Below are positions 1 through 64,000 of a stretch of 64,000 bases of DNA, piece after piece; within the stretch, counting starts at the first letter, position 1; each line of letters begins with the position of its first letter. Under the pieces are notes generated by a model, which was given only the letters and a program-made list of their open reading frames with translations, was not told the DNA's origin and did not search any database. A program made the position numbers and the translations under genes. The DNA comes from Achromobacter deleyi (GTDB lineage Bacteria; Pseudomonadota; Gammaproteobacteria; Burkholderiales; Burkholderiaceae_B): assembly GCF_016127315.1 (NCBI RefSeq), contig NZ_CP065997.1:1860001-1924000 (forward strand), in the 5' to 3' direction.

Positions 1-165
1 CAAACGTTGATGGCGCCCTATTCGGGCGAGGTCAAGTGCGGCTTTGAGCCAATGCTGCGGGCTTGGCTGGCACCGGCTGGTCAATCGACTGTCGTGGGTT
101 TGAACGATCTGGCGGCTCATCTCGAAGTCATTGAAAAAATCTTTGGTTATGACGCGGTTGCCTGA
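1..165 (+). CDS. C-terminal fragment of an unassigned protein, cut by the window edge
   Basis: Frame 1 is open from the first base and ends at TGA 163-165, giving the last 54 residues of a protein that begins outside the window. The end is mixed helical in character (AHLEVIEKIFGYDAVA), which would fit the last helix of a sugar-modifying enzyme such as a Gfo/Idh protein, but no motif decides this. Its stop lies 17 bases inside the next gene, so the two are probably translated together. Base composition matches the AT-richer sugar island that follows. Function not assigned. Confidence 0.6.
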   Translation, partial: QTLMAPYSGEVKCGFEPMLRAWLAPAGQSTVVGLNDLAAHLEVIEKIFGYDAVA

Positions 166-1255
166 AACGCTGGACGTCGCCGCGTTTCTTGCGCGGCCGC
201 TGGATCCCCTGGTCTTCTACGATATTTTGCCGTCGGATGGCTGGTCGGTTCAGGGGCTGCCCGAGAAGCCGGCCATCGGCGATTTGGTGGACAGGTTATT
301 GGCCGCTACGATCGACACGGTGGCGGAAGCCGATCTCGATCTGATCCGCGTGGCGCTGCTGGGTGGCCGCGCGGACCAAGAGCGTGACGAGCGGTTGACT
401 GCGCTGGCGGACCATGCGTCCAGGCTCTACTCGCGCTTGCTTGAAGGTGGGAAGAGCCGTAGACCGTTGCGCATGAAGTTGCAGCAATTGAACTTCTTCC
501 TGCGGGATTGGCTGGATCGCGACGTCGATGTGGTGCGTGACGTACAGGGAGAGAAGTTGCTCGGTGCGCCGGCGCCATGGGACTGGCTGGACCTGGAGGG
601 AGGGGGGCGGCTCCTGTTGATTTCGGGGCCAGACAATGTCCGGTGGCATTGGCAGGGAAAATCCGGCGGGCAATCTTGCGGATACCCGAGTCAGCTGGAT
701 CTGATCGCTCCGGGGCGCATTAGCATCGGTTCTATTTTTTCAAATGGCGCCGATGTATTTGATAACGGCACCATTGATCATGTGGAACATCATCGGCCTA
801 TTGTCCTGATGTTCTCCATGGCCGCGGAACTCTGGGCGGTGGATTACGACGGCCATGTCTTTCCGATCGGCGATCAAGCGGCAGGGGTCAAAGTGCCTAT
901 TCGGCAGGTGGATCGCGCGCGCCGTATCGGCGATCGGCTCTATCTGTCGGATTGGACCGCCCCGGGCGTCATCGTCGTGGTGGAGCTTGGCAGTCTTGCC
1001 AGCCGGGTTCAGGCTCTGCCGGGAATACTGCTATTGAATGACATCTGCGAGGGGCCCGAAGGCTTCTACGCGGTCTGCAAGCAGCAAGGCAATGTCTTTG
1101 CGTTTGATCACGCTTTCATGCCTCGTGGTGAGCGGCTTGGATTCGGGCGAGGCAAGGGGAGGCTGTTCGATCCCTTGACCGTGCGCTGCAGCGGTGACCA
1201 GCTTCAAGTGTTGAACTGGATCACCGGCAGTCTCATTCTGCTGAAAGCCTTCTAA
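149..1255 (+). CDS. Unassigned 368-aa protein, possibly with a beta-propeller-like C-terminal half
   Basis: I do not recognise this protein. The ATG at 149 is preferred over a TTG at 131 because it gives a shorter overlap with the preceding gene. There is no signal peptide or membrane helix. Residues 1-150 look helical and charged. Residues from about 150 on are rich in short beta stretches with repeated Trp, Gly and Asp (for example WAVDYDGHVFPIGD and RRIGDRLYLSDWTAPG), the texture of propeller blades. It lies tail to tail with the aminotransferase, 14 bases away, and shares the island's lower GC. A role linked to the surface sugar made next door is inferred from position only. Confidence 0.6.
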   Translation: MTRLPETLDVAAFLARPLDPLVFYDILPSDGWSVQGLPEKPAIGDLVDRLLAATIDTVAEADLDLIRVALLGGRADQERDERLTALADHASRLYSRLLEGGKSRRPLRMKLQQLNFFLRDWLDRDVDVVRDVQGEKLLGAPAPWDWLDLEGGGRLLLISGPDNVRWHWQGKSGGQSCGYPSQLDLIAPGRISIGSIFSNGADVFDNGTIDHVEHHRPIVLMFSMAAELWAVDYDGHVFPIGDQAAGVKVPIRQVDRARRIGDRLYLSDWTAPGVIVVVELGSLASRVQALPGILLLNDICEGPEGFYAVCKQQGNVFAFDHAFMPRGERLGFGRGKGRLFDPLTVRCSGDQLQVLNWITGSLILLKAF

Positions 1256-1269
1256 GCCTGAATAGGCGT

Positions 1270-2781
1270 TTATTTGCGCTTTTTCAGTACCGTTTCGATG
1301 CACGCAATGGTGCGCTCGAGTTGGCCTTCGCTCATGTTCGAACCGGAAGGCAGGCAGATGCCGTTGTGGAAGAGTCCGTCGGAAACGGATTCTTCACCGT
1401 GCTTGAAGTACTCGCAAGATGCAAAGACTGGCTGCAGATGCATCGGCTTCCAGACTGGACGCGCTTCGATGTGCTCGGCACCCAGCGCCTGGATCAAATC
1501 GGCGGGAGTGACCCCGATCTTCGGATCCAGCGTGAGCGCGCTCAACCAGTGAGTCGAGAAACTCCAATCGGGTTCCGGCATCATGTGCACGCCAGGCACG
1601 CGCTGGAAGCGGTCGAGGTACTGGGCGTAGACGTGTCGCCGGCTTTGTACCCGGTCCTCCAGCACCTTGAGCTGTCCTCGGCCGACGCCCGCCAGGATGT
1701 TGCTCATGCGGTAATTGAAGCCGATTTCGCTGTGCTGATAGTGCGGGGCCGGATCCCGGGCCTGAGTGGACAGGAAACGGGCCCGGTCGACGATCGCTTT
1801 GTCATTCGACACGAGCATGCCGCCACCCGACGTGGTGATGATCTTGTTGCCGTTGAACGAGTAGATGCCGATGGCGCCGAAAGTGCCGCTGGCGCGACCT
1901 TTGTAGCGTGCGCCGAGGGACTCGGCGGCGTCTTCAACCAGGGGTACTCCGTACTGGTCGCAAAGGGCAAGGATCGGGTCCATGTCGGCGCTCTGGCCGT
2001 ACAGGTTCACCACGATCACCGCCTTGGGCAGTTTTCCCTTGCGCTTGGCATCTTCAAACGCGCGCGCGAGCGCCTGCGGCGACATGTTCCAGCTTTCTGG
2101 CTCCGCATCGATGAAAACGGGTTGCGCTCCCTGGTAGACAATCGGGTTCGCGCTAGCCGAAAACGTCAGCGAAGAGCAGAACACGGTGTCACCCGTGGTG
2201 ACTCCCAATATGCGCAACGCCAAATGAATCGCAGCGGTGCCCGAGCTGAGCGCGGCAGCGTGACCGATGCCAACATAGGCTGCCAGTTCCTTTTCGAAAT
2301 TGTCGACGTTTGGCCCCAGCGGAGCAATCCAGTTGGTACGGAAAGCTTCTTCGACGTACTCTCGCTCCAGCTCTCCCAAGTGGGGTGACGAAAGGAAAAC
2401 TTGAGCGTCCAGGTCTGCTCTCGTTACTACCTTGATCGGCCTGCCTTGAGCATCCGTGACTGGAAGATGGTTGATGTCGTGCTGGTTCATCAGTTCCAGC
2501 GCGGTATGGCGGGTATACCCTTCCGTCAGAACGATGGGGGTCGTGCGATCCAGCGTATCCAGCGTTTTTTCCAGCGTTGCCCCATTGAGAATGAGACGGC
2601 GCAAGTCCCCGTCGGTCACCGTGCGTTCCAGCTGCCCGTTCGGCGAGACCAAGAGCAGCATGCCGTGCGCGTGGTTGGATTGGTTCAATCGCTCCAACGC
2701 TTCGCGCAGCGTGACACCCCGCGTAACGCAGAGCTCTGTGATCGGACTCTTTTTCTCGGTAGGTTTCATGTCTTGTCTCAT
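1270..2781 (-). CDS. CBS-pair domain fused to a DegT/DnrJ/EryC1/StrS sugar aminotransferase
   Basis: PLP-dependent sugar aminotransferase expected to put the 4-amino group on a UDP-4-keto-6-deoxy-GlcNAc-type sugar (LegC/PglE role). Residues about 12-125 form a CBS pair (TVTDGDLRRLIL; HDINHLPVTDAQGRPIKVVT). The aminotransferase fold starts near 130. Visible motifs are SSGTAAIHLAL, the PLP-binding Asp in VEDAAESLG (about 284) and the Schiff-base Lys in SFNGNKIITTSGGG (about 313). Ordinary family members are about 380-400 residues, so the 503-aa length is explained by the CBS fusion. It is the last gene of the minus-strand nonulosonate operon and starts directly at the SDR stop. A second ATG at 2769 is an equally possible start. 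The CBS part suggests nucleotide sensing, which is inference. Confidence 0.88.
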   Translation of the reverse strand: MRQDMKPTEKKSPITELCVTRGVTLREALERLNQSNHAHGMLLLVSPNGQLERTVTDGDLRRLILNGATLEKTLDTLDRTTPIVLTEGYTRHTALELMNQHDINHLPVTDAQGRPIKVVTRADLDAQVFLSSPHLGELEREYVEEAFRTNWIAPLGPNVDNFEKELAAYVGIGHAAALSSGTAAIHLALRILGVTTGDTVFCSSLTFSASANPIVYQGAQPVFIDAEPESWNMSPQALARAFEDAKRKGKLPKAVIVVNLYGQSADMDPILALCDQYGVPLVEDAAESLGARYKGRASGTFGAIGIYSFNGNKIITTSGGGMLVSNDKAIVDRARFLSTQARDPAPHYQHSEIGFNYRMSNILAGVGRGQLKVLEDRVQSRRHVYAQYLDRFQRVPGVHMMPEPDWSFSTHWLSALTLDPKIGVTPADLIQALGAEHIEARPVWKPMHLQPVFASCEYFKHGEESVSDGLFHNGICLPSGSNMSEGQLERTIACIETVLKKRK

Positions 2782-3576
2782 TTACCAAACGGTCAGGCCG
2801 CCATCAACGACGAGATTCTGGCCTGTAGTGTACGAGGATGCGTCCGAGGCCAAGTACAGATAGGCCCCCATGAGTTCATCAGGTTGCGCCATGCGGTTGA
2901 GCGGCACTCGCGCGGAGTAGCGGTCAACGAAGGTCGTGTTCTGTCCGCTGAATATACCTCCGGGAGTCACGGCATTGACGCGCACACCCTGAGCGCCCCA
3001 ATAAGACGACAGGTAGTGAGTCAGGCCCCAGAGGGCGGCCTTGCTGACGCTGTAGATGGCGGGAGTGTTGATGGCTCTTCCCAGATAGCTGGAGCCTTCG
3101 TATATGCGCTGATCGGGGGCGACGATTCCATAGATGGACAGGGTGTTGATGATGCTGCCTCGACCGGCCTGCGCCATCGGGGTCCCGAACACCTGGCAAC
3201 AATGCATGGCGCCGGTCACGTTGACGTCCATGACCATGTCCCAGTCGTCTCGGGGGAACGTTTCGAACGGCTCGAAGAAGTTCGGACTTTTGGTCGCAGC
3301 GTTGTTGATCAATACATCGATGGCGGGCATGTCGGCGCCGAGGCGTTCGCGGATCGCTTCCAGTGCGGGCTTGGACGTGATGTCGACGCATTCAGCGCGC
3401 AAGCGGGACGGCTCGCCGATATCCTGTTCCAGTGTGCGCAAGGCTGCTTCGGAATGGTCGAGCGCAATGACAGTCTGTGCGCCGGCATCCAGAAGGTGGC
3501 GGGTCAGTCGTGAGCCCAGGATGCCAGCAGCGCCTGTGAGCAGGATGGTTTTTCCGGTCAGGGTGAAGTCAGTCAT
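2782..3576 (-). CDS. Short-chain dehydrogenase/reductase of the nonulosonate cluster (PtmA-like)
   Basis: Classical SDR of 264 aa with the cofactor motif TGAAGILG (about 14-21), NNA (about 91), catalytic Ser in NTLSIYG (about 147) and YSVSK (Tyr 175, Lys 179). The ending VVDGGLTVW is typical of the family. It probably oxidises or reduces a sugar hydroxyl or keto group in the cytoplasm. Its 5' end overlaps the neuA stop by four bases, so it is cotranscribed with the CMP-sugar genes. SDRs of this kind (PtmA) sit in Campylobacter legionaminic acid loci, but the exact substrate cannot be read from sequence. Confidence 0.85.
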   Translation of the reverse strand: MTDFTLTGKTILLTGAAGILGSRLTRHLLDAGAQTVIALDHSEAALRTLEQDIGEPSRLRAECVDITSKPALEAIRERLGADMPAIDVLINNAATKSPNFFEPFETFPRDDWDMVMDVNVTGAMHCCQVFGTPMAQAGRGSIINTLSIYGIVAPDQRIYEGSSYLGRAINTPAIYSVSKAALWGLTHYLSSYWGAQGVRVNAVTPGGIFSGQNTTFVDRYSARVPLNRMAQPDELMGAYLYLASDASSYTTGQNLVVDGGLTVW

Positions 3577-4274
3577 TGTTTGCCTTGAGTCGTCTGCGCG
3601 GATGCCATGATCAGCTCGACAATGCGGAAGTCGATTTCGCTATCGATATCGATTGATCTTTCGCGCGGCATGACATGCAGCCGCGTGCGTCCGTTCCACA
3701 AGCCCTTTGTCAGGGAATGGTAATGCCACACATAGATCGATGCATTCATCGCATAGACCTTTGGAGCGTGTTGGCGACCCAGCACGGCCTGGTCGGGCAC
3801 TTTGACCAGACCGATATTGCCGTTCGGCTGACGCTCCACCATGTTGAAATATGGATTCTTTTCGGCCTCGTATCCCGTGATCACCACATCGGTATCGTCG
3901 TCCAGCAGGGCGATGCAGTCAACGATGTCCTGCGCATTGCGCAGCGGGGATGTGGCGTCGAGATCAACGACCCGTCCGACAGGGCCCGCGTTCGCGTTTA
4001 CCCAATCGGCCATGTGTTGAATCACCGGCAATTTACCGGCCTCGCTGGTAGCAAGATGGGCCGGACGCAGCAGCGGCACCAGCGCGCCCGCGTGGCGCGC
4101 AACGTCGGCGATCTCGTCGTCATCGGTCGAAACGTAGACTTCGTCGATCAGGTCGCAGGCAAGCGCTTGCTCAATCGTGTGAGTAATCAGCGGTTTGCCG
4201 TGCAGCAGTCGAATATTCTTGCGGGGCACGCCAACAGATCCCCCGCGTGCGCAGATAGTAGCAATGGTTTTCAT
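3573..4274 (-). CDS. neuA: CMP-nonulosonate cytidylyltransferase (NeuA/LegF/PtmB type)
   Basis: Activates a nine-carbon sialic-like acid with CTP to give the CMP sugar used by glycosyltransferases. The N-terminus carries the nucleotide-binding signature ICARGGSVGVPRKNI, here with Cys-Ala in place of the usual Pro-Ala and with SVGV where SKGI is common. LDATSPLRNAQDI follows near residue 100, and the C-terminus has the SIDIDSEIDF motif typical of these transferases. At 233 aa it is a single-domain enzyme without the C-terminal esterase seen in some NeuA proteins. The start overlaps the upstream oxidoreductase stop by four bases. Legionaminate rather than Neu5Ac as substrate is inferred from the neighbours. 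Confidence 0.9.
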   Translation of the reverse strand: MKTIATICARGGSVGVPRKNIRLLHGKPLITHTIEQALACDLIDEVYVSTDDDEIADVARHAGALVPLLRPAHLATSEAGKLPVIQHMADWVNANAGPVGRVVDLDATSPLRNAQDIVDCIALLDDDTDVVITGYEAEKNPYFNMVERQPNGNIGLVKVPDQAVLGRQHAPKVYAMNASIYVWHYHSLTKGLWNGRTRLHVMPRERSIDIDSEIDFRIVELIMASAQTTQGKQ

Positions 4275-5251
4275 GGATTTCGGCAGGCTTCTCGGGCTCG
4301 CAACAACAAGTCCAGGCTGGCGATGCCTTCGGTAAGTGGTTGACTGGTTTCTCGATTGGTATCCAGGGCACTGAGCAACTCGGCCATGGCTGAGGGGTAT
4401 GTGGCAGCCACGTCGAAGTCTGCCGGGTCATTGGTCAAAAGCAGTTGACGACCGCCCGCCTGGGTCAGATGGAGCGTCTTGCCGATCAGGTCACAGACCA
4501 GGGTGCCCGACTCCGTGACGACGAGATAGCGCCGCAAGGGCTGGCGCGAGATGTAGTCGACGCTGACGGTCGCCAGCGTTCCTTGCCGGGCTCGCATCGC
4601 GATGCAGGCCACGTCTTCCGTCTCGATCTCAAGCGAGCTCAACTTGCCCGAAAACGCCTTGACGCTATCGAATTCGCCCAGCAGCCAGCGAGCGGCATCC
4701 ACCTCGTGGATGAGATCCAGCATGACACCGCCCCCCAGCGCGTGCGAGGCGCTGTAGCTCTTGCGGTAGTCGCTCGCGGGTCTCCAGTCGGGCAGCCATT
4801 GGCCCGCCTGGAAGTCGCCGCGCACGATTGCTCCCATATCTGTCTCAAGCAGCCGCTGGCGCATCTGCGCTAGCGCTGGCAGGAATCGGAGATTGCAGCC
4901 CACCAGAGTCGGCGCCTTGCCGCGGTGTCTGTTTGCCGCCTCGATGAGCTGGGCGAGCTGCGCGCGATTCGTCACGACAGGCTTCTCGATGTACAGCGCG
5001 ATGCCGGCGTCAAGCAGCTTGGGCAGGACTTCGATATGCAGAGAGGAGGGGCTGGCGATGACGGCGAGGTCCGGCTGCTGGGCGAGGGCGTCGTCGACGT
5101 TGTCGCACACGATCGCGTCCAGGCTCGCGCTGAGCGCATCGTGGTAGACGCGGGACCGCAGCAGCACCCAACCGAGGTCCTGGCGCAGCGATTTCAGGCT
5201 GTTGATATGGCGCTGGCCGATCGACCCTGTTCCGATGATGAGTATCTTCAT
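4271..5251 (-). CDS. Gfo/Idh/MocA-family NAD(P)-dependent sugar oxidoreductase
   Basis: A 326-aa oxidoreductase. The start at 5251 (MKILIIGTGSIGQRH) is chosen because it opens directly into the Rossmann glycine motif and gives an ATGA overlap with the acetyltransferase stop; the longer open frame upstream is an Arg-rich shadow. The family EKP motif appears as LYIEKPVV (about 95-100), and DLIHEVDAARWLLG (about 170) holds the likely catalytic His. Such enzymes oxidise sugar hydroxyls, as WlbA does on UDP-GlcNAcA in Bordetella. The six-enzyme legionaminate pathway does not need this activity, so it may modify the sugar further or supply a precursor. The role is inference. Confidence 0.85.
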   Translation of the reverse strand: MKILIIGTGSIGQRHINSLKSLRQDLGWVLLRSRVYHDALSASLDAIVCDNVDDALAQQPDLAVIASPSSLHIEVLPKLLDAGIALYIEKPVVTNRAQLAQLIEAANRHRGKAPTLVGCNLRFLPALAQMRQRLLETDMGAIVRGDFQAGQWLPDWRPASDYRKSYSASHALGGGVMLDLIHEVDAARWLLGEFDSVKAFSGKLSSLEIETEDVACIAMRARQGTLATVSVDYISRQPLRRYLVVTESGTLVCDLIGKTLHLTQAGGRQLLLTNDPADFDVAATYPSAMAELLSALDTNRETSQPLTEGIASLDLLLRAREACRNP

Positions 5252-5880
5252 GTCGCCGCTGCCTTTCGCAGAACGGCGGGAACGCCCGCCCACAGGGAGT
5301 CCGGACCGACATCGTTGCGCAGGACTGCGCCCGCGCCGACGGTAGCGCGTGAATCGATCTTCAGCCCAGGCAGGATGTTTGCGCCCGCGCCAATCATGAC
5401 CTGTTCGCCGATCTGAACGCCACCGGCGAGCGAGGCTTGCGGAGCGATATGGGCATGTTGGCCCACGATGCAGTCGTGATCGATGATGGCGCCGTGATTG
5501 ACGATGACCCCGGATTCGATGCGGCTCGCGGGAGCCACGACGGCGCGCGCGGCGATGAATACGCCGTCGGCGATGCGGGCATGCGGGGAAATGCATGCCG
5601 TCGGATGTGCGATGGTCAGTGGTTTGCCGCCAGCGCGAACGAATCGCGCGAACAGTTTTGCCCGCGCGATATTTGAACCAATGGCGATATGGAAATACTG
5701 ATCACGGAACATCGAGTCATCCAGCGGCGCGCGAACGCCGACATGCAGCAATGTCGTGCCGTCCAGGGCGGGGTTGTCATCGATGACGACGGGTGAGTAG
5801 CCGCCCATGAGCAGCAGGGCATCCAAGACCACTTTGGCATGGCCGCCCGCGCCGACTATCAGGACCTGGCTAGTAGGCAT
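5248..5880 (-). CDS. NeuD/PglD-family sugar O/N-acetyltransferase
   Basis: Left-handed beta-helix acetyltransferase of 210 aa. The N-terminal Rossmann-like part binds the UDP-sugar (VLIVGAGGHAKVVLDAL) and is followed by hexapeptide repeats from about 85 to 200. The catalytic His-Asp pair is in NHGAIIDHDCIVG, matching the PglD active site. The likely reaction is acetyl-CoA-dependent N-acetylation of the 4-amino sugar made by the aminotransferase (LegH role). O-acetylation of the finished acid (NeuD role) cannot be excluded. It overlaps both neighbours: 4 bases with the oxidoreductase and 11 bases with the epimerase gene upstream. Confidence 0.88.
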   Translation of the reverse strand: MPTSQVLIVGAGGHAKVVLDALLLMGGYSPVVIDDNPALDGTTLLHVGVRAPLDDSMFRDQYFHIAIGSNIARAKLFARFVRAGGKPLTIAHPTACISPHARIADGVFIAARAVVAPASRIESGVIVNHGAIIDHDCIVGQHAHIAPQASLAGGVQIGEQVMIGAGANILPGLKIDSRATVGAGAVLRNDVGPDSLWAGVPAVLRKAAAT

Positions 5881-7003
5881 TGGATTTCATCAAGACCGAA
5901 TCGTCCAGAGGCATCGTCGTCAGCAGCGCTGCGATGCGTTCGCTGGCATGGCCGTCGCCATAGACGTTGGCCGAAGACATGTGGCCGGGGCTCTGTTGCA
6001 AATGCTTGAGCGCGGCCTCGATAGACGCTGCGTCGGTGTCGCAATCCAGGACATTCGGATTGCGCTCGCGCAGGTTCTGGCGTGACCCCACATTGATGAC
6101 GGGCGTGCCGAATGTGGCGGCCTCGATAATGCCGCTGCTGGAGTTGCCGATCATCAGGTCGGCCGCGGCCATCCAGGCGATGAACTCCGGGCGCCTCAGA
6201 TGCGTGAGCACGCGGACATCGGGCCTGTCCCTCAGAGACTCCAGAACCTGGGCCACCGCCGTGCTACCTGCATCGGAATTGGGTTTCAGCGCCAATAACT
6301 GGTAACCGTGGGCGAGGACGGCCCGCAGCAGCGTATCGACCTGCTCGGCGGCGCGGTCGGCTTCTTGCACGACGGGGTGAAACACCATCAGCGCCAGGGG
6401 CAAATCGGGGTCCAGGCCTTGCGATTGGCAAAGTTCCGCACGATTCGCGCGGGGCGTTTCGGCTAGTCCGTCCAGTCCGGGTGCGCCGGTGACGGTAATG
6501 TGTCGTGGTTGCTCGCCCATGCTGATCAGACGGTCGCGCGACTGCTGGGTGGCGACGCAATGCCAATGAGCAAGTTTGGAAATGGCGTGCCGCACGGGTT
6601 CGTCAATCGTGCCGGAACGCTCGCCGCCATGGATATGCACGATCGGGATGCCCAGGTGTGCGGCAGCGATGGCGCCGGCCAGCATTTCACCCCGGTCACC
6701 GAGCAGCAAGACGATGTCCGGCCGGGCTTGTTCGAGGACGTCGCTGAATTGCATGACCATGTACCCGATCGCGCGGGCCATCCCCGCGCCCGTGCCGGTA
6801 TTCATGGGGAGCATGACGCGGGCCAGGATGGGCAGGCCATCGTGCTCGATTTCCGCCACGGTATTGCCATACTCGGGAGAGAGGTGCATCCCCGTGACAA
6901 TGAGGCTCAACTGGCAGGCAGGATCAGCCTGGATCCTGTGCAATGTGGCCGCCATCAGGCCGTAGTCGGCCCGAGTGCCGGAGATATAGACGATGCGTCG
7001 CAT
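5870..7003 (-). CDS. neuC: Hydrolysing UDP-(di)acetamido-sugar 2-epimerase (NeuC/LegG type)
   Basis: Releases UDP while inverting C2, giving free ManNAc or, in this context, 2,4-diacetamido-2,4,6-trideoxymannose for NeuB. The protein is 377 aa, the family's usual length. The start YISGTRADYGLM and the block LLGDRGEMLAGAIAAAHLGIPIVHIHGGE (around 95-120) are characteristic. A GNSSSGIIEA stretch near 290 is the conserved UDP-binding loop. Seven bases separate it from neuB. Because the operon also has a 4,6-dehydratase and a 4-aminotransferase, the diamino sugar is a more likely substrate than UDP-GlcNAc. Confidence 0.92.
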   Translation of the reverse strand: MRRIVYISGTRADYGLMAATLHRIQADPACQLSLIVTGMHLSPEYGNTVAEIEHDGLPILARVMLPMNTGTGAGMARAIGYMVMQFSDVLEQARPDIVLLLGDRGEMLAGAIAAAHLGIPIVHIHGGERSGTIDEPVRHAISKLAHWHCVATQQSRDRLISMGEQPRHITVTGAPGLDGLAETPRANRAELCQSQGLDPDLPLALMVFHPVVQEADRAAEQVDTLLRAVLAHGYQLLALKPNSDAGSTAVAQVLESLRDRPDVRVLTHLRRPEFIAWMAAADLMIGNSSSGIIEAATFGTPVINVGSRQNLRERNPNVLDCDTDAASIEAALKHLQQSPGHMSSANVYGDGHASERIAALLTTMPLDDSVLMKSNAY

Positions 7004-7010
7004 GGTCGGG

Positions 7011-8042
7011 CTACTCGACGTCAGTCCAGGTCAAGGTGGTTCTGGAGGGGATATCGTGCGTGGCGGTCTTGCCGTACAGATTGGCCAATTCAGCGGGAGC
7101 GATACCCGTGCCTGGGCGCAGCAAGGTCAGGTTATGAGCGCCGAAGACCTCACCTTTCTTGATCGCGGCGGTGGACGTGACGCTGCGTCGTACCAAGTCT
7201 CGTACTGCCAGTTCCTTTTGCGCGGGCGTTTTCACGCCATCACCCTGGGCCTGTTCCACCAGCCGGATGCTCTGAACCATGGCGCGCAATTCGGCCGGCT
7301 CAAGCGACGCTTTGTGATCCGGGCCCTTCATGTCACGGCTGATCGTGAAGTGCTTCTCGATGACGGTCGCGCCCTGCGCGACCGCAGCGATCGAAATGGA
7401 GATACCGTCGGTATGGTCCGAATATCCGATGGGCAAATTCAGCGCCTGGCGCATGGTGGCCATCGCGCGCAAGTTAACGTCGACAGCTGCCGCTGGATAG
7501 TTGGACGTGCAGTGCAGGACCGTTACGTAGTCGGCCAGCTCGCCGGTATGGCCGAGCGCCTCGCGCGTGGCCCGCACCGCCGCAACCGCCGCTTCGACTT
7601 CTTGCAGGTTCGCCATCCCGGTGGACAGGATGAGCGGCACGCCGTAGGCCGCCAGCACCTTCAGGAATGGGATGTTGGTGATTTCGCCGGAAGGGACTTT
7701 GATGCGGCGCATGCCCAGGCCAATGAGGAAAGACGCGGCTTCTTCGTCGAAGGGCGTCGACATGAATTCGATGCCGCGGGCCGCGCAACGCTGGACCAGC
7801 GCTTCATACGATGCATCCGGCAATTCCAGCGCCTTCAGCATCTGGTGCTGATCGCCGTCTCCCGTTTGGGTGCGCTGGTATTCCGCCTTGGGCGCTCCTT
7901 CACGGACGAGCCGGTCGGCGCTAAAAGTTTGAAACTTGATGGCATCTGCCCCGGCGTCCGCGGCAATGTCTACTAGCTCTAGAGCAAGAGCGGTATCACC
8001 GTTGTGATTGACTCCGGCTTCGGCAATGATGAACGTGTTCAT
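7011..8042 (-). CDS. neuB: Nonulosonic acid synthase (NeuB/LegI type)
   Basis: Condenses phosphoenolpyruvate with an N-acyl-mannosamine-type hexose to form the nine-carbon acid. The start at 8042 is taken because MNTFIIAEAGVNHNGD is the canonical NeuB N-terminus and it overlaps the dehydratase stop as ATGA; the longer open frame adds non-homologous residues. The protein is 343 aa, with a TIM-barrel domain carrying KFQTF, PSGEI and YSDHT, and a C-terminal antifreeze-like SAF domain (VTSTAAIKKGEVFG, near 290). Substrate choice among Neu5Ac, legionaminate and pseudaminate cannot be settled from sequence alone; the neighbours favour legionaminate. Confidence 0.93.
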   Translation of the reverse strand: MNTFIIAEAGVNHNGDTALALELVDIAADAGADAIKFQTFSADRLVREGAPKAEYQRTQTGDGDQHQMLKALELPDASYEALVQRCAARGIEFMSTPFDEEAASFLIGLGMRRIKVPSGEITNIPFLKVLAAYGVPLILSTGMANLQEVEAAVAAVRATREALGHTGELADYVTVLHCTSNYPAAAVDVNLRAMATMRQALNLPIGYSDHTDGISISIAAVAQGATVIEKHFTISRDMKGPDHKASLEPAELRAMVQSIRLVEQAQGDGVKTPAQKELAVRDLVRRSVTSTAAIKKGEVFGAHNLTLLRPGTGIAPAELANLYGKTATHDIPSRTTLTWTDVE

Positions 8043-9961
8043 TGTGTGACGAGATGGTGATGGTTGGGGATGCGACCCATGTCGAGCTGGCACACGTATT
8101 CGGGCACCAGCTCCTTGAGGCAGGTCACCGCGTCGAAGAGGCGGTTTTCGCGCAATGCTGCGGCCAGGCGCTCAAGACCGGCCATGAGTTCGCCATACTC
8201 GAGTTCATGTTCATTGGCTCGCATGATGCGTTCATGGCCAGTCTTTTCGACGTTTTCGCCAATCAGGAGCTCTTCATAGAGCTTTTCGCCTGGACGTAAC
8301 CCGGTCACGCGTATTTCGATATCGCCCGCGGGATTGTCGGCGTCGCGGACTTCCAGGCCCGATAGTTGAATCATGCGGCGCGCCAGATCGACGATCTTGA
8401 CCGGTTCGCCCATGTCGAGCACGAATACCTCGCCGCCCTTGCCCATCGCGCCAGCCTGCATCACCAGTTGGGCGGCCTCGGGGATGGTCATGAAGTACCG
8501 GATGATGTCCGGGTGGGTGATGGTGACGGGGCCGCCCGCTTGGATTTGATTGCGAAACAGGGGGACTACGCTGCCGGAGCTGCCAAGCACATTGCCAAAC
8601 CGCACCATGCACAGTTGGGTCCAGCTCTGCGCACGCGAGTGCGCTTGAAGGATGAGCTCTGCAAGGCGCTTGGTGGTCCCCATGATGTTGGTCGGACGCA
8701 CGGCCTTGTCGGTCGAAACAAGCACGAAATGCTCGACACGAGCTTCAATTGCGGCCTGCACCATATTCAGGGTGCCAAACGCGTTATTCAGGATGCCCTC
8801 TGAAATATTGTGTTCGACGATGGGGACATGCTTATATGCCGCGGCGTGATACACGGTTTGCACGCCGTACCTGCGGATCTGCTCAAGGCAGTATTCCCGA
8901 TGGCGTACGTTCCCGAGGATGGGGATGATCTCGACGGTGCAATCGCGGTGATGAATGCGCAGGTATTGCTCCGTGGTGTAAAGCGCGGCTTCGGACACCT
9001 CCAGCATGACCAGTCTGGTGGGTCCTTGCGCCAGGATCTGGCTACAGAGCTCGGATCCGATGGAGCCGCCAGCGCCTGTCACCATGACGGATTTGCCCGT
9101 CACGCACTTGCTGATCAGATCGGGAATGGGCGGGACAGGGTCGCGGCCGAGCAAGTCCTCGATCCGGATGGTGCGCAGCTTTCGATGGTCGATCTCGCTA
9201 TCGATGAGCTCGGCCAAAGGCGGGAGACTGCGGATCTGCAAGTGATACGACGCAAGATCCAGAGCAATTTCACGCAGCCGGCTACGGGCGGCGCTAGGCA
9301 TCGCGATGAAGAGCTGTTCGATCTGGTACCGATCGATCAATGCCGGGATGCTCGAAGGCGCGTAGGTGCGCAGGCCGGCGATCCACAGCTTCTGCTTGGC
9401 GCGTTCATCGTCCACCAATGCCACCGGTCGGTAGTGCGGTGTTGCGCGCAATGCGTTGGCCAACTGTTGTCCCGCCTTGCCCGCGCCATAGATGATGACG
9501 GGGATTCGGCGGGTCTCTGGAAACAGGGTCCCCCCGAACGCAGTGCGTAGCAAGACTCGCGACAGTGCGAGCATCGTGATTGCCAGCAGGACGTAAAGAA
9601 CCAAAAAGCCGCGCGAGAGCACGGCAGGTAGAATTCTCAAGAACAGGTCGATCGTGCCGATCGCCATGATCGATAGCACAATGCCGCCTGTGATCGACAG
9701 GAGCGTGCGCCCGTTGAACGATCTCAGGGTGAAATGGTAGGCTCCCAGAAGATACATGCCACACAGCGCGCTGAGTACGGCGATGACGGAGTAGAGGCCG
9801 TATTCCCTGGAGAAGTACAGGAAGTCGAAGCGTAGCCAAAGGGCAGCGTAAAACGACACGAACAACAGTGCAGCGTCAACAACAATAGTCGCAATACGCT
9901 TGTATGCTCGCGGCAAGTTCAACAGGCGCGCAGAAAGTGAAGCTAGCAATGTGATCGGCAT
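8039..9961 (-). CDS. Membrane-bound UDP-GlcNAc 4,6-dehydratase (WbpM/PglF/WlbL/CapD family)
   Basis: A 640-aa inner-membrane protein with four or five hydrophobic segments in the first 150 residues, a CoA-binding-like Rossmann domain (IYGAGKAGQQLANAL, near 165) and the SDR-type catalytic domain from about 295 (TGAGGSIGSELCSQI). The family hallmark STDKAVRPTNIMG is followed by MGTTK, with Met replacing the usual SDR Tyr, as in WbpM and PglF. It makes UDP-2-acetamido-4-keto-2,6-dideoxy-hexose, the entry step for diacetamido sugars and legionaminate. It is first in the minus-strand operon and lies next to waaC, where Bordetella carries wlbL. Confidence 0.92.
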   Translation of the reverse strand: MPITLLASLSARLLNLPRAYKRIATIVVDAALLFVSFYAALWLRFDFLYFSREYGLYSVIAVLSALCGMYLLGAYHFTLRSFNGRTLLSITGGIVLSIMAIGTIDLFLRILPAVLSRGFLVLYVLLAITMLALSRVLLRTAFGGTLFPETRRIPVIIYGAGKAGQQLANALRATPHYRPVALVDDERAKQKLWIAGLRTYAPSSIPALIDRYQIEQLFIAMPSAARSRLREIALDLASYHLQIRSLPPLAELIDSEIDHRKLRTIRIEDLLGRDPVPPIPDLISKCVTGKSVMVTGAGGSIGSELCSQILAQGPTRLVMLEVSEAALYTTEQYLRIHHRDCTVEIIPILGNVRHREYCLEQIRRYGVQTVYHAAAYKHVPIVEHNISEGILNNAFGTLNMVQAAIEARVEHFVLVSTDKAVRPTNIMGTTKRLAELILQAHSRAQSWTQLCMVRFGNVLGSSGSVVPLFRNQIQAGGPVTITHPDIIRYFMTIPEAAQLVMQAGAMGKGGEVFVLDMGEPVKIVDLARRMIQLSGLEVRDADNPAGDIEIRVTGLRPGEKLYEELLIGENVEKTGHERIMRANEHELEYGELMAGLERLAAALRENRLFDAVTCLKELVPEYVCQLDMGRIPNHHHLVTQ

Positions 9962-9978
9962 TATAGAATTCTACCTAA
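9962..9978. other. 17-bp gap between two divergent start codons
   Basis: Only 17 AT-rich bases lie between the dehydratase ATG (minus strand) and the waaC ATG (plus strand). Promoters for both directions must therefore lie inside the opposite gene's coding sequence. No canonical promoter hexamers are visible in the gap itself. Confidence 0.7.
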
Positions 9979-11010
9979 ATGAAACATCCCCGTATCCTTA
10001 TCGTTCGCACGTCATCCCTTGGGGATCTGGTTCACATGCTGCCCGCCATATCCGACATCGTTCGGCATGTGCCGGAGGCGCGGATTAGCTGGATAGTCGA
10101 GGAGGCATTCGCGGAGATTCCTAGCTGGCATCCAGGCGTTCACGAAGTAATAAAAGTTGCTCATCGCCGTTGGCGGAAATCCTGGTGGTCCTCGGAAGTC
10201 CGGGCTGAGCGGAAGGCGCTGGCACAACGCTTGCGTGCTGAAGAATTCGATATCATTTTGGACATGCAGGCACTGTTGAAGTCGGCATGGCTAGTCCGCC
10301 AGACGCGAGGTGTCAAGCATGGTCTGGATTGGCGGTCTGCGCGGGAGCCATTGGCGAGCCTATTCTATAACGTCCGCCATCGAGTCGAGTTCTGGCAACC
10401 GGCAGTCGTTCGCCAGCGGAAGTTGGCAGCGTTGACATTTGGCTACACCTATTCTGGCCACCCGGATTTCGGTCTACAGGAATTTTGTCGACAATCCATC
10501 AGTCCGCCCGCCGAGGACGTGTCCCGAGAAGGCCATGGACAGGAAGTGTCGCGGGTGCTGCACTTGGATACCAGCCAGGATTACGCGGTGATCATGCCTT
10601 CGGCGAGCCGTGACGACAAACTCTGGCCCGAAGATGACTGGCGCGCAGTGTTCCGCCGCTTGCGCGATGCGGGCTGTGCGCTGAAATTGCTGGCCGGCAA
10701 TGACAGGGAGGCGGAACGAGCCAAGCTGCTGGTGGCGGGCATGGAAGACGTCGAGGTGATGCCGCGCATGGACCTGACGTCGGTGGCGCGGCTGCTGGCC
10801 GGTTCGCGCCTGATGGTCGGGCTGGACAGCGGCCTGACCCATCTGTCGGCGGCGCTGGGCCGTCCCACCATCGGCATCTACCGTGCATCCACACCGGTGC
10901 GCACGCCCCTGGTCGGCTCGAATTACACGGCCAGTCTCGGCGATCGCGGCGCGTCGCCCTCGCGCGAGGCGGTCATGGCGTCGGTGGAGCAGGCGCTGGC
11001 CGCGCGCTGA
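9979..11010 (+). CDS. waaC: LPS heptosyltransferase I
   Basis: GT9-family transferase that adds the first L-glycero-D-manno-heptose to Kdo-lipid A at the inner face of the inner membrane. The protein is 343 aa. The N-terminus ILIVRTSSLGDLVHMLPAISD is the family signature, and the C-terminal domain holds the ADP-heptose site (GLDSGLTHLSAALGRPTIGIYR, near 280-300). The stop overlaps the waaA start by one base. Its first half is AT-richer, like the island to its left, while its second half has the GC-rich composition of the backbone, suggesting a mosaic gene. Confidence 0.94.
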   Translation: MKHPRILIVRTSSLGDLVHMLPAISDIVRHVPEARISWIVEEAFAEIPSWHPGVHEVIKVAHRRWRKSWWSSEVRAERKALAQRLRAEEFDIILDMQALLKSAWLVRQTRGVKHGLDWRSAREPLASLFYNVRHRVEFWQPAVVRQRKLAALTFGYTYSGHPDFGLQEFCRQSISPPAEDVSREGHGQEVSRVLHLDTSQDYAVIMPSASRDDKLWPEDDWRAVFRRLRDAGCALKLLAGNDREAERAKLLVAGMEDVEVMPRMDLTSVARLLAGSRLMVGLDSGLTHLSAALGRPTIGIYRASTPVRTPLVGSNYTASLGDRGASPSREAVMASVEQALAAR

Positions 11011-12338
11011 TGAACCGCGCCGTCTATACCCTGGGGTTGCGGGCGCTGGCCCCCCTGGTCTGGCTATGGATGGCCCGCCGCGCCAAGCGCGCCGGCGGTG
11101 AATGGCAGATCTTCTCTCCGGAGCGGTTTGGTCGGGCCGCGTCAGGTCGGGCCGCGTCAGGCCGGGCCGCGCCAGGCCAGGCTGAATCCAGCGATGCGAC
11201 CGCCGCCGGTCCCGCGCAAGCGCCGGTCTGGGTCCATGCCGTCAGCCTGGGCGAGACGCGCGCCGCGCAACCGCTGCTGCAGGCCCTGCTGGATCGCGGC
11301 TTGCCGGTGCTGCTGACCCACATCACCGCCACCGGCCGGGCCGAGGGCGCGCGGCTGTTCGCGGACGCCATCGCCCGCGGCCAATTGCGCCAGGCCTGGC
11401 TGCCCTACGATTTTCCCGGCGCCACGCGGCGCTTCCTGGCTGCCGCCGCGCCGCGTTGCGGCATCCTGATCGAGCGCGAGATCTGGCCCAACCTGCTGGC
11501 CGCGGCGCGGCGCGCCAAGCTGCCGATGGCGCTGGTGAGCGCGCGGTTCTCCGAATCGTCGCTGCGGCAGGCCGGCCGCATGGGCGGGGTCATGCGCGAG
11601 GCGCTGGCGGGGCTGGACTTGGTGCTGGCGCAGACGGCGCCGGACGCCGAGCGGCTGGCCCGGGCCGGCGCGCCGCGCCCCACGGTGTCCGGCAACCTGA
11701 AGTTCGATCTGTCCCTGCCCGCGGCCCAGGTCGAGGCGGGACAGGCCTGGCGCGTCCGCCTGGGCCGCCCGGTGATCGCCCTGGCAAGCACGCGCGAAGG
11801 TGAGGATGCGCCGTTCATCGAGGCCATCAAGCGCCATGCCGCCATGCCCGGCGCACCGCTGTTCCTGTTGATTCCACGCCACCCGCAGCGGTTCGACGAG
11901 GCCGCCGCGCTGCTGGCGCAGGCTGGCCTGGCCCACGTGCGGCGGTCGTCGGGACAGGCGCCCGGTCCGGAGACGACGGTGCTGCTGGGCGATACGCTGG
12001 GCGAAATGGCTTTCTATTACGCCGCCGCGGACGTGGCGGTGGTGGCGGGCAGTTTTGCCCCGCTGGGCGGCCAGAACCTGATCGAGGCTTGCGCCGCGGG
12101 CGTGCCGGTGATCGTCGGGCCGCACACGTTCAATTTCCAGCAGGCGGCCAGCGATGCCATCGAGGCCGGCGCCGCGCAGCGCCAGCCGGACCCGGAGCAG
12201 GCCGTGCAGGCCGCGCTGGCCCTGGTGGCCGACCCTGCCGCCAGGCAGGCGGCAGGGGACGCGGCGCGCGCCTGGTTCGCCAGCCATGCCGGCGCCACGG
12301 TGCGGACGATGGACGCGCTGGCGCCCTGGTTGCGCTGA
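11010..12338 (+). CDS. waaA: 3-deoxy-D-manno-octulosonic acid (Kdo) transferase
   Basis: Membrane-associated GT30 enzyme that attaches Kdo to the lipid IVA precursor. The protein is 442 aa, slightly longer than the usual 420-430. It starts with a hydrophobic anchor (LGLRALAPLVWLWMA), then VHAVSLGETRAAQPLL near 70, IEREIWPNLLAAA near 155, and the C-terminal donor site with SFAPLGGQNLIEACAAGVPV near 350. The extra length comes from a small Ala/Gly/Ser repeat near residues 41-60, encoded by three 15-base units. It is coupled to waaC by a one-base overlap. Confidence 0.94.
   Translation: MNRAVYTLGLRALAPLVWLWMARRAKRAGGEWQIFSPERFGRAASGRAASGRAAPGQAESSDATAAGPAQAPVWVHAVSLGETRAAQPLLQALLDRGLPVLLTHITATGRAEGARLFADAIARGQLRQAWLPYDFPGATRRFLAAAAPRCGILIEREIWPNLLAAARRAKLPMALVSARFSESSLRQAGRMGGVMREALAGLDLVLAQTAPDAERLARAGAPRPTVSGNLKFDLSLPAAQVEAGQAWRVRLGRPVIALASTREGEDAPFIEAIKRHAAMPGAPLFLLIPRHPQRFDEAAALLAQAGLAHVRRSSGQAPGPETTVLLGDTLGEMAFYYAAADVAVVAGSFAPLGGQNLIEACAAGVPVIVGPHTFNFQQAASDAIEAGAAQRQPDPEQAVQAALALVADPAARQAAGDAARAWFASHAGATVRTMDALAPWLR
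11131..11175 (+). repeat. Three in-frame 15-bp tandem units inside waaA
   Basis: Two identical units (11131-11145, 11146-11160) and one diverged unit (11161-11175) of the form GTCGGGCCGCGTCAG encode repeats of about Gly-Arg-Ala-Ala-Ser. As the unit is five codons, copy-number change would lengthen the linker but not break the frame. Confidence 0.85.
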
Positions 12339-12367
12339 GCTTGGCGGCCCTTTAGGTCGTCACACCG

Positions 12368-12532
12368 TCAGGCGGGCTTGCGCGGCACCAGCGTGACCGC
12401 GCCGGGGTTCAGCTCCTGGCTGAAGCGGCGCGGATCGCGCCCCTCGTCTTCCGGGCGCACGCCCAGCCAGCCTTGGCCGAGCGCGTAGACGCCCAGGTTG
12501 GCCAACAGGATCAGGATGAAGAGCACTCGCAT
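12368..12532 (-). CDS. Small 54-aa membrane-anchored protein downstream of coaX
   Basis: ATG at 12532 opens a 54-residue frame with one N-terminal hydrophobic helix (LFILILLANLGVYALGQG) followed by a polar tail ending in NPGAVTLVPRKPA. It starts 12 bases after the coaX stop. From memory, SPOR-domain proteins in Burkholderiales follow coaX and share this helix plus a tail of the RRFSQELNP kind. If so, this copy keeps only the anchor and linker and has lost the peptidoglycan-binding SPOR domain. The Shine-Dalgarno is weak. Real coding is likely from codon use and position; function unknown. Confidence 0.6.
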   Translation of the reverse strand: MRVLFILILLANLGVYALGQGWLGVRPEDEGRDPRRFSQELNPGAVTLVPRKPA

Positions 12533-12544
12533 GCCGCGGCCTCG

Positions 12545-13351
12545 TCAGGCGTTCGCTGCCGGATTGGCGCGCGCGATGGCGGCCAGTCCGTCCAGGACGG
12601 GGTGGTTCAGGTAGATCGGCACCGGCGCGGCGCCGAATGCGCCGCCGGCATCGGCCAGCAGGCGTTCGATTTCCTGGTGCACCTCGGGCCAGCCGCCGCC
12701 GGCGGCGAAGATCTGCGGCGCCTGCCCGTAGCGCTGGCGGCCGGCGAGCCACTGGCGCACCACCGCGCCGGCCTGCGCGGCGGCGATGCCGGAGGCGATG
12801 GCCTCGTGCGTGTCGGTGGGATAGGCCGCCACCTGGCCGTCGGCGATCGGCAGGTTGGCCGTGCCGTGGGCCAGCGCGTTGCGCATCATGGCCGGGCCCG
12901 GCAGGATCAGGCCGCCGGCGAAGACGTTGTCCGGTCCCACGGTATCGATGGTGGTGGCGGTGCCGAAGCTGGCCAGCAGGAAGGGCGGATGGGCGCCGGG
13001 CAGGCGCGACAGCACGCCCAGCAGCGAGGCCCAGCGGTCCGCGCCCAGCTGCGATGGCGTCTTGTAGTGGTTGACCAGCCCCAGGGTGGTGGCCTGCGAG
13101 GTGGCCCAGGTCACGGCGCAGCCGTGGCGCTGCAGGATGGTCGAGATGGCGGCGCCGCGCTCGGCGCCGGCCACGTTCACGCCCAGCGCGCGCGATGGCC
13201 GCTGCGGCAGGGCGGCGAGCCAGCGGTCCAGGGCGTCCAGGTCCAGGCCGTCGAAGGCGACGGCGGCCGGCTCGCGCGGCATGTCCGGGCTGCTGGGGTC
13301 CAGCCAGCCCACTTTGAGGCGGCTGTTGCCGGAGTCGATGAGGATAATCAT
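12545..13351 (-). CDS. coaX: Type III pantothenate kinase
   Basis: Phosphorylates pantothenate in the first step of coenzyme A synthesis. The protein is 268 aa with the ASKHA phosphate-binding motif [12 protein letters not shown] at the N-terminus, [10 protein letters not shown] near 100, [11 protein letters not shown] near 130 and a [10 protein letters not shown] stretch soon after, all typical of CoaX rather than CoaA. The ATG overlaps the birA stop by four bases, the usual birA-coaX arrangement of betaproteobacteria. Confidence 0.95.
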
Positions 13352-14202
13352 GCTTGGCGTCGAATCGAGATTTCACCGACCGAGATCGGCATGGCGCCCT
13401 GGGGCGTTTGCACCAGCAGGCGGCCCTGGCCGTCGACGCCGCAGGCGGTGCCGCTCAGGACCACATCGCCCTTGTCCAGCACGTTGACCGGGCGGCCGGC
13501 CAGCGCGTCGACCTGGTCGAAGCGCCTGGAAAAGGCGGCGAAACCCTCGCGTTCCAGCGTCCGCACGGCCTCGTGCCAGGCGGTCGCCGCCGCACAGACC
13601 AGGTCCGCGGCGGTGGCGGCATGGCCTGGCGCGTGTTCGGTGACACAGCTCCAGTCGGCGACCTGGCGGCCCAGCGCCTGCGACAGCGCGCCGGCATCGA
13701 ACAGGTTGACGCCCATGCCGATGACGACGGTGTAGCCGGTCTCGCGGCCGCCGGGGTTGCGGGTGGTCTCGACCAGCACGCCGGCCAGCTTGGCGTCGTG
13801 CCATTGCACGTCGTTGGGCCATTTCATGCAGAGGCCTTCGGCGCCGGGGCCGCCCACGGCGCGCAGCGCCTCGCAGGCGGCCAGGCCGGCCAGTGGCGAC
13901 AGCGCCGGCAGCTGGGCGGCCGGCAGGTGCACGTCGAAGGCGCACGAGAACATCAGCGCCGCGCCCACCCGGTTCTGCCAGGGGCGGCCGGCGCGGCCGC
14001 GGCCCGTTTCCTGCAGATGGGTGCCCAGCAGCCAGGGCTTGCCGGCGCCGCCGCCAGCGCGGGCGCGGGCCAGCAGGTCGGCGTTGGTGGAGCCGGTGCT
14101 GGAGATCCAGGCGACATCTTGGAAAGCGGGCAGGCGTGAACCCAGCATCCGCGCGAGATCGTCGGGCGCGGGCAGGTCGGTGGGGCGGACTTGAGCGGAC
14201 AT
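13348..14202 (-). CDS. birA: Biotin-[acetyl-CoA carboxylase] ligase, monofunctional
   Basis: Adenylates biotin and transfers it to the acetyl-CoA carboxylase carrier protein. The start at 14202 ([15 protein letters not shown]) is chosen because the frame upstream reads as Arg/Cys-rich non-coding sequence. The protein is 284 aa and contains [13 protein letters not shown], the adenylate loop GRGRAGRPW, and KWPNDVQW followed by the catalytic Lys in AKLAGVLVE. There is no N-terminal winged helix, so this is the class I enzyme that cannot act as the biotin operon repressor. Confidence 0.94.
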
Positions 14203-14297
14203 GGCGCCGATTGTAGGGCACGCGCGGGCCGCGTTCGCGCCGCGTCGTGCGCAGCGTATATGATGGGCGATACATTTTGCATTGCGACCCTGCATTC

Positions 14298-15431
14298 ATG
14301 CCGCATTCCGCCCCGTCCGCGTCCACCGCCGCCGCGCCCTTCCGCCAGGAAGCGGGCGTGTGCCACGTCGGGGGCGACTGGAGCGTGCTGGCGCTGGCCG
14401 AGCCGGGCGAGGTCGAGCGTCGCCGCGCGGCCATGGCCAAGGCCGCCGCCGCCGGCGTGCGCTGGGACCTGCAGGGCATCAGCCGCCTCGACACCATCGG
14501 CGCACTGCTGATCTGGCAGGCCTGGGATGAAAAGCTGCCCGAGCGCGTGCGCTGGTCGGCCGGCCAGCAGGATGTGTTCACCGCCCTGGCGACGAACAAG
14601 GGCGGCAAGCAGGCGCCGCCGCGTCCCGAGCCCTCGTGGGGCTGGCTGCGCGCCGTGGGCGATGCCGTGCTGCAGGCGGTCGAGAACGGCCGCGCGCTGC
14701 TGATCATGCTGGGGCAGCTCGTCCTGGACCTGTTCGGCATGCTGCGGCGGCCGTCGCGGGGCCCGTGGCGCGAGATTTCGGCCCAGGTCTACCGCACGGG
14801 GGCGCAGGCGCTGGGCATCACCGCGCTGGTGGGCTTCCTGATCGGCGTGGTGCTGTCGTACCTGTCCGCCCAGCAGTTGCAGATGATCGGCGCCGACCGC
14901 TTCATCGTCCGGCTGCTGGGCGTGTCGATCGTGCGCGAGCTGGGGCCGGTGCTGGCCGCCATCCTGGTGGCGGGCCGCTCCGGGTCGGCCATCACCGCGC
15001 AGATCGGCGTCATGCGGGTCACGCAGGAACTGGACGCGATGCTGGTGATGGGCATTTCGCATGGCCAGCGGCTGATCCTGCCGCGGGTGGTGGCGCTGGC
15101 CGTGACCATGCCGCTGCTGGTGCTGTGGACCGACGCCATGGCGATCCTGGGCGGGATGCTGGCGGCGCAGGTGCAGCTGGGGGTGTCGGCGCAGTGGTTC
15201 CTGCAATCGCTGCCGGATGCCATTTCCCTGACCAATTACTGGATCGGCATCCTGAAGGGCGTGACCTTCGGCATCCTGATCGCGCTGATCGCCTGCCATT
15301 TCGGCCTGCGCATCCAGCCCAATACGGAAAGCCTGGGGCGCGGCACCACGACCTCCGTGGTCACCTCGATCACCGGGGTGATCCTGCTGGACGCGCTGTA
15401 CGCGGTCATTTTCAGTTCGGTGGGCATCTGA
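14298..15431 (+). CDS. MlaE-family lipid ABC transporter permease with N-terminal STAS-like domain
   Basis: Permease of an MCE-type phospholipid transporter in the inner membrane. ATG 14298 is favoured over one at 14247. Residues about 12-95 form a STAS-like soluble domain (VRWDLQGISRLDTIGALLIW), and the MlaE permease core follows from about 115 with five or six helices and the signature VRELGPVLAAILVAGRSGSAITAQIG. In E. coli the STAS part is the separate MlaB protein; here it is fused. The stop overlaps the ATPase start (TGATG). Confidence 0.9.
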   Translation: MPHSAPSASTAAAPFRQEAGVCHVGGDWSVLALAEPGEVERRRAAMAKAAAAGVRWDLQGISRLDTIGALLIWQAWDEKLPERVRWSAGQQDVFTALATNKGGKQAPPRPEPSWGWLRAVGDAVLQAVENGRALLIMLGQLVLDLFGMLRRPSRGPWREISAQVYRTGAQALGITALVGFLIGVVLSYLSAQQLQMIGADRFIVRLLGVSIVRELGPVLAAILVAGRSGSAITAQIGVMRVTQELDAMLVMGISHGQRLILPRVVALAVTMPLLVLWTDAMAILGGMLAAQVQLGVSAQWFLQSLPDAISLTNYWIGILKGVTFGILIALIACHFGLRIQPNTESLGRGTTTSVVTSITGVILLDALYAVIFSSVGI

Positions 15432-16270
15432 TGGCCGGCGCCGAGCAACAACGCCTGTTCACCGAAGAGCACGTCACGGTCGCCCCGGTCATCACGGTGC
15501 GCGGGCTGCGGACCGCCTTCGGCGACCACGTGGTGCACGACAATCTGGACCTGACCGTCTTTCCGGGCGAGATCCTGGTGCTGGTGGGCGGGTCGGGCAC
15601 CGGCAAGACGGTGCTGCTGCGGCAGATCATCGGGCTGGACCGGCCGGCGGCCGGCACCATCCGGGTGCTGGGCAACACGTTGTCGGAACTGACGCCGAGC
15701 GAACGCCGGCGCCTGTCGTACCGCTGGGGCATGCTGTTCCAGGCGGGCGCGCTGTTCTCGGCGCTGTCGGTGTACGACAACGTCGCGCTGCCGCTGCGCG
15801 AGTTGCGCACGGTGCCGGAGGACCTGGTGCACGACGTGGTGATGTGCCGCCTGGCGATGGTCGGCCTGTCGGCGCAGGATGCCGGCAAGCGGCCGTCCGA
15901 CCTGTCCGGCGGCATGATCAAGCGCGTGGCGCTGGCGCGTGCGCTGTCGCTGGACCCGGAACTGGTGTTCCTGGACGAACCCACGGCGGGCCTGGATCCG
16001 CTGCGTTCGGACGAATTCGTGGACCTGGTGCGCAGTCTGCACCGGCAGTTGGGCTTTACCGTCGTCATGGTGACGCACGATCTGGACACGCTGCTCGCGC
16101 TGGCCACCCGTGTCGCCGTGCTGGCGGACAAGCGGGTGATCGTATGCGACACGGTGCCGGAAGTGCTGAAGGTCGACCACCCGTTCATACACACATTCTT
16201 CCTGGGCGAGCGCGGCTTGCGCGCGCTCGGGGACATGGCGCCGAAGGGAACGCATCATGGAAAACCGTAG
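15431..16270 (+). CDS. MlaF-like ATP-binding protein of the MCE transporter
   Basis: ABC ATPase of 279 aa that drives the MlaE-like permease. The start at 15431 overlaps the permease stop by one base. Walker A is GGSGTGKTVLLRQI (near 55), Q-loop MLFQAGALFSALSVYDNV, signature LSGGMIKRVALARAL (near 160) and Walker B LVFLDEPTAGLDP. The FQAGALFSALSV stretch is characteristic of the MCE-associated MlaF subfamily. It overlaps the following MCE gene by 14 bases. Confidence 0.93.
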   Translation: MAGAEQQRLFTEEHVTVAPVITVRGLRTAFGDHVVHDNLDLTVFPGEILVLVGGSGTGKTVLLRQIIGLDRPAAGTIRVLGNTLSELTPSERRRLSYRWGMLFQAGALFSALSVYDNVALPLRELRTVPEDLVHDVVMCRLAMVGLSAQDAGKRPSDLSGGMIKRVALARALSLDPELVFLDEPTAGLDPLRSDEFVDLVRSLHRQLGFTVVMVTHDLDTLLALATRVAVLADKRVIVCDTVPEVLKVDHPFIHTFFLGERGLRALGDMAPKGTHHGKP

Positions 16271-17213
16271 TCACGCGCTCATGGCCGGCATCTTCACGCT
16301 GGTCCTGCTGGCCGCCGCTGCGCTGGTGGCCGTCTGGATCGGCCGCGACCGGACCAAACTGCAAACCTATGAAATCATCTCGGCCACGGCCGTCAGCGGG
16401 CTCAATCCGCAGTCGACCGTGCGCTATCAAGGGGTGCCGGTGGGCAAGGTGCAGGCGCTCGCGCTCAACCCCGACAAGCCGGGCCAGGTGCGCATCCGCA
16501 TCGGCGTGGCGCCGAACACGCCCATCACCGAATCGACCTGGGCCGAACTGGGCGTGCAGGGCGTGACCGGCATGGCCAACGTCGAGCTGCGCGACGACGG
16601 CAGCTCGTTCAAGCGCCTGGCATCGACCGAGGCCAACCCCGCGGCGATTCCGCTGCGCCCGGGTTTCCTGGACCGCATCGAGCAGCGCGGCGGACGGCTG
16701 ATTTCCAACGTCGAAGACGCCACCGAGCAGTTGCGCCGCCTGTTGAGCGAACAGAACGTGCAGGCGCTGACCGCCAGCCTGCAGAACGCCACCGACATCA
16801 CCCAGTCGCTGAAAGAGGCCAGCCGCGACCTGGGGCCGACCCTGGCCAAGCTGGGGCCGCTGGTCGACGCGCTGGGCAACACCTCGCGCCAGGCCGACCG
16901 CGCGGCGCGTGAGGTGGCGGACCTGGCGCAACAGGCGCGGCAGTCGCTGGCGCGCCTGAACGCGCCCGACGGCGCGCTGGCCATGGCCACGCGCAGCCTC
17001 AGCGATATCGCCTATGCCGCCTCGCGCCTGGACAACGAGACGCTGCCGGCCATCACCGGCATGGCGTCCAGCGTCACCGAGGCCGCGCGCGGCGCCACCT
17101 CTACCCTGCGCCGCGTGGACAACACGCCGCAATCGTTATTGTTCGGACCGGCGCCAGCGGCGCCCGGGCCGGGCGAGGCCGGCTTCGCCGGTTTTGGGAG
17201 ACAGCCGAAATGA
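16257..17213 (+). CDS. MCE-domain lipid-binding protein (MlaD-like)
   Basis: Periplasmic, inner-membrane-anchored lipid-binding subunit. The protein is 318 aa with an N-terminal helix (MAGIFTLVLLAAAALVAVWIG), one MCE domain at about 38-115 (STVRYQGVPVGKVQALAL; ITESTWAELGVQGVTGMANVEL), then a long Ala/Gln/Leu-rich helical region of heptad-like character from about 150 to 290. The arrangement is typical of single-MCE proteins that oligomerise. It shares an ATGA overlap with the lipoprotein gene. Confidence 0.92.
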   Translation: MENRSHALMAGIFTLVLLAAAALVAVWIGRDRTKLQTYEIISATAVSGLNPQSTVRYQGVPVGKVQALALNPDKPGQVRIRIGVAPNTPITESTWAELGVQGVTGMANVELRDDGSSFKRLASTEANPAAIPLRPGFLDRIEQRGGRLISNVEDATEQLRRLLSEQNVQALTASLQNATDITQSLKEASRDLGPTLAKLGPLVDALGNTSRQADRAAREVADLAQQARQSLARLNAPDGALAMATRSLSDIAYAASRLDNETLPAITGMASSVTEAARGATSTLRRVDNTPQSLLFGPAPAAPGPGEAGFAGFGRQPK

Positions 17214-17809
17214 AGATGCGTAGCGCGATCCTGATCCTGACCCTGGCGCTGGCCGGTTGTGGCGTAGGCCGTGTCGGCGCGCCGCCGGCCGTATTCGATC
17301 TGGGCCTGGACGCCCGGCCGGCGCCGCAGCTGCCCGCGCGCGAGCCCGTCGCGATGGTGTTCTCGGCGGTGCCGGCGTTGTCCGGCACCGGCGTGATCTG
17401 GCGCGTGGGCGACAGCGCCGCGCCGCAGGCCTATGCCACCTATCGCTGGGCCTCGTCGCCGTCGGACCTGGTGCGCCAGCGCCTGATCGAGCGCCTGTCG
17501 CGCCAGGGGCCGGTGCTGGCCGAGCGCGCCAACGGCCAGACGCCGCAGGTGCAGGTCTACCTGTCGCAGTTCGAACAGATCTTCACGCCCGATGGATCGG
17601 CCAGCGAGGGCCGCGTGCTGCTGCAGGCGGTGCTGTTGAACGGCCGCGCCGTGGTCGGCCAGTTGCGCATCGCGACGCAGGCGCCCGCGCCCACGCAGGA
17701 TGCCGCGGGCGGCGTGGCCGCCTTGCGCCAGGCCACCGATGACGCCGCCGACCAGCTGGCGCAATGGCTGGCCGCGCAACCGAAGGCCGCGGCTCGACCC
17801 GCCGGTTAA
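17210..17809 (+). CDS. ABC-type transport auxiliary lipoprotein (PqiC/YmbA-like)
   Basis: A 199-aa outer-membrane lipoprotein candidate: a signal peptide ends in the lipobox LAGC (Cys at about 17), followed by PPAVFDLGLDARP. The family (formerly DUF330) partners MCE systems such as Pqi and is thought to sit at the outer-membrane end of the lipid route. Its fusion into the operon through an ATGA overlap supports this role. ATG 17210 is used; an ATG two codons later is possible. Confidence 0.85.
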   Translation: MKMRSAILILTLALAGCGVGRVGAPPAVFDLGLDARPAPQLPAREPVAMVFSAVPALSGTGVIWRVGDSAAPQAYATYRWASSPSDLVRQRLIERLSRQGPVLAERANGQTPQVQVYLSQFEQIFTPDGSASEGRVLLQAVLLNGRAVVGQLRIATQAPAPTQDAAGGVAALRQATDDAADQLAQWLAAQPKAAARPAG

Positions 17810-17842
17810 CATCTTCCTTTTCCACGCAGCACGAGTTTCCCT

Positions 17843-18496
17843 ATGCCCGCAAGCACCCAAACCCACGCCTTCACCGGCGCCGCCGGCCGCATCGACTGCG
17901 CGGTGGACTGGCCTGACGGCACGCCGCGGGGCTGGGCCCTGGTGCTGCATCCGCATCCGCTGCAGGGCGGCGCGCGCGAGAACAAGGTGGTGACCACGCT
18001 GTCGCGCGCCTGCGTCCAGCACGGCCTGGTGGCGGTGCGGCCCAATTTCCGCGGCGTCGGCCTGTCCGAAGGCGCGTTCGACAAGTCCGTCGGCGAAACC
18101 CAGGACATGCTGGCCGTCGTGGCGCAGATGCGCGAGCTGCACCCGGAACTGGCGCAGGCGCCCTGGGTGCTGGCCGGTTTTTCGTTCGGCACGGCCGTGG
18201 CTGCGCAGACCTACGCGGGGCTGGCCGATCAGGGCGATGCGGTGCTGCCGAGCGCGCTGATGCTGATGGGGCCCGCCGTCAACCGCTTCCAGTCGCACGA
18301 AGTGCAGGTGCCCGGCGATACGCTGCTGGTGCATGGCGAAGAGGACGAGGTGGTGCCGCTGTCGGAAGCCATGGACTGGGCCCGCCCGCGTTCGATCCCT
18401 GTGGTGGTGATCCCCGGCGCGTCGCACTTTTTCCACGGCAAGCTGCTGGTGTTGCGCCAGCTGGTGCAGGCGCACCTGAAGGTCAAGCTTGACTGA
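17843..18496 (+). CDS. Alpha/beta hydrolase of the small serine hydrolase type
   Basis: A 217-aa cytoplasmic hydrolase without signal peptide. HPHPLQGGARENKVVTTL near 35-50 is the family's oxyanion loop, GFSFGTAVA near 115 holds the nucleophilic Ser, GEEDEVVPL carries the Asp, and GASHFFHGKL the His. This matches the COG2945 group of predicted alpha/beta hydrolases, whose substrate is not known. It begins 33 bases after the lipoprotein gene, so it may be transcribed with the MCE operon. Confidence 0.85.
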   Translation: MPASTQTHAFTGAAGRIDCAVDWPDGTPRGWALVLHPHPLQGGARENKVVTTLSRACVQHGLVAVRPNFRGVGLSEGAFDKSVGETQDMLAVVAQMRELHPELAQAPWVLAGFSFGTAVAAQTYAGLADQGDAVLPSALMLMGPAVNRFQSHEVQVPGDTLLVHGEEDEVVPLSEAMDWARPRSIPVVVIPGASHFFHGKLLVLRQLVQAHLKVKLD

Positions 18497-18590
18497 ACGG
18501 CGCGCCGCGCCATGTGGCGCGTTGCATCAAGTTGCATGTTTTAAATGCCCAAGGAACCCATCCCGGGCCGGACGGGTCTCATCGACTGCC

Positions 18591-18596
18591 TATAAT
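18591..18596 (+). promoter_or_regulatory. Perfect -10 hexamer ahead of dacC
   Basis: TATAAT lies 54 bases before the dacC ATG. A good -35 at the right distance is not visible (GACGGG is the closest), so the promoter is plausible but unproven. Confidence 0.45.
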
Positions 18597-18649
18597 TGTC
18601 AGCCACTTGCCCCGCGCCAGCGGGCGTCTTTCCTGGACCCACGTTGCCG

Positions 18650-19911
18650 ATGAAGAATTTGCCTCACTCCGCTCACTCCCCCGTTGTTTTTGCCCGTCGC
18701 GCCTTGGCTGGCGCGGTGTTGTCGGCGATGCTCGCGACGTCGTTGCCGGCCTGGGCCCAGCAGGCGCCCGCCGCCACCCCGGCGGCCGCGGGCGCCACGG
18801 CCCCGCGCCGACGGCAACGGGCGTGGTGCCGGTGGGTGATGTGTCGGCGGTGCCGGCGCCCACCATCGCGGCCAAGGCCTGGATCGTGATCGACGTGAAC
18901 AGCGGCCAGACCCTGGCGGCGTCGAACCCCGACATGAAGGTCGAGCCGGCCTCGCTCACCAAGATCATGACGGCCTACGTCGTGTTCAACGCGCTCGAAG
19001 AGAAGCGCCTGACGCTGGAACAGACCGTGCCGGTGTCCGAGCACGCCTGGCGCACCGGCGGTTCGCGCATGTTCATCGAGCCGCGCAAGCCGGTCACTGT
19101 CGATGAGCTGAACCAGGGCATGATCGTGCAGTCGGGCAACGACGCCTCGGTCGCGCTGGCCGAAGCGGTCGGCGGCAGCGAAACCGCGTTCGCCTCGCTC
19201 ATGAACCAGGAAGCCGAGCGCCTGGGCATGCGCAACACCCACTTCATGAATGCCACGGGCCTGCCCGATCCGCAGCACATGACGTCCACGCGCGACCTGG
19301 CCACGCTGTCGGCGCACCTGATCACCGATCACCCGCAGTTCTTCCACTACTACAAGCAGAAGAGCTACACCTACAACAAGATCACCCAGCCCAACCGCAA
19401 CCGCCTGCTGTGGGCCGATCCCTCGGTCGACGGCATGAAGACCGGCCACACCGATTCGGCCGGCTACTGCCTGGTGTCGACCGCGGTGCGCGGCGACCGC
19501 CGCATCCTGGTGGTGGTGGTGGGCACCGACAGCGAAGCCACGCGCGCCGAGGAAAGCCTGAAGCTGCTGAACTGGAGCTTCCAGAACTTCGACACGGTCA
19601 AGCTGTTCGACAAGAGCCAGCCCGGCATCGACGCCCGCGTCTGGGAAGGCACCGCCGAGAACGTCAAGCTCGGCCCGCCCAACCCGGTCTCGATCGCGGT
19701 GCCGCGCGGCAAGGCCGGCGACCTCAAGCCCGTGGCGCAGCGCACCGATCCCCTGATCGCGCCGCTGACCAAGGGCCAGCAGGTCGGCACCCTGCAGTTC
19801 ACGCTGGATGGCAAGGTGCTGCGCACCGAGCCGCTGGTGGTGCAGGATGCCGTCGAGCGCGCGGGCTTCTTCGGCCGCATGGTCGACACCGTCAAGCGCT
19901 GGTTCCAGTAA
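18650..19911 (+). pseudogene. dacC: D-alanyl-D-alanine carboxypeptidase (PBP5/6 type), frameshifted as read
   Basis: Penicillin-binding carboxypeptidase that trims the terminal D-Ala of peptidoglycan stem peptides. The start at 18650 gives a clear signal peptide (LAGAVLSAMLATSLPAWA then QQAP), but this frame runs out near 18805. The catalytic part continues in the next frame: SLTK (Ser nucleophile), SGN, and KTGHTDSAGY, then the C-terminal domain and a terminal amphipathic helix ending VDTVKRWFQ. One extra G between 18805 and 18806 would restore one reading frame through TAPAPTATG. Either this is a sequencing error in a GC-rich stretch or the gene is broken, because the catalytic domain would not be exported without the signal peptide. 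Confidence 0.88.
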
Positions 19912-19954
19912 GCCGACGCGCCACGGGCGCGGTTGGGTGTAAGCTTTACCAAGA

Positions 19955-19980
19955 AGGGGCGGGCCGGGTGGCCCGTCCCT
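19955..19980 (+). other. GC-rich hairpin between dacC and dat
   Basis: AGGGGCGGGCC and GGCCCGTCCCT pair over 11 positions (one G-U) around a four-base loop. No T-run follows, so it may be an RNA processing or attenuating structure rather than a full terminator. Confidence 0.4.
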
Positions 19981-20006
19981 ATCCATTTGATTCTCAGGAG
20001 CGGCTC

Positions 20007-20873
20007 ATGATTCCGGGCGTGCCGGGCGAAAGCCAGGTGTTTCTCAATGGCGAGTTTGTGCGTATCGACGAGGCCAAGGTCTCCGTGCTCGATCGCGGCT
20101 TCATTTTCGGCGACGGCATCTACGAAGTGGTGCCCGTCTACCGCGGCAATGCCTTCCGCATGGCCGAACACCTGGACCGCCTGGACCGCAGCCTGGCGGC
20201 CCTGCGCATCGCCCAGCCGTTCGACCGCGCCGGCTGGATCGACCTGATCGAGCAGCTGCTGGCGCGCTCGAACCTGGAAACCTGCATCGTCTACCTGCAG
20301 GTCACGCGCGGCGTGGCCAAGCGCGACCACCAGTTCCCGGCCGAGCCGGTCAAGCCGACGGTGTTCGGCATGATCTCGGCGTGGGCGCCGCCGTCGGCCG
20401 CGTCCCGCGCCCAGGGCCTGTCCGCCATCACCATCCCCGACGAGCGCTGGCTGCACTGCGAGATCAAGTCGGTGTCGTTGCTGGGCAACGTGCTGGCCAA
20501 GCAGCAGGCGGTCGACGCCCACGTCGACGAAGTGCTGCAGTTCCGCGACGGCTTCCTCACCGAGGGTTCGTCCACCAACATCTGGGTGGTCTCCGGTGGC
20601 AAGCTGCTGGCCCCGCCCAAGAACAACCTGATCCTGGAAGGCATCCGCTACGGCCTGATGGGCGAGCTGGCGGCCGAAGCCGGCATCCCGTTCGAGGCGC
20701 GCCGCATCACCCAGGACGAGGTCGCCCGGGCCGATGAACTGATGCTGTCCTCGGCCACCAAGGAAGTGCTGGCGATCGTGTCGCTGGACGGCCGGCCGGT
20801 GGGTTCGGGCAAGCCTGGCCCCGTTTTTGAGCAATTGCGCGCGGGTTATGATGCCCGCATCGCCGCGCTCTAG
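20007..20873 (+). CDS. dat: D-amino acid (D-alanine) aminotransferase
   Basis: Class IV PLP aminotransferase that interconverts D-alanine and D-glutamate. The start at 20007 follows a CAGGAG ribosome site; the longer open frame upstream is a shadow of dacC. The protein is 288 aa. GFIFGDGIYEVVPVYRG near 32-48 is the substrate loop, and EIKSVSLLGNVLAKQQA near 152 carries the PLP Lys in the context of the Bacillus enzyme. SSTNIWVV and SSATKEVLAIV bind phosphate and carboxylate. Its place after dacC suggests recycling or supply of D-amino acids for the wall. Confidence 0.92.
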   Translation: MIPGVPGESQVFLNGEFVRIDEAKVSVLDRGFIFGDGIYEVVPVYRGNAFRMAEHLDRLDRSLAALRIAQPFDRAGWIDLIEQLLARSNLETCIVYLQVTRGVAKRDHQFPAEPVKPTVFGMISAWAPPSAASRAQGLSAITIPDERWLHCEIKSVSLLGNVLAKQQAVDAHVDEVLQFRDGFLTEGSSTNIWVVSGGKLLAPPKNNLILEGIRYGLMGELAAEAGIPFEARRITQDEVARADELMLSSATKEVLAIVSLDGRPVGSGKPGPVFEQLRAGYDARIAAL

Positions 20874-20978
20874 AACGGCCACGTGGGGCGGCCCTGGCGG
20901 CCGCCCGCGCCGCCGGCGGGCCTTGCCTGCACGATGCCTGCCCCCATATAGATAGTTTGACGCTCCAGGCCATCCATC

Positions 20979-21251
20979 ATGCATATTCCGCCCGAAGACT
21001 CCCTCATCGAGTACCCCAGCGACTTTCCCATCAAGGTCATGGGCAAGCATCATCCGGAGTTCGCGCAGACGCTGACCGAAGTCGTGCTGCGCTTCGACCC
21101 GGGCTTCGATGCCGCCACGGTCGAGATGCGGCCCAGCAAGGGCGGCAACTACATGGGCCTGACCTTCACGGTGCGCGCCACCTCGCGCGAGCAGCTCGAC
21201 AGCCTGTACCAGGCGCTGCACGGCCACCCGATGGTGTCGATCGTCCTGTAA
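20979..21251 (+). CDS. DUF493 (YbeD) family protein upstream of lipB
   Basis: A 90-aa protein with the family start LIEYPSDFPIKVMGKHHPEF and end YQALHGHPMVSIVL, the usual full length. YbeD has an ACT-like ferredoxin fold and stands beside lipB in many proteobacteria, which has led to the suggestion that it modulates lipoylation. Six bases separate it from the lipB start, so the two are cotranscribed. Confidence 0.9.
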   Translation: MHIPPEDSLIEYPSDFPIKVMGKHHPEFAQTLTEVVLRFDPGFDAATVEMRPSKGGNYMGLTFTVRATSREQLDSLYQALHGHPMVSIVL

Positions 21252-21257
21252 AGGCAA

Positions 21258-21902
21258 GTGGCTGTGATCAAGTGGCTGGCGCGGCCCGCGGACTACCTGT
21301 CCGTGTGGCGGGACATGCAGGCGTACACCGACCAGCGGTCCGCCGAGACGCCCGATGAAATCTGGCTGTGCGAGCATGCCCCGGTCTACACGCTGGGCCA
21401 GGCGGGCCTGCCCGAGCACGTGCTCAACCCCGGCGCCATCCCCATCGTCCATTGCGACCGCGGCGGCCAGGTCACGTACCACGGCCCTGGCCAGGTGATG
21501 GCCTACGCGCTGTTCGACCTGCGCCGCGTCGACATGTACGTGAAGGAATACGTGGCCCTGCTGGAAGCGGCGGTGATCGACACGCTCGATGAAATGGGCC
21601 TGCCCGGCGCCTGCCGCAAGCCGGGCGCGCCGGGCGTGTACGTGGCCCATCCCGAGGGCGGCGAACTGGCCAAGATCGCCGCGCTGGGCATCAAGATCCG
21701 CAACGGCCGCGCCTATCACGGCGTGTCGCTGAACGTGGCGATGGACCTGGCGCCGTTCCTGGGCATCAACCCTTGCGGGTACGCCGGCCTGCGCACGGTC
21801 GACATGGCGTCCTGTAGCGTGCGGCGCGAGCCCACCGAGGTGGGCGACGCGCTGGCCCGCAATCTGGCCCGCTTGTGGCGCCAGGCAAGGACTCCCGCAT
21901 GA
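21258..21902 (+). CDS. lipB: Octanoyl-[acyl-carrier-protein]:protein N-octanoyltransferase
   Basis: Moves octanoate from ACP to the lipoyl domains of the 2-oxoacid dehydrogenases and the glycine cleavage H protein. The protein is 214 aa with the signature [13 protein letters not shown] near 70-82, the catalytic Lys in KIAALGIK and the catalytic Cys in GINPCGY. The start is a GTG at 21258 (a second GTG follows at 21264). The stop overlaps the next gene as ATGA. lipA, usually the neighbour, is displaced by two genes here. Confidence 0.94.
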
Positions 21903-22627
21903 AGACAAGCTATACCCCGGCCGAGGTGGCCGCGACCTCCCCCGAGCAACTGGCCAGCCTGCGCGCCGGACCGGCGCCGCAATATGCCGCCTGGATCCGC
22001 ACGGCGGCCGACATGGGCCTGGTCGAGGCGCAGACCATCTTCGGCCAGATGCTGCTCGATGGCGTTGGCGTGCCGCAGGATCAGACCGAAGGGCTGGCCT
22101 GGTTCAAGCGCGCCGCCAATGCCGACCATCTCATGGCCATCAACATGATCGGCCGCTGCTACGAAAACGGCTGGGGCATCGCGCCGGACGATACCGTGGC
22201 GGCGTACTGGTTCCGGCTGGCCGCGGATCGCGGGCTGGACTGGGGCATGTACAACTACGCCCACATGCTCAAGAGCGGCCGCGGCGGCGTGGTGCAGAAC
22301 CGCGCGGCGGCGCTGGCGCTGTACCAGCAGGCGGCGCAGGCCGGACACGTCAAATCCATCGGCGTGGTCGGCCGTTTCTACGAAACCGGCGACGTGGTCG
22401 AGCAGGACCTGGAGCGCGCGTTCGACTGCTACCGGCGCTGCGCCGAGGGCGGCGACTTCCGCGGCATGTTTCACCTGGGCCGCATGCTGTTGCTGCGCGG
22501 CCGCAAGGAAGAGGCGGTGCAGTGGCTGGTGCGCGTGCCCGAGACCTCCACGCCGGCCTTCCTGCGTGAAGCCGACGCGATGTTGCGCGACGGCGGATTT
22601 CCGCCGTTGTACGAGACGGGCGCCTGA
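21899..22627 (+). CDS. Sel1-repeat (TPR-like) protein
   Basis: A 242-aa protein built of about five Sel1-like repeats from residue 40 on (for example [79 protein letters not shown]). There is no signal peptide, so it is probably a cytoplasmic scaffold for protein contacts. It overlaps lipB by four bases and must be translated with it. Partner unknown. Confidence 0.88.
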
Positions 22628-22690
22628 GCGGCGTCCCGGGTCGCACCCACCGCCTGACCCCGCCAAGTCCTGGCCCGGCCCGCGTGGCCG

Positions 22691-23503
22691 TCAGGTGCTC
22701 AGGCGCGCCTCGAACACCACATCCAGCGTCAGCCGCGTGCCGGCTGGCTGTTCTCCATCGAGCCGGTCCAGCAGCAACTGGCCCGCGCGCCGGCCCAGTT
22801 CGGCCGCGTCCATGCCCAGCGTCGTCAGCCCCTGCGCCCATTGCGCGGCGCTGCCGTCCTCGGTGAAGCCCAGCACGGCCAGGTCCTGCGGCACGTGCAG
22901 GTCGCGCTGGTGGGCTTCCGACACGCTGGCGGCGGCCAGCAGGTCCGAGGTGCAGAACACCGCGTCGAAGATCGTGTTGGTCGCCAGCAGGCGCAGGAAC
23001 GCCAGCCGGCCATCGTTCAATTGCTGCGCTTCCGGCTGCACGATGTCGGCCGCCAGGGTCAGCCCGAGCGCGGCCGCGCTGCTGATGAAGCCTTCGCGGC
23101 GACTGCGTTCCCACGGGGTGTCGGCACTGACGCAGGCCACCCGGGCATGGCCTTTCTCGGCGAAGTGGCGGGCCGCCTGGCGGCCGGCCTCGGCGTTGTC
23201 TGGCGTGATCAGGCTGTCCAGCGGCGCGGCGGGCGGGCTCCAGGTTTCCACCACGGGGATCTCCAGCGCCACCACGGCCGCGCGCAATTGCGGATCGTCG
23301 AGCGGGCCGATCACCAGCGCCGCGGCCGGCGCCAGCGGGCCCAGCAGCGGCAGCAGGGATGGATCGCGCCAGGGGGCCGCGGCCAGGTAATAGCCGGCGG
23401 GCGCCAGCCGTTCGGCGCAGGCCTGCACGGCGCGGGCGGCGGGCGCATGGTCCAGCCGGGGGGCGATCAGGGCGATGGGGCGGGGGAAAGGCAGGGTCGA
23501 CAT
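22691..23503 (-). CDS. LacI/GalR-type ligand-binding protein lacking the DNA-binding domain
   Basis: The 270 residues align in style with the periplasmic-binding-protein-like sensor of LacI regulators: GHARVACVSADTPWERSRREGF near 120, FDAVFCTSDLLAAASVSEA near 190, and DLAVLGFTEDGSAAQWAQGLTTLGMD near 215. The protein opens straight into PIALIAPRLD at residue 8, the first strand of the sensor. No helix-turn-helix is found upstream in any frame, and only 150 bases separate it from lipA, too little for one. It has no export signal. It could be a remnant of a regulator or a cytoplasmic sensor; the ligand is probably a sugar-like molecule. Confidence 0.8.
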   Translation of the reverse strand: MSTLPFPRPIALIAPRLDHAPAARAVQACAERLAPAGYYLAAAPWRDPSLLPLLGPLAPAAALVIGPLDDPQLRAAVVALEIPVVETWSPPAAPLDSLITPDNAEAGRQAARHFAEKGHARVACVSADTPWERSRREGFISSAAALGLTLAADIVQPEAQQLNDGRLAFLRLLATNTIFDAVFCTSDLLAAASVSEAHQRDLHVPQDLAVLGFTEDGSAAQWAQGLTTLGMDAAELGRRAGQLLLDRLDGEQPAGTRLTLDVVFEARLST

Positions 23504-23653
23504 GGGGGCAAGGCGGCACGGATTCGTCAGGCGTGACGATAACCCGGCGCGGCCCGGCGCCGGGCCATTCGGAGCGGATTTGGGCGCAGGGGGTAAAATG
23601 CCTTCTTTTGTCTCAGACCGCAACGCCGCGCGCGCCGGTCGTGAAGGTGTTCC

Positions 23654-24658
23654 ATGTCCACGCTTGCCGAGTCGTCTGTACCCTCGAACGAAGCCGCCGC
23701 CGCGCCCGCGGAAACGGCGTACGATCCGACGCAGAAACAGAAATCCCAGGCCAAGACGGCGCGCATCCCGATCAAGATCATTCCCGCCGAGCGCCTGAAG
23801 AAGCCGGAATGGATCCGCGTCAAGGCGGCCCAGCCGGGCTCGCGCTTCTACGACATCAAGCGCATCCTGCGCGAGCACAACCTGCACACGGTGTGCGAGG
23901 AAGCCTCCTGCCCGAACATCGGCGAGTGCTTCGGCAAGGGCACGGCCACGTTCATGATCATGGGCGACAAGTGCACCCGCCGCTGCCCGTTCTGTGATGT
24001 GGGCCATGGCCGCCCCGACCCGCTCGATACCAAGGAACCGGAAAACCTCGCGCGCACCATCGCCGCGATGAAGCTGTCGTACGTAGTGATCACCTCGGTC
24101 GACCGCGACGACCTGCGCGACGGCGGCGCCGGCCACTTCGTCGACTGCATCACCCACATCCGCGAACTGTCGCCCAGCACCCGCATCGAGGTGCTGGTGC
24201 CCGACTTCCGCGGCCGCCTGGACCGCGCGCTGACCATCCTGAACGCCGGTCCTCCGGACGTGATGAACCACAATCTGGAAACCGTGCCGCGCCTGTACAA
24301 GCAGGCCCGTCCGGGTTCGGACTACATGCACTCGCTCAAGCTGCTGGCCGAGTTCAAGAAGCTGCATCCCGACGTGCCGACCAAGTCGGGCCTGATGCTC
24401 GGCCTGGGCGAGACCGACGAGGAAATCCTGCAGGTGATGCGCGACATGCGCGAGCACAACGTCGACATGCTCACCATCGGCCAGTACCTGCAGCCGTCGG
24501 AACACCACCTGCCGGTGCTGCGCTACGTGCATCCCGACACCTTCGCCATGTTCGAGCGCGAGGCCTATGCGATGGGCTTCTCGCACGCCGCGGTCGGCGC
24601 GATGGTGCGTTCGTCGTACCACGCCGACGAGCAGGCCCATGCGGCGGGCGTGAACTGA
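23654..24658 (+). CDS. lipA: Lipoyl synthase
   Basis: Radical-SAM enzyme that inserts two sulfurs into protein-bound octanoate. The protein is 334 aa. The auxiliary cluster ligands are in [13 protein letters not shown] (near 80) and the radical-SAM cluster in [13 protein letters not shown] (near 110). The conserved C-terminal RSSYHADEQ motif is present, with the Arg-Ser-Ser needed for the auxiliary cluster. It converges on rmlC with the two stop codons directly adjacent. Confidence 0.96.
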
Positions 24659-25201
24659 TCAGCCCGACTGGGCATCGTTGAGCCAGACGCCGCTGCGGTC
24701 CTTCGCGGATAGCAGCGGCGCATGGTTGCCTGGCCAGTTGATCGCTAAATCAGGGTCATCCCAGCGGATGCAGCGTTCGAGCCGGGGCGCGTAATAGTCG
24801 GTGGTCTTGTACAGAACCTCTGCATATTCCGACAGCGTCAAAAAGCCATGGGCATACCCTTCGGGTATCCACATCTGGCGCATGTTCTGCGCGTTGAGCA
24901 CCGCGCCGACCCATTGTCCGAACGTGGGGGACGAACGCCGCACATCCACCGCTACGTCGAATATCTCTCCCACGCAGACGCGCACAAGCTTGCCCTGCGG
25001 CTGGTCGACCTGATAGTGCAAGCCGCGCAGCACGCCTTGGGCCGAGCGCGAGTGATTGTCTTGCACGAAGTGGCGCTGCAGGCCGGTCGTGGCCGCGAAC
25101 GTGTCCTGGTTGAAGCTCTCAAAGAAAAAGCCGCGTTCGTCCGTGAAGACGCGAGGCTCCAGAATCAGTACGTCGGGCAGCGCTTGCGGTATGACTTTCA
25201 T
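24659..25201 (-). CDS. rmlC: dTDP-4-dehydrorhamnose 3,5-epimerase
   Basis: Third step of dTDP-L-rhamnose synthesis. The start at 25201 ([19 protein letters not shown]) gives 180 aa, the usual length, and overlaps the rmlA stop by one base. FTDERGFFFESFNQ near 19-32, LRGLHYQ near 60 (catalytic His), and the catalytic Tyr region GYAHGFLTLSEYAEVLYKTT near 115-135 are all present. Base composition is lower in GC than the flanking lipA. Confidence 0.94.
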   Translation of the reverse strand: MKVIPQALPDVLILEPRVFTDERGFFFESFNQDTFAATTGLQRHFVQDNHSRSAQGVLRGLHYQVDQPQGKLVRVCVGEIFDVAVDVRRSSPTFGQWVGAVLNAQNMRQMWIPEGYAHGFLTLSEYAEVLYKTTDYYAPRLERCIRWDDPDLAINWPGNHAPLLSAKDRSGVWLNDAQSG

Positions 25202-26079
25202 CAGAACACCTTGTCCGCCAGGATACGCATCAGATATTGGCCGTAACCGCTTCTGGAGAGGGGGGCCGCCAGTCGTTCCAACGCCTCGGCGGTGATCCAT
25301 TGTTGCCGAAAGGCGATCTCTTCAGGACACGCTACCTTCAGGCCTTGACGGTGTTCGAGCGTGGCGATGAATTGGCCGGCCTCCAGCAGTGACTCATGGG
25401 TGCCCGTATCGAGCCAGGCAAAACCACGGCCCATGATCTCCACTGATAGCCTGCCTTGTTCCAGGTAACGCTGGTTGATGTCGGTGATCTCCAGTTCACC
25501 GCGTGCCGAGGGGCGAATGTCGCGGGCGATGTCGATCACATCGTTATCGTAGAAGTACAGGCCGGTCACCGCGTAATTGGAGCGGGGGCGGACGGGTTTT
25601 TCTTCAATGGACAGGACGTTGCCGCCCGAGCTGAATTCGGCGACGCCATAGCGCTGCGGATCTTGCACATGGTAGGCGAAGACCGTGGCGCCGGCTGTGC
25701 GTTTATTTGCGCGTTGCAGCAGCCGGGGCAGTTCATGGCCGTAGAAAATGTTGTCGCCCAACACCAGTGCGGATGCGCTGTGGCCAATGAAGGGCGCCCC
25801 GATCAGAAAGGCCTGCGCCAGCCCGTCTGGTGAGGGCTGGACGGCATATTCCAGGTTGAGGCCCCATTGTGAGCCATCCCCTAGCAACTGCAGAAAACGC
25901 GGGGTGTCCTGGGGCGTGGAGATGATCAGGATGTCGCGTATCCCCGCCAACATCAGTGTCGTCAGCGGGTAGTAGATCATTGGCTTGTCAAAGACAGGCA
26001 GCAACTGCTTGCTGATCGCCAGTGTGGCGGGATGCAGCCGGGCGCCGGAGCCGCCGGCCAGGACTATGCCTTTGCGCAT
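25201..26079 (-). CDS. rmlA: Glucose-1-phosphate thymidylyltransferase
   Basis: Makes dTDP-glucose, the first step of the rhamnose pathway. The start at 26079 ([17 protein letters not shown]) gives 292 aa. Its motifs [41 protein letters not shown] near 110 and [16 protein letters not shown] near 225 are those of RmlA. It overlaps both neighbours by one base. The longer frame upstream is not homologous. Confidence 0.95.
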
Positions 26080-27128
26080 TATGGCTCGTGGCGCATGCGA
26101 TAAGCGCCGCTGGTGACGTTCGCCACCCACTGCGTTTCGTGCAGGTACCACTGCATGGTTTTCTGAATACCCGATTCGAAGGTTTCGGCGGGCATCCAGC
26201 CCAGGTCACGCCGCAGGCGCGACGCGTCGACAGCGTAGCGGCGGTCATGGCCAGCGCGGTCCGGGACATGCACTATCTGCGTTGCATAGGATTGGCCGTC
26301 CGCGCGCGGCCGGAGTTCGTCCAGGCGCCGGCACAGACTATGAACCAGTTCCAGGTTGGTTTTTTCGTTCCAGCCGCCCACGTTATAGGTCGCGCCTGGC
26401 GTACCGGCTTCGAGCATGCGACGAATCGCATCGCAATGGTCGGATACGTAGAGCCAATCACGCCGTTGGAGACCGTCACCGTATAGGGGGAGCGGCTTGC
26501 CGGCAAAGGCATGATGAATGACCAGCGGAATCAGTTTTTCCGGGAACTGCCGCGGGCCGTAATTATTGGAGCAGTTGGACGTCAGCACCGGCAGGCCATA
26601 GGTCTGGTGGTAGGCGCGCACGAAGTGGTCGCTGGCGGCCTTGCTGGCGGAATAGGGACTGTTGGGTGCGTAACAGGTCTGTTCGGTGAACGGCGAGCCA
26701 TTTTCGTCCAGCGAACCGTAGACTTCGTCGGTCGATACATGCAGAAAGCGGAAGTGGGCCTGGCGGGAGCGGTCCAGATCGCTCCAGTAACTGCGCACCG
26801 CCTCCAGCAAATGGAAGGTGCCAAGCACATTTGCCTGGATGAAAGAACCCGGATCGGCGATGGATCGGTCGACATGGGTCTCGGCGGCAAAATTGATCAA
26901 GGCGCGCGGACGGTGGGTCCGCAGCAGTGCCAGCATGGCCGCCTGGTCGGCAATATCACCTTGGACAAACGTATGCCGAGGGTCGCCCGACAAGGGCGCG
27001 AGGTTCTCCAGATTGCCGGCGTAGGTCAACTTGTCCAGCGTGACGACCGGCTCGTCGCCACGAGCCAGCCAGTCCAGCACGAAGTTGGACCCGATAAAGC
27101 CGGCGCCGCCGGTGACAATAATGCTCAT
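26079..27128 (-). CDS. rmlB: dTDP-glucose 4,6-dehydratase
   Basis: Converts dTDP-glucose to the 4-keto-6-deoxy sugar. The protein is 349 aa with [12 protein letters not shown] at residues 6-17, [11 protein letters not shown] near 135 (Thr-Asp-Glu of the active site) and [15 protein letters not shown] near 165 (Tyr-Lys). ATG 27128 is chosen over a TTG nine bases upstream. It is first in the rmlB-A-C operon. No rmlD (the final reductase) is present in the window. Confidence 0.95.
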
Positions 27129-27179
27129 TTGTGTCAAACCTCCAGGACCCGATGGCGCCTGGCGTATCCCGGTCGCGAT

Positions 27180-27734
27180 TTAGCGGCGCGCCTGGGCTCC
27201 CGCCCAGAACGTGTCTTTCTGCCCTGCATGTTGATTTATACAACGCGCCAGCACGAACATCAGATCCGACAAGCGGTTCAGGTATTGCCGGACCGGGGGG
27301 TTCACGCTATGGGCATTCGCCAGTGCCACCACGGCGCGTTCCGCCCGCCGGCAGACCGTGCGCGCCACATGCGCCTGCGCGGCGCCACGTGTGCCACCGG
27401 GCAAAATGAACTCGCGCAAGGGTGGCAGCGAACCGTTGTAATGTGCCAGGCGTGCATCGAGGTTCGCGATGTGCGCGTCCGTCAGGGCGGTATGTCCAGG
27501 AATGCAAAGCTCGGCGCCCATGTCGAACAGATCGTGCTGGATGGTCAGCAGGTCAGCGGCGATAGTGTCGGGCAGTGCCTCCGTCAGCAGTAGGCCGATG
27601 ACGCTATTCAGCTCGTCCACGTCGCCCAGTGCCGCGATGCGGGGCGCGTCTTTCGGGATCCGTGATCCGTCACCCAGGCCAGTCGTGCCATCATCTCCTG
27701 TGCGAGTGGTTATGACAGATAAGCGGTTGGCCAT
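27180..27734 (-). CDS. PduO-type cob(I)alamin adenosyltransferase
   Basis: Transfers the adenosyl group of ATP to cob(I)alamin to make coenzyme B12. The protein is 184 aa; ATG 27734 starts MANRLSVITTRTGDDGTTGLGDG, where the TRTGDDGTTGL block is the ATP-binding N-terminus. ILPGGTRGAAQAHVARTVCRRAERAVV near 115-140 holds the family's second signature. It is probably cytoplasmic and trimeric. A divergent gap of 160 bases separates it from the CusF-like gene. Confidence 0.92.
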   Translation of the reverse strand: MANRLSVITTRTGDDGTTGLGDGSRIPKDAPRIAALGDVDELNSVIGLLLTEALPDTIAADLLTIQHDLFDMGAELCIPGHTALTDAHIANLDARLAHYNGSLPPLREFILPGGTRGAAQAHVARTVCRRAERAVVALANAHSVNPPVRQYLNRLSDLMFVLARCINQHAGQKDTFWAGAQARR

Positions 27735-27894
27735 GGGAAATCCTGGTTGCAATGAGGGGCAGTCGCAATCAATCGTCAGGATTGTTGCGTTCTACCGCAG
27801 GAACTGTTTCGTAACGGCGGTATCCTAGCATTGTGGGAAGCAGGGCGGGCGTGGATCGAAGCCCCCGGCTTTCGCTGTCAATGGAGGATGCTGT

Positions 27895-28200
27895 ATGGCT
27901 TTTGACCGCAAATATGCAATGCCCGTGGCTATCGCGACCGCGATGGCCGTTGTTTCACTGGCGACGCCAATGGCGTTCGCGCAACAGGCCGACGCCAGCG
28001 GCGAAGTGCGGCGCGTGGACCCGGGCGCGGGCAAGGTCACCATCAAGCACGACGCCATCAAGGCCCTCGACCTGCCGGCCATGACGCTGGTGTACGACGC
28101 CGATCCGGCGCTGCTGGCCAAGATCAAGGCCGGCGACAAGGTGCGTTTCACCGCCGAGCGCAAGGATGGCAAGTATGTGGTGACCGCGATCACCAATTGA
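27895..28200 (+). CDS. CusF-like periplasmic copper-binding protein with altered metal site
   Basis: A 101-aa exported protein: signal peptide to about residue 30 (SLATPMAFA then QQAD) and one small beta-barrel of the CusF/CusX type (GEVRRVDPGAGKVTIKHDAIKALDLPAMTLVY). In E. coli CusF the Cu(I)/Ag(I) site uses one His, two Met and a covering Trp. Here the His (KHD) and first Met (PAMT) align, but the Trp is Leu and the second Met is Leu. No cus efflux genes lie nearby. Metal binding may be weak or different. Confidence 0.8.
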   Translation: MAFDRKYAMPVAIATAMAVVSLATPMAFAQQADASGEVRRVDPGAGKVTIKHDAIKALDLPAMTLVYDADPALLAKIKAGDKVRFTAERKDGKYVVTAITN

Positions 28201-28286
28201 ACGTGTGCCGCGGGCGCCGATGCGGCGCCCGCATGGCGACAGGCAACGCCGCCGCTGGTCCGGCGCGCACGCCCCTTGCCAGACAA

Positions 28287-28318
28287 AAGGCCCGCCGCAA
28301 TCGCTTGCGGCGGGCCTT
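28287..28318. terminator. Bidirectional intrinsic terminator between cusF-like gene and hslU
   Basis: AAGGCCCGCCGCAA pairs perfectly with TTGCGGCGGGCCTT around a TCGC loop. It is placed between convergent genes and can serve both. Confidence 0.8.
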
Positions 28319-28355
28319 CGTGTTTGTGCCGCCGGCCGCGGCCGGGGCGCGGGCC

Positions 28356-29690
28356 TTACAGCACGTAGCGGGCCAGGTCCTGGCTGCTGGCGGCTTCGGC
28401 CAGTTGCGCGTTGACGTAGGCGGCGTCGATCTTCACCGTCTTGTTGTTGGAGGCGGTGGCGTCGAACGACAGTTCGTCCAGCAGCTTTTCCATCACGGTG
28501 TAGAGGCGGCGGGCGCCGATGTTCTCGGTGGTCTCGTTGACGTCGTAGGCCAGCTCGGCCAGGCGGCGCACGCCTTCGTCGGTGAATTCCAGCTGCACGT
28601 CTTCGGTGGCCAGCAGCGCCGTGTATTGCTTGGTCAGCGACGCGTCGGTATCGCTCAGGATGCGAACGAAGTCTTCGGCGGTCAGCGATTCCAGTTCGAC
28701 GCGGATCGGGAAGCGGCCTTGCAGTTCGGGGATCAGGTCGGACGGACGCGCCAGGTGGAAGGCGCCCGAGGCGATGAACAGGATGTGGTCGGTGCGGACC
28801 ATGCCGTAGCGCGTGTTGACGGTGGTGCCCTCGACCAGCGGCAGCAGGTCGCGCTGCACGCCCTGGCGCGAGACGTCGGCGCCGCCGCTTTCCTGGCGCG
28901 CCGCGATCTTGTCGATCTCGTCCAGGAACACGATGCCGTTCTGCTCGACGTTGTTGATGGCGGTGGTGCGCAGGTCTTCCTCGTTGACGCGCTTGGCGGC
29001 TTCCTCGTCGACGATCAGCTTGAAGGCTTCGCGCACCTTCATCTTCTTGGACTTCTTCTTGTCGCGCGCCATCCCGGCGAACATGCCGCGCAGCTGCTCG
29101 GCCATTTCTTCCATGCCGGGGGGCGTCATGACGTCCATCTGCGGCGCGGCCTGGGCCACTTCGATCTCGATCTCGAGATCGTCGATCTTGCCCTCGCGCA
29201 GGCGCTTGCGGAAGGTCTGGCGGGCGCTGTTGTCCTCGCCGCGCTCGGGCTCGCCCGAGGCGCCGCGGGGCGGCGGCACCAGGGCGTCCAGGATGCGGTC
29301 TTCGGCGGCGTCCTCGGCCTGGGTGCGCACGCGGCGCATTTCCAGTTCGCGGGTCTGCTTGATGGAGTATTCGGTCAGGTCGCGGATGATGGTGTCGACG
29401 TCGCGGCCGACGTAGCCTACCTCGGTGAACTTGGTGGCCTCGATCTTGATGAACGGCGCGTTGGCCAGCTTGGCCAGGCGGCGCGCGATCTCGGTCTTGC
29501 CCACGCCGGTGGGGCCGATCATGAGGATGTTCTTGGGGTGGATCTCGTGGCGCAGCGGCTCGGCCACCTGCTGGCGGCGCCAGCGGTTGCGCAGGGCCAC
29601 CGCCACCGCGCGCTTGGCGCGGTTCTGGCCGACGATGAACTTGTCGAGTTCGGAGACGATCTCTCCGGGCGTCATGTTGGATGCGGACAT
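28356..29690 (-). CDS. hslU: HslU ATPase of the HslVU protease
   Basis: AAA+ unfoldase that feeds the HslV peptidase. The start at 29690 ([22 protein letters not shown]) is canonical and gives 444 aa. Walker A is [14 protein letters not shown] near 60, followed by [22 protein letters not shown] with the pore loop (GYVG). The intermediate domain spans about 110-240, Walker B is [10 protein letters not shown] near 255, and the C-terminal residues LARYVL insert into HslV. It follows hslV by 73 bases. Confidence 0.96.
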
Positions 29691-29763
29691 GAGGGCGAAT
29701 CCTTGAAGCGGGGCTGGGCAGGGGGACGGGCCGCGGCGCCGGGCGGGCGCCGCGGGGTGGGCG

Positions 29764-30303
29764 TCAGTCGCCCAGCGTCTCGATGACGTGGTTCTGGTTG
29801 GTGTAGATGCAGAGGTCGCCGGCGATCTCGAGCGATTGCTTGACGATGGTCTCGGGCGCCAGGTCGGTGTTGCGCAGCAGCGCCAGCGCGGCGGCCTGGG
29901 CATAGGCCCCGCCCGAGCCGATGGCGGCCAGGCCGTGTTCGGGCTCGAGCACGTCGCCGTTGCCGGTCAGCACCAGCGTGTGCTCGGCGTCGGCCACGAT
30001 CAGCATGGCTTCGAGCCGGCGCAGGACGCGGTCGGTGCGCCAGTCGCGGGTGAGCTCGACCGCCGCGCGCATCAGGTTGCCCTGGTGCTTTTCGAGCTTG
30101 GCTTCGAAGCGTTCCTGCAGCGTGAACGCGTCGGCGGTGGCGCCGGCGAAACCGGCCAGGATCTTGTCGTGGTACAGGCGGCGGATCTTACGCGCCGTGC
30201 CCTTGATGACGATGTTGCCCAGGGTGACCTGGCCATCGCCGCCCAGTGCGACGCGGTTGCCGCGGCGCACGCACACGATGGTGGTGGCGTGAAATTGTTC
30301 CAT
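29764..30303 (-). CDS. hslV: HslV peptidase subunit
   Basis: Proteasome-like peptidase of 179 aa. The catalytic Thr is the first residue of [10 protein letters not shown] at position 7, so the six-residue leader MEQFHA must be removed to expose the N-terminal nucleophile. [10 protein letters not shown] and [13 protein letters not shown] are family signatures. It is first in the hslVU operon. A second, distant proteasome-type gene (Anbu) lies at 59583. Confidence 0.96.
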
Positions 30304-30404
30304 GCGTTCCTTCCTTTGAAAGGACTAGCTGGGGGCGATGCGAGCGAAATCAAGGCTTGCGGCGCCCCATGGGGGGCGTTTTCATTTTGGGACGGCCCGG
30401 CAAT

Positions 30405-30437
30405 GAAAAAAGGCCATGCTGGAAACCAGCATAGCCT
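30405..30437 (-). terminator. Intrinsic terminator of dksA
   Basis: On the minus strand, AGGCTATGCTGG pairs with CCAGCATGGCCT around TTT and is followed directly by TTTTTTCATT. It lies 31 bases beyond the dksA stop and before hslV. Confidence 0.85.
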
Positions 30438-30467
30438 TTCAGTGTGGCGCTTGAATAACGGGACGGA

Positions 30468-30932
30468 TCAGTCGCCGTACAGCTTCTGCCGCATTTCGCG
30501 CCGTTCCTGCGCTTCCAGCGACAGGGTGGCGGTGGGGCGGGCCAGCAGGCGCGGGATGCCGATGGGTTCGCCGGTTTCCTCGCACCAGCCGTATTCGCCG
30601 CTGTCGATGCGGGCGATGGACTGTTGCACCTTCTTGAGCAGCTTGCGCTCGCGGTCGCGGGTGCGCAGCTCGAGGGCGTGTTCTTCCTCGATGGTGGCGC
30701 GGTCGGCGGGATCGGGCACGAACTGCGTTTCACGCAGGTGCTCGGTGGTTTCGCCGGCGTTGGCCAGGATGTCCTGTTCGAGTTGTTTGAGCCGTTCCTT
30801 GAAGAACGCCAGCTGGCGTTCGTTCATGTAGTCGGACTCGGGCATGGCCAGCAATTCCTTCTCGCTGGGCAGATCAATCGCCGTATCGCTCGTCGACTTG
30901 CTTGATTTTTTGGTTGCTGCCTTGGTAGCCAT
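30468..30932 (-). CDS. dksA: RNA polymerase-binding transcription factor DksA, single-cysteine form
   Basis: Binds the RNA polymerase secondary channel and works with ppGpp in the stringent response. The 154-aa protein has a basic Lys/Ser-rich N-terminus, a coiled-coil hairpin (about 45-110) and the C-terminal globular motif YGWCEETGEPIGIPRLLARPTATL. E. coli DksA has four zinc-binding Cys; here only the first is kept and the others are Thr, Ser and Ala. The fold in related proteins holds without zinc. Initiation region and operon are simple, with its own terminator. Confidence 0.93.
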   Translation of the reverse strand: MATKAATKKSSKSTSDTAIDLPSEKELLAMPESDYMNERQLAFFKERLKQLEQDILANAGETTEHLRETQFVPDPADRATIEEEHALELRTRDRERKLLKKVQQSIARIDSGEYGWCEETGEPIGIPRLLARPTATLSLEAQERREMRQKLYGD

Positions 30933-31059
30933 GAAAACACTCCACTATGAATCGATCCTGGCGCGGGCTTGTCTTCCCGGTCCGTGTTTGCTGCCTACGC
31001 TATTCGTACCCTCACAGTACTGCCTTCGTCGCACCGCGTCACGTTATCCGGAAAGGGGA

Positions 31060-32190
31060 TTACCCCGCCAGGCACTGCTCCAAGCCCCGGGTGAAAATCT
31101 CCTGGGGCAGCTTGCGTCCGATGAAGACCATCTTGGTGGACGGTTTTTCGGCCGCGGTCCACGGTTTGCCGGGTTCGGCGCCCATCATCATGTGCACACC
31201 CTGGAACAACATGCGGCGGTTGATGCCCTTCATGTACAGGATGCCCTTGTAGCGCAGCAGGTCGGGACCATAGACCTGCACCACGCCGCCCAGGAATTCC
31301 TCAAGGCGCGCGGGATCGAACGGCTTGTTGGACCGGAACACGAACGCGCCGATTTCGTCGTCGTGCTTGGGGTGGTGATGATGCGCGTGATTGCAGTGCG
31401 CCCCGCAGTCGCCGTCGTGATCGTGGTCATGGTCGTGGCCGTGGTGGTCATGGCCGTGATCATGGTCGTGGCCGTGCCCGTGTGCATGGCTGTGGGCGGC
31501 GTCGGGGTGCTCATCGGCCAGGAAGTCCGGGTCGATGTCGAGAATGGAATTCAGGTTGAAGCCGCTGATGTCGATGATCGACTTCAGGTCGGCGTCGCCG
31601 AAGTTGACCGCGGTGATGGGCGCGCGCGGGTTCATCCGCAGCAGGCGGTTGCGCAGCGCTTCGTAGTCGACGTCGTTGACCAGGTCTTTCTTGGAGATCA
31701 GGATGCGGTCCGCGAAGCCAACTTGCTTCTGGGCTTCGGGCTGTTCATCCAGCGTCAGCATGCCGTGCTTGGCGTCGACCACCGTGACCACCGCGTCCAG
31801 GCGGTAGTACTCGGCGATGTCGTCGTCCATGAAGAACGTCTGGCACACCGGGCCGGGGTTGGCCATGCCGGTGGTTTCCAGGATGACGCGTTCGAAATTC
31901 AGGGCGCCAGCCTCGCGCTTGGCGCGCAGGTCGGACAGGGTGCGCATCAGGTCGCCGCGCACCGTGCAGCAGACGCAGCCGTTGGACAGCTCGATGATTT
32001 CCTCGTCGCTGTCCTGCACCAGCAGGTCGTTGTCGATGCTTTCCGGTCCGAATTCGTTTTCGATGACCGCGACGCGGCGGCCATGGAATTCGGTCAGGAT
32101 ACGCTTGAGCAGGGTGGTCTTGCCCGCACCGAGAAAGCCGGTGAGGATGGTGACGGGAACCATTTTGTCCAAACTGCGCGGGGTGTTCAT
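31060..32190 (-). CDS. COG0523 G3E GTPase, putative zinc chaperone
   Basis: A 376-aa GTPase of the CobW/ZigA/YeiR group. Walker A is TGFLGAGKTTLLKRIL near 17-32, the metal motif is GCVCCTVRGDLM near 75 (CxCC), Walker B region VILETTGMANPGP, and NKPFDPARLEEFLGG opens the C-terminal domain. A His/Asp-rich stretch at about 228-275 is a metal-binding reservoir. Known relatives deliver zinc to client enzymes under starvation. It lies in the same direction as zur, 352 bases away. No convincing Zur box was found directly upstream, and cobalamin work (CobW role) is an alternative. Confidence 0.85.
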   Translation of the reverse strand: MNTPRSLDKMVPVTILTGFLGAGKTTLLKRILTEFHGRRVAVIENEFGPESIDNDLLVQDSDEEIIELSNGCVCCTVRGDLMRTLSDLRAKREAGALNFERVILETTGMANPGPVCQTFFMDDDIAEYYRLDAVVTVVDAKHGMLTLDEQPEAQKQVGFADRILISKKDLVNDVDYEALRNRLLRMNPRAPITAVNFGDADLKSIIDISGFNLNSILDIDPDFLADEHPDAAHSHAHGHGHDHDHGHDHHGHDHDHDHDGDCGAHCNHAHHHHPKHDDEIGAFVFRSNKPFDPARLEEFLGGVVQVYGPDLLRYKGILYMKGINRRMLFQGVHMMMGAEPGKPWTAAEKPSTKMVFIGRKLPQEIFTRGLEQCLAG

Positions 32191-32542
32191 GGCGAAGCTG
32201 CTTGCGTGAAGTAAAGGCGGTTAGACACGGCGGTCAAGCGCGGGATGCTGGCGGGCGGCAGCGGGTGCCGATTGCCTGCCTGACATCGCTCGACCGATGT
32301 TACTGCCACAGGCTGCGAGGGCCGCCGATCGCGGCCGGACGCAGGATTACAGCACAGTCGAGGGCGGGGGGCAAACCCCGGGCCAACCCGGGGGCCGTAG
32401 CCGCCCAGATCGCGGCTGTACGCCGTCAAGTATCGGGCGATATCACTATTTTGGGGCGATTTTCCGGATTTCAAGTATCCGGATGAAAGCGGGCGGACAG
32501 CGGGGGCAGGGGCCCGTCATCCGACGGGCCGCGCCGCGCGTC
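32191..32542. other. Gene-free stretch between COG0523 gene and zur
   Basis: 352 bases without a convincing ORF. The zur stop has a GC-rich palindrome beyond it (GGGGCCCGTC region), and a GC-rich stretch near 32365-32395 (CCCCGGGCC with CCCGGGGG) can fold. A cobalamin riboswitch was considered on the minus strand and not supported. No Zur-type palindrome seen. Confidence 0.5.
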
Positions 32543-33058
32543 TCAGTGGTGATGGTGGTGATGCCCGGCGTCGGCCGGCTGCTGCTTCTGGCACTGCGGG
32601 CACAAGGCCCGGATCTCGGTCTCGTGGGTGGCCAGGACGTAGCCCGTTTGGGCGACGCGCTCGGCCAGCTGGCGGCTCATGGCGGGGTCGGACACTTCGG
32701 CCACCGCGCCGCAGCCGGTACAGACCACCAGCAGGTCATGGGGCGCGCCGCCGACGTCGTGGCAGGCGCTCCAGGCGTTGACCGCGTCCAGCCGGTGGAT
32801 CAGGCCTTCGTCCATCAGGAAGTCCAGCGCACGGTACACCGTGGGAGGCGCGGCGCCCGGGTGCACTTCGCGCATCGCTTCGAGCAGCTCGTAGGCCTTC
32901 AGGCTGCGGCCGTGGCGCAGCAGCAGTTCCAGCACCTTGCGGCGGATGGGGGTCAGGCGGCTGCCGCGTTGTTCGCACAGCGCCTCGGCGACGCTGAGTT
33001 GGGCGCCTACGGTGTCACTGCGGGGAGAACGGGGCGGAGCGGGCATGGCGGGCTTCAT
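32543..33058 (-). CDS. zur: Fur-family zinc uptake regulator
   Basis: A 171-aa metalloregulator. The winged helix is at about 30-95 (LTPIRRKVLELLLRHGRSLKAYELL, PTVYRALDFLMDEGLIHRL), and the C-terminal part carries two CxxC pairs (CTGCG near 115; CPQCQ near 155) forming the structural zinc site. The HDLL and ETEIR surroundings fit Zur rather than Fur. The protein ends in six consecutive His, a natural His tag that may add metal affinity. It is divergent from the znu operon across a palindromic box, the textbook arrangement for autoregulated zinc control. Confidence 0.9.
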   Translation of the reverse strand: MKPAMPAPPRSPRSDTVGAQLSVAEALCEQRGSRLTPIRRKVLELLLRHGRSLKAYELLEAMREVHPGAAPPTVYRALDFLMDEGLIHRLDAVNAWSACHDVGGAPHDLLVVCTGCGAVAEVSDPAMSRQLAERVAQTGYVLATHETEIRALCPQCQKQQPADAGHHHHHH

Positions 33059-33152
33059 CTGAATGGGGAACGCGCGCGACGCGCGCGAGATGCCTGGAAG
33101 GTAGCAGAAAACATCCAGGTGCGGGCAAAAGCCAGCGATTCAAGCCAATTTG

Positions 33153-33170
33153 GTTATGATATAACATAAT
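33153..33170. promoter_or_regulatory. Zur-type operator between zur and the znu operon
   Basis: TTATGATATAACATAA (33154-33169) is a near-perfect palindrome, matching its own reverse complement at 14 of 16 positions, and resembles the AT-rich ATGTTATANTATAACAT Zur consensus. It stands in the divergent gap (33059-33194), 25 bases before the first plus-strand ATG, within an otherwise GC-rich region. Confidence 0.75.
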
Positions 33171-33194
33171 GCTGTTTTACCGTTTGTCGCCGTC

Positions 33195-33365
33195 ATGTCC
33201 CATTTTTCGCTCCTGCCCCCGCGGCCCGGCGCCGCGTCGGGCCCCCGCGCATCGTTCCGTTCCGCCTTCCTTGTATCCGCCTGGCGCCGCATGGCGTTCG
33301 CCCTGGTGGCCGTCGTCGCGCTGTGGGCGCTGACCGGCTGGGCGCTGGATTGGTGGCCGCGGTGA
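33195..33365 (+). CDS. 56-aa putative single-pass membrane protein leading the znu operon
   Basis: ATG 33195 to TGA 33365 encodes a small basic N-terminal part followed by one hydrophobic helix (MAFALVAVVALWALTGWAL) and a Trp-rich end (DWWPR). The stop overlaps the likely GTG start of znuC (GTGA), implying translational coupling. There is no strong ribosome site. I know no named family for it. It is short, so coding status needs conservation or ribosome data, but the coupling and the clean helix argue for a real product. Confidence 0.5.
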   Translation: MSHFSLLPPRPGAASGPRASFRSAFLVSAWRRMAFALVAVVALWALTGWALDWWPR

Positions 33366-34084
33366 GCGCCGCCCCGGTCGCCATCGAGCTGCACAACGCC
33401 TCGTTCGGGTGGCACGGGCACGCCGCGCTGCGCGGCGTCTCGGGCCGCTTCGAGCCGGGCGCCATGACCGCCGTGATCGGGCCCAACGGCGCGGGCAAGT
33501 CGACCCTGGTCAAGGGCATCATGGGCGTGCTGCGGCCGATGTCGGGCCGCGTCAGCATCGGCGGCGCCGGCCGCGCCGAGCTGGCCTGGCTGCCGCAGGC
33601 CGCCGAACTGGACCGCGCCTTTCCCGTGACGGTGCTCGACCTGGTGGCCCTGGGCGCCTGGCGCCGGGTCGGCGGCTGGCGGCGCTACGGCGGCGACGAA
33701 CTCGACCGCTGCATGCAGGCGCTGGAGACCGTGGGCCTGGCGGACATGGCCGGCCGCGGCGTGGATACGCTGTCCGGCGGCCAGATGCAGCGCACCCTGT
33801 TCGCCCGCATGCTGGTGCAGGATGCGCCGGTGCTGCTGCTGGACGAGCCGTTCACCGCCGTCGACAGCCATACCGCGGATGACCTGATGGCGCTGCTGTG
33901 CGGCCTGCACGGCCAGGGCCGCTCGGTGATCGCGGTGCTGCACGACATGGACCTGGTGCGCGAGCATTTCCCGCAGTGCCTGCTGCTGTCGGGTTCCGTG
34001 GTGGCCTGGGGCGACACCGAGTCGGTCCTGACCGATGCGCACCTGAAGACGGCGCGCCAATGGCACGCTAGGGCCTACGCATGA
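33362..34084 (+). CDS. znuC: Zinc ABC transporter ATP-binding protein
   Basis: A 240-aa ATPase driving zinc import. GTG 33362 is chosen since it starts VSAAPVAIELHNASFGW directly at the first strand and couples to the preceding small ORF; an upstream ATG would add non-homologous residues. Walker A is GPNGAGKSTLVKGI (near 39), signature LSGGQMQRTLFARML (near 138), Walker B PVLLLDEPFTAVD. It overlaps znuB by four bases. Confidence 0.93.
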   Translation: MSAAPVAIELHNASFGWHGHAALRGVSGRFEPGAMTAVIGPNGAGKSTLVKGIMGVLRPMSGRVSIGGAGRAELAWLPQAAELDRAFPVTVLDLVALGAWRRVGGWRRYGGDELDRCMQALETVGLADMAGRGVDTLSGGQMQRTLFARMLVQDAPVLLLDEPFTAVDSHTADDLMALLCGLHGQGRSVIAVLHDMDLVREHFPQCLLLSGSVVAWGDTESVLTDAHLKTARQWHARAYA

Positions 34085-34947
34085 GCGCGTTGCAGTGGGT
34101 CGTGTCCCCCTTCATCGATTACGGCTTCATGCGGCGCGCGCTGGCCGGCGCCTGCTCGCTGTCGCTGGGCGCGGCGCCGCTGGGCGTGTTCCTGGTGTTG
34201 CGGCGGATGAGCCTGATGGGCGATGCCATGTCGCACGCCATCCTGCCCGGCGTGGCGGCCGGCTTCCTGCTGTCGGGCCTGTCGCTGTGGGCCATGATGC
34301 TGGGCGGCATCGCCACCGGCCTGGTGGTGGCCCTGCTGGCCGGCCTGGTGGCGCGCCTGACGCCGCTGCGCGAGGACGCCAGCTTCGCGGCCTTCTACCT
34401 GATCTCGCTGGGCCTGGGGGTGCTGCTGGTATCGCTGCGCGGCTCCAACATGGATCTGCTGCATGTGCTGTTCGGCACGGTGCTGGGGCTGGACGACGCG
34501 TCGCTGCTGCTGGTCTCCATCACGGCCAGCGTCACGCTGCTGGCGCTGGCCGCGCTCTACCGCCTGCTGGTGGCGGAGTGCCTGGATCCGGCCTTCCTGC
34601 GCGCCAGCGGCGGCCGGGGCGGCTGGGTCCACATGACCTTCCTGGTGCTGGTGGTGGTGAACCTGGTGGCCGGCTTCCAGGTGCTGGGCACCTTGATGGT
34701 GGTCGGCATCATGATGCTGCCGGCCGCCGCGGCCCGTTTCTGGCTGCGGTCCGCCGCCGGTCAATTGCCGCTGGCCGCGGGCATCGGCGTGGCCGCCTCG
34801 GTCGCCGGCCTGCTGGTGTCGTATCACTTCAATGTGCCGGCCTCGCCCGCCATCATCCTGGCTGCCGGCGTCTGTTACCTGTTTTCCATCGTCTGCGGCC
34901 CGCATGGCGGGCTGCTGCGGGCGCCGCGCGTCTCGCGCCGGGCCTGA
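34081..34947 (+). CDS. znuB: Zinc ABC transporter permease
   Basis: ABC-3 family inner-membrane permease of 288 aa with about eight hydrophobic helices. SLMGDAMSHAILPGVAAGFLL near 40-60 and GTLMVVGIMMLPAAAARF near 205 are family signatures. It is translationally coupled to znuC by ATGA. It is followed by znuA after 19 bases including an AAGGAG ribosome site. Confidence 0.93.
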   Translation: MSALQWVVSPFIDYGFMRRALAGACSLSLGAAPLGVFLVLRRMSLMGDAMSHAILPGVAAGFLLSGLSLWAMMLGGIATGLVVALLAGLVARLTPLREDASFAAFYLISLGLGVLLVSLRGSNMDLLHVLFGTVLGLDDASLLLVSITASVTLLALAALYRLLVAECLDPAFLRASGGRGGWVHMTFLVLVVVNLVAGFQVLGTLMVVGIMMLPAAAARFWLRSAAGQLPLAAGIGVAASVAGLLVSYHFNVPASPAIILAAGVCYLFSIVCGPHGGLLRAPRVSRRA

Positions 34948-34966
34948 GCTCTCAAGGAGATTCACC

Positions 34967-35953
34967 ATGCCTTCCCTCTTTCCGGCGCTGGCGCGCCGCC
35001 GTGCGATGCTGGCCGCGGCCGGCCTGTGGCTGTCGACGGCTTTCGGCGCGGCGTACGCGGCCGACCCGTTGCCGGTGGTGGCCAGCTTCTCGATCCTGGG
35101 CGACATCGTCCAGGAAGTCGGCGGCGCCGACGTCAAGGTGAGCACGCTGGTGGGCCCGGACGGCGATGCCCACGAATACGAACCCACGCCCGCCGATGCC
35201 AAGAAACTGGCGGCTGCCAAGGTGCTGTTCGTCAATGGCCTGGACTTCGAGGCCTGGCTGCCGCGCCTGGTCAAGGCCTCCGGCTTCGCCGGGCCGACCG
35301 TGGTCGCCTCCAAGGGCGTGACGCCGCGCAAGTTCGCCGGCCATGGCGACGAGCACGGTGACAAGCATGACGACAAGGACCACGATCATGGCCATGCCCA
35401 CGACCACGGCGGCCATCACCACCACGACGCCGATCCGCACGCCTGGCAGAACCTGGCCAACGGCGTGATCTACGCGCGCAACGTGGCCGACGGCCTGGCG
35501 GCCGCCGACCCGGCCCATGCCGACGCCTACCGCAAGCGCGCCGATGCCTACATCGCCCGCGTGCAGGCGGCGGACGCGGCCGTGCGCAAGACCTTCGCGG
35601 CGATTCCGGCGGAACGCCGCAAGGTGGTCACCTCGCACGACGCGTTCGGCTATTTCGGCGATGCCTATGGCGTGAGCTTCATCGCGGCGATGGGCATCTC
35701 GACCGAGGCCGAGCCGTCCGCCGGCGACGTGGCCCGCATCATCGAACAGGTCAAGCGCGACAAGGTGCCGGCGGTGTTCATCGAGAACATCACCAGCCCG
35801 CGCCTGGTGCAGCAGATCGCCCGAGAAACGGGCGCGAAGGTGGGTGGTACGCTGTATTCCGATGCCCTGTCCAAGCCCGGACAGCCCGGCGCCACCTACC
35901 TGGAAATGTTTGAATGGAACGTTCGTCAACTCGCCGCGGCCTTGCAGCCCTGA
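34967..35953 (+). CDS. znuA: Periplasmic zinc-binding protein
   Basis: Cluster A-I solute receptor that hands Zn(II) to ZnuBC. The start at 34967 follows AAGGAGATTCACC and gives a signal peptide cut after GAAYA (about residue 31). A flexible His/Asp loop at about 128-155 precedes the metal site; the zinc-binding His residues are in DAHEYEPTP (near 65), DPHAWQN (near 158) and TSHDAFGYF (near 225). The protein is 328 aa. Its C-terminus overlaps the next gene by 40 bases. Confidence 0.94.
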   Translation: MPSLFPALARRRAMLAAAGLWLSTAFGAAYAADPLPVVASFSILGDIVQEVGGADVKVSTLVGPDGDAHEYEPTPADAKKLAAAKVLFVNGLDFEAWLPRLVKASGFAGPTVVASKGVTPRKFAGHGDEHGDKHDDKDHDHGHAHDHGGHHHHDADPHAWQNLANGVIYARNVADGLAAADPAHADAYRKRADAYIARVQAADAAVRKTFAAIPAERRKVVTSHDAFGYFGDAYGVSFIAAMGISTEAEPSAGDVARIIEQVKRDKVPAVFIENITSPRLVQQIARETGAKVGGTLYSDALSKPGQPGATYLEMFEWNVRQLAAALQP

Positions 35954-36597
35954 TCGCCGTGGCGGGTGCGCTGGCGGCTGGCGCCGCCGGCGCGCACCCG
36001 CACATGTGGATCGACGCCCGCGCCGTCATCGATCTGGACGAGCAGCACCGCGTGACGGCGGTGCGGCAGGTCTGGCTGTTCGACGAGATGTTCGGCGCCT
36101 ACGCCACGCAGGGACTCAAGAAGGGCAAGGGCGGCGCCTTGCCCGAAGACACCCTGAAAGGCATGGCGCAGGATTGGATGAAGGCGCTGGGCGAACCGGT
36201 GTCGCATTACTTCACGCGGGTCACCGTGGCGGGCAAGAGCGCGGTGTTCGCCGCGCCGCGCGATGCGCGCGTGACCTGGAACGCCAAGACCGGCCGGCTG
36301 GCGCTGGCGTTCACGCTGCCGCTGGCCGAGCCCGCCACGCTGGACGCCGCGGGCGCGCAGGTGGACATCTACGACCCGACCTACTTCGTGGCGTACGCCT
36401 TCGATGACAAGGGGGCGGTCGCGCTGGGCGGACCCGGCGCGGCGGCCTGCAAGCAGGCTTACCGCAAGCCCAAGGAACTGGATTGGAACACCATGCAGCA
36501 ACTGGCCGCGATCCCGGCCGATCCGGACGCGCTGCCGGAAGAGCTTTTCGCCATCACCAAGGGGCTGACGCACCGCATCGAGGTGCAATGTTCGTAG
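35914..36597 (+). CDS. DUF1007 family exported protein
   Basis: A 227-aa protein with a signal peptide (LIAVAGALAAGAAGA) and a mature start HPHMWIDARAVIDLDE, the hallmark of DUF1007. A similar family often stands before NicO-type nickel/cobalt transporters, and exactly this gene follows here. The mature N-terminal His-Pro-His suggests metal binding. It overlaps znuA by 40 bases and nicO by 10, so it belongs to the zinc operon. Molecular role unknown. Confidence 0.85.
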   Translation: MERSSTRRGLAALIAVAGALAAGAAGAHPHMWIDARAVIDLDEQHRVTAVRQVWLFDEMFGAYATQGLKKGKGGALPEDTLKGMAQDWMKALGEPVSHYFTRVTVAGKSAVFAAPRDARVTWNAKTGRLALAFTLPLAEPATLDAAGAQVDIYDPTYFVAYAFDDKGAVALGGPGAAACKQAYRKPKELDWNTMQQLAAIPADPDALPEELFAITKGLTHRIEVQCS

Positions 36598-37673
36598 GGC
36601 GGCGTCCGGCCGCCGCGCTGGCGTGGCTGTTCGCGCTGGCCGCGATGGCCTGGGCCGGCCTGGCCGACGCGCAGGGCGCGCATCCCTTCGGCGTGCCGGA
36701 GAGCGGCGCCGGCCTGGGCGGTCCCGGCTGGCTGGCGGGCTTCTTCGGCCAGGTCTCGGTGTGGCAGACCCATTTCTATCGCCAACTGACCGCGGCGGTG
36801 CGCGCCTGGCAGGCCGATGGCGGCGCCTGGCTGCTGATTGGCCTGTCGTTCGCCTACGGCGTGTTCCATGCGCTCGGTCCGGGCCACGGCAAGGCGGTGA
36901 TTTCCTCCTATGTGCTGGCCAACCGCCAGACCGCGCGCAACGGCGCGCTGCTGGCGCTGGTGTCGTCGCTGGTGCAGGCGCTGGTGGCGATCGTGATGGT
37001 GGCGGTGCTGGCGCTGGTGTTCAACGCCACGGCCGCGGCGATGAACCAGGCCACGCGCTGGCTGGAGCTGGCCTCGTATGGGCTGGTGACCTTGCTGGGC
37101 GCGTGGCTGGTCTGGATCAAGGCGATCCGGCCGTTGTCGCGGCGCCGGCCGGCGCGGGCCGCCGCCATGGTCGCGGCGCCGGTCGCGGTGGCCCCGGCCC
37201 TGAAGGGCGGCGCGGCCTTGCGTGCGATTGCGATCCACGCGCCGGCGCCGCACGTCCATGACCACGCTCATCCGCATGAGCATCACGATGATTGCGGTTG
37301 CGGCCATGCCCATGTGCCGCCGCCGGAGCAGGTGGCGGGGCCGTTGAACTGGCGTCGCGCCTGGTCGGCGATTTTCGCGGTGGGCTTGCGGCCCTGCAGC
37401 GGCGCGCTGATCGTGCTGGTGTTCGCGTTGTCGCAAGGGTTCTTCCTGGCCGGCGTGGCCTCGGCCCTGGCGATGGGCCTGGGCACGGGCCTGACGGTGG
37501 CGGCGCTGGCCTGCCTGGCGGTCGCGGCCGGCGGCGCGGCCAATGCGCTGGGCGCGCGCCTGTCGGGCGTCGCGGCGGCGCGTTTGCGTTACGGGGTGGA
37601 GGCCTTGGCGGCGCTGGCGGTACTGGCGCTGGGCGTGCTGCTGCTGGGTGGCATGCTGGCCGGCGGCGGCTGA
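36588..37673 (+). CDS. NicO/RcnA-family nickel/cobalt (metal) transporter
   Basis: A 361-aa inner-membrane protein with a signal-like first helix, then six or so helices. AYGVFHALGPGHGKAVISSYVLA near 90-112 is the family signature (HxxGPGHGKA), and RPCSGALIVLVFALSQG near 270 the second. Between them lies a cytoplasmic or periplasmic His-rich loop (HVHDHAHPHEHHDD near 225-245). Relatives move Ni(II)/Co(II), usually outward. Its place at the end of the znu operon suggests a zinc-related role, which is inference. Confidence 0.85.
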   Translation: MFVGRRPAAALAWLFALAAMAWAGLADAQGAHPFGVPESGAGLGGPGWLAGFFGQVSVWQTHFYRQLTAAVRAWQADGGAWLLIGLSFAYGVFHALGPGHGKAVISSYVLANRQTARNGALLALVSSLVQALVAIVMVAVLALVFNATAAAMNQATRWLELASYGLVTLLGAWLVWIKAIRPLSRRRPARAAAMVAAPVAVAPALKGGAALRAIAIHAPAPHVHDHAHPHEHHDDCGCGHAHVPPPEQVAGPLNWRRAWSAIFAVGLRPCSGALIVLVFALSQGFFLAGVASALAMGLGTGLTVAALACLAVAAGGAANALGARLSGVAAARLRYGVEALAALAVLALGVLLLGGMLAGGG

Positions 37674-37686
37674 CGCGCCGCCGCGT

Positions 37687-38688
37687 TCAGGACTTGCGGC
37701 CGGCGCGCGGATGGGCCTGGTCGTAGGCCCGCGCCAGGTGCTGGAAGTCCAGCCGGGTATAGATCTGGGTGGTCGAGATGTTGGCGTGGCCCAGCATTTC
37801 CTGCACGGCGCGCAGGTCCTGCGCCGATTGCAGCACGTGGCTGGCGAAGCTGTGGCGCAGCACGTGCGGATGCACATGGGTCGGCAGGCCGGCGGCCTGC
37901 GCGATCCGGGCCAGCTGCAATTGCACCACGCGCGGCGAGATACGCCGGCCACGGGCGCCAAGGAACAGGGCGGCGGCATCGTCGGCGGACGCGGCTGGCG
38001 GCGCCAGCTGCTCGCGCACGTCGATCCAGCGCCGCAGCGCCGCCAGGGCGGCCTGGCCCACCGGCACCGAGCGGCGCTTGCCGCCTTTGCCCAGCACGAT
38101 CACTTCGGCCTCTTCCAGGCTGAGCCAGCCGCGCGATTCATGGTCGGCCGAGCGCGTGTAGCGCAGGTCCAGCCCGACCAGCTCGGACAGGCGCAGGCCG
38201 CTGGAATACAGCAGCTCGAACATGGCCTGGTCGCGCAGGGCGGCCGGTTCGGTGGCGACCTTGGCCGGCGCGCGGTCGAGCAAAGCCTGGGTCTGTTCCA
38301 CCGACAGGGCCTTGGGCAGGCCGCGCGGCGCCTTGGGCGCGCGCACCCCGGCCACGGGGTTGCCGGCCAGGCCGATCGTCGGCGCCCACCATTGATAGAA
38401 GCCGCGCCAGGCCGCCAGTGTGCGCGCCAGGCTGCGCGGGCCGCGGCCCTGCGCATGCAGCCGCGCGACGAACTGGCGGATATGGCCGTTGGCGAGCTTG
38501 TCGAGCGGCTGCTTGGCGCGTTCGGCCAGCTCGATCAGGAAGCGCAGCTCGCGCCGGTAGCCGTCCAGCGTGTGGGGGGAATAGCGGCGATTGCTTTCCA
38601 GATGGCGCAGCCAGGCGGCCATCGGATCGGGCAGGGGGGCGTCCGGCGCTTGCGTTGGCATGGCGTGTTCCGAGGCCCCCGCCGTCAT
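37687..38688 (-). CDS. xerC: Tyrosine recombinase XerC
   Basis: Site-specific recombinase that resolves chromosome dimers at dif with XerD. The 333-aa protein has an N-terminal SAM-like core-binding domain (SNRRYSPHTLDGYRREL) and the catalytic domain with Arg in SSGLRLSELVGLDL, the HxxR motif HVLRHSFASHVLQ, and the nucleophile Tyr in TTQIYTRLDF near the end. A later ATG at 38661 is possible. It follows DUF484 by seven bases in the standard dapF-DUF484-xerC order. Confidence 0.94.
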   Translation of the reverse strand: MTAGASEHAMPTQAPDAPLPDPMAAWLRHLESNRRYSPHTLDGYRRELRFLIELAERAKQPLDKLANGHIRQFVARLHAQGRGPRSLARTLAAWRGFYQWWAPTIGLAGNPVAGVRAPKAPRGLPKALSVEQTQALLDRAPAKVATEPAALRDQAMFELLYSSGLRLSELVGLDLRYTRSADHESRGWLSLEEAEVIVLGKGGKRRSVPVGQAALAALRRWIDVREQLAPPAASADDAAALFLGARGRRISPRVVQLQLARIAQAAGLPTHVHPHVLRHSFASHVLQSAQDLRAVQEMLGHANISTTQIYTRLDFQHLARAYDQAHPRAGRKS

Positions 38689-38695
38689 GATCGGC

Positions 38696-39373
38696 TCAGG
38701 CCTTGGGCGCGGCCGGGTTCAACCGGTGCAGCGCCGCCGAGGCCAGCTGGCCGATGGCTTCCAGGAACGCGGTGCCCATCTCGGGCGTGAAGCGTTCGGC
38801 GTCGTCCGATCCCAGCACCAGCAGGCCGACGCTGACGCCATCGGCTTCCAGGCGCAGCGGCACCAGGGCCAGCGACTTGGGCTTGGCGTCCAGCCAGCCG
38901 ACGGCCTCGAAGGCCGTGTCGGTGCCGCAGTACGGCGCCTTCAGGCTGTCGGCGAAGGTGCGCACATCCTGCGTGACGGGCTCGCCATAACCGCTGTCGG
39001 GCAGTTCCGGCAGGTTCCACAGGCGCAGCGCCACGTGGTTCAGCTCGAACTGTTCAGCCAGGCCCAGGGCGATCTCGCCGGGCACCAATTGCGGATCCGG
39101 TTCGGACAGCAGGCGGCAGCACCATTTGGAGATGTGGCTGCCGATGGTTTCGTTGGCGGTGGCGTTGCGCACCAGCTCGTTCAGGCGCCACTCGAGCTCG
39201 CGGTTGCGTTCGCGCAGCGTGAGGATCTGGCGTTCGCCCAGCGAAATGGCGCGCGAGCCGTGCGGGTGCGGCACCTGCAGCGTGGCGAAGACGTCGGCGT
39301 GCTCGTCGAAGAAGCCGGGGTGTTCCTGCAGGAAGTTGGCGATGTCCTGGGCGGTGAAAGCGGTATCGGTCAT
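38696..39373 (-). CDS. DUF484 family protein (GAF-like)
   Basis: A 225-aa protein. The N-terminus FTAQDIANFLQEHPGFFDEHADVF is the family signature, with a short coiled coil near 50-70 and a GAF-like sensor domain after it (LALVPLRLEADGVSVGLLVLGSDDAERFTPEMG). It is conserved between dapF and xerC in gamma- and betaproteobacteria, but its function is not established. It starts four bases before the dapF stop region. Confidence 0.88.
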   Translation of the reverse strand: MTDTAFTAQDIANFLQEHPGFFDEHADVFATLQVPHPHGSRAISLGERQILTLRERNRELEWRLNELVRNATANETIGSHISKWCCRLLSEPDPQLVPGEIALGLAEQFELNHVALRLWNLPELPDSGYGEPVTQDVRTFADSLKAPYCGTDTAFEAVGWLDAKPKSLALVPLRLEADGVSVGLLVLGSDDAERFTPEMGTAFLEAIGQLASAALHRLNPAAPKA

Positions 39374-39377
39374 GGGG

Positions 39378-40271
39378 TTATCGGTTCAGCGCCATGGAGA
39401 AGACGAGCTTGTCGATGTCGACCTGGCCCGTGAAGACGGATTCGGCCGGTCCGGTCATGCGCAGCTGGTCGCCGTTCCAGGCGATGGTCAGCACGCCGCC
39501 GCGCGTCTGCACGCGCACCGGGGAATCGAGCAGGCCGCGGCGGATGCCGGCCGCGACGGCGGCGCAGGCGCCGGTGCCGCAGGCCAGCGTCTCGCCGGCG
39601 CCGCGCTCGTGCACGCGCAGGCGGATGTTGTGGCGGTCGACGACCTGCATGAAGCCGGCGTTGACGCGGCGGGCGAAGCGCGGGTGGTTCTCGATCAGCG
39701 GACCGACGACGGCGACGGGCGCGGTATCGACGTTGTCCACCACCTGCACCGCGTGCGGGTTGGAGATGGCCACGGCCGACAGGGCGACGCTGCGCGGCAG
39801 GTCGGCGGGCACGTCGAGTTCCAGTTCCCACAGGGTGTCCTGGCCTTCGGTGCGCGAAGTGAGTCCGGCGGTGTCGAACGGCAATGCGGCCGGGTCGAAG
39901 CGGGTGCTGCCCATCTCGACCGTGACCTGCTCGTCGTCGCCCTCGTCCAGCACCAGGATGCCGGTGGCGATCTCGGCGCGCAGCGGGTTGCGGTCGGACA
40001 GGCCCTGTTCATGCACGAAACGCACGAAGCAGCGCGCGCCGTTGCCGCAATGCTCGACCTCGCTGCCGTCGGAATTGAAGATGCGGTAGCGGAAGTCGGC
40101 GTCGGGCCGGGTGGCGCGTTCGACCAGCAGGATCTGGTCGGCGCCGATGCCGAAGTGGCGATCGCCCAGCGCGCGGGCGCGCTCGGGCGTCATCTCGATG
40201 GCCTGGCGGACCCCGTCCAGGACGACGAAATCGTTGCCTGCGCCATGCATTTTGGTGAAGTTCCAGTTCAT
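39378..40271 (-). CDS. dapF: Diaminopimelate epimerase
   Basis: Interconverts LL- and meso-diaminopimelate for lysine and peptidoglycan. The start at 40271 ([20 protein letters not shown]) is canonical and gives 297 aa. The two active-site Cys are in [12 protein letters not shown] (near 75) and [12 protein letters not shown] (near 225). It is first in the dapF-DUF484-xerC set and lies downstream of the lipid A acyltransferase genes on the same strand. Confidence 0.95.
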
Positions 40272-40330
40272 GGGGAGATTATCGCCCATTCTGGCCGGGG
40301 AAACCGCACCGGCGCTGGCCGGGCCGTGTC

Positions 40331-41221
40331 CTAGTAGATCTTGGGCTCGCCCGGCGGGCGGGTCTTGAAACGGCGGTGGACCCAGTAATACTGGCTGGGG
40401 CAGCGCCGCACCCAGCCTTCCAGTTCGCGGTTCAGGCGCGCGGTGGCTTCTTCCAGCGTGTCGTCGCCCGGGAAGTTCTCCAGCGGCGGCAACACCTCGG
40501 CGTGGTAGCGGCCGGTCTCCGGGTTCCAGAAATCCAGGATCGGCAGCACGGCCGCGTCCCATTTCTGGGCCAGTTGCGCGGTGGCCAGCAGCGTCGCCGC
40601 CTGGATGCCGAAGAACGGCGCGAACACGGCGCCCTGGCGGCCGAAATCCATGTCGGGCAGGTAGTACACCGGGCGCGGCGCGCGCAGGTGGCGGATCAGG
40701 TCGCGCACGCCATCCTTGCGGCTGACCAGGAATACCTCATTGAAGCGGGCGCGGCCGGCGGCCACCACCGCGTCGATGTGCGGGTCGCTCTGCGGCGTGT
40801 ACATGGTGGCCGCGCTCGGCACTTCCATGGTCAGGCGCGTGGCGGCCGCGTCCAGGCCGATGAAGTGCGGCGCCAGCAGGATCACCGCGCGGCCCTGCGC
40901 GGTCAGCTCATTGATGCGCTCGGCGCCGCTCTGCGTGACCATGTCCTTGATGGCTTCCGGCGTGCCGTACCACAGCACGCCGCGGTCGACGATGGATTGC
41001 GCCAGCGCCCGGAAGTGTTCGCGCACCCAGCGCTCGCGCACTTCCTCGGGTTGTTCCGGAAAGCACAGTTCGAGATTGCGGCGCACGATGTGGGCGCGCG
41101 ATTTGGCCAGGCGCACGGCCAGCCAGCCGAGCACGGCGCCGATGCGTAGCCGGGTGGACGGCCGTATGCGGCCGAACCATTTCAGCAGATTGACCAGTGT
41201 GCGCGTTTTCGATTCTTTCAT
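40331..41221 (-). CDS. lpxL: Lipid A late acyltransferase (LpxL/HtrB family), first copy
   Basis: Inner-membrane acyltransferase that adds a secondary acyl chain to Kdo-lipid A. The protein is 296 aa with an N-terminal hydrophobic segment, the catalytic HX4D motif as [12 protein letters not shown] near 117, and the end [20 protein letters not shown] typical of LpxL. Bordetella carries two such genes side by side at this place (lpxL1 and lpxL2) with different acyl specificity; which is which cannot be told from sequence alone. Confidence 0.9.
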
Positions 41222-41270
41222 GGATAGTTGGAGAGCTTGAGACCAGGGCGGCGGGGCGTGGGCGCCGGCT

Positions 41271-42137
41271 TCAGTGGGGCGCGGTGGCCGCGTCGTCAGC
41301 GGGGGCGGGCGGGGCGCCGCGCGGGGTCTTGTAGCGGTTGTAGCTCCAGAGATACTGCTGCGGACAGCGGCGGATCAGCGTTTCCATGGCGGCGTTGAGC
41401 AGCGCGGCCTGGGCCTGGGGATCGGCCGGCAGCGGCTCGGGCACCCGCACATAATGGATGCGCCAGCCGCGGCCGCCCGGCAGGCGTTCGCCGGCGGTCA
41501 GGATGATGGGGACGCCGGTCTGGGAGGCCAGTTTGCCCGGCAGGGTCATGGTGTAGGCCATGCGTCCGAAAAATGGCGCCCAGACGCCGTCGCCGACGCC
41601 CGGCGCCTGGTCGGGCAGCATGCCGACCGACTCGCCGCGACGCAGGGCCCGCACGAATTCCCGCACGCCCTGCATGGTGGCCGGCACTGCGTTGACCGCG
41701 GAGCCGTTGCGCGCGGTTTCCAGCAGCGGCGCCAGGATGTCCTTGCGTGGCGGACGGAACATCACCGTCATGGGCATCAGGCGCGCCAGGTAGCGGGCGG
41801 TGATCTCGAAACAGCCCAGGTGTGGAGTCAGGAACAGGATGCCGCGGTTTTCGGCGCGGGCCGCGGCCACCACGTCGTTGTCGTCGGACACGACCTGGGC
41901 CAGGCTCTGTTCATTGCGAAACCAGACTCGCGGCATCTCCAGGATCATGGCGCCGGCCTCGCCGGCCGCGCGGCGGGCAAAGGCCGCGTCGGGGTAGCCG
42001 GCCTGCGTCGCGTTGGCCCGCAGGCGGCGCCGGTACTTGCCGGGAAACGCATACGCGATGCGGCCGAGCAGGCGCCCGAGCGCGTGCGCGACGGGCAGGG
42101 GCAGGGATGCGAACAGGCGGAACAGGGCGAGCAGCAT
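41271..42137 (-). CDS. Lipid A late acyltransferase (LpxL/HtrB family), second copy
   Basis: A 288-aa paralogue. ATG 42137 opens into the membrane anchor (LLALFRLFASLPLPVAHALG); the longer frame is Pro-rich and not homologous. The catalytic motif reads HLGCFEITARYL, with Glu at the usual Asp position, near 112. It ends QYLWSYNRYKTPRG. A 49-base gap separates it from the first copy. The HX4E variant is common among LpxL2-type proteins. The pair probably makes a penta- or hexa-acylated lipid A. Confidence 0.88.
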   Translation of the reverse strand: MLLALFRLFASLPLPVAHALGRLLGRIAYAFPGKYRRRLRANATQAGYPDAAFARRAAGEAGAMILEMPRVWFRNEQSLAQVVSDDNDVVAAARAENRGILFLTPHLGCFEITARYLARLMPMTVMFRPPRKDILAPLLETARNGSAVNAVPATMQGVREFVRALRRGESVGMLPDQAPGVGDGVWAPFFGRMAYTMTLPGKLASQTGVPIILTAGERLPGGRGWRIHYVRVPEPLPADPQAQAALLNAAMETLIRRCPQQYLWSYNRYKTPRGAPPAPADDAATAPH

Positions 42138-42413
42138 GCGGCAAATGGGCGATATCGGGCATGGTGGTGCCGGTGCTCGAGCGAAAGACCCCACCCGTGG
42201 CACAAGCATAAGAACCGCATTTTCGCTTAAAATCGACTCGTCGCCGAGTTAACCGACAACTTGCGGGGCGACGGCAGGATCCCGGCGCGTCATGCGTCGC
42301 TTGCCAAATCCGCTAAAGCGTCGCGCCCAGATCAGCGTATGCCATGCAGTCCGGGGTGCAACGCGCCTCGTGAACCTATGTTCCGGCTGTACCGGACATC
42401 AAAGGACGCATCT
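42138..42413. other. Leader and promoter region of metK
   Basis: A 276-base gap between divergent genes. TAAAAT at 42228-42233 could be the metK -10, leaving a leader of about 175 bases. The leader is long enough for regulation, but I could not match it to a SAM, SAH or other known riboswitch. Confidence 0.4.
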
Positions 42414-43577
42414 GTGGCCAATAACGACTTTCTCTTCACCTCCGAATCCGTTTCCGAAGGGCACCCCGACAAGGTAGCCGATCAGGTTTCCGACGCGATT
42501 CTGGACGCCATCTTCACCCAGGATCCGAACGCCCGCGTGGCGGCGGAAACCCTGTGCAACACGGGCCTGGTCGTGCTGGCCGGTGAGATCACCACCACCG
42601 CCAACGTCGACTACATCCAGGTCGCGCGCGACACGATCCGCCGCATCGGCTACGACAACACCGAGTACGGCATCGACTACAAGGGCTGCGCGGTGCTGGT
42701 CGCCTACGACAAGCAATCGCCGGACATCGCCCAGGGCGTGGACCGCAGCTCGGAAGACTACCTGAACCAGGGCGCGGGCGACCAAGGCCTGATGTTCGGC
42801 TACGCGTGCGACGAAACCCCCGACCTGATGCCGGCCCCGATCTGGTACGCGCACCGCCTGGTGCAGCGCCAGAGCGAACTGCGCAAGGACGGCCGCCTGG
42901 CGTGGCTGCGCCCTGACGCCAAGTCGCAAGTGACCTTCCGCTACGTCGACGGCCGCCCGGCCGAAGTCGACACCGTGGTGCTCTCGACCCAGCACGCGCC
43001 GGAAGTCTCGCAAGAGACCATCCGCGAAGCCGTGATCGAGGACATCATCAAGCCCAGCTTCCCCGACGGCCTGATCACGCCCAAGACCAAGTTCCTGGTC
43101 AACCCGACCGGCCGCTTCGTCATCGGCGGCCCGCAGGGCGATTGCGGCCTGACCGGCCGCAAGATCATCGTCGACACCTACGGCGGCGCTTGCCCGCACG
43201 GTGGCGGCGCGTTCTCGGGCAAGGATCCGTCCAAGGTCGACCGTTCGGCCGCCTACGCCGCCCGCTACGTGGCCAAGAACATCGTGGCCGCCGGCCTGGC
43301 GCGCCAGTGCCAGGTGCAGGTCAGCTACGCCATCGGCGTGGCCGAACCCATCAACATCACCGTCTACACCGAAGGCACCGGCGTCATTCCCGACGACCAG
43401 ATCGCCAAGCTGGTGCGCGAGCATTTCGACCTGCGTCCGAAGGGCATCGTCAACATGCTGGACCTGCTGCGCCCGATCTACACCAAGACCGCCGCGTATG
43501 GCCACTTCGGCCGTTCCGAGCCGGAATTCTCGTGGGAAGCCACGGACAAGGTCCAGGAACTGAAGAAGGGCGTGTAA
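42414..43577 (+). CDS. metK: S-adenosylmethionine synthetase
   Basis: Makes SAM from methionine and ATP. GTG 42414 ([24 protein letters not shown]) is chosen; AAAGGAC lies eight bases upstream and this is where MetK homology begins, giving 387 aa. GHPDKVADQ binds ATP and magnesium, [12 protein letters not shown] near 118 is the first signature, and [21 protein letters not shown] near 262 the second. A perfect terminator follows 20 bases after the stop. Confidence 0.95.
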
Positions 43578-43597
43578 CGCATCCTTCCAAAGTAAAA

Positions 43598-43625
43598 AAA
43601 GCCCCGGCATGCCGGGGCTTTTTCA
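43598..43625 (+). terminator. Intrinsic terminator of metK
   Basis: AAAGCCCCGGCATGCCGGGGCTTT is a perfect palindrome followed by TTTT. The A-run on its left makes it usable on the minus strand as well, after the amidase gene. Confidence 0.9.
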
Positions 43626-43643
43626 TGGGCGCGATCGTTGCGG

Positions 43644-45071
43644 TCAGAGGCCCCAGGCCGACAGGTCGGGGGACCACACCGCCGGCGCCAGCACCGGCTC
43701 CAGCGTCGCGGCGCAATCGAGCAGGGCCGCGTCGCCACCGGCGGGGGCCAGCAGCTGCACCGCCAGCGGCATGCCTTCCTGGTCCAAGCCGGCCGGCAGC
43801 GCGATGGCCGCCGCGCCCAGGAAGTTGGCCGGGCGCAGCAGCTTGCCCAGGCCCGTGTGGCGCACGTCGGCGGCGTCCAGCGCCTGGGCCGCCTGGTCAC
43901 AGGCCGGCATCAGGAGGGCGTCGATGCCCTGCATGGCGGCGGCGAACGTCGCCATGTCGGCCTGGCGCCGCAGCAGCGCGGCCTCGTAGTCGGCCTGGGC
44001 AATGCGGCCGCCGGCGGCGATGCGCGCGCGCACCACTTCCCACAGCGGCTGGGCCGGGTCTTCGGCCAGCGCGCCGAAATAGCGATAGGCCTCGTAGGCC
44101 AGCACCAGCGAATTGTCGTCCGCCATGCGGGCGAACGACAGCGAGGCGGGCGGATGCCAGGTCTGCGGGGTATGGCCGGCCTGATCCAGCCGTTCCTGCG
44201 CCTCGTGCCAGATCCGCAGGCCTTCATCGGCCAGCGGCGCGGGCCAGGCTTGCGGCGCCAGCACGGCGACGGCGCTGCCACGGCGCGCGGCGGGGCGGCG
44301 CAGGGCCGCGATGCAGGCCGCGGGCAGCGCCAGGGTGGCGGCGTCGTCGATGTCCGGGCCGGCCAGCACCTGGGTCAGCAGGCGGGCGTCGGCCACGCTG
44401 CGGGCGATGGGGCCGAGCACATCCAGGGTGTCCGACAGCGGCAGGCAGCCGGCGCGGCTGATGACGCCCGACGAGGGCTTGAAGCCCACCACGCCGTTCA
44501 GCGCGGCGGGGGCGCGCACCGAGCCGCCGGTGTCGCCGCCCAGCGCCAACGGCGCCAGGCCGGCCGCCACCGCGACGCCGGCGCCGCTGGACGAGCCGCC
44601 GGGCGCGCGCGCGGTGACCGCGTCCCAGGGGTTGCGGGCCGTGCCCTGGGTCGGATTCTGTCCCGACAGGCCGAACGCGAATTCGGTCATGCGGGTCTTG
44701 CCCAGGATCACCATGCCCTGCGCCGACAGGCCGCGCACGGCGGCGGAGGTTTCATCACTGACGATGTCGCGCCGGGCTTGCGAGCCGCCGCTGGCGATGG
44801 TGCCCGCCCATTGCACGCTGTCCTTCACCGCCACCGGCACGCCATGCAGCGGGCCCATCGAAATGCCGGCCGCCAGCAGGCGATCGGCCGCGTCGGCCTG
44901 CGCCAGGGCGCGTTCGGCGGTGACCACGCTGTATGCGGCCAGGTCGGGCGCGCGGGCGATGCGATCCAGGAAATGGGTGGTGACCTGGCGCGAACTCAGT
45001 TCCCCCGCGCGGATGGCGCGGGCGAGTTCGCGGGCTTCTCGGAAATGCAGGGCGGTGTCTTGGTCTGGCAT
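43644..45071 (-). CDS. Amidase-signature family hydrolase
   Basis: A 475-aa Ser-cisSer-Lys amidase. The catalytic Lys is in VAVKDSVQWAG near 80, the cis-Ser in GGSSSGAGVAVAAG near 155 and the nucleophile Ser in GGDTGGSVRAPAA near 180. ATG 45071 is preferred to a GTG nine bases upstream. It resembles AtzE/GatA-like hydrolases that act on small amides or ureas. No GatB/GatC gene lies nearby, so it is not the tRNA amidotransferase. It lies downstream of the MHS transporter but behind a terminator. Confidence 0.88.
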   Translation of the reverse strand: MPDQDTALHFREARELARAIRAGELSSRQVTTHFLDRIARAPDLAAYSVVTAERALAQADAADRLLAAGISMGPLHGVPVAVKDSVQWAGTIASGGSQARRDIVSDETSAAVRGLSAQGMVILGKTRMTEFAFGLSGQNPTQGTARNPWDAVTARAPGGSSSGAGVAVAAGLAPLALGGDTGGSVRAPAALNGVVGFKPSSGVISRAGCLPLSDTLDVLGPIARSVADARLLTQVLAGPDIDDAATLALPAACIAALRRPAARRGSAVAVLAPQAWPAPLADEGLRIWHEAQERLDQAGHTPQTWHPPASLSFARMADDNSLVLAYEAYRYFGALAEDPAQPLWEVVRARIAAGGRIAQADYEAALLRRQADMATFAAAMQGIDALLMPACDQAAQALDAADVRHTGLGKLLRPANFLGAAAIALPAGLDQEGMPLAVQLLAPAGGDAALLDCAATLEPVLAPAVWSPDLSAWGL

Positions 45072-45091
45072 GGCTCTCACGAAAAGGAAAA

Positions 45092-45120
45092 GCTTTCCGG
45101 TCCTGGCGGGACCGGAAAGC
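45092..45120 (-). terminator. Intrinsic terminator of the MHS transporter gene
   Basis: On the minus strand GCTTTCCGGTC pairs with GACCGGAAAGC and TTTTCCTTTTC follows. It separates the transporter from the amidase gene. Confidence 0.8.
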
Positions 45121-45152
45121 GCTGATGCGGGGCGTCAGGGCCTGAGCGGGTC

Positions 45153-46457
45153 TTACTTCAGCGAGTGGCCGCGGGTTTCAGGCATGCGGATGAAGGTGAT
45201 CAGCGTGATGACGGCGCCGGCCAGCACGTAATAGAAGAACCAGCGCTCCATGCCCTTGCTCTGCAGCCAGGTCAGCAGGTACGGGGTGGTGCCGCCCAGC
45301 AGCGCCACGACCAGGTTGTACGGGGTGCCGATACCGACGGCGCGCACGCTGGTGGGGAATTGCTCCGACATGATGGCCGGCGCGATCGACGTGTACATGG
45401 CGTACAGCACCAGGCCGAACAGTTCCACGGCCAGGATCGAGCCGAACGACGGACCCAGCGTGGTCATCAGCGGGTAGAAGAACACCAGGTAGCCGGCCGC
45501 GAAGAAGATCAGCTGCGGCTTGCGGCCGATGCGGTCGGACAGCATGCCGAACACGGGCTGCACCAGCATGAAGACGATCAGCGCGACGGTGTTGGCGGCG
45601 AACGCGACCTGCGGATCGGCCTTGACCTGGCGAATGGCGTAGGTCGGCACGTAGGCCACGAAGATATAGAAGGCGAACGTCGTCAGGATCGAGAAGCCGA
45701 CGATGCGCAGCACTTCACGCGGGTGCTCGCGCAGCAGGGTGCGCAGCGGCTGCTTTTCGATGCCGGCCTTCTTGGCGTGCGAGAAGGCCTCGGTTTCCGG
45801 AATCGCGCGGCGGATCCACATGCCGGCCAGGCCGCCCAGCGCGCCCAGGAAGAACGGGATGCGCCAGCCCCAGTCGGCCATTTCGGCCTTGGTCAGGGTC
45901 GAGGTCAGCAGCCAGCCCACGGCGGACGCGGCCAGGATGCCCACGGCGGCGCTGAAGAAGACGAAGCTGGAATAGAAGCCGCGCTTGTTGGGCGGCGCCA
46001 TTTCCGCCAGGAAGGTCGTGGCCGAGGCATACTCTCCGCCCAGCGACAGGCCTTGCAGCAGGCGCGCGGCGGTCAGCAGCAGCGGCGCGGCCAGGCCGAT
46101 GGTGGCATAGGTCGGGGTGACGGCGATGATCAGCGAACCGCCGGCCATCATCAGGATGGTCAGGCCCAGCGCGGCCTTGCGGCCGTAGCGGTCGGAGAAG
46201 ATGCCCAGCACCCAGCCGCCGACCGGGCGCATGAAGAAGCCGACGGCGAAAATGCCGAAGGTGGCCAGCAGCGCGGTGGTCTCGTTGCCTTCAGGGAAGA
46301 ACTGCTTCGAGAAGAAGATGGCGAATGAGGCATAGATGGTCCAATCGAACCATTCCACCGCATTGCCTACACTACCGGCCAGAATCGTGCGGGCGCGCGA
46401 CACGGGCGCGGCGTTTGCCCCCTGCGTGGCGCGCAGGGTTGCGGAAGGGGTACTCAT
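45153..46457 (-). CDS. MHS-family (MFS) metabolite:proton symporter
   Basis: A 434-aa inner-membrane carrier with 12 predicted helices. GNAVEWFDWTIYASFAIFFSKQFFP near 38-62 is the signature of the KgtP/ProP/ShiA group, GIFSDRYGRKAALG near 100 the loop 2-3 motif, and RLLQGLSLGGEYASATTFLAE near 150 another. Substrate is a small organic acid or betaine-like compound. The divergent double AsnC/Lrp regulator is its most likely controller. ATG 46457 is used; an upstream extension is AT-rich leader. Confidence 0.9.
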   Translation of the reverse strand: MSTPSATLRATQGANAAPVSRARTILAGSVGNAVEWFDWTIYASFAIFFSKQFFPEGNETTALLATFGIFAVGFFMRPVGGWVLGIFSDRYGRKAALGLTILMMAGGSLIIAVTPTYATIGLAAPLLLTAARLLQGLSLGGEYASATTFLAEMAPPNKRGFYSSFVFFSAAVGILAASAVGWLLTSTLTKAEMADWGWRIPFFLGALGGLAGMWIRRAIPETEAFSHAKKAGIEKQPLRTLLREHPREVLRIVGFSILTTFAFYIFVAYVPTYAIRQVKADPQVAFAANTVALIVFMLVQPVFGMLSDRIGRKPQLIFFAAGYLVFFYPLMTTLGPSFGSILAVELFGLVLYAMYTSIAPAIMSEQFPTSVRAVGIGTPYNLVVALLGGTTPYLLTWLQSKGMERWFFYYVLAGAVITLITFIRMPETRGHSLK

Positions 46458-46568
46458 AACGTCCTCGGTTTTATTTTTGGTCAAATAGACAGTTAAATTT
46501 TGTGTTTTTATCAATGCGCGAACGTTAGATTAATGAATATGGTCACGTCAAGTAAGGGTAAGCCCCTA

Positions 46569-47540
46569 ATGCCGGCGCTCGATGACACCGATCTGGCCTG
46601 CCTGATCGCCCTGCAGGCCGACCCGCGCGCCTCCTGGCGCGAGCTGGGCGCGGCCACCGGCATCGCCGAGCGCACGGTGGCCCGTCGCATCAAGCGGCTG
46701 ATGGATGCCGACGCCCTGCGTGTCATCGCCGAGGCCGACCCGCTGGCCACGGGCCGCGGCGTGGTGCTGCACGCCTGGGTGCGCTGCCGCTCGGGGCGCG
46801 TGGCCGAAGCGGCCGAAGCCCTGGCGAGTCTCGCCATCACCCAGCTGGTCGTGACGCTGGCTGGCACCGCCGACCTGATGGCGGAGCTGACGCTGGCGGA
46901 CGCCGCCGACATGCCCGACGTGGTGACGCGCGTGCTGCCGTCCATCGACGGCGTCGAGCAGGTGGAGGCGCGCCTGGTGCTGCGGCCGTTCCGCCGCGCC
47001 GGCCAATGGCGCATCCAGGCCGACGGCACCGCGCCCGAAGGGCCGGACCCAGCCAGCCAGACGCCGGTGGCGCTGACCGAGCCCGAGCAGCGCATCGTGG
47101 CGCACCTGATGCGCGACGGCCGCGCCAGCCTGGCCGAATTGTCGGCCCATGCCGAGGTCAGCGAGCCCACCGCGCAGCGCCTGCTGCAGCACCTGGTCGA
47201 GCGGCGCGCGCTCAGCTTCCGCGTGGAGGTCGAACCGGCCCTGGTGGGCTTTCCGGTCGAAGCCGTGATCTCGGTGCAGGTGCGCCCGCAGGCCGTCAAC
47301 GCCCTGGCCGCGCACCTGGCGCTGGATCCGAACACGCGCTGCCTGTTCGGCACCAGCGGCGCCTCGCAGCTGTTCTGGCACGTGCTGTGCCGCGACAGCC
47401 TGCACCTGTGGGACGTGGTCACGCGCAGGCTCGGCGAGCTGGACGGGGTGCTGGCCAGCGAGGTGGGCGTGGTGATGCGCGCCTACAAGCGCTGCGGCAT
47501 CGTGCGCGAAGGCGCGCGGCTGGGCGCCGACGCCGCCTGA
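46569..47540 (+). CDS. Double-length AsnC/Lrp-family transcriptional regulator
   Basis: A 323-aa regulator, about twice the family's usual 150. It holds two helix-turn-helix regions (LDDTDLACLIALQADPRASWRELGAATGI near 5-33 and LTEPEQRIVAHLMRDGRASLAELSAHAEV near 175-205), each followed by a RAM ligand domain. This is an intramolecular dimer. ATG 46569 has a TAAGGG site upstream; earlier ATGs at about 46533 are possible. It is divergent from the MHS transporter and probably controls it in response to an amino-acid-like effector. Confidence 0.88.
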   Translation: MPALDDTDLACLIALQADPRASWRELGAATGIAERTVARRIKRLMDADALRVIAEADPLATGRGVVLHAWVRCRSGRVAEAAEALASLAITQLVVTLAGTADLMAELTLADAADMPDVVTRVLPSIDGVEQVEARLVLRPFRRAGQWRIQADGTAPEGPDPASQTPVALTEPEQRIVAHLMRDGRASLAELSAHAEVSEPTAQRLLQHLVERRALSFRVEVEPALVGFPVEAVISVQVRPQAVNALAAHLALDPNTRCLFGTSGASQLFWHVLCRDSLHLWDVVTRRLGELDGVLASEVGVVMRAYKRCGIVREGARLGADAA

Positions 47541-47553
47541 GCGGGCGTGGTCC

Positions 47554-48477
47554 CTACCAGACCGCGGCCTGCGAGCCCGGCGCGCGCAGATGGCGGGCGA
47601 AGCGCTGCGCCAGGAAATCCACGAAGGCCAGGGTCTTGGCCGGCAGGTTCAGGCGCTCCGGGTACAGCACGTGGATGTCGGCCGGCGGCGTCGACCACTC
47701 CGGCAGGATCTGCCGCAAGCGGCCGGCCCGCAGGTGGTCGGCGGTCTCCCATTCCGATCGCATCACGATGCCGTGGCCGTCCAGGGCCCATTCCAGCGCG
47801 CTCTGGCCGTCGTTGGAACTGACCGGGCCGCGCACCTTCACGGTCTCGGCGCGCTGGCCGGATTCCAGCCGCCAGGTGCCGTAGGCCACGTCGTTCTCGC
47901 GCACCACGATGCAGCGGTGGCGCTGCAGCTCGCCCGGCGCGCGCGGCTCGCCGAAGCTCTCCAGGTAGCGCGGCGAGGCGCACAGCAGGCGCCGGTTGGA
48001 GGCGATCTTGCGGGCCGTCAGGCGCGCGTCGGGCAGATCGCCGAAACGCACCGCCACATCGAAGCCTTCCTCGATCAGGTTCAAGGGCCGGTCGGTCAGG
48101 CGCAATTGCACCTCGACTTCCGGATACTGGCGGGCGAAATCCGAAACGGCCGGAGCCACGTAGGCGCGGCCGAAACCGAAGGTGGCGTTCAGCCGCAGCA
48201 AGCCCTGCGGCTGCGCCCGGCTGCTGGAGACCGAGCGTTCCAGCGCCTGCAGGTCGGCCAGGATGCGGCTGCCTTCCGCCAGGTACAGCTCGCCTTCCTG
48301 CGTGACGCTGACGCGGCGCGTGCTGCGATTGAGCAGGCGCACGCCCAGGCGCTGTTCCAGCTTGGCCAGCCGCGTGCTGACCGCCGGCGGCGTCAGCCCC
48401 AGTTCGCGCGCGGCCGCCGACAGGTTGCCGTGCTTGACCAGCAGCGAGAAGAAAGCCAGGTCGGAGAGCGCATCCAT
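47554..48477 (-). CDS. LysR-type transcriptional regulator
   Basis: A 307-aa regulator: winged helix at 1-60 (LAFFSLLVKHGNLSAAARELGLTPPAVSTRLAKLEQRLG) and a LysR substrate domain from about 90. It is of the CrgA-like group often annotated as LysR regulators of small operons. It is divergent from the bug-leuCD operon over an AT-rich gap of 130 bases, the standard position for controlling that operon. Confidence 0.9.
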   Translation of the reverse strand: MDALSDLAFFSLLVKHGNLSAAARELGLTPPAVSTRLAKLEQRLGVRLLNRSTRRVSVTQEGELYLAEGSRILADLQALERSVSSSRAQPQGLLRLNATFGFGRAYVAPAVSDFARQYPEVEVQLRLTDRPLNLIEEGFDVAVRFGDLPDARLTARKIASNRRLLCASPRYLESFGEPRAPGELQRHRCIVVRENDVAYGTWRLESGQRAETVKVRGPVSSNDGQSALEWALDGHGIVMRSEWETADHLRAGRLRQILPEWSTPPADIHVLYPERLNLPAKTLAFVDFLAQRFARHLRAPGSQAAVW

Positions 48478-48512
48478 GGCGTTATTTATAAATCAGATTT
48501 AATAAAGATTTA

Positions 48513-48530
48513 GGTATTTAGCTAATTATA
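48513..48530. promoter_or_regulatory. Possible LysR-box in the lysR/bug divergent gap
   Basis: GGTATTTAGCTAATTATA contains the palindrome TTAGCTAA within a T-N11-A-like, AT-rich context between lysR and the bug gene. Only the symmetry and position support it. Confidence 0.4.
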
Positions 48531-48607
48531 AGAATGAAGTGGGCTTATACACTGGGTTGACCGATACAGAGCCGCCTCACGCGGCCGTCCACGAGGAGAC
48601 CCGACCC

Positions 48608-49591
48608 ATGAAGACCCGTCATCTATTGCGCAGCCTGGGCGCGCTTGCCGCCACCGCTTCCTGTTGGATGGCGCCGGCCACCGCGGCCGACGCCTTTCCC
48701 CAGCGGCCCGTCACCCTGATGGTGCCGTTCGCGCCCGGCGGCAGCGTCGACATCGCCGCCCGCCTGATCTCCGACGCCTGGGGCAAGGCCCTGGGCCAGA
48801 GCGTGATCGTCGAGAACCGCGCCGGCGCATCCGGCAACATCGGCATGGCCGCGGTGGCCCGCGCCGAGCCGAACGGCTACACGCTGGCCATCAACACCAT
48901 GTCGCTGGCGATCAATCCGGCGTTGTTCCGCAGCATGCCGTTCGACACGGTGCGCGACCTGCGCTCGGTCGGCACGGTCGGTACGTCGCAGCACGTGCTG
49001 ACCGTGTCGCCGTCGCTGCCGGTGAACAACGTCAAGGAACTGCTCGACTACATCCGCGCGCGTCCCGCCAATGAACTGAGTTTCGGCTCGGCCGGCACCG
49101 GCAGCACCTTCCACATGGCCGCGGAGCTGTTCAAGTCGGTGTCCGGCACGCAGATGCTGCACGTGCCCTACAAGGGCGGCGGTCCGGCCATGGTGGACAC
49201 CATCAGCGGGCAGGTGCAGATGAGCTTCCCGGTGCTGTCGGCGGCCAAGCCGCAGGTCGATGGCAAGAAACTCAAGGCGCTGGGCGTGACCGGCACCGCG
49301 CGGTCGCCGCTGCTGCCGGACGTGCCTACCATCGCCGAGTCCGGCCTGCCCGGCTACGCCTTCACCACCTGGTTCGTGATCAGCGCGCCCGCCGGCACGC
49401 CGCAGGCGGTGGTGGACACGCTCAACGCCAGGCTGGCGCAGGCGCTGCGATCGCCCGAGCTATCCGAACGCATGCGCCGCGAGGGCTTCGATCCGCTTGT
49501 CTCCACGCCCGCCGAGACCGATGCCATGGTCAAGGGCGAGATGACGCGCTGGGCCGGCATCGTCAAGGACGCCGGCATCGAGGCCAACTGA
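48608..49591 (+). CDS. Bug/TctC-family periplasmic solute receptor
   Basis: A 327-aa tripartite-tricarboxylate-type receptor. ATG 48608 gives a signal peptide cut after ATAADA (about residue 26-28). VTLMVPFAPGGSVDIAARLI (near 35-54) and ENRAGASGNIGMAAVARAEPNGYTL (near 75-99) are the Bug signatures. No membrane partners (TctA/TctB) are present, typical of the large Bug families in Bordetella. Being followed by dehydratase-like genes, it probably binds a carboxylic acid. Confidence 0.9.
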   Translation: MKTRHLLRSLGALAATASCWMAPATAADAFPQRPVTLMVPFAPGGSVDIAARLISDAWGKALGQSVIVENRAGASGNIGMAAVARAEPNGYTLAINTMSLAINPALFRSMPFDTVRDLRSVGTVGTSQHVLTVSPSLPVNNVKELLDYIRARPANELSFGSAGTGSTFHMAAELFKSVSGTQMLHVPYKGGGPAMVDTISGQVQMSFPVLSAAKPQVDGKKLKALGVTGTARSPLLPDVPTIAESGLPGYAFTTWFVISAPAGTPQAVVDTLNARLAQALRSPELSERMRREGFDPLVSTPAETDAMVKGEMTRWAGIVKDAGIEAN

Positions 49592-49652
49592 GCGGCGCCA
49601 CAGGTTTCATCGCGCCCCGCGCGGGCGCGTCTTTTTGCAAGGAAGCACCGAC

Positions 49653-51071
49653 ATGCCCGGCATGACGCTATACGACAAACTGGTGGCCAGCCATGAAGTG
49701 GCCCGCATCGACGACGAGCACATCCTGCTTTATGTCGATCTGCACATCATGAACGAGTACACCAGCCCGCAGGCCTTCAGCGGCCTGGCCGCCCGCGGCC
49801 GCGGCGTCCTGCGTCCCGGGCAGCAGATGGCGGTGGTGGACCACATCATCCCCACCCATCCGGTGCCGGCCGCGCTGCGCGTGATTCCGGATGACGCCTC
49901 GTCGCGCCAGGCCCGCAACCTCAAGCGCAATTGCGACGATCAGGACATCGCGCTGTTCGACACCACCGATCCGCTGCAGGGCATCGAGCACGTGATCGCG
50001 CCCGAGCACGGCATGATCCTGCCGGGCATGGTGGTGCTGTGCGGCGACAGCCACACCACCACCTACGGCGCGCTGGGGGCGCTGGGCTTCGGCATCGGCA
50101 CCTCGGAAGTCGAGCACATCCTGGCGACGCAGACGCTGGTCTACCGGGTCGCGCGCAACATGCGCATCCGCGTCGACGGCAGCCTGCCCGCGGGCGTGTC
50201 GGCCAAGGACCTGGTGATCTACGTGGTGCATCGCATCGGCGCGCAGGGTGCGCGCGGCCATGCCGTGGAGTTCTGCGGCAGCGCCATCGACGGCCTCTCG
50301 GCCGAAGCCCGCATGACCCTGTGCAACATGACCGTCGAGGCCGGCGCGCGCGCCGCGCTGATCGCGCCGGACGCCACCACCGACGCCTATGTCGCCGATC
50401 GCGCGCGGCACCTGGACGCCGGCGAGCTGGCGCAGGCGCGGGCCTACTGGGCCACCCTGCGCACGGATGCCGACGCCGCCTTCGACGCCGAGCATGTCTT
50501 CGACGCCGCGCGGATCGCGCCGTTCGTGACCTGGGGCACCAGCCCCGACCAGGCCATGCCGATCACCGGCACGGTCCCCGATCCCCAGGCCGAGCCGGAC
50601 GCGCTGGCGCGCCTGGCGCTGGAAAAGGCCGTGGACTACATCGGCCTGCAACCCGGCGCGCCGATCGCCGGCGTGCCGATCGAGCGGGTCTTTATCGGCT
50701 CGTGCACCAACGGCCGCATCGAGGACCTGCGCGTGGTGGCCGACATCGTGCGCGGCCGCAAGGTGGCGGATGGCGTGCGCGCCATGGTGGTGCCGGGCTC
50801 GGGCGCGGTGCGCGCCCAGGCCGAGGCCGAAGGCATCGCCGCCACGCTGGTCGATGCCGGCTTCGAATGGCGCCAGCCGGGCTGTTCGATGTGCCTGGCC
50901 ATGAACGACGACGTGCTGCGGCCGGGCGAGCGCTGCGCATCCACCACCAACCGCAACTTCGAAGGCCGCCAGGGCCGCGCCGGACGCACCCACCTGATGA
51001 GCCCCGCCATGGCCGCCGCCGCCGCGCTGGCCGGCCGCATCGTCGACGTGCGCGACCTGGAGAACCTGTAA
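49653..51071 (+). CDS. Isopropylmalate-isomerase-like large subunit (LeuC paralogue)
   Basis: A 472-aa aconitase-superfamily subunit. CGDSHTTTYGALGALGFGIGTSEVEH near 125-150 carries the first Fe-S Cys, IGSCTNGR near 350 and PGCSMCLAMNDD near 410 carry the others. It is close to LeuC (LYDKLVASHEV; TSPQAFSGL), but the LeuC motif HLVHEVTSPQAF reads HIMNEYTSPQAF, losing a conserved His. Pathway genes leuB/leuA are absent; instead it follows a solute receptor, so it probably serves breakdown of a hydroxy diacid rather than leucine synthesis. Confidence 0.88.
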   Translation: MPGMTLYDKLVASHEVARIDDEHILLYVDLHIMNEYTSPQAFSGLAARGRGVLRPGQQMAVVDHIIPTHPVPAALRVIPDDASSRQARNLKRNCDDQDIALFDTTDPLQGIEHVIAPEHGMILPGMVVLCGDSHTTTYGALGALGFGIGTSEVEHILATQTLVYRVARNMRIRVDGSLPAGVSAKDLVIYVVHRIGAQGARGHAVEFCGSAIDGLSAEARMTLCNMTVEAGARAALIAPDATTDAYVADRARHLDAGELAQARAYWATLRTDADAAFDAEHVFDAARIAPFVTWGTSPDQAMPITGTVPDPQAEPDALARLALEKAVDYIGLQPGAPIAGVPIERVFIGSCTNGRIEDLRVVADIVRGRKVADGVRAMVVPGSGAVRAQAEAEGIAATLVDAGFEWRQPGCSMCLAMNDDVLRPGERCASTTNRNFEGRQGRAGRTHLMSPAMAAAAALAGRIVDVRDLENL

Positions 51072-51709
51072 TGAACCAGATCATCAGCGGCGTCGCCGCG
51101 CCCCTGCCGTACTCCAATCTGGACACCGACCAGATCATGCCCAAGCAGTTCTTGCGCATCATCGACAAGGCCGGGCTGGACCGCGGCCTGCTCTATGACC
51201 TGCGCTTTGACGCCGACGGCGCGCCGCGGCCGGACTGCGTGCTGAACCAGCCCGCCTACGCCGGCGCCGCGGTGCTGGTGGCCGGGCCCAATTTCGGCTG
51301 CGGCTCCAGCCGCGAGCACGCGGTCTGGGGCCTGATGCAGTACGGCATCCGCGCGGTCGTGGCCGCCAGCTTCGGCGAGATCTTCTATTTCAACGCGCTC
51401 AACAACGGCCTGCTGCTGGTGAGCCTGCCGCCGGCCGAAGTCGACGCGCTGCTGGCGCGGGTGTCCGATCCCGCCGGCAACCGCGTCGAGATCGACGCGC
51501 TGGCGGGCACGGTGCGGGCCGCGGACGGCTGGAGCGGGCATTTCGACCTGCCTGCGCGGCACCGCCGCATGTTCTCGCAGGGGCAGGACATGGTGGGCGC
51601 CTCGTTACAGCAGTTGGCGGATGTGGAACACTTCGAGACCGGCCACTGGGCCCGGCATCCCTGGATGAAGGACGTGGCGCGTCGCGTGCGCGACCGGCTC
51701 GGCCAATGA
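51071..51709 (+). CDS. Isopropylmalate-isomerase-like small subunit (LeuD paralogue)
   Basis: A 212-aa swivelling-domain subunit. YSNLDTDQIMPKQFLRI near 15-30 and GPNFGCGSSREHAVWGLMQYGIRAVVAASFGEIF near 75-105 are canonical; GSSREHA binds the substrate carboxylate. The start overlaps the large-subunit stop by one base, so the pair is made in equal amounts. Specificity as for the large subunit. Confidence 0.9.
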   Translation: MNQIISGVAAPLPYSNLDTDQIMPKQFLRIIDKAGLDRGLLYDLRFDADGAPRPDCVLNQPAYAGAAVLVAGPNFGCGSSREHAVWGLMQYGIRAVVAASFGEIFYFNALNNGLLLVSLPPAEVDALLARVSDPAGNRVEIDALAGTVRAADGWSGHFDLPARHRRMFSQGQDMVGASLQQLADVEHFETGHWARHPWMKDVARRVRDRLGQ

Positions 51710-51738
51710 ACGCCACAGACTGAGAGGCACAGACCGCA

Positions 51739-52632
51739 ATGACCGCTTTCTTCGATCTTCCCGTGCGCCGCCACGAGGTCCACGGCATCCACATCGCCGC
51801 GCGCATCGACGGCCAGGGGCCGCCGCTGCTGTTGCTGCACGGCCATCCGCAGACCCACGCCATCTGGCACCGGGTCTGGCCCGAACTGACGCGCCGCCAC
51901 ACCTGCGTGGCGGCCGACCTGCGCGGCTACGGTGACAGCGACAAGCCGGCCGCGACGCCGGACCATGCCGCGCATTCCAAGCGCGCCATGGCTGCCGACA
52001 TGGTGGCGCTGATGCGCGCCCTGGGGCATGAACGCTTCGACGTGCTGGCCCACGACCGCGGCGCCCGCGTCGCGCACCGCCTGGCGCTGGACCATGCCGA
52101 CGCCGTCGGCCGCATGATGCTGCTGGACATCGCGCCGACGCTGGACATGTACGAAAACACCACCCGCGCCTTCGCCCAGGCCTACTACCACTGGTTCTGG
52201 CTGATCCAGCCGGCGCCGATGCCCGAGACCATGATCGAGCGCGACCCGGTGTTCTACCTGCGGTCGGTCATGGGCGGGCGCCCCGGCGGCCTGGCGCATT
52301 TTTCCGATGAGGCGATGGCCGAGTACGAGCGCACCGCGCGCCTGTCCGGCTGGGCCACCGGCATCTGCGAGGACTACCGCGCCTCGGCCACGCTCGACCT
52401 GGAGCACGACCGCCAGGGCCGCGCGGCGGGCGAGCGCCTGCGCCTGCCGCTGCGCGTCCTGTGGGGCGAGCGCGGCGCGGTCGGGCGCAATTTCGACGTG
52501 CTGGGCCTGTGGCGCGCGGTGGCCGACGATGTTTCCGGCGGGCCGCTGCCCGGCGCTCACTATCTGGCCGAGGAAACGCCGGACGCATTGTTGCGCGAGG
52601 TGTCCGGTTTTTTTGACTGGGACGGGCGCTAG
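51739..52632 (+). CDS. Alpha/beta hydrolase with fluoroacetate-dehalogenase-type active site
   Basis: A 297-aa hydrolase that follows the LeuD-like gene by 29 bases. The nucleophile is Asp in AHDRGARVAHRLALDHAD near 110; the Arg pair of DRGAR, the His-Trp of YYHWFWLIQPAPMPE near 155, the Tyr of CEDYRASATLD near 215, and the His of GAHYLAEE near 275 match the catalytic and halide-binding set of fluoroacetate dehalogenase (DehH1). An epoxide hydrolase is the main alternative. It belongs to the LysR-controlled operon. Confidence 0.85.
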   Translation: MTAFFDLPVRRHEVHGIHIAARIDGQGPPLLLLHGHPQTHAIWHRVWPELTRRHTCVAADLRGYGDSDKPAATPDHAAHSKRAMAADMVALMRALGHERFDVLAHDRGARVAHRLALDHADAVGRMMLLDIAPTLDMYENTTRAFAQAYYHWFWLIQPAPMPETMIERDPVFYLRSVMGGRPGGLAHFSDEAMAEYERTARLSGWATGICEDYRASATLDLEHDRQGRAAGERLRLPLRVLWGERGAVGRNFDVLGLWRAVADDVSGGPLPGAHYLAEETPDALLREVSGFFDWDGR

Positions 52633-52708
52633 CCAGGCTGTCAACCAAGCCAAGGCGGAGGGTAGGGACATCCAAAAAGGGACGCAACCCTGGTGGTAAT
52701 CTTCGGCC

Positions 52709-52945
52709 ATGAATGCTTCCTTTGCCGATCTGACCGAATTGCCTGAGCCCGAGGACGCCCAACGCGCGTTCCGGACCTCGGATTCCCCCTGCGTTGCCGT
52801 TTGTTCCACGCTGTTCGACGACATCTGCAGGGGCTGCGGCCGCACGGCCATGGAAGTGGCCAACTGGGTCTTCATGACCGAAGAGGAAAAGCGCGAGGTC
52901 TGGATCCGCATCAAGGCCCAGGGGTATCCGCGCCGCAACAACTAG
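52709..52945 (+). CDS. DUF1289 family protein
   Basis: A 78-aa protein with the family's cysteine pattern (SPCVAVCSTLFDDICRGCGRT near 27-47) and EVANWVFMTEEEKREVWIRIK following. The four Cys probably bind zinc or a metal cluster. Function unknown. It stands 76 bases after the dehalogenase-like gene and may be independent of that operon. Confidence 0.88.
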   Translation: MNASFADLTELPEPEDAQRAFRTSDSPCVAVCSTLFDDICRGCGRTAMEVANWVFMTEEEKREVWIRIKAQGYPRRNN

Positions 52946-53031
52946 CGCTGGCGGGCGGCCACGGGGCCGCGGTCTTGAGCATGTCACATGCCGCGGGCTA
53001 AATCGCGCTATTGCCCACTTCCGGCCCCATC

Positions 53032-54072
53032 ATGCGCATCGTCCTGGTTACGGATGCCTGGCATCCGCAAGTCAACGGCGTCGTCCGCACCTGGACGACC
53101 ATGCAGCAGATCCTCACCGAATGGGGCCACGAACTGATCGTGGTGAATCCCCAGGGCAGCCGCACCGTGCCGGCCCCGTCCGAGCCCGACCTGCGCCTGT
53201 GCCTGCAGCCGGGCCGGCAACTGCGCCGCATCCTCGGCGACATCGTGCCCGACGCCCTGCATATCGCCACCGAAGGCCCGCTGGGCCTGGCGGCGCGGCG
53301 CATGGCGCTGTCGCGCGGCTGGCGCTTCACCACCTCGTTCCACACCATGTTCCCCGACTACCTGCAGGCGCGCATGGGCATTCCCGCGGCGTTGCCGTGG
53401 CGCTTCCTGCGCTGGTTCCACCGGCCGTCGCAATGCGTGCTGGTGCCGACGCCAACGGTGCGCGACATCCTGGTGCGGCGCGAGTTCGCCAACCTGCGGG
53501 TCTGGTCGCGCGGGGTCGATCCGCGCAAGTTCCAGCCCACCCCCGGCCAGGCGTTCCACGACTTGCCGCGCCCGGTCTTGCTGTCGGTCGGCCGCGTGGC
53601 GCGCGAGAAGAACCTGGATGCCTTCCTGTCGCTGGACCTGCCCGGCAGCAAGGTGGTGGTCGGCGCCGGTCCCGATGAAGCGCGGCTGAAAAAGCGCTTT
53701 CCCGGGGCCGTGTTCCTCGGCATGCAGAACGATGACGCCTTGCCGGCCTTCTACAGCGCGGCCGACGTGTTCGTCTTTCCCAGCCTGACGGATACGTTTG
53801 GTCTGGTAATGCTGGAGGCCATGGCCTGCGGCACGCCGGTGGCCGCATTCCGCAGCGAGGCGCCGCTGGCGGTGGTGGCGCAAGGCGTCACCGGTTTCCT
53901 GGACGAGGACCTGGCGCACGCCTGCCGCGCCGCGCTGACGCTGGACCGGCACGCGGTGCGCGAGCACGCGCTGACGCGCAGCTGGGATTCGGTGGCCTCG
54001 GACCTGCTGGCATCGCTGGTGCCGCTGACGCCGGGCACGGAACTGGCCAGACCGCTGATCCAGGCGGGCTGA
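53032..54072 (+). CDS. GT4-family glycosyltransferase (mannosyltransferase-like)
   Basis: A 346-aa enzyme with GT-B fold. ATG 53032 opens MRIVLVTDAWHPQVNGVVRT, the start of the MgtA/GtfA mannosyltransferase group. TSFHTMFPDYLQAR near 110, SRGVDPRKFQP near 160, SVGRVAREKNLDAFL near 188 and DTFGLVMLEAMACGTPV near 255 with the EX7E donor site are visible. Likely donor is GDP-mannose or a UDP-sugar, acceptor a membrane lipid. A longer start at 53011 adds seven residues not typical of the family. Confidence 0.88.
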   Translation: MRIVLVTDAWHPQVNGVVRTWTTMQQILTEWGHELIVVNPQGSRTVPAPSEPDLRLCLQPGRQLRRILGDIVPDALHIATEGPLGLAARRMALSRGWRFTTSFHTMFPDYLQARMGIPAALPWRFLRWFHRPSQCVLVPTPTVRDILVRREFANLRVWSRGVDPRKFQPTPGQAFHDLPRPVLLSVGRVAREKNLDAFLSLDLPGSKVVVGAGPDEARLKKRFPGAVFLGMQNDDALPAFYSAADVFVFPSLTDTFGLVMLEAMACGTPVAAFRSEAPLAVVAQGVTGFLDEDLAHACRAALTLDRHAVREHALTRSWDSVASDLLASLVPLTPGTELARPLIQAG

Positions 54073-54159
54073 GCCGCATTCGGGGACGGGCGGCCCACGG
54101 TCGTTCCCGCCCGCCGGGCATTCCCCCGGGCAGGCCAAACCGGTACAATGCTCGGCAAT

Positions 54160-54304
54160 CCTGAGGAGCGTTGCGACGACCCTGCGGTTCCCGTCATGGA
54201 CCATGCCCTGGCCCATGACCCGCGGAACCCGGTTCGCCAGGCTCAGGAATCCTTGTTCAAACGTCGCGCCATGCGCGGCGTTACAGCAACGGCGCTCACC
54301 TTTG
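54160..54304 (+). ncRNA. S-adenosylhomocysteine (SAH) riboswitch
   Basis: The stretch upstream of ahcY carries the three conserved blocks of the SAH riboswitch in order: TGAGGAGCGTTGCGAC (54163-54178), CCAGGCTCAGGAA (54238-54250) and AACGGCGCTCACCTTT (54289-54304). GAGCG of the first can pair with CGCTC of the last, and GAG with CTC of the middle block, giving the known pseudoknot layout. The riboswitch turns on ahcY when SAH accumulates. The ahcY ATG lies about 100 bases downstream. Confidence 0.9.
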
Positions 54305-54405
54305 TCGCGTATGGCGGAAAAGGCGAGCACTCGATTGTCGTGGTGGTTTCGCGTTGTCCGGCCGTATCGTGCGCCGTTCGTTTTTCACGTGGAGCCTACA
54401 ACACC

Positions 54406-55824
54406 ATGAACGCTGTAACCGATAAATCCTTCTCCGACTACCTCGTCGCCGACATGTCGCTGGCCGGCTGGGGCCGCCGCGAGCTGGCCATCGCCGAAAC
54501 CGAAATGCCCGGCCTGATGGCCATTCGCGAAGAGTTCGCCGCCAAGCAGCCGCTCAAGGGCGCCCGCATCGCCGGCAGCCTGCACATGACCATCCAGACC
54601 GGCGTGCTGATCGAAACGCTGGTGGCCCTGGGCGCCGAAGTGCGCTGGGCCTCGTGCAACATCTTCTCCACGCAGGACCACGCCGCCGCCGCCATCGCCG
54701 CGTCCGGCACGCCGGTCTTCGCCGTCAAGGGCGAAACGCTGGAAGAGTACTGGCAGTACACCCACAAGATCTTCGAATGGCCCAATGGCCAGAACGCCAA
54801 CATGATCCTCGACGATGGCGGCGACGCCACGTTGATGCTGCACCTGGGCACCAAGGCCGAGAAGGACATCTCGGTGCTGGCCAACCCCGGCAGCGAAGAA
54901 GAGCGCGTGCTGTACGCCGCCATCAAGAAAACGCTCGAGCGTGATCCGAAGTGGTACTCGACCCGCCTCGCCCTGATCAAAGGCGTGACCGAGGAAACCA
55001 CCACCGGCGTGCACCGCCTGTACCAGATGTCGCAGAAGGGCGAGCTGGCCTTCGCCGCCATCAACGTCAACGACTCGGTCACCAAGTCCAAGTTCGACAA
55101 CCTGTACGGCTGCCGCGAATCGCTGGTCGACGGCATCAAGCGCGCCACCGACGTGATGGTCGCCGGCAAGATCGCCGTGGTCGCCGGCTACGGCGACGTG
55201 GGCAAGGGTTGCGCCCAGGCGCTGGTCGCCCTGCGCGCCCAGGTGTGGGTCACCGAAATCGACCCGATCTGCGCCCTGCAGGCTGCCATGGAAGGCTTCA
55301 AGGTCGTGACCATGGAAGAAGCCGCCGCCCACGGCGACATCTTCGTCACCGCCACCGGCAACTTCCACGTCATCACGCGTGACCACATGAACGCCATGAA
55401 GGACCAGGCGATCGTCTGCAACATCGGCCACTTCGACAACGAAATCGACGTCGCCGGCCTGGCCGACTGCACGTGGGAAGAGATCAAGCCGCAAGTCGAC
55501 CACGTCATTTTCCCGGACGGCAAGCGCATCATCCTGCTGGCCCAGGGCCGCCTGGTGAACCTGGGTTGCGCCACCGGCCACCCCTCGTTCGTGATGTCGT
55601 CGTCGTTCGCCAACCAGACCATCGCCCAGATCGAACTGTTCACGCGCAACGAAGCCTACAAGTCGGGCGAAGTCTACGTGCTGCCCAAGCACCTGGACGA
55701 GAAGGTCGCGCGTCTGCACCTGAAGAAGCTGGGTGTGAACCTGACCACGCTGCGCAAGGACCAGGCCGACTACATCAGCGTGCCGGTCGAAGGCCCTTAC
55801 AAGCCGAATCACTACCGCTACTGA
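54406..55824 (+). CDS. ahcY: Adenosylhomocysteinase
   Basis: Hydrolyses SAH to adenosine and homocysteine. The start at 54406 ([26 protein letters not shown]) gives 472 aa; the longer open frame runs through the riboswitch. [16 protein letters not shown] near 85-100, the NAD motif [16 protein letters not shown] near 265, and the C-terminal KPNHYRY that closes the NAD site are canonical. A ribosome site GGAG lies 14 bases upstream. It starts the ahcY-yvlD-metF group. Confidence 0.97.
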
Positions 55825-55943
55825 TGCTTGTAGCAAAATAGGGAAGTACCGCGCCATGTCGGCGCGGGCTTTCCGGTCCGCGGGGTTCCCCCGCATCGCC
55901 TGGCGATGACGGGGCCGCGGAGCGTCAATACTGGAGGTCGAAC

Positions 55944-56279
55944 ATGGCATTGATACTCGTCTGGATCCTGAACGCGGTGGCCCTGCTGGTGGTGGCCTAC
56001 CTGCTGCCCGGCATCACCGTGGCCAGCTTCGGGTCGGCGCTCATCGCCGCGCTGGTGCTGGGTCTGGTCAACATGCTGGTCAAGCCGGTGCTGGTGTTGC
56101 TGACGCTGCCCATCACGATCGTCACGCTGGGTCTCTTCCTCATCGTCATCAACGCCTTGTTGTTCTGGTTCGTCGGCTCCGTGCTGAAGGGCTTCCAGGT
56201 CAACGGGTTCTGGTGGGCCGTGGGCGGTGCGATCCTGTACAGCATCATTTCGGGCCTGCTGACCAAACTGATCCCCTGA
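55944..56279 (+). CDS. YvlD-type four-helix membrane protein (phage holin family IV-like)
   Basis: A 111-aa integral membrane protein with four hydrophobic segments (VWILNAVALLVVAYLLPGI, ALIAALVLGLVNMLV, TLPITIVTLGLFLIVINALLFWFVG, WWAVGGAILYSIISGLL). It belongs to PF04020. Despite the holin name there is no phage context. It stands between ahcY and metF; a GGAGG site precedes its ATG. Function unknown. Confidence 0.88.
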   Translation: MALILVWILNAVALLVVAYLLPGITVASFGSALIAALVLGLVNMLVKPVLVLLTLPITIVTLGLFLIVINALLFWFVGSVLKGFQVNGFWWAVGGAILYSIISGLLTKLIP

Positions 56280-56284
56280 ATTCC

Positions 56285-56372
56285 CACCCCCGAGCGCTAC
56301 GCGCTCCCCCTCAAGGGGGCGTGCCAGCGGACCGGCAAAGCCGGCTCCGCGGCACCCCGAGGGGGCGCGCCT
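56285..56372. repeat. REP-like palindromic intergenic element
   Basis: Between yvlD and metF lie nested palindromes: GAGCGCTACGCGCTC, CCCCCTCAAGGGGGCG, and a stretch GCCGGCTCCGCGGC ending CCCCGAGGGGGCG. C/G runs of this design recur in Burkholderiales intergenic regions from memory; whether other copies exist in this genome cannot be seen here. Confidence 0.5.
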
Positions 56373-56414
56373 GTTTCATGCGATGCGCGTAGCGCTATGG
56401 ATAACTGATCCGAT

Positions 56415-57257
56415 ATGTCCGACTCGACTTCCCCAGCATTTAGCCTGGAATTCTTCCCGCCGCGCGATCTCGCCGGCCAGGAACGGCTGGTCCGCGCGGC
56501 CAAGCAGATGCTGGCGATCCAGCCCAAGTACGTCAGCGTGACCTTCGGCGCGGGCGGCTCCACCCGCGCCGGCACGGCCGATGCCGTGCGCACGCTGCGC
56601 AACCTGGGCTGCGATGCCGCGCCGCACCTGTCGTGCGTCGGCGCCTCGCGCCAGGACCTGCGCGATATCCTGCAGACGTACAAGAACGAAGGCGTGCGGC
56701 GCGTGGTCGCCCTGCGCGGCGACCTGCCCTCGGGCATGGGCGGCGACGCCGGCGAGCTGCGCTACGCCAACGAACTGGTCTCCTTCATCCGCGAGGAAAC
56801 GGGCGACTGGTTCCACATCGAAGTGGCGGCCTACCCCGAAATGCACCCGCAGGCGGCCAGCGTGTCGGCCGACATGGATCATTTCGTGGCCAAGGTGAAA
56901 GCCGGCGCCGATGCCGCCATCACCCAGTACTTCTTCAACGCCGATGCCTACTTCGACTTCGTCGACCGGGCCCAGGCCAAGGGCGTGCGGGTGCCGATCG
57001 TGCCGGGCATCATGCCGATCACGAACCACTCCCAGCTGCTGCGCTTCTCGGAAATGTGCGGCGCCGAAGTGCCGCGCTGGATCCGCCTGCGCCTGGCGGA
57101 ACTGGGCGACGACAAGGCCTCGATCCGCGCCTTCGGCGTGGACGTGATCACCGAGCTGTGCCAGAACCTGCTGGACAACGGCGCGCCGGGCCTGCATTTC
57201 TACACGCTCAACCACGCGGAAGCGCCGTTGGCGGTGTGGAAGGAACTGAGCGTGTGA
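56415..57257 (+). CDS. metF: 5,10-methylenetetrahydrofolate reductase
   Basis: Flavoenzyme that supplies methyltetrahydrofolate for methionine synthesis. The protein is 280 aa. FSLEFFPPRD near 9-18 holds the catalytic Glu, SVTFGAGGSTRAGT near 42 is the substrate loop, ALRGDLPSGMG near 98 the FAD loop, and GIMPITNHSQLLRFSEMCG near 200 the conserved C-terminal block. It closes the SAM cycle set with ahcY and is followed by a strong terminator. Confidence 0.95.
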   Translation: MSDSTSPAFSLEFFPPRDLAGQERLVRAAKQMLAIQPKYVSVTFGAGGSTRAGTADAVRTLRNLGCDAAPHLSCVGASRQDLRDILQTYKNEGVRRVVALRGDLPSGMGGDAGELRYANELVSFIREETGDWFHIEVAAYPEMHPQAASVSADMDHFVAKVKAGADAAITQYFFNADAYFDFVDRAQAKGVRVPIVPGIMPITNHSQLLRFSEMCGAEVPRWIRLRLAELGDDKASIRAFGVDVITELCQNLLDNGAPGLHFYTLNHAEAPLAVWKELSV

Positions 57258-57287
57258 TGCTCGCGCCGCGCACCGTGCGGCAACGGA

Positions 57288-57317
57288 AAGGCCGGCATGC
57301 ATGCCGGCCTTTTTTTA
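57288..57317 (+). terminator. Intrinsic terminator of metF
   Basis: AAAGGCCGGCATG pairs perfectly with CATGCCGGCCTTT and is followed by TTTT. It ends the ahcY-metF transcript. Confidence 0.9.
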
Positions 57318-57420
57318 TGTCGTCACGGTCATCTCACGGCGCTGCCGTCAGGCGCGTCTTGCCGGCCCGGCGGGTCGGCGAGATGGCGCCGTCATCCGTC
57401 GATGGCGCGAGTCCGGCGGG

Positions 57421-58419
57421 TCAGTCCGCGTACACCCCGGCCTTGCGGATGATCGGCCCCCACTTGTCCACCTCCGATTGCAGCCAGCTTTGCAGGCCGG
57501 CCGGCGTCTGCTTGGACTCGGGCACGATCTCGGCGCCCAGCTCGGCCATCTTCTGGCTGAAGGCGGGGTCCTTGAGCGCCGCGCGCAGGGCCTCGTTGAA
57601 CTTCGCCACCACCTCCGGCGGCGTGCCCTTGGGCGCGTACACGCCGTGCCAGACTTTGACCTCGAAGCCCTTCAGTCCGCTTTCCTGCAGCGTCGGCGCA
57701 TCGGGCAGCGTCTTGATGCGGTCCAGCGTGGTGACGCCATAGAGCTTCACGCGCTGCGCCTTGATATGCGGAATGGTCTGGGTGGTCTGGTCGCACAGCA
57801 CATCCACCTGGCCGCCCAGCAGCGCGGTCAGCGCGGGCGCGGTGCCGGCGTACGGAATGGTCGTGAATTGCGTGCCCAGCGCCTCCTGCAGCAGCATGCC
57901 GCACAGTTGCGACACCGCGCCCAGCCCGGCGTTGGCCAGGTTGATCTTGTTGCCGTTGGCGCGCGCGTACTTGATGAACTCGACCATATCGCCCGGCGGC
58001 AGGTCCTTGCGGCCCAGCAGCGTCATGGGCACGTCGGCCACCTGGCCGACATAGGCGAAATCGGTCAGCGGATTGAACGGCAGCTTGCGGTACAGCGCCG
58101 GCGCCGTGGCCATGCCGTTGTGGTGGATCAGGAAGGTATAGCCGTCGGGCGCGGCGCGCGCCACGTGCGTGGCCGCCAGCGTGCCGCCCGCGCCGGGACG
58201 GTTCTCGACCACGATGCTCTGGCCCAGGGTCTTCGACATGGCGGCGCCCAGGCTGCGGGCCACGACGTCGGTGGGGCCGCCCGCCGCGAACGGCACGACC
58301 AGCGAAATAGGGTGGTTGGGATAGTTGCTCTGGGCCATGGCGGAACCGCCGGCCAGGCAGCCCAGGGCCAGCAGCGGCCCGGCCAGGCGCCTCCAGGCGC
58401 GCGGGGAAATAGGGGTCAT
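57421..58419 (-). CDS. Bug/TctC-family periplasmic solute receptor, second copy
   Basis: A 332-aa receptor with signal peptide (LAGPLLALGCLAGGSAMAQ) and the Bug signatures ISLVVPFAAGGPTDVVARSLG near 40 and VENRPGAGGTLAATHVARAAPDGYTF near 78. It has no enzyme or transporter neighbours in the window, as is common for orphan bug genes in Alcaligenaceae. Ligand unknown; family members bind carboxylic acids or amino acids. Confidence 0.9.
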   Translation of the reverse strand: MTPISPRAWRRLAGPLLALGCLAGGSAMAQSNYPNHPISLVVPFAAGGPTDVVARSLGAAMSKTLGQSIVVENRPGAGGTLAATHVARAAPDGYTFLIHHNGMATAPALYRKLPFNPLTDFAYVGQVADVPMTLLGRKDLPPGDMVEFIKYARANGNKINLANAGLGAVSQLCGMLLQEALGTQFTTIPYAGTAPALTALLGGQVDVLCDQTTQTIPHIKAQRVKLYGVTTLDRIKTLPDAPTLQESGLKGFEVKVWHGVYAPKGTPPEVVAKFNEALRAALKDPAFSQKMAELGAEIVPESKQTPAGLQSWLQSEVDKWGPIIRKAGVYAD

Positions 58420-58467
58420 GTCTCGTCCTTATGGGTGTTATCGCAACCCGCAAGGCAAGGCATGGCG

Positions 58468-58553
58468 GGCTGGCGCCAGTGTGGCGCGCCAGCCGGGAGA
58501 TGAGAATTTGCGGTTTTACAAGCCGGGTTTAGGGAAGCGGAAAGCCGGGTTTA
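58468..58553. repeat. Hairpin and 12-bp direct repeat between the bug gene and DUF3800
   Basis: GGCTGGCGCC and GGCGCGCCAGCC can pair (58469-58495). Beyond it AAGCCGGGTTTA occurs at 58520-58531 and again at 58542-58553, a 22-base spacing equal to about two helical turns. Both lie upstream of the bug gene and downstream of DUF3800. A protein-binding role is only possible, not shown. Confidence 0.5.
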
Positions 58554-58583
58554 TACGGTGGGACGGGTCCTGGCCCTGCCGTG

Positions 58584-59345
58584 TCATCGGTCGAGGCGGA
58601 TCAGATCGCAGGCAGGAAGCGTCGCTTCGCGCATCCGCGCATCGAAGTACCGATGAAAGATCGCCCAGTCTTCATACTGGTCCGGGGCCGTTTCGTAGGC
58701 ATGCAACCTGCCCATCAAGCCGCAGATCCAGTCGGCGCATTGCAGCGTCTGGAACAAATGGCTTTCACCCTGGATCGGAGGCTCGATCATGGCTCTGCAT
58801 TTCTCGTTCTCGTCTTCGAACATGGCGTGGGTGCAGGCCTCCATATTGCGTTCACGCCAGAGATTGCCGGCCTGCTGTTCATCCAACATCACCAGGAACG
58901 TGGCGTTTCGCGCCCTGCAGAAGTGGTCTGCTATGCGTATCAGGCGGAGCAATTGGCGCTTGAAGAGATCGGCGGCACGGTGGGCGTGTACCTCGACCGA
59001 TTTGCATTCCCCGGCGTAGACGACATAGCCCCCCGACTTGCGTATATGGCTCAGCAATCGCCCCGTCGACACCCGCAATTCTTTGTACCTGCTCACATTC
59101 TGGACCGTGTAGAGTTGCGCGCCCTTTTTTTCCCAGCGATGGGCTGGCTGATCCTGCCGGTCCAGTTCGAATCGCAGCAGGCGGCATTTGAGCCTGTAGA
59201 AATAGATGGCGAATTCGCGAACCGCGTCGGCCGGCAGCAGGAATCCACCGAAGCCGAACACGGGGCTTGTCTTGTACTGCGCATGGTCGCGGGAAAGAAA
59301 AGGGCCGACATGGCCGAATTCATCGAGATAAACAACGTAATGCAC
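58584..59345 (-). CDS. DUF3800 domain protein
   Basis: A 253-aa protein. GTG 59345 is chosen: an AAAGGA site lies eight bases upstream and VHYVVYLDEFGHVGPF starts directly with the DUF3800 strand bearing the conserved Asp-Glu. Further acidic and His positions (VMLDEQQAGN near 165; FQTLQCADWICGLMGRL near 215, where the QCADWI block is typical) resemble an RNase H-like nuclease fold. DUF3800 proteins are often found with mobile or defence genes. The region is AT-richer than its neighbours, suggesting transfer. Activity unknown. Confidence 0.8.
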   Translation of the reverse strand: MHYVVYLDEFGHVGPFLSRDHAQYKTSPVFGFGGFLLPADAVREFAIYFYRLKCRLLRFELDRQDQPAHRWEKKGAQLYTVQNVSRYKELRVSTGRLLSHIRKSGGYVVYAGECKSVEVHAHRAADLFKRQLLRLIRIADHFCRARNATFLVMLDEQQAGNLWRERNMEACTHAMFEDENEKCRAMIEPPIQGESHLFQTLQCADWICGLMGRLHAYETAPDQYEDWAIFHRYFDARMREATLPACDLIRLDR

Positions 59346-59391
59346 GTTCCGAGTCCTTTGGCAGGGTGTCAAAGGCGCTCGCAGAAAACAC

Positions 59392-59425
59392 GAAAGCCCG
59401 CAGCAATTGCTTGCATGCGGGCTTC
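59392..59425 (-). terminator. Intrinsic terminator downstream of the Anbu gene
   Basis: On the minus strand GAAGCCCGCATGCAAGCAA... pairs back as TTGCTGCGGGCTTTC, followed by GTGTTTTCT. It lies between the Anbu gene and DUF3800 and separates their transcription. Confidence 0.75.
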
Positions 59426-59582
59426 GGAAGGTGGGCATATGAAAATTCACATGCGTTGAAAGAAGTGTAAGCCGGCCCGAGAGCGCCCGCAAGCATCATG
59501 GCGGAAAACGTCGATTGCAGGCGGGCATTTTCAAGAATGCAGGACTGGTTCTCGCGGGTCTGGCACGCAGCCGCTATGTCCC

Positions 59583-60446
59583 CTAGCTGGGCTGATCCTT
59601 CCCCGGATCCTCCGCCAGCACCTGTGGCGCGGGATACACCGCCTGCGGCACGTCCACCGGTTCGGCGCGCAGCGGCTGGTGGACGCGGCTGGCGGGGACC
59701 AGCGACGCGGGATCCTCGGGGCTGGCCCAGAGCGGGTCCGGGATTTCGGCGAACACCTGGCGCAGGCGTTCGCCCCAGGTGCCGCGGATCATGCGGAAAT
59801 ACTCGTTGTGCTCGTCGATGCTGGCGAAGTGCGTGACGCGCAGCGCGTTGGTGTCGTACACCAGCAGATCCAGCGGCAGGCCGACCGAGATGTTCGAGCG
59901 CAGCGTCGAATCCATCGAGATCAGCGCGCACTTGGCGGCCTCGTCCAGCGAGGTGTCGGGGCGCAGCACGCGGTCCAGGATGGGCTTGCCGTACTTGGCC
60001 TCGCCGATCTGGAAGTACGGGCATTCGGAGCCAGCCTCAATGAAGTTGCCGGCCGAATACACCTGGAACAGGCGGCAGCGCTCGGCGCCGATCTGGCCGC
60101 CGAAGATCAGGCTGACGTTGAAGTCCACGCCCTGTTCGTGCAGGGCCTCGGCCTCGCGGTGGTAGACCGCGCGCACCGCGGCGCCGACCCGGCGGGTGGC
60201 CTCGAACATGTCGGGCGCGTTCCAGACGGTTTCGCCGCCCTCGTCGTGCTGGCGCGCCAGCGCGTTCAGCACGGCCTGGCTGACGGCCAGGTTGCCGGAC
60301 GTCATCAGCACCATCATGCGTTCGCCCGGACGCTCGAAGACGGTCATCTTGCGGAACACGCTGATCTGGTCGACCCCCGCGTTGGTGCGGGAGTCGGACA
60401 GGAACACCAGGCCGGAATCGAGGCGGGCTGCAACGCAGTAGGTCAT
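59583..60446 (-). CDS. Anbu, ancestral-type bacterial proteasome peptidase
   Basis: A 287-aa Ntn-hydrolase fold protein (COG3484). The start MTYCVAARLDSGLVFLSDSRTNAGVDQISVFRKM is the Anbu signature: Thr2 becomes the N-terminal nucleophile after Met removal, Asp and Lys33-equivalent (FRKM) complete the site. MVLMTSGNLAVSQAVL near 45 is conserved. It is distinct from HslV at 29764. It is the last gene of a four-gene cluster (ATP-grasp, alpha-E, transglutaminase, Anbu). The C-terminal 40 residues are Pro-rich. No classical Shine-Dalgarno is seen. Confidence 0.9.
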   Translation of the reverse strand: MTYCVAARLDSGLVFLSDSRTNAGVDQISVFRKMTVFERPGERMMVLMTSGNLAVSQAVLNALARQHDEGGETVWNAPDMFEATRRVGAAVRAVYHREAEALHEQGVDFNVSLIFGGQIGAERCRLFQVYSAGNFIEAGSECPYFQIGEAKYGKPILDRVLRPDTSLDEAAKCALISMDSTLRSNISVGLPLDLLVYDTNALRVTHFASIDEHNEYFRMIRGTWGERLRQVFAEIPDPLWASPEDPASLVPASRVHQPLRAEPVDVPQAVYPAPQVLAEDPGKDQPS

Positions 60447-60493
60447 GATCTAAAAAAAGGAGAAACCACGCCGCCATTGTATTGCGGCGTGGC
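60447..60493 (-). terminator. Terminator-like hairpin between transglutaminase and Anbu genes
   Basis: On the minus strand CCACGCCGC pairs with GCGGCGTGG (60466-60492) and is followed by TTTCTCCTTTTTT, ending about ten bases before the Anbu ATG. It would stop or attenuate transcription entering the Anbu gene from the rest of the cluster. Confidence 0.7.
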
Positions 60494-60503
60494 CGGGCGG
60501 GGT

Positions 60504-61307
60504 TTATTGCTGCGAGGCGGTCTGGACCTGCACGCTGATCTCCATGGATTCATCGCCGCCGCCGGTGCGCACGCCGCGTACCGGCGAGGCCGAGTCGTAG
60601 TCGCGTCCCACCGCCAGGCGGCAGTGGCAATCCGACGCGAATTGGCGATTGGTGATGTCCACGCTGGTCCAGCCGACGCCGGGCAGCCAGACGTCGGCCC
60701 AGGCGTGGCTGGCGGCGTGTTCGGCGGTCGTGTACAGGTAGCCGCTGACATAGCGGGCCGGCACGCCCAGGCCGCGCACGCAGGCCAGGAACAGGTGGGC
60801 ATGGTCCTGGCAAACGCCATGGCCCAGCGCCAGCACCTGGCCGGCGGCGGTGGTGACGTCGGTGGTGCCGGGTTCGTAGGCCACCCGGTCGCAGATGGCG
60901 CTGGCCAGCGTCAGCACGTCGGCGGGGGCGTTCAGGCCGGCCGGCAGCACGTCGCGGGCGAAGGACTGGATGGTGTCGTCGGCCAGCGTCAGCGGCGTCT
61001 GCACGCAGTAGGCGTGCACCGGCAGGCGGCTGTCCTCGCCGCCCAGCGCGCCCTGCGCGAGCGAGCCGACCAGCACCTGCCCGACCACGCGCAGCTCGAT
61101 CTCGGTGTGCGGACGGTTCAGCGTCAGCGTGTGGGTGATGTTGCCGTAGGCGTCCACCTGCTGCTCGAGCGCACCAGGCGCCTCGATGTGCCAGCGCAGC
61201 ACGCGCTGGTGCTCGTCGTCGCGCGGCGTCAGCCGCAAGGTCTGGATGCTGTAGGTGACGGGTGCCGTGTAGCGGTAGTGCGTGACGTGCGTGATGATCT
61301 GTTTCAT
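60504..61307 (-). CDS. Transglutaminase-like (bacterial N-terminal type) protein
   Basis: A 267-aa protein with the bacterial transglutaminase N-terminal beta domain (IITHVTHYRYTAPVTYSIQTLRLTPRDDEHQ) and the catalytic core with Cys in GHGVCQDHAHLFLACVRGLGVPARYVSGYL near 165, His in SHAWADVWLPGVGW near 205 and Asp in DITNRQF. It probably hydrolyses or forms amide bonds; the substrate is unknown. It is the constant partner of Anbu-type loci. Confidence 0.9.
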   Translation of the reverse strand: MKQIITHVTHYRYTAPVTYSIQTLRLTPRDDEHQRVLRWHIEAPGALEQQVDAYGNITHTLTLNRPHTEIELRVVGQVLVGSLAQGALGGEDSRLPVHAYCVQTPLTLADDTIQSFARDVLPAGLNAPADVLTLASAICDRVAYEPGTTDVTTAAGQVLALGHGVCQDHAHLFLACVRGLGVPARYVSGYLYTTAEHAASHAWADVWLPGVGWTSVDITNRQFASDCHCRLAVGRDYDSASPVRGVRTGGGDESMEISVQVQTASQQ

Positions 61308-61320
61308 GCCTGTCTCCTTG

Positions 61321-62307
61321 TCATGCCGACAGCGGCACCAGGAAGTCCTGGCTGATGCGGTTGCCCAGGTCGTTGATGCGGTCCAGGAAGTGCTCCAGGT
61401 ACTGGTGCAGTCCGTTATGCAGAATGTCCTCGACGCGGCCGAACTGCAGCTCGGCGCACAGCATGCCGGCGCGCCGTTCGGTCTCGGTCGAGCGCTGGTT
61501 CGAGACGCGCGCCAGGTCGTCGGCCACCGCGCGCATCGCCGCCAGCAGCGAACGCGGCATGTCCGGATGCAGGATCAGCAGCTCGGCCACGCGGTCGGGC
61601 GTGATCACGTCACGATAGACCTTGCGGTAGATCTCCAGCCCCGACACCGAGCTGAGCAGCGCCGACCAGCGGTAGAACTCGCTCTGCAGCGCGCTCGGCG
61701 CTTGACCGTCGGCGCGGCCCTCCTGTTGCTGCTGCGGCGTGCCGTTGCCGTCGTGTTCGTGGAACTTCACGTCCAGCATGCGCGCGGTGTTGTCGGCGCG
61801 TTCCAGGTGCATGCCGATGCGCAGGAAGTACAGCGCCTCGTCTTCCAGCATGGTGCCGATGGTGACGCCGCGCGCCAGGTGCGAGCGGAACTTGACCCAC
61901 TCGAAGAACTCGCCCGGGTTGCGTTCCAGCAGGCCGGTGTGCAGATGCTTGAGCAGCTCCAGCCAGGTGGTGTTGTAGGTCTCCCAGACTTCGGTGGTGA
62001 GGCTGCCGCGCACGGCGCGGGCGTTCTCGCGGGCGGCGCGCATGCAGCTGTAGATGGACGAGGGGTTCTCGGCGTCGCGCACCATGTATTGCAGCACGTC
62101 CTGCGGCGAAACCACGGTATGTTTGGCATGGTAAAGCCGTTGCAGTTCGGAGATGCGCAGCACGGCGTTCCACGAGCCTTCGCGGGTCTGCGCGTCCTGC
62201 GGCAGCAGCGACATCTGCAGGTTCACGTCCAGCATGCGGGCGGTGTTCTCGGCGCGCTCGGTGTAGCGGCACATCCAGAACAGGTTGTCGGCGGTTCGGC
62301 TCAGCAT
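61321..62307 (-). CDS. Alpha-E domain-containing protein
   Basis: A 328-aa all-helical protein. ATG 62307 starts MLSRTADNLFWMCRYTERAENTARMLDV, the family signature (COG2307). TYNTTWLELLKHLHTGLLERNP and FLRIGMHLERADNTARMLDVKF near 170 are further conserved helices with acidic residues. Function unknown, but the gene always accompanies the ATP-grasp and transglutaminase genes. It follows the ATP-grasp gene by two bases. Confidence 0.92.
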   Translation of the reverse strand: MLSRTADNLFWMCRYTERAENTARMLDVNLQMSLLPQDAQTREGSWNAVLRISELQRLYHAKHTVVSPQDVLQYMVRDAENPSSIYSCMRAARENARAVRGSLTTEVWETYNTTWLELLKHLHTGLLERNPGEFFEWVKFRSHLARGVTIGTMLEDEALYFLRIGMHLERADNTARMLDVKFHEHDGNGTPQQQQEGRADGQAPSALQSEFYRWSALLSSVSGLEIYRKVYRDVITPDRVAELLILHPDMPRSLLAAMRAVADDLARVSNQRSTETERRAGMLCAELQFGRVEDILHNGLHQYLEHFLDRINDLGNRISQDFLVPLSA

Positions 62308-62309
62308 CG

Positions 62310-63740
62310 TTATTCCTCCAGAACCCAGGTGTCCTTGGTGCCGCCGCCCTGGCTGCTGTTGACCACCAGCGAGCCTTCGGTCAGCGCCACGCGGCACAGG
62401 CCGCCCGGCACGGTGCGGATGTCCTTGCCGCACAGCACGTAGGGGCGCAGGTCGACGTGGCGCGGCGCCACGCCCGACTCGACATAGGTCGGCACCGTGG
62501 ACAGCGCCAGCGTCGGTTGCGCGATGTAGTTGGCGGGGTTGGCGCGAACCCGGTCCTTGAACGACTCGACCTCGGCGCGGGTGGCCGACGGGCCGACCAG
62601 CATGCCGTAGCCGCCGGCGCCGTGCACTTCCTTGACCACCAGGTCGTGCATGTTGGCCAGCACGTGGGACAGTTCCTCCGGCCGTCCGCAGCGCCACGTG
62701 GGCACGTTCGACAGGATCGGTTCCTCGCCCAGGTAGAAGCGGATCATGTCCGGCACGTAGAGGTAGGTGGACTTGTCGTCGGCAATGCCGGTGCCGATGG
62801 CGTTGGCCAGCGTCACGCGGCCGGCGCGGTACACCGACAGCAGGCCCGGCACGCCCAGCGCCGAATCGGCGCGGAACGACAGCGGATCGAGGAAGTCGTC
62901 ATCCAGCCGGCGGTAGATCACGTCGACCTTGCGCGGTCCCTGCGTGGTGCGCATGTACACCGTGTTCTGCTCGACGAACAGGTCCTGGCCTTCCACCAGT
63001 TCCACGCCCATCTGCTGCGCCAGGAACGCATGCTCGAAGTAGGCCGAGTTGTACATGCCAGGCGTCAGCACCACCACGGTGGGATCGTCGCCGCCATGCG
63101 GCGCCACTTCGCGCAGGTTGTCCAGCAGCAGGTCGGGGTAGTGCGCCACCGGTTCGACCTTGATGCGGCTGAACGCGGCGGGCATCAGCCGCATCGACAT
63201 CTTGCGGTTCTCCAGCATGTACGACACGCCGGACGGCACCCGCAGGTTGTCTTCCAGCACGTAGAACTCGCCGGCGCCGGCGCGCACGATGTCGACCCCG
63301 GCGATATGGCAGTAGATGTCCTCGGCCACGTCCACGTCCTGCATCTCGGGGCGGTACTGGGCGTTCAGGAACACCTGCTCGGCCGGCACCACGCCGGCGC
63401 GGACGATGTCATGGCCGTGGTAGATGTCGTGGATGAACATGTTCAGCGCCCGCACGCGCTGCTTCAGGCCGGCTTCCAGGCGGCGCCACTCGTCGGCGGG
63501 GATGATGCGCGGGATCATGTCGAACGGGATCAGGCGTTCGGTGCCGGCGGCGTCGCCGGCCACCGAAAAGGTGATGCCGACCCGCCGGAAACTCAGGTCG
63601 GCCTCCAGGCGGCGCACTGCCATGGCTTCCGCCGATTGCTCCTGGTGCCAGCGCTCGAAGGCCTGGTAATGGGAGCGTATGCCGCCGGCGCTGTCGCGCA
63701 TTTCGTCATAGGCGGCGGGACGGGATGATCTGTCCTTCAT
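62310..63740 (-). CDS. Circularly permuted ATP-grasp protein
   Basis: A 476-aa enzyme of the type 2 circularly permuted ATP-grasp family (COG2308). ATG 63740, after a GGAG site, gives MKDRSSRPAAYDEMRDSAGG. RLIPFDMIPRIIPADEW near 70, YVLEDNLRVPSGVSYMLENR near 180 (metal and ATP ligands) and IYRRLDDDFLDPLSF near 300, plus KEVHGAGGYGMLVGP near 370, are signatures. Predicted to form peptide-like bonds, perhaps making the small molecule or tag handled by the cluster. It is first of the four genes. Confidence 0.93.
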   Translation of the reverse strand: MKDRSSRPAAYDEMRDSAGGIRSHYQAFERWHQEQSAEAMAVRRLEADLSFRRVGITFSVAGDAAGTERLIPFDMIPRIIPADEWRRLEAGLKQRVRALNMFIHDIYHGHDIVRAGVVPAEQVFLNAQYRPEMQDVDVAEDIYCHIAGVDIVRAGAGEFYVLEDNLRVPSGVSYMLENRKMSMRLMPAAFSRIKVEPVAHYPDLLLDNLREVAPHGGDDPTVVVLTPGMYNSAYFEHAFLAQQMGVELVEGQDLFVEQNTVYMRTTQGPRKVDVIYRRLDDDFLDPLSFRADSALGVPGLLSVYRAGRVTLANAIGTGIADDKSTYLYVPDMIRFYLGEEPILSNVPTWRCGRPEELSHVLANMHDLVVKEVHGAGGYGMLVGPSATRAEVESFKDRVRANPANYIAQPTLALSTVPTYVESGVAPRHVDLRPYVLCGKDIRTVPGGLCRVALTEGSLVVNSSQGGGTKDTWVLEE

Positions 63741-64000
63741 GGCTCCTCCGTTGCAGATGCTGACGGCCGGCTTGGGCGCGGCCGTTGTCCGGTCCGTGCA
63801 GGACCGGTCTGACTGAATAAGCAACCCGCATGCCAGCTTGGGCAGGGGCGTGCGGGCGCCGCCCTGGAGGTAAATATCCTCTCGTCGGCGGCGGATGGCT
63901 ACCCTCCGGATGAACGGAGGGCTCGATGGCGCAAGCGGGACGGCAAGCCCCGCCTGGGGGTGAATGGCGGTGATGCCAGGGTGAAACGGGTCGGGATCCT
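63741..64000. other. Gene-free end of the window upstream of the Anbu cluster
   Basis: 260 bases without an ORF. It should hold the promoter of the ATP-grasp gene. CCCTCCGGATGAACGGAGGG (63903-63922) is a small hairpin; no other structure or promoter hexamer stands out. Confidence 0.5.

Follow-up and report, generated by a model that had tools for sequence, protein, structure and literature searches.

Legionaminic acid (Leg) and its C8 epimer, 8-epilegionaminic acid (8eLeg), have the same mass. Among the closest described systems, Escherichia coli O108 contains 8eLeg according to a title cited in PMC3628348, E. coli O161 contains Leg according to a passage of PMC10609480, and Vibrio fischeri has 8-epi-Leg according to an excerpt of PMC7940393, with PtmA and PtmF homologues listed for it in Table 5 of PMC4481668. 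Additionally, EpaA and EpaB, a cytidylyltransferase-reductase and an adh_short_C2 SDR, are described in the consulted part of PMC12053666 as converting pseudaminic acid to its 8-epimer in vivo. The sps pathway of Bacillus subtilis uses UDP-linked precursors and a dehydratase with a T-x9-M/Y-x3-K triad, as an excerpt of PMC7439481 describes, and it is likened to the present locus by route and triad rather than by gene content; it serves a Gram-positive spore crust.

The window, namely the whole stretch of 64,000 nucleotides of Achromobacter deleyi analysed here, carries eight minus-strand ORFs without internal stops at 1270-9961 (Table 1). Five of the seven neighbouring gene pairs overlap by 4 or 11 bp, one abuts and one is separated by a 7-nt gap, confirming the eight genes that an earlier note on this DNA had described. 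The starts of the oxidoreductase and synthase genes are likely those tabulated, and their longest ORFs extend to 5596 and 8093, respectively. A second species, A. ruhlandii LMG 1866, has matches to all eight genes with amino-acid identities of 96-99%; seven of them are present there as full-length ORFs, and the acetyltransferase gene is masked by an overlapping ORF. The synthase gene is the sole NeuB-family match in the 6,987,272-bp genome. In the full-text literature, judged by title, nothing was found on legionaminic or nonulosonic acid in Achromobacter.

Table 1. Features of the locus; the eight operon genes come first, in transcription order
Feature	Coordinates	Strand	Basis
WbpM/PglF/WlbL-type membrane UDP-GlcNAc 4,6-dehydratase (predicted), 640 aa	8039..9961	-	PF02719, PDB match, triad, tree
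NeuB/LegI-type nonulosonate synthase, 343 aa	7011..8042	-	TIGR03569, tree
NeuC/LegG-type hydrolysing 2-epimerase, 377 aa	5870..7003	-	TIGR03568; PDB 4zht, 5xvs
LegH/PglD/NeuD-type sugar N-acetyltransferase, 210 aa	5248..5880	-	TIGR03570, PDB matches
PtmF-like Gfo/Idh/MocA oxidoreductase, 326 aa, EKP motif	4271..5251	-	PF01408, O108 homologue
LegF/NeuA-type CMP-nonulosonate cytidylyltransferase, 233 aa	3573..4274	-	PF02348, tree
PtmA-like SDR oxidoreductase (adh_short_C2), 264 aa	2782..3576	-	PF13561, motif, O108 homologue
CBS pair fused to PglE/LegC-family 4-aminotransferase, 503 aa	1270..2781	-	CBS + DegT matches
CBS pair of the aminotransferase fusion (about residues 17-130)	2392..2733	-	alignment, profile match to 4o9k
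374-aa protein, start more likely ATG at 149	131..1255	+	96% in A. ruhlandii
waaC, heptosyltransferase I, right island border	9979..11010	+	TIGR02193 400.5 bits

The earlier note had assigned all eight genes to the UDP-linked legionaminate route and named six activities; six genes supply all six of these within the one operon, and the other two, for the Gfo/Idh/MocA oxidoreductase and the SDR, lie beyond them. The synthase (447.7 bits with the NeuB model, cut-off 399.65), the 2-epimerase (413.4 bits with NeuC, cut-off 235.9) and the acetyltransferase (200.9 bits with NeuD, cut-off 160.8; its PDB matches are perosamine and bacillosamine acetyltransferases) score above their cut-offs, and the synthase falls in a supported clade of 12, every member of which comes from a cluster with a CBS-fused aminotransferase. 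The dehydratase matches Polysacc_synt_2 with 407 bits, its top PDB match is WlaL/PglF 5bju (E 2.1e-87; we take WlaL to be PglF), and, carrying a T-x9-M-x3-K triad from residue 417, it is predicted to be a retaining UDP-GlcNAc 4,6-dehydratase of the PglF/SpsM type with Met in the triad. These gene assignments, with family matches far above chance, support the operon as a putatively complete UDP-linked legionaminate-type gene set. The GDP-linked (Campylobacter-type) route was rejected, because the source genome has no full-length PtmE (CBS plus nucleotidyltransferase, here a guanylyltransferase) and no close match to the small LegB dehydratase; no LegB match was found in it at E 1e-120, and the LegB model scores 44 bits (cut-off 475).

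The aminotransferase fusion scores 48 bits for CBS and 333 bits for DegT in Pfam, and 379.8 bits with the LegC model TIGR04181, under the cut-off of 420. Its full-length relatives are 46-67% identical, the nearest relatives without CBS in the plasmid set come from Priestia and Enterococcus (55-58%), and the identity to GDP-route LegC is 35%. No whole PtmE was found in 10 other genomes carrying the fusion, which marks a UDP-route module that is rare and scattered among proteobacteria. The plasmid pSC52_3 of Rhodobacteraceae bacterium SC52 (CP049031) shares with the window the NeuB-NeuC-NeuD-CBS-aminotransferase block, in which three proteins (NeuB, NeuC and the aminotransferase) are 54-59% identical and the acetyltransferase is 39% identical. 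No PtmF or LegF was recognised in the 19 kb read, at the far end of which lies a PtmA-type SDR. Within the CBS pair, R-T-x-x-D-G-D-x-R-R (residues 53-62) is invariant in an alignment of 13, and DGDxRR occurs in 13 of 13 aligned CBS-aminotransferases and in 17 of 18 PtmE; by its sequence, the pair resembles that of PtmE. Sequence kinship to the A5P-isomerase-type pair, including DGDxRR, was also found, as 4o9k (presumably solved with CMP-Kdo) is matched over both repeats with the motif aligned at E 9.4e-13, other CBS pairs matching about as well (2yzq at 1.2e-14, by separate repeats; 2ef7 at 2.2e-12, without the motif). We infer that the ligand would be a CMP-nonulosonate and the CBS pair a putative sensor. 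An AlphaFold model of the entire fusion, made from an alignment without two plasmid rows, has a mean pLDDT of 83.3 and shows no more than a predicted fold for each domain. Nothing joining 'CBS domain' with 'legionaminic' was found in the full-text literature.

The genes of the PtmF-like oxidoreductase and the PtmA-like SDR flank the CMP-transferase gene. The oxidoreductase, with EKP at residue 89, is also matched by the PtmF profile and is only 31% identical to its E. coli O108 homologue (E 1e-46); the SDR, with 160 bits for its Pfam family and YxxxK at residue 175, is only 28% identical to the O108 SDR (E 1e-28) and 66% to that of locus L203; at such identities to the O108 proteins, function may differ. 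Both sit beside an O108-type LegF, an arrangement that may define an 8-epilegionaminic module; this definition is our own, based on V. fischeri and on E. coli O108 and O161, and is no established rule. The O108 8eLeg cluster has NeuC-, NeuB- and NeuD-type genes and PtmF-LegF-SDR in the same order as the window; however, it possesses LegB and PtmE of the GDP route and a free LegC, whereas in the window the dehydratase is of WbpM type, the aminotransferase is fused to CBS and PtmE is missing. The O161 Leg cluster is alike in having a set (LegB/LegC/NeuB/NeuC/PtmE/LegF) for a Leg-type sugar, but it follows the GDP route, includes a FemAB-like gene, gives no PtmF or SDR match, and has its LegF on the opposite side of the tree. 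Nothing was found by blastn when neuC-neuB from the window was compared with E. coli, nor in a blastn search with one LegB.

Sixteen E. coli genomes were found, and the loci viewed were five of the nine of one LegC type and two of the seven of O161 type. PtmF-LegF-SDR is present in all five of the former, three of which have O108-named wzx/wzy; L250 and L252 are without these and differ downstream, and in L250 the SDR is spread over two ORFs. In the two O161-type loci viewed, neither PtmF nor SDR was found. The trio occurs both with and without the GDP route, and PtmF/PtmA are separable from that route both ways. On the one side, the source genome and those of L203 and L190 carry them but no whole PtmE, and L226 and L228 carry them with no PtmE in the parts that were read. 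On the other side, among 15 gammaproteobacterial LegB loci (L231-L243, L246, L247) a strong PtmF match was found in L231 only. A point against a joint role of the two genes in C8 inversion is that the GDP-route loci L241, L243, L244 and L245 (the last two from Achromobacter) carry a PtmA-like gene with no strong PtmF match. A PtmF search of 369 genomes of the class at E 1e-45, a threshold that was too strict, matched the window's own gene only.

The LegF tree places the protein of the window with that of E. coli O108 and splits both from O161 with 100/100 support. The careful tree, from which three long-branch rows lacking the trio (L228_355, L241, L247) were dropped and in which L232 counts as unclear, separates 11 trio and 2 non-trio rows from 13 non-trio rows and 1 unclear row; the two exceptions in the trio clade, L204 and L236, have no PtmF or PtmA match in the stretches read. 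The first tree took in all 30 rows and counted L232 as trio; there, the clade held 11 of the 12 trio rows and 2 others. An alternative that unites O161 with the window, its sister and L203 was rejected (AU p 0.0002); this grouping was picked once the first tree was known.

Based on these gene contents and trees, we lean, with confidence barely better than even, towards an operon that makes CMP-8-epilegionaminic acid (5,7-diamino type) through the UDP-linked route; two genes would be superfluous for plain legionaminate, and 8-epilegionaminic acid fits better. Doubtful, yet still to be taken seriously, is that plain CMP-legionaminic acid is made by the UDP route, with the oxidoreductase and the SDR serving precursor supply or another substituent, or being dispensable: all six activities of the plain route are present, but two intact in-operon genes would be left without explanation. 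The Campylobacter sugar is ordinary legionaminic acid as reported. Campylobacter too carries ptmA and ptmF homologues (PMC4481668, Table 5), and the Plesiomonas paper, in its consulted part, places PtmA in precursor supply and likens a set with ptmA and ptmF to O161, ten Plesiomonas proteins matching E. coli O161 legionaminate synthesis proteins (PMC4875605). This last statement is difficult to reconcile with the O161 loci read here, which are shorter, and it slightly lowers our confidence in the 8-epilegionaminic reading. The pair, nevertheless, is absent from the viewed O161 loci (Leg) and present in the viewed O108 loci (8eLeg), and the LegF tree tracks the trio with two exceptions, which argues against plain Leg. 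It is rather improbable that the product is another altered nonulosonate, wherein the pair would change C4 or C7 or prepare a keto sugar, and unusual substituents would be added by AsnB, the HpcH/HpaI aldolase and the acyltransferase, all encoded in the left flank; for Acinetobacter, an excerpt of PMC5595891 links the SDRs AciB and AciE to different epimers of legionaminate, and AsnB, HpcH/HpaI aldolase and MurJ-like genes accompany a CBS-aminotransferase in a Roseovarius plasmid too, but the nearest documented product of the trio is the 8eLeg of E. coli O108, and for the other carbons (C4, C7) there is no evidence on substrate. Neu5Ac synthesis requires neither a dehydratase nor a 4-aminotransferase. 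Neu5Ac or pseudaminic acid in place of a legionaminic-type sugar is very improbable and was rejected, because, for all that the NeuB, NeuC and NeuD models are common to the Neu5Ac route and the CMP-transferase weakly matches PseF, the operon has both of these enzymes, its dehydratase has Met in the triad and is nearest to PglF/WlaL, and all pseudaminic models stay under their cut-offs (PseB 168.2/407.75, PseC 257.1/423.5, PseI 267/340.25, PseF 114.3/205.7 bits).

For the 8-epilegionaminic reading, we propose the following scheme. First, the CBS-aminotransferase would add the 4-amino group and LegH would acetylate the amino sugar, which LegG would release and 2-epimerise. Then, LegI would condense the sugar with PEP to legionaminic acid and LegF would make the CMP sugar, while the PtmF-like and PtmA-like oxidoreductases could invert C8 through an oxidation and a re-reduction, at a point before or after CMP activation. 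CMP-NulO, the end product, could be sensed by the CBS pair, which would then slow the first step exclusive to the pathway. The product would join a Wzy-dependent surface polysaccharide that, judging from gene content, the remainder of the 26-kb island may encode. PF01973, searched as a check for a flagellin target, gave no match in the genome, a result of little weight, since the four controls that did match are all archaea.

The earlier note had read the locus as a roughly 9-kb cassette exchanged at a fixed LPS locus of Bordetella wlb type, with a dehydratase adjoining waaC as its retained hinge. The island in fact extends over about 26 kb and includes, to the left of the window, genes for a polymerase, a flippase, AsnB, an aldolase and an acyltransferase; the 374-aa gene, the protein of which has no Pfam or NCBIfam match at E 0.001, is the last of a plus-strand run starting there. 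A locus of the Bordetella wlb type, which serves a different pathway (2,3-diacetamido-mannuronic acid), takes up this waaC-adjacent site in some relatives, in most of them together with a related membrane dehydratase. waaC was matched in 42 of 43 genomes of the genus, the window's own included, and the set of genus-mate loci comprises 40 of 42 (G027, no match, and G031, a fragment, were left out). Comparison at waaC bore out that wlb genes do occupy the site in relatives, wlbABC adjoining waaC in 8 of the 40 loci and in Bordetella genomosp. 7; two of the eight also contain a GDP-route legionaminate cluster. In the window, wlbA-wlbB-wlbC are absent beside waaC, and no wlbA homologue was found in the source genome at E 1e-20. 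The waaC-adjacent locus is hypervariable, with wlb as only one of several contents; the reading as an exchangeable site is supported, the site being variable generally. The dehydratase as hinge was rejected as stated, since in the loci read (the eight of the Achromobacter genus and Bordetella genomosp. 7, with no classical bordetellae) wlbA adjoins waaC, and the dehydratase, found in six of the eight and in Bordetella genomosp. 7, lies 4.0-9.5 kb off. The window dehydratase is 53-57% identical to its relatives at the waaC locus, against 79-85% for waaC, and was therefore not simply retained. In the dehydratase tree, which omits two fragments under 300 aa, its closest relatives are still dehydratases of the waaC locus in the same family (Achromobacter and Bordetella).

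More broadly, we tentatively raise the possibility that nonulosonate operons consist of two interchangeable parts, a UDP or GDP legionaminate core and a route-independent, C8-inverting PtmF-LegF-PtmA cassette, with a CMP-NulO-sensing CBS pair on the first pathway-only enzyme, either PtmE or the aminotransferase; the window would be a hybrid with the sensor on the aminotransferase. If true, this would provide a sequence rule separating Leg from 8eLeg producers and a function for PtmA and PtmF. Leg and its C8 epimer can be called from gene lists alone; annotations would be corrected by a signature of genes that tells the two apart, and PtmA and PtmF would gain a testable job from it. Within one genus, one surface-polysaccharide locus carries two biochemically distinct routes to the same kind of sugar, and in the fusion the feedback sensor appears to sit on another enzyme. 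For an opportunist such as Achromobacter, a sialic-like acid at the surface would bear on serotyping, phage receptors and host recognition.

The eight minus-strand genes that the earlier note had assigned to one operon are borne out, since family scans and PDB comparisons back the identity of every one, and together they form a nonulosonate operon of an already known kind, with intact reading frames and an unusual hybrid form. Apart from its synthase, the genome (a single contig of 6,987,272 bp, of which the window spans 1860001-1924000) has no NeuB-family match, and its aminotransferase carries a CBS pair at the N terminus. We infer that the operon would produce CMP-8-epilegionaminate, a sugar acid with inversion at C8 that would presumably be carried at the cell surface.

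Positions of the operon, its surroundings and related stretches in other genomes
Feature	Position	Strand	Content
Nonulosonate operon	window 1270-9961	minus	from 9961 to 1270, tightly packed: membrane dehydratase, synthase, 2-epimerase, acetyltransferase, Gfo/Idh/MocA oxidoreductase, CMP-transferase, SDR, CBS-aminotransferase
374-aa protein	window 131-1255	plus	no Pfam or NCBIfam match; 96% identity in A. ruhlandii; closes a gene run converging on the operon
waaC, right island border	window 9979-11010	plus	
waaA region	window 11001-12000		
Variable patch right of waaA	window 24652-27244		some 2.6 kb of the window strain that align with neither A. ruhlandii nor A. dolens
Start of the low-GC stretch	L002:3950 (genome 1843950)		L002 lies left of the window
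AsnB-like, HpcH/HpaI aldolase and MurJ-like flippase genes, island	L002:5924-10199		
The same three, Roseovarius pelagicus plasmid	L228:848-9341		identities to the island's genes 50%, 44% and 31%
Third nonulosonate locus type at waaC, Achromobacter insuavis (G011)	L065:12362-18572		distant NeuB-like gene (35-39%)
Far aminotransferase match	G181:C1:516111-517376		33%, reaching into the CBS part
O108-like legionaminate-type set, E. coli ECZP248	L250:19051-19814		SDR in two ORFs

The island had been taken to be confined to the operon, and it is in fact larger: the low-GC stretch begins left of the window and runs to window 9961 with a GC of 0.590, the two flanks having 0.672 and 0.682. Its left part encodes two Wzy_C-domain proteins, the second of 960 aa, an asparagine-synthase-like protein, a MurJ-like flippase, an HpcH/HpaI aldolase-like protein, a fatty-acid-hydroxylase-family protein, an acyltransferase, an Epimerase_2-like protein, a 464-aa protein with no Pfam match, and a Gfo-like protein (27% to an annotated one) with one neighbouring gene. 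The AsnB-like, aldolase and flippase genes also lie near a CBS-aminotransferase and NeuB on the Roseovarius plasmid, a co-occurrence that suggests a larger polysaccharide cassette, including an aldolase without explanation.

Named Achromobacter records match the waaC of the window, A. ruhlandii LMG 1866 being the best of them (98%), which places the genome in this genus. Among the 40 loci fetched out of 42 genus mates, the stretch reached a small border gene in 16, along with an MFS gene in 14 of these (79-93% identity), and in 10 of the 16 the small gene is only about 3.2 kb from waaC. The content between this border and waaC differs widely, and the island is common to A. ruhlandii only. At the DNA level, the window part of the island is 95-97% identical to A. 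ruhlandii and the part further left mostly 92-95%, and the value drops to 81-87% around the MFS gene; this is the pattern that border recombination would leave, although the divergence of the island itself is about that of the background. Because identity is 84% at waaA versus 94-97% for waaC and the island, and the window is nearer to A. insuavis than to A. ruhlandii right of waaA, the waaA region is likely a recombination junction.

It had also been proposed that the operon stands in the place of the Bordetella wlb locus, with the dehydratase kept as hinge. wlbA-wlbB-wlbC adjoin waaC in eight of the 40 genus-mate loci and in Bordetella genomosp. 7, where the adjoining gene matches PDB 3q2k (E 6.9e-220), which we take to be B. 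pertussis WlbA. A large dehydratase lies 4.0-9.5 kb off in six of these eight and in genomosp. 7, and a match within 10 kb upstream of waaC occurs in two (L100, L115) of the 17 named Bordetella loci (within L086-L117, the L114 stretch being shorter than 10 kb), from which the MAG L134, labelled B. parapertussis with a waaC of only 66%, was excluded; in the 80-locus set this MAG alone represents the classical bordetellae. Therefore, the site is shared with wlb, but in the loci read the dehydratase does not serve as a fixed hinge. In the tree, the window dehydratase falls in a clade of 10 (SH-aLRT 100) with its sister's and eight Achromobacter/Bordetella dehydratases of the waaC locus (53-57% identity), joined next by that of a CBS-aminotransferase cluster (L202), other CBS-cluster dehydratases being further off; it may have been recruited locally.

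GDP-route clusters with LegB, LegC and PtmE occupy the same locus, beyond wlbABC, in the genus mates G034 and G036, whose LegB shares 79-80% identity with a protein from a Rhizobium plasmid. Directly after PtmE, both clusters (L244, L245) carry a second, distant NeuB-like stretch (29%), then a weak Gfo match and a PtmA-like gene. The A. insuavis locus could possibly serve pseudaminic acid. A search of the window strain's genome found no close LegB and no whole PtmE. Full-length relatives of the CBS-aminotransferase were found in 4 of 397 further genomes of the phylum and in 6 of 398 further genomes of the order, G261 being in both, and the next-best matches (46-53%) are without the CBS part; the G181 protein is possibly a second, independent lineage. 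The relatives sit in a block of synthase, epimerase, acetyltransferase (not detected in the L190 block) and CBS-aminotransferase, usually with a large dehydratase within the same 20 kb, and whole PtmE was found in none of 10 such genomes searched, including A. ruhlandii. Twelve of their synthases, the window's included, form a clade (SH-aLRT 96), with a thirteenth, from the Roseovarius plasmid, outside. Judged by sequence, these clusters are a distinct UDP-route module.

All 13 CBS-aminotransferases share the motif R-T-x-x-D-G-D-x-R-R, and DGDxRR recurs in 17 of 18 PtmE proteins of GDP loci. In a PDB profile search, the CBS pair of arabinose-5-phosphate isomerase (4o9k) matches both repeats and the motif (E 9.4e-13), and 3k2v and 3fna follow at lower scores; other CBS structures match similarly (2yzq, 1.2e-14 over separate repeats; 2ef7, 2.2e-12). 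Because of this kinship with 4o9k, which presumably holds CMP-Kdo, the CBS pair could sense a CMP-sugar acid and so provide feedback. The AlphaFold model of the fusion has a mean pLDDT of 83.3.

In the window, L203, L190, L226 (where another gene intervenes) and L228, LegF comes with PtmF-like and PtmA-like genes but no PtmE, only the plasmid stretch being read for the last two; in Rhizobium, A. thermophilum, a Sphingomonadaceae plasmid and E. coli O108 these genes and PtmE occur together. Of 15 gammaproteobacterial LegB loci, in stretches of 17.7-20 kb, some ending at an edge, one (L231) gave a strong match to a PtmF profile that had been derived from eight positive loci, including the window and O108. 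The two E. coli O161 loci read have neither a PtmF-like nor an SDR gene, and O108 has both; Leg is reported for the O161 O-antigen (PMC10609480), 8-epilegionaminic acid for O108 (by the title of a work cited in PMC3628348), and likewise 8-epi-Leg for the V. fischeri O-antigen (PMC7940393), PtmA and PtmF homologues being listed for V. fischeri (PMC4481668, Table 5). In the LegF tree, a split with 100/100 support sets one clade, of 11 members from loci with the trio (PtmF-like, LegF and PtmA-like genes) plus two non-trio members (L204, L236), apart from 13 non-trio members and one unclear. This distribution points to the PtmF-like/PtmA-like pair as putative C8 epimerisation enzymes. However, Campylobacter has ptmA and ptmF and is described as making Leg. 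Ten Plesiomonas proteins are also likened to the O161 legionaminate set in another report (PMC4875605), and Merino et al. assign PtmA to precursor supply (PMC4481668); the window has the pair and lacks PtmE, which speaks against a role in GDP-sugar supply here. The sugar of E. coli ECZP248, where the SDR is spread over two ORFs, would be informative as the product of a natural mutant.
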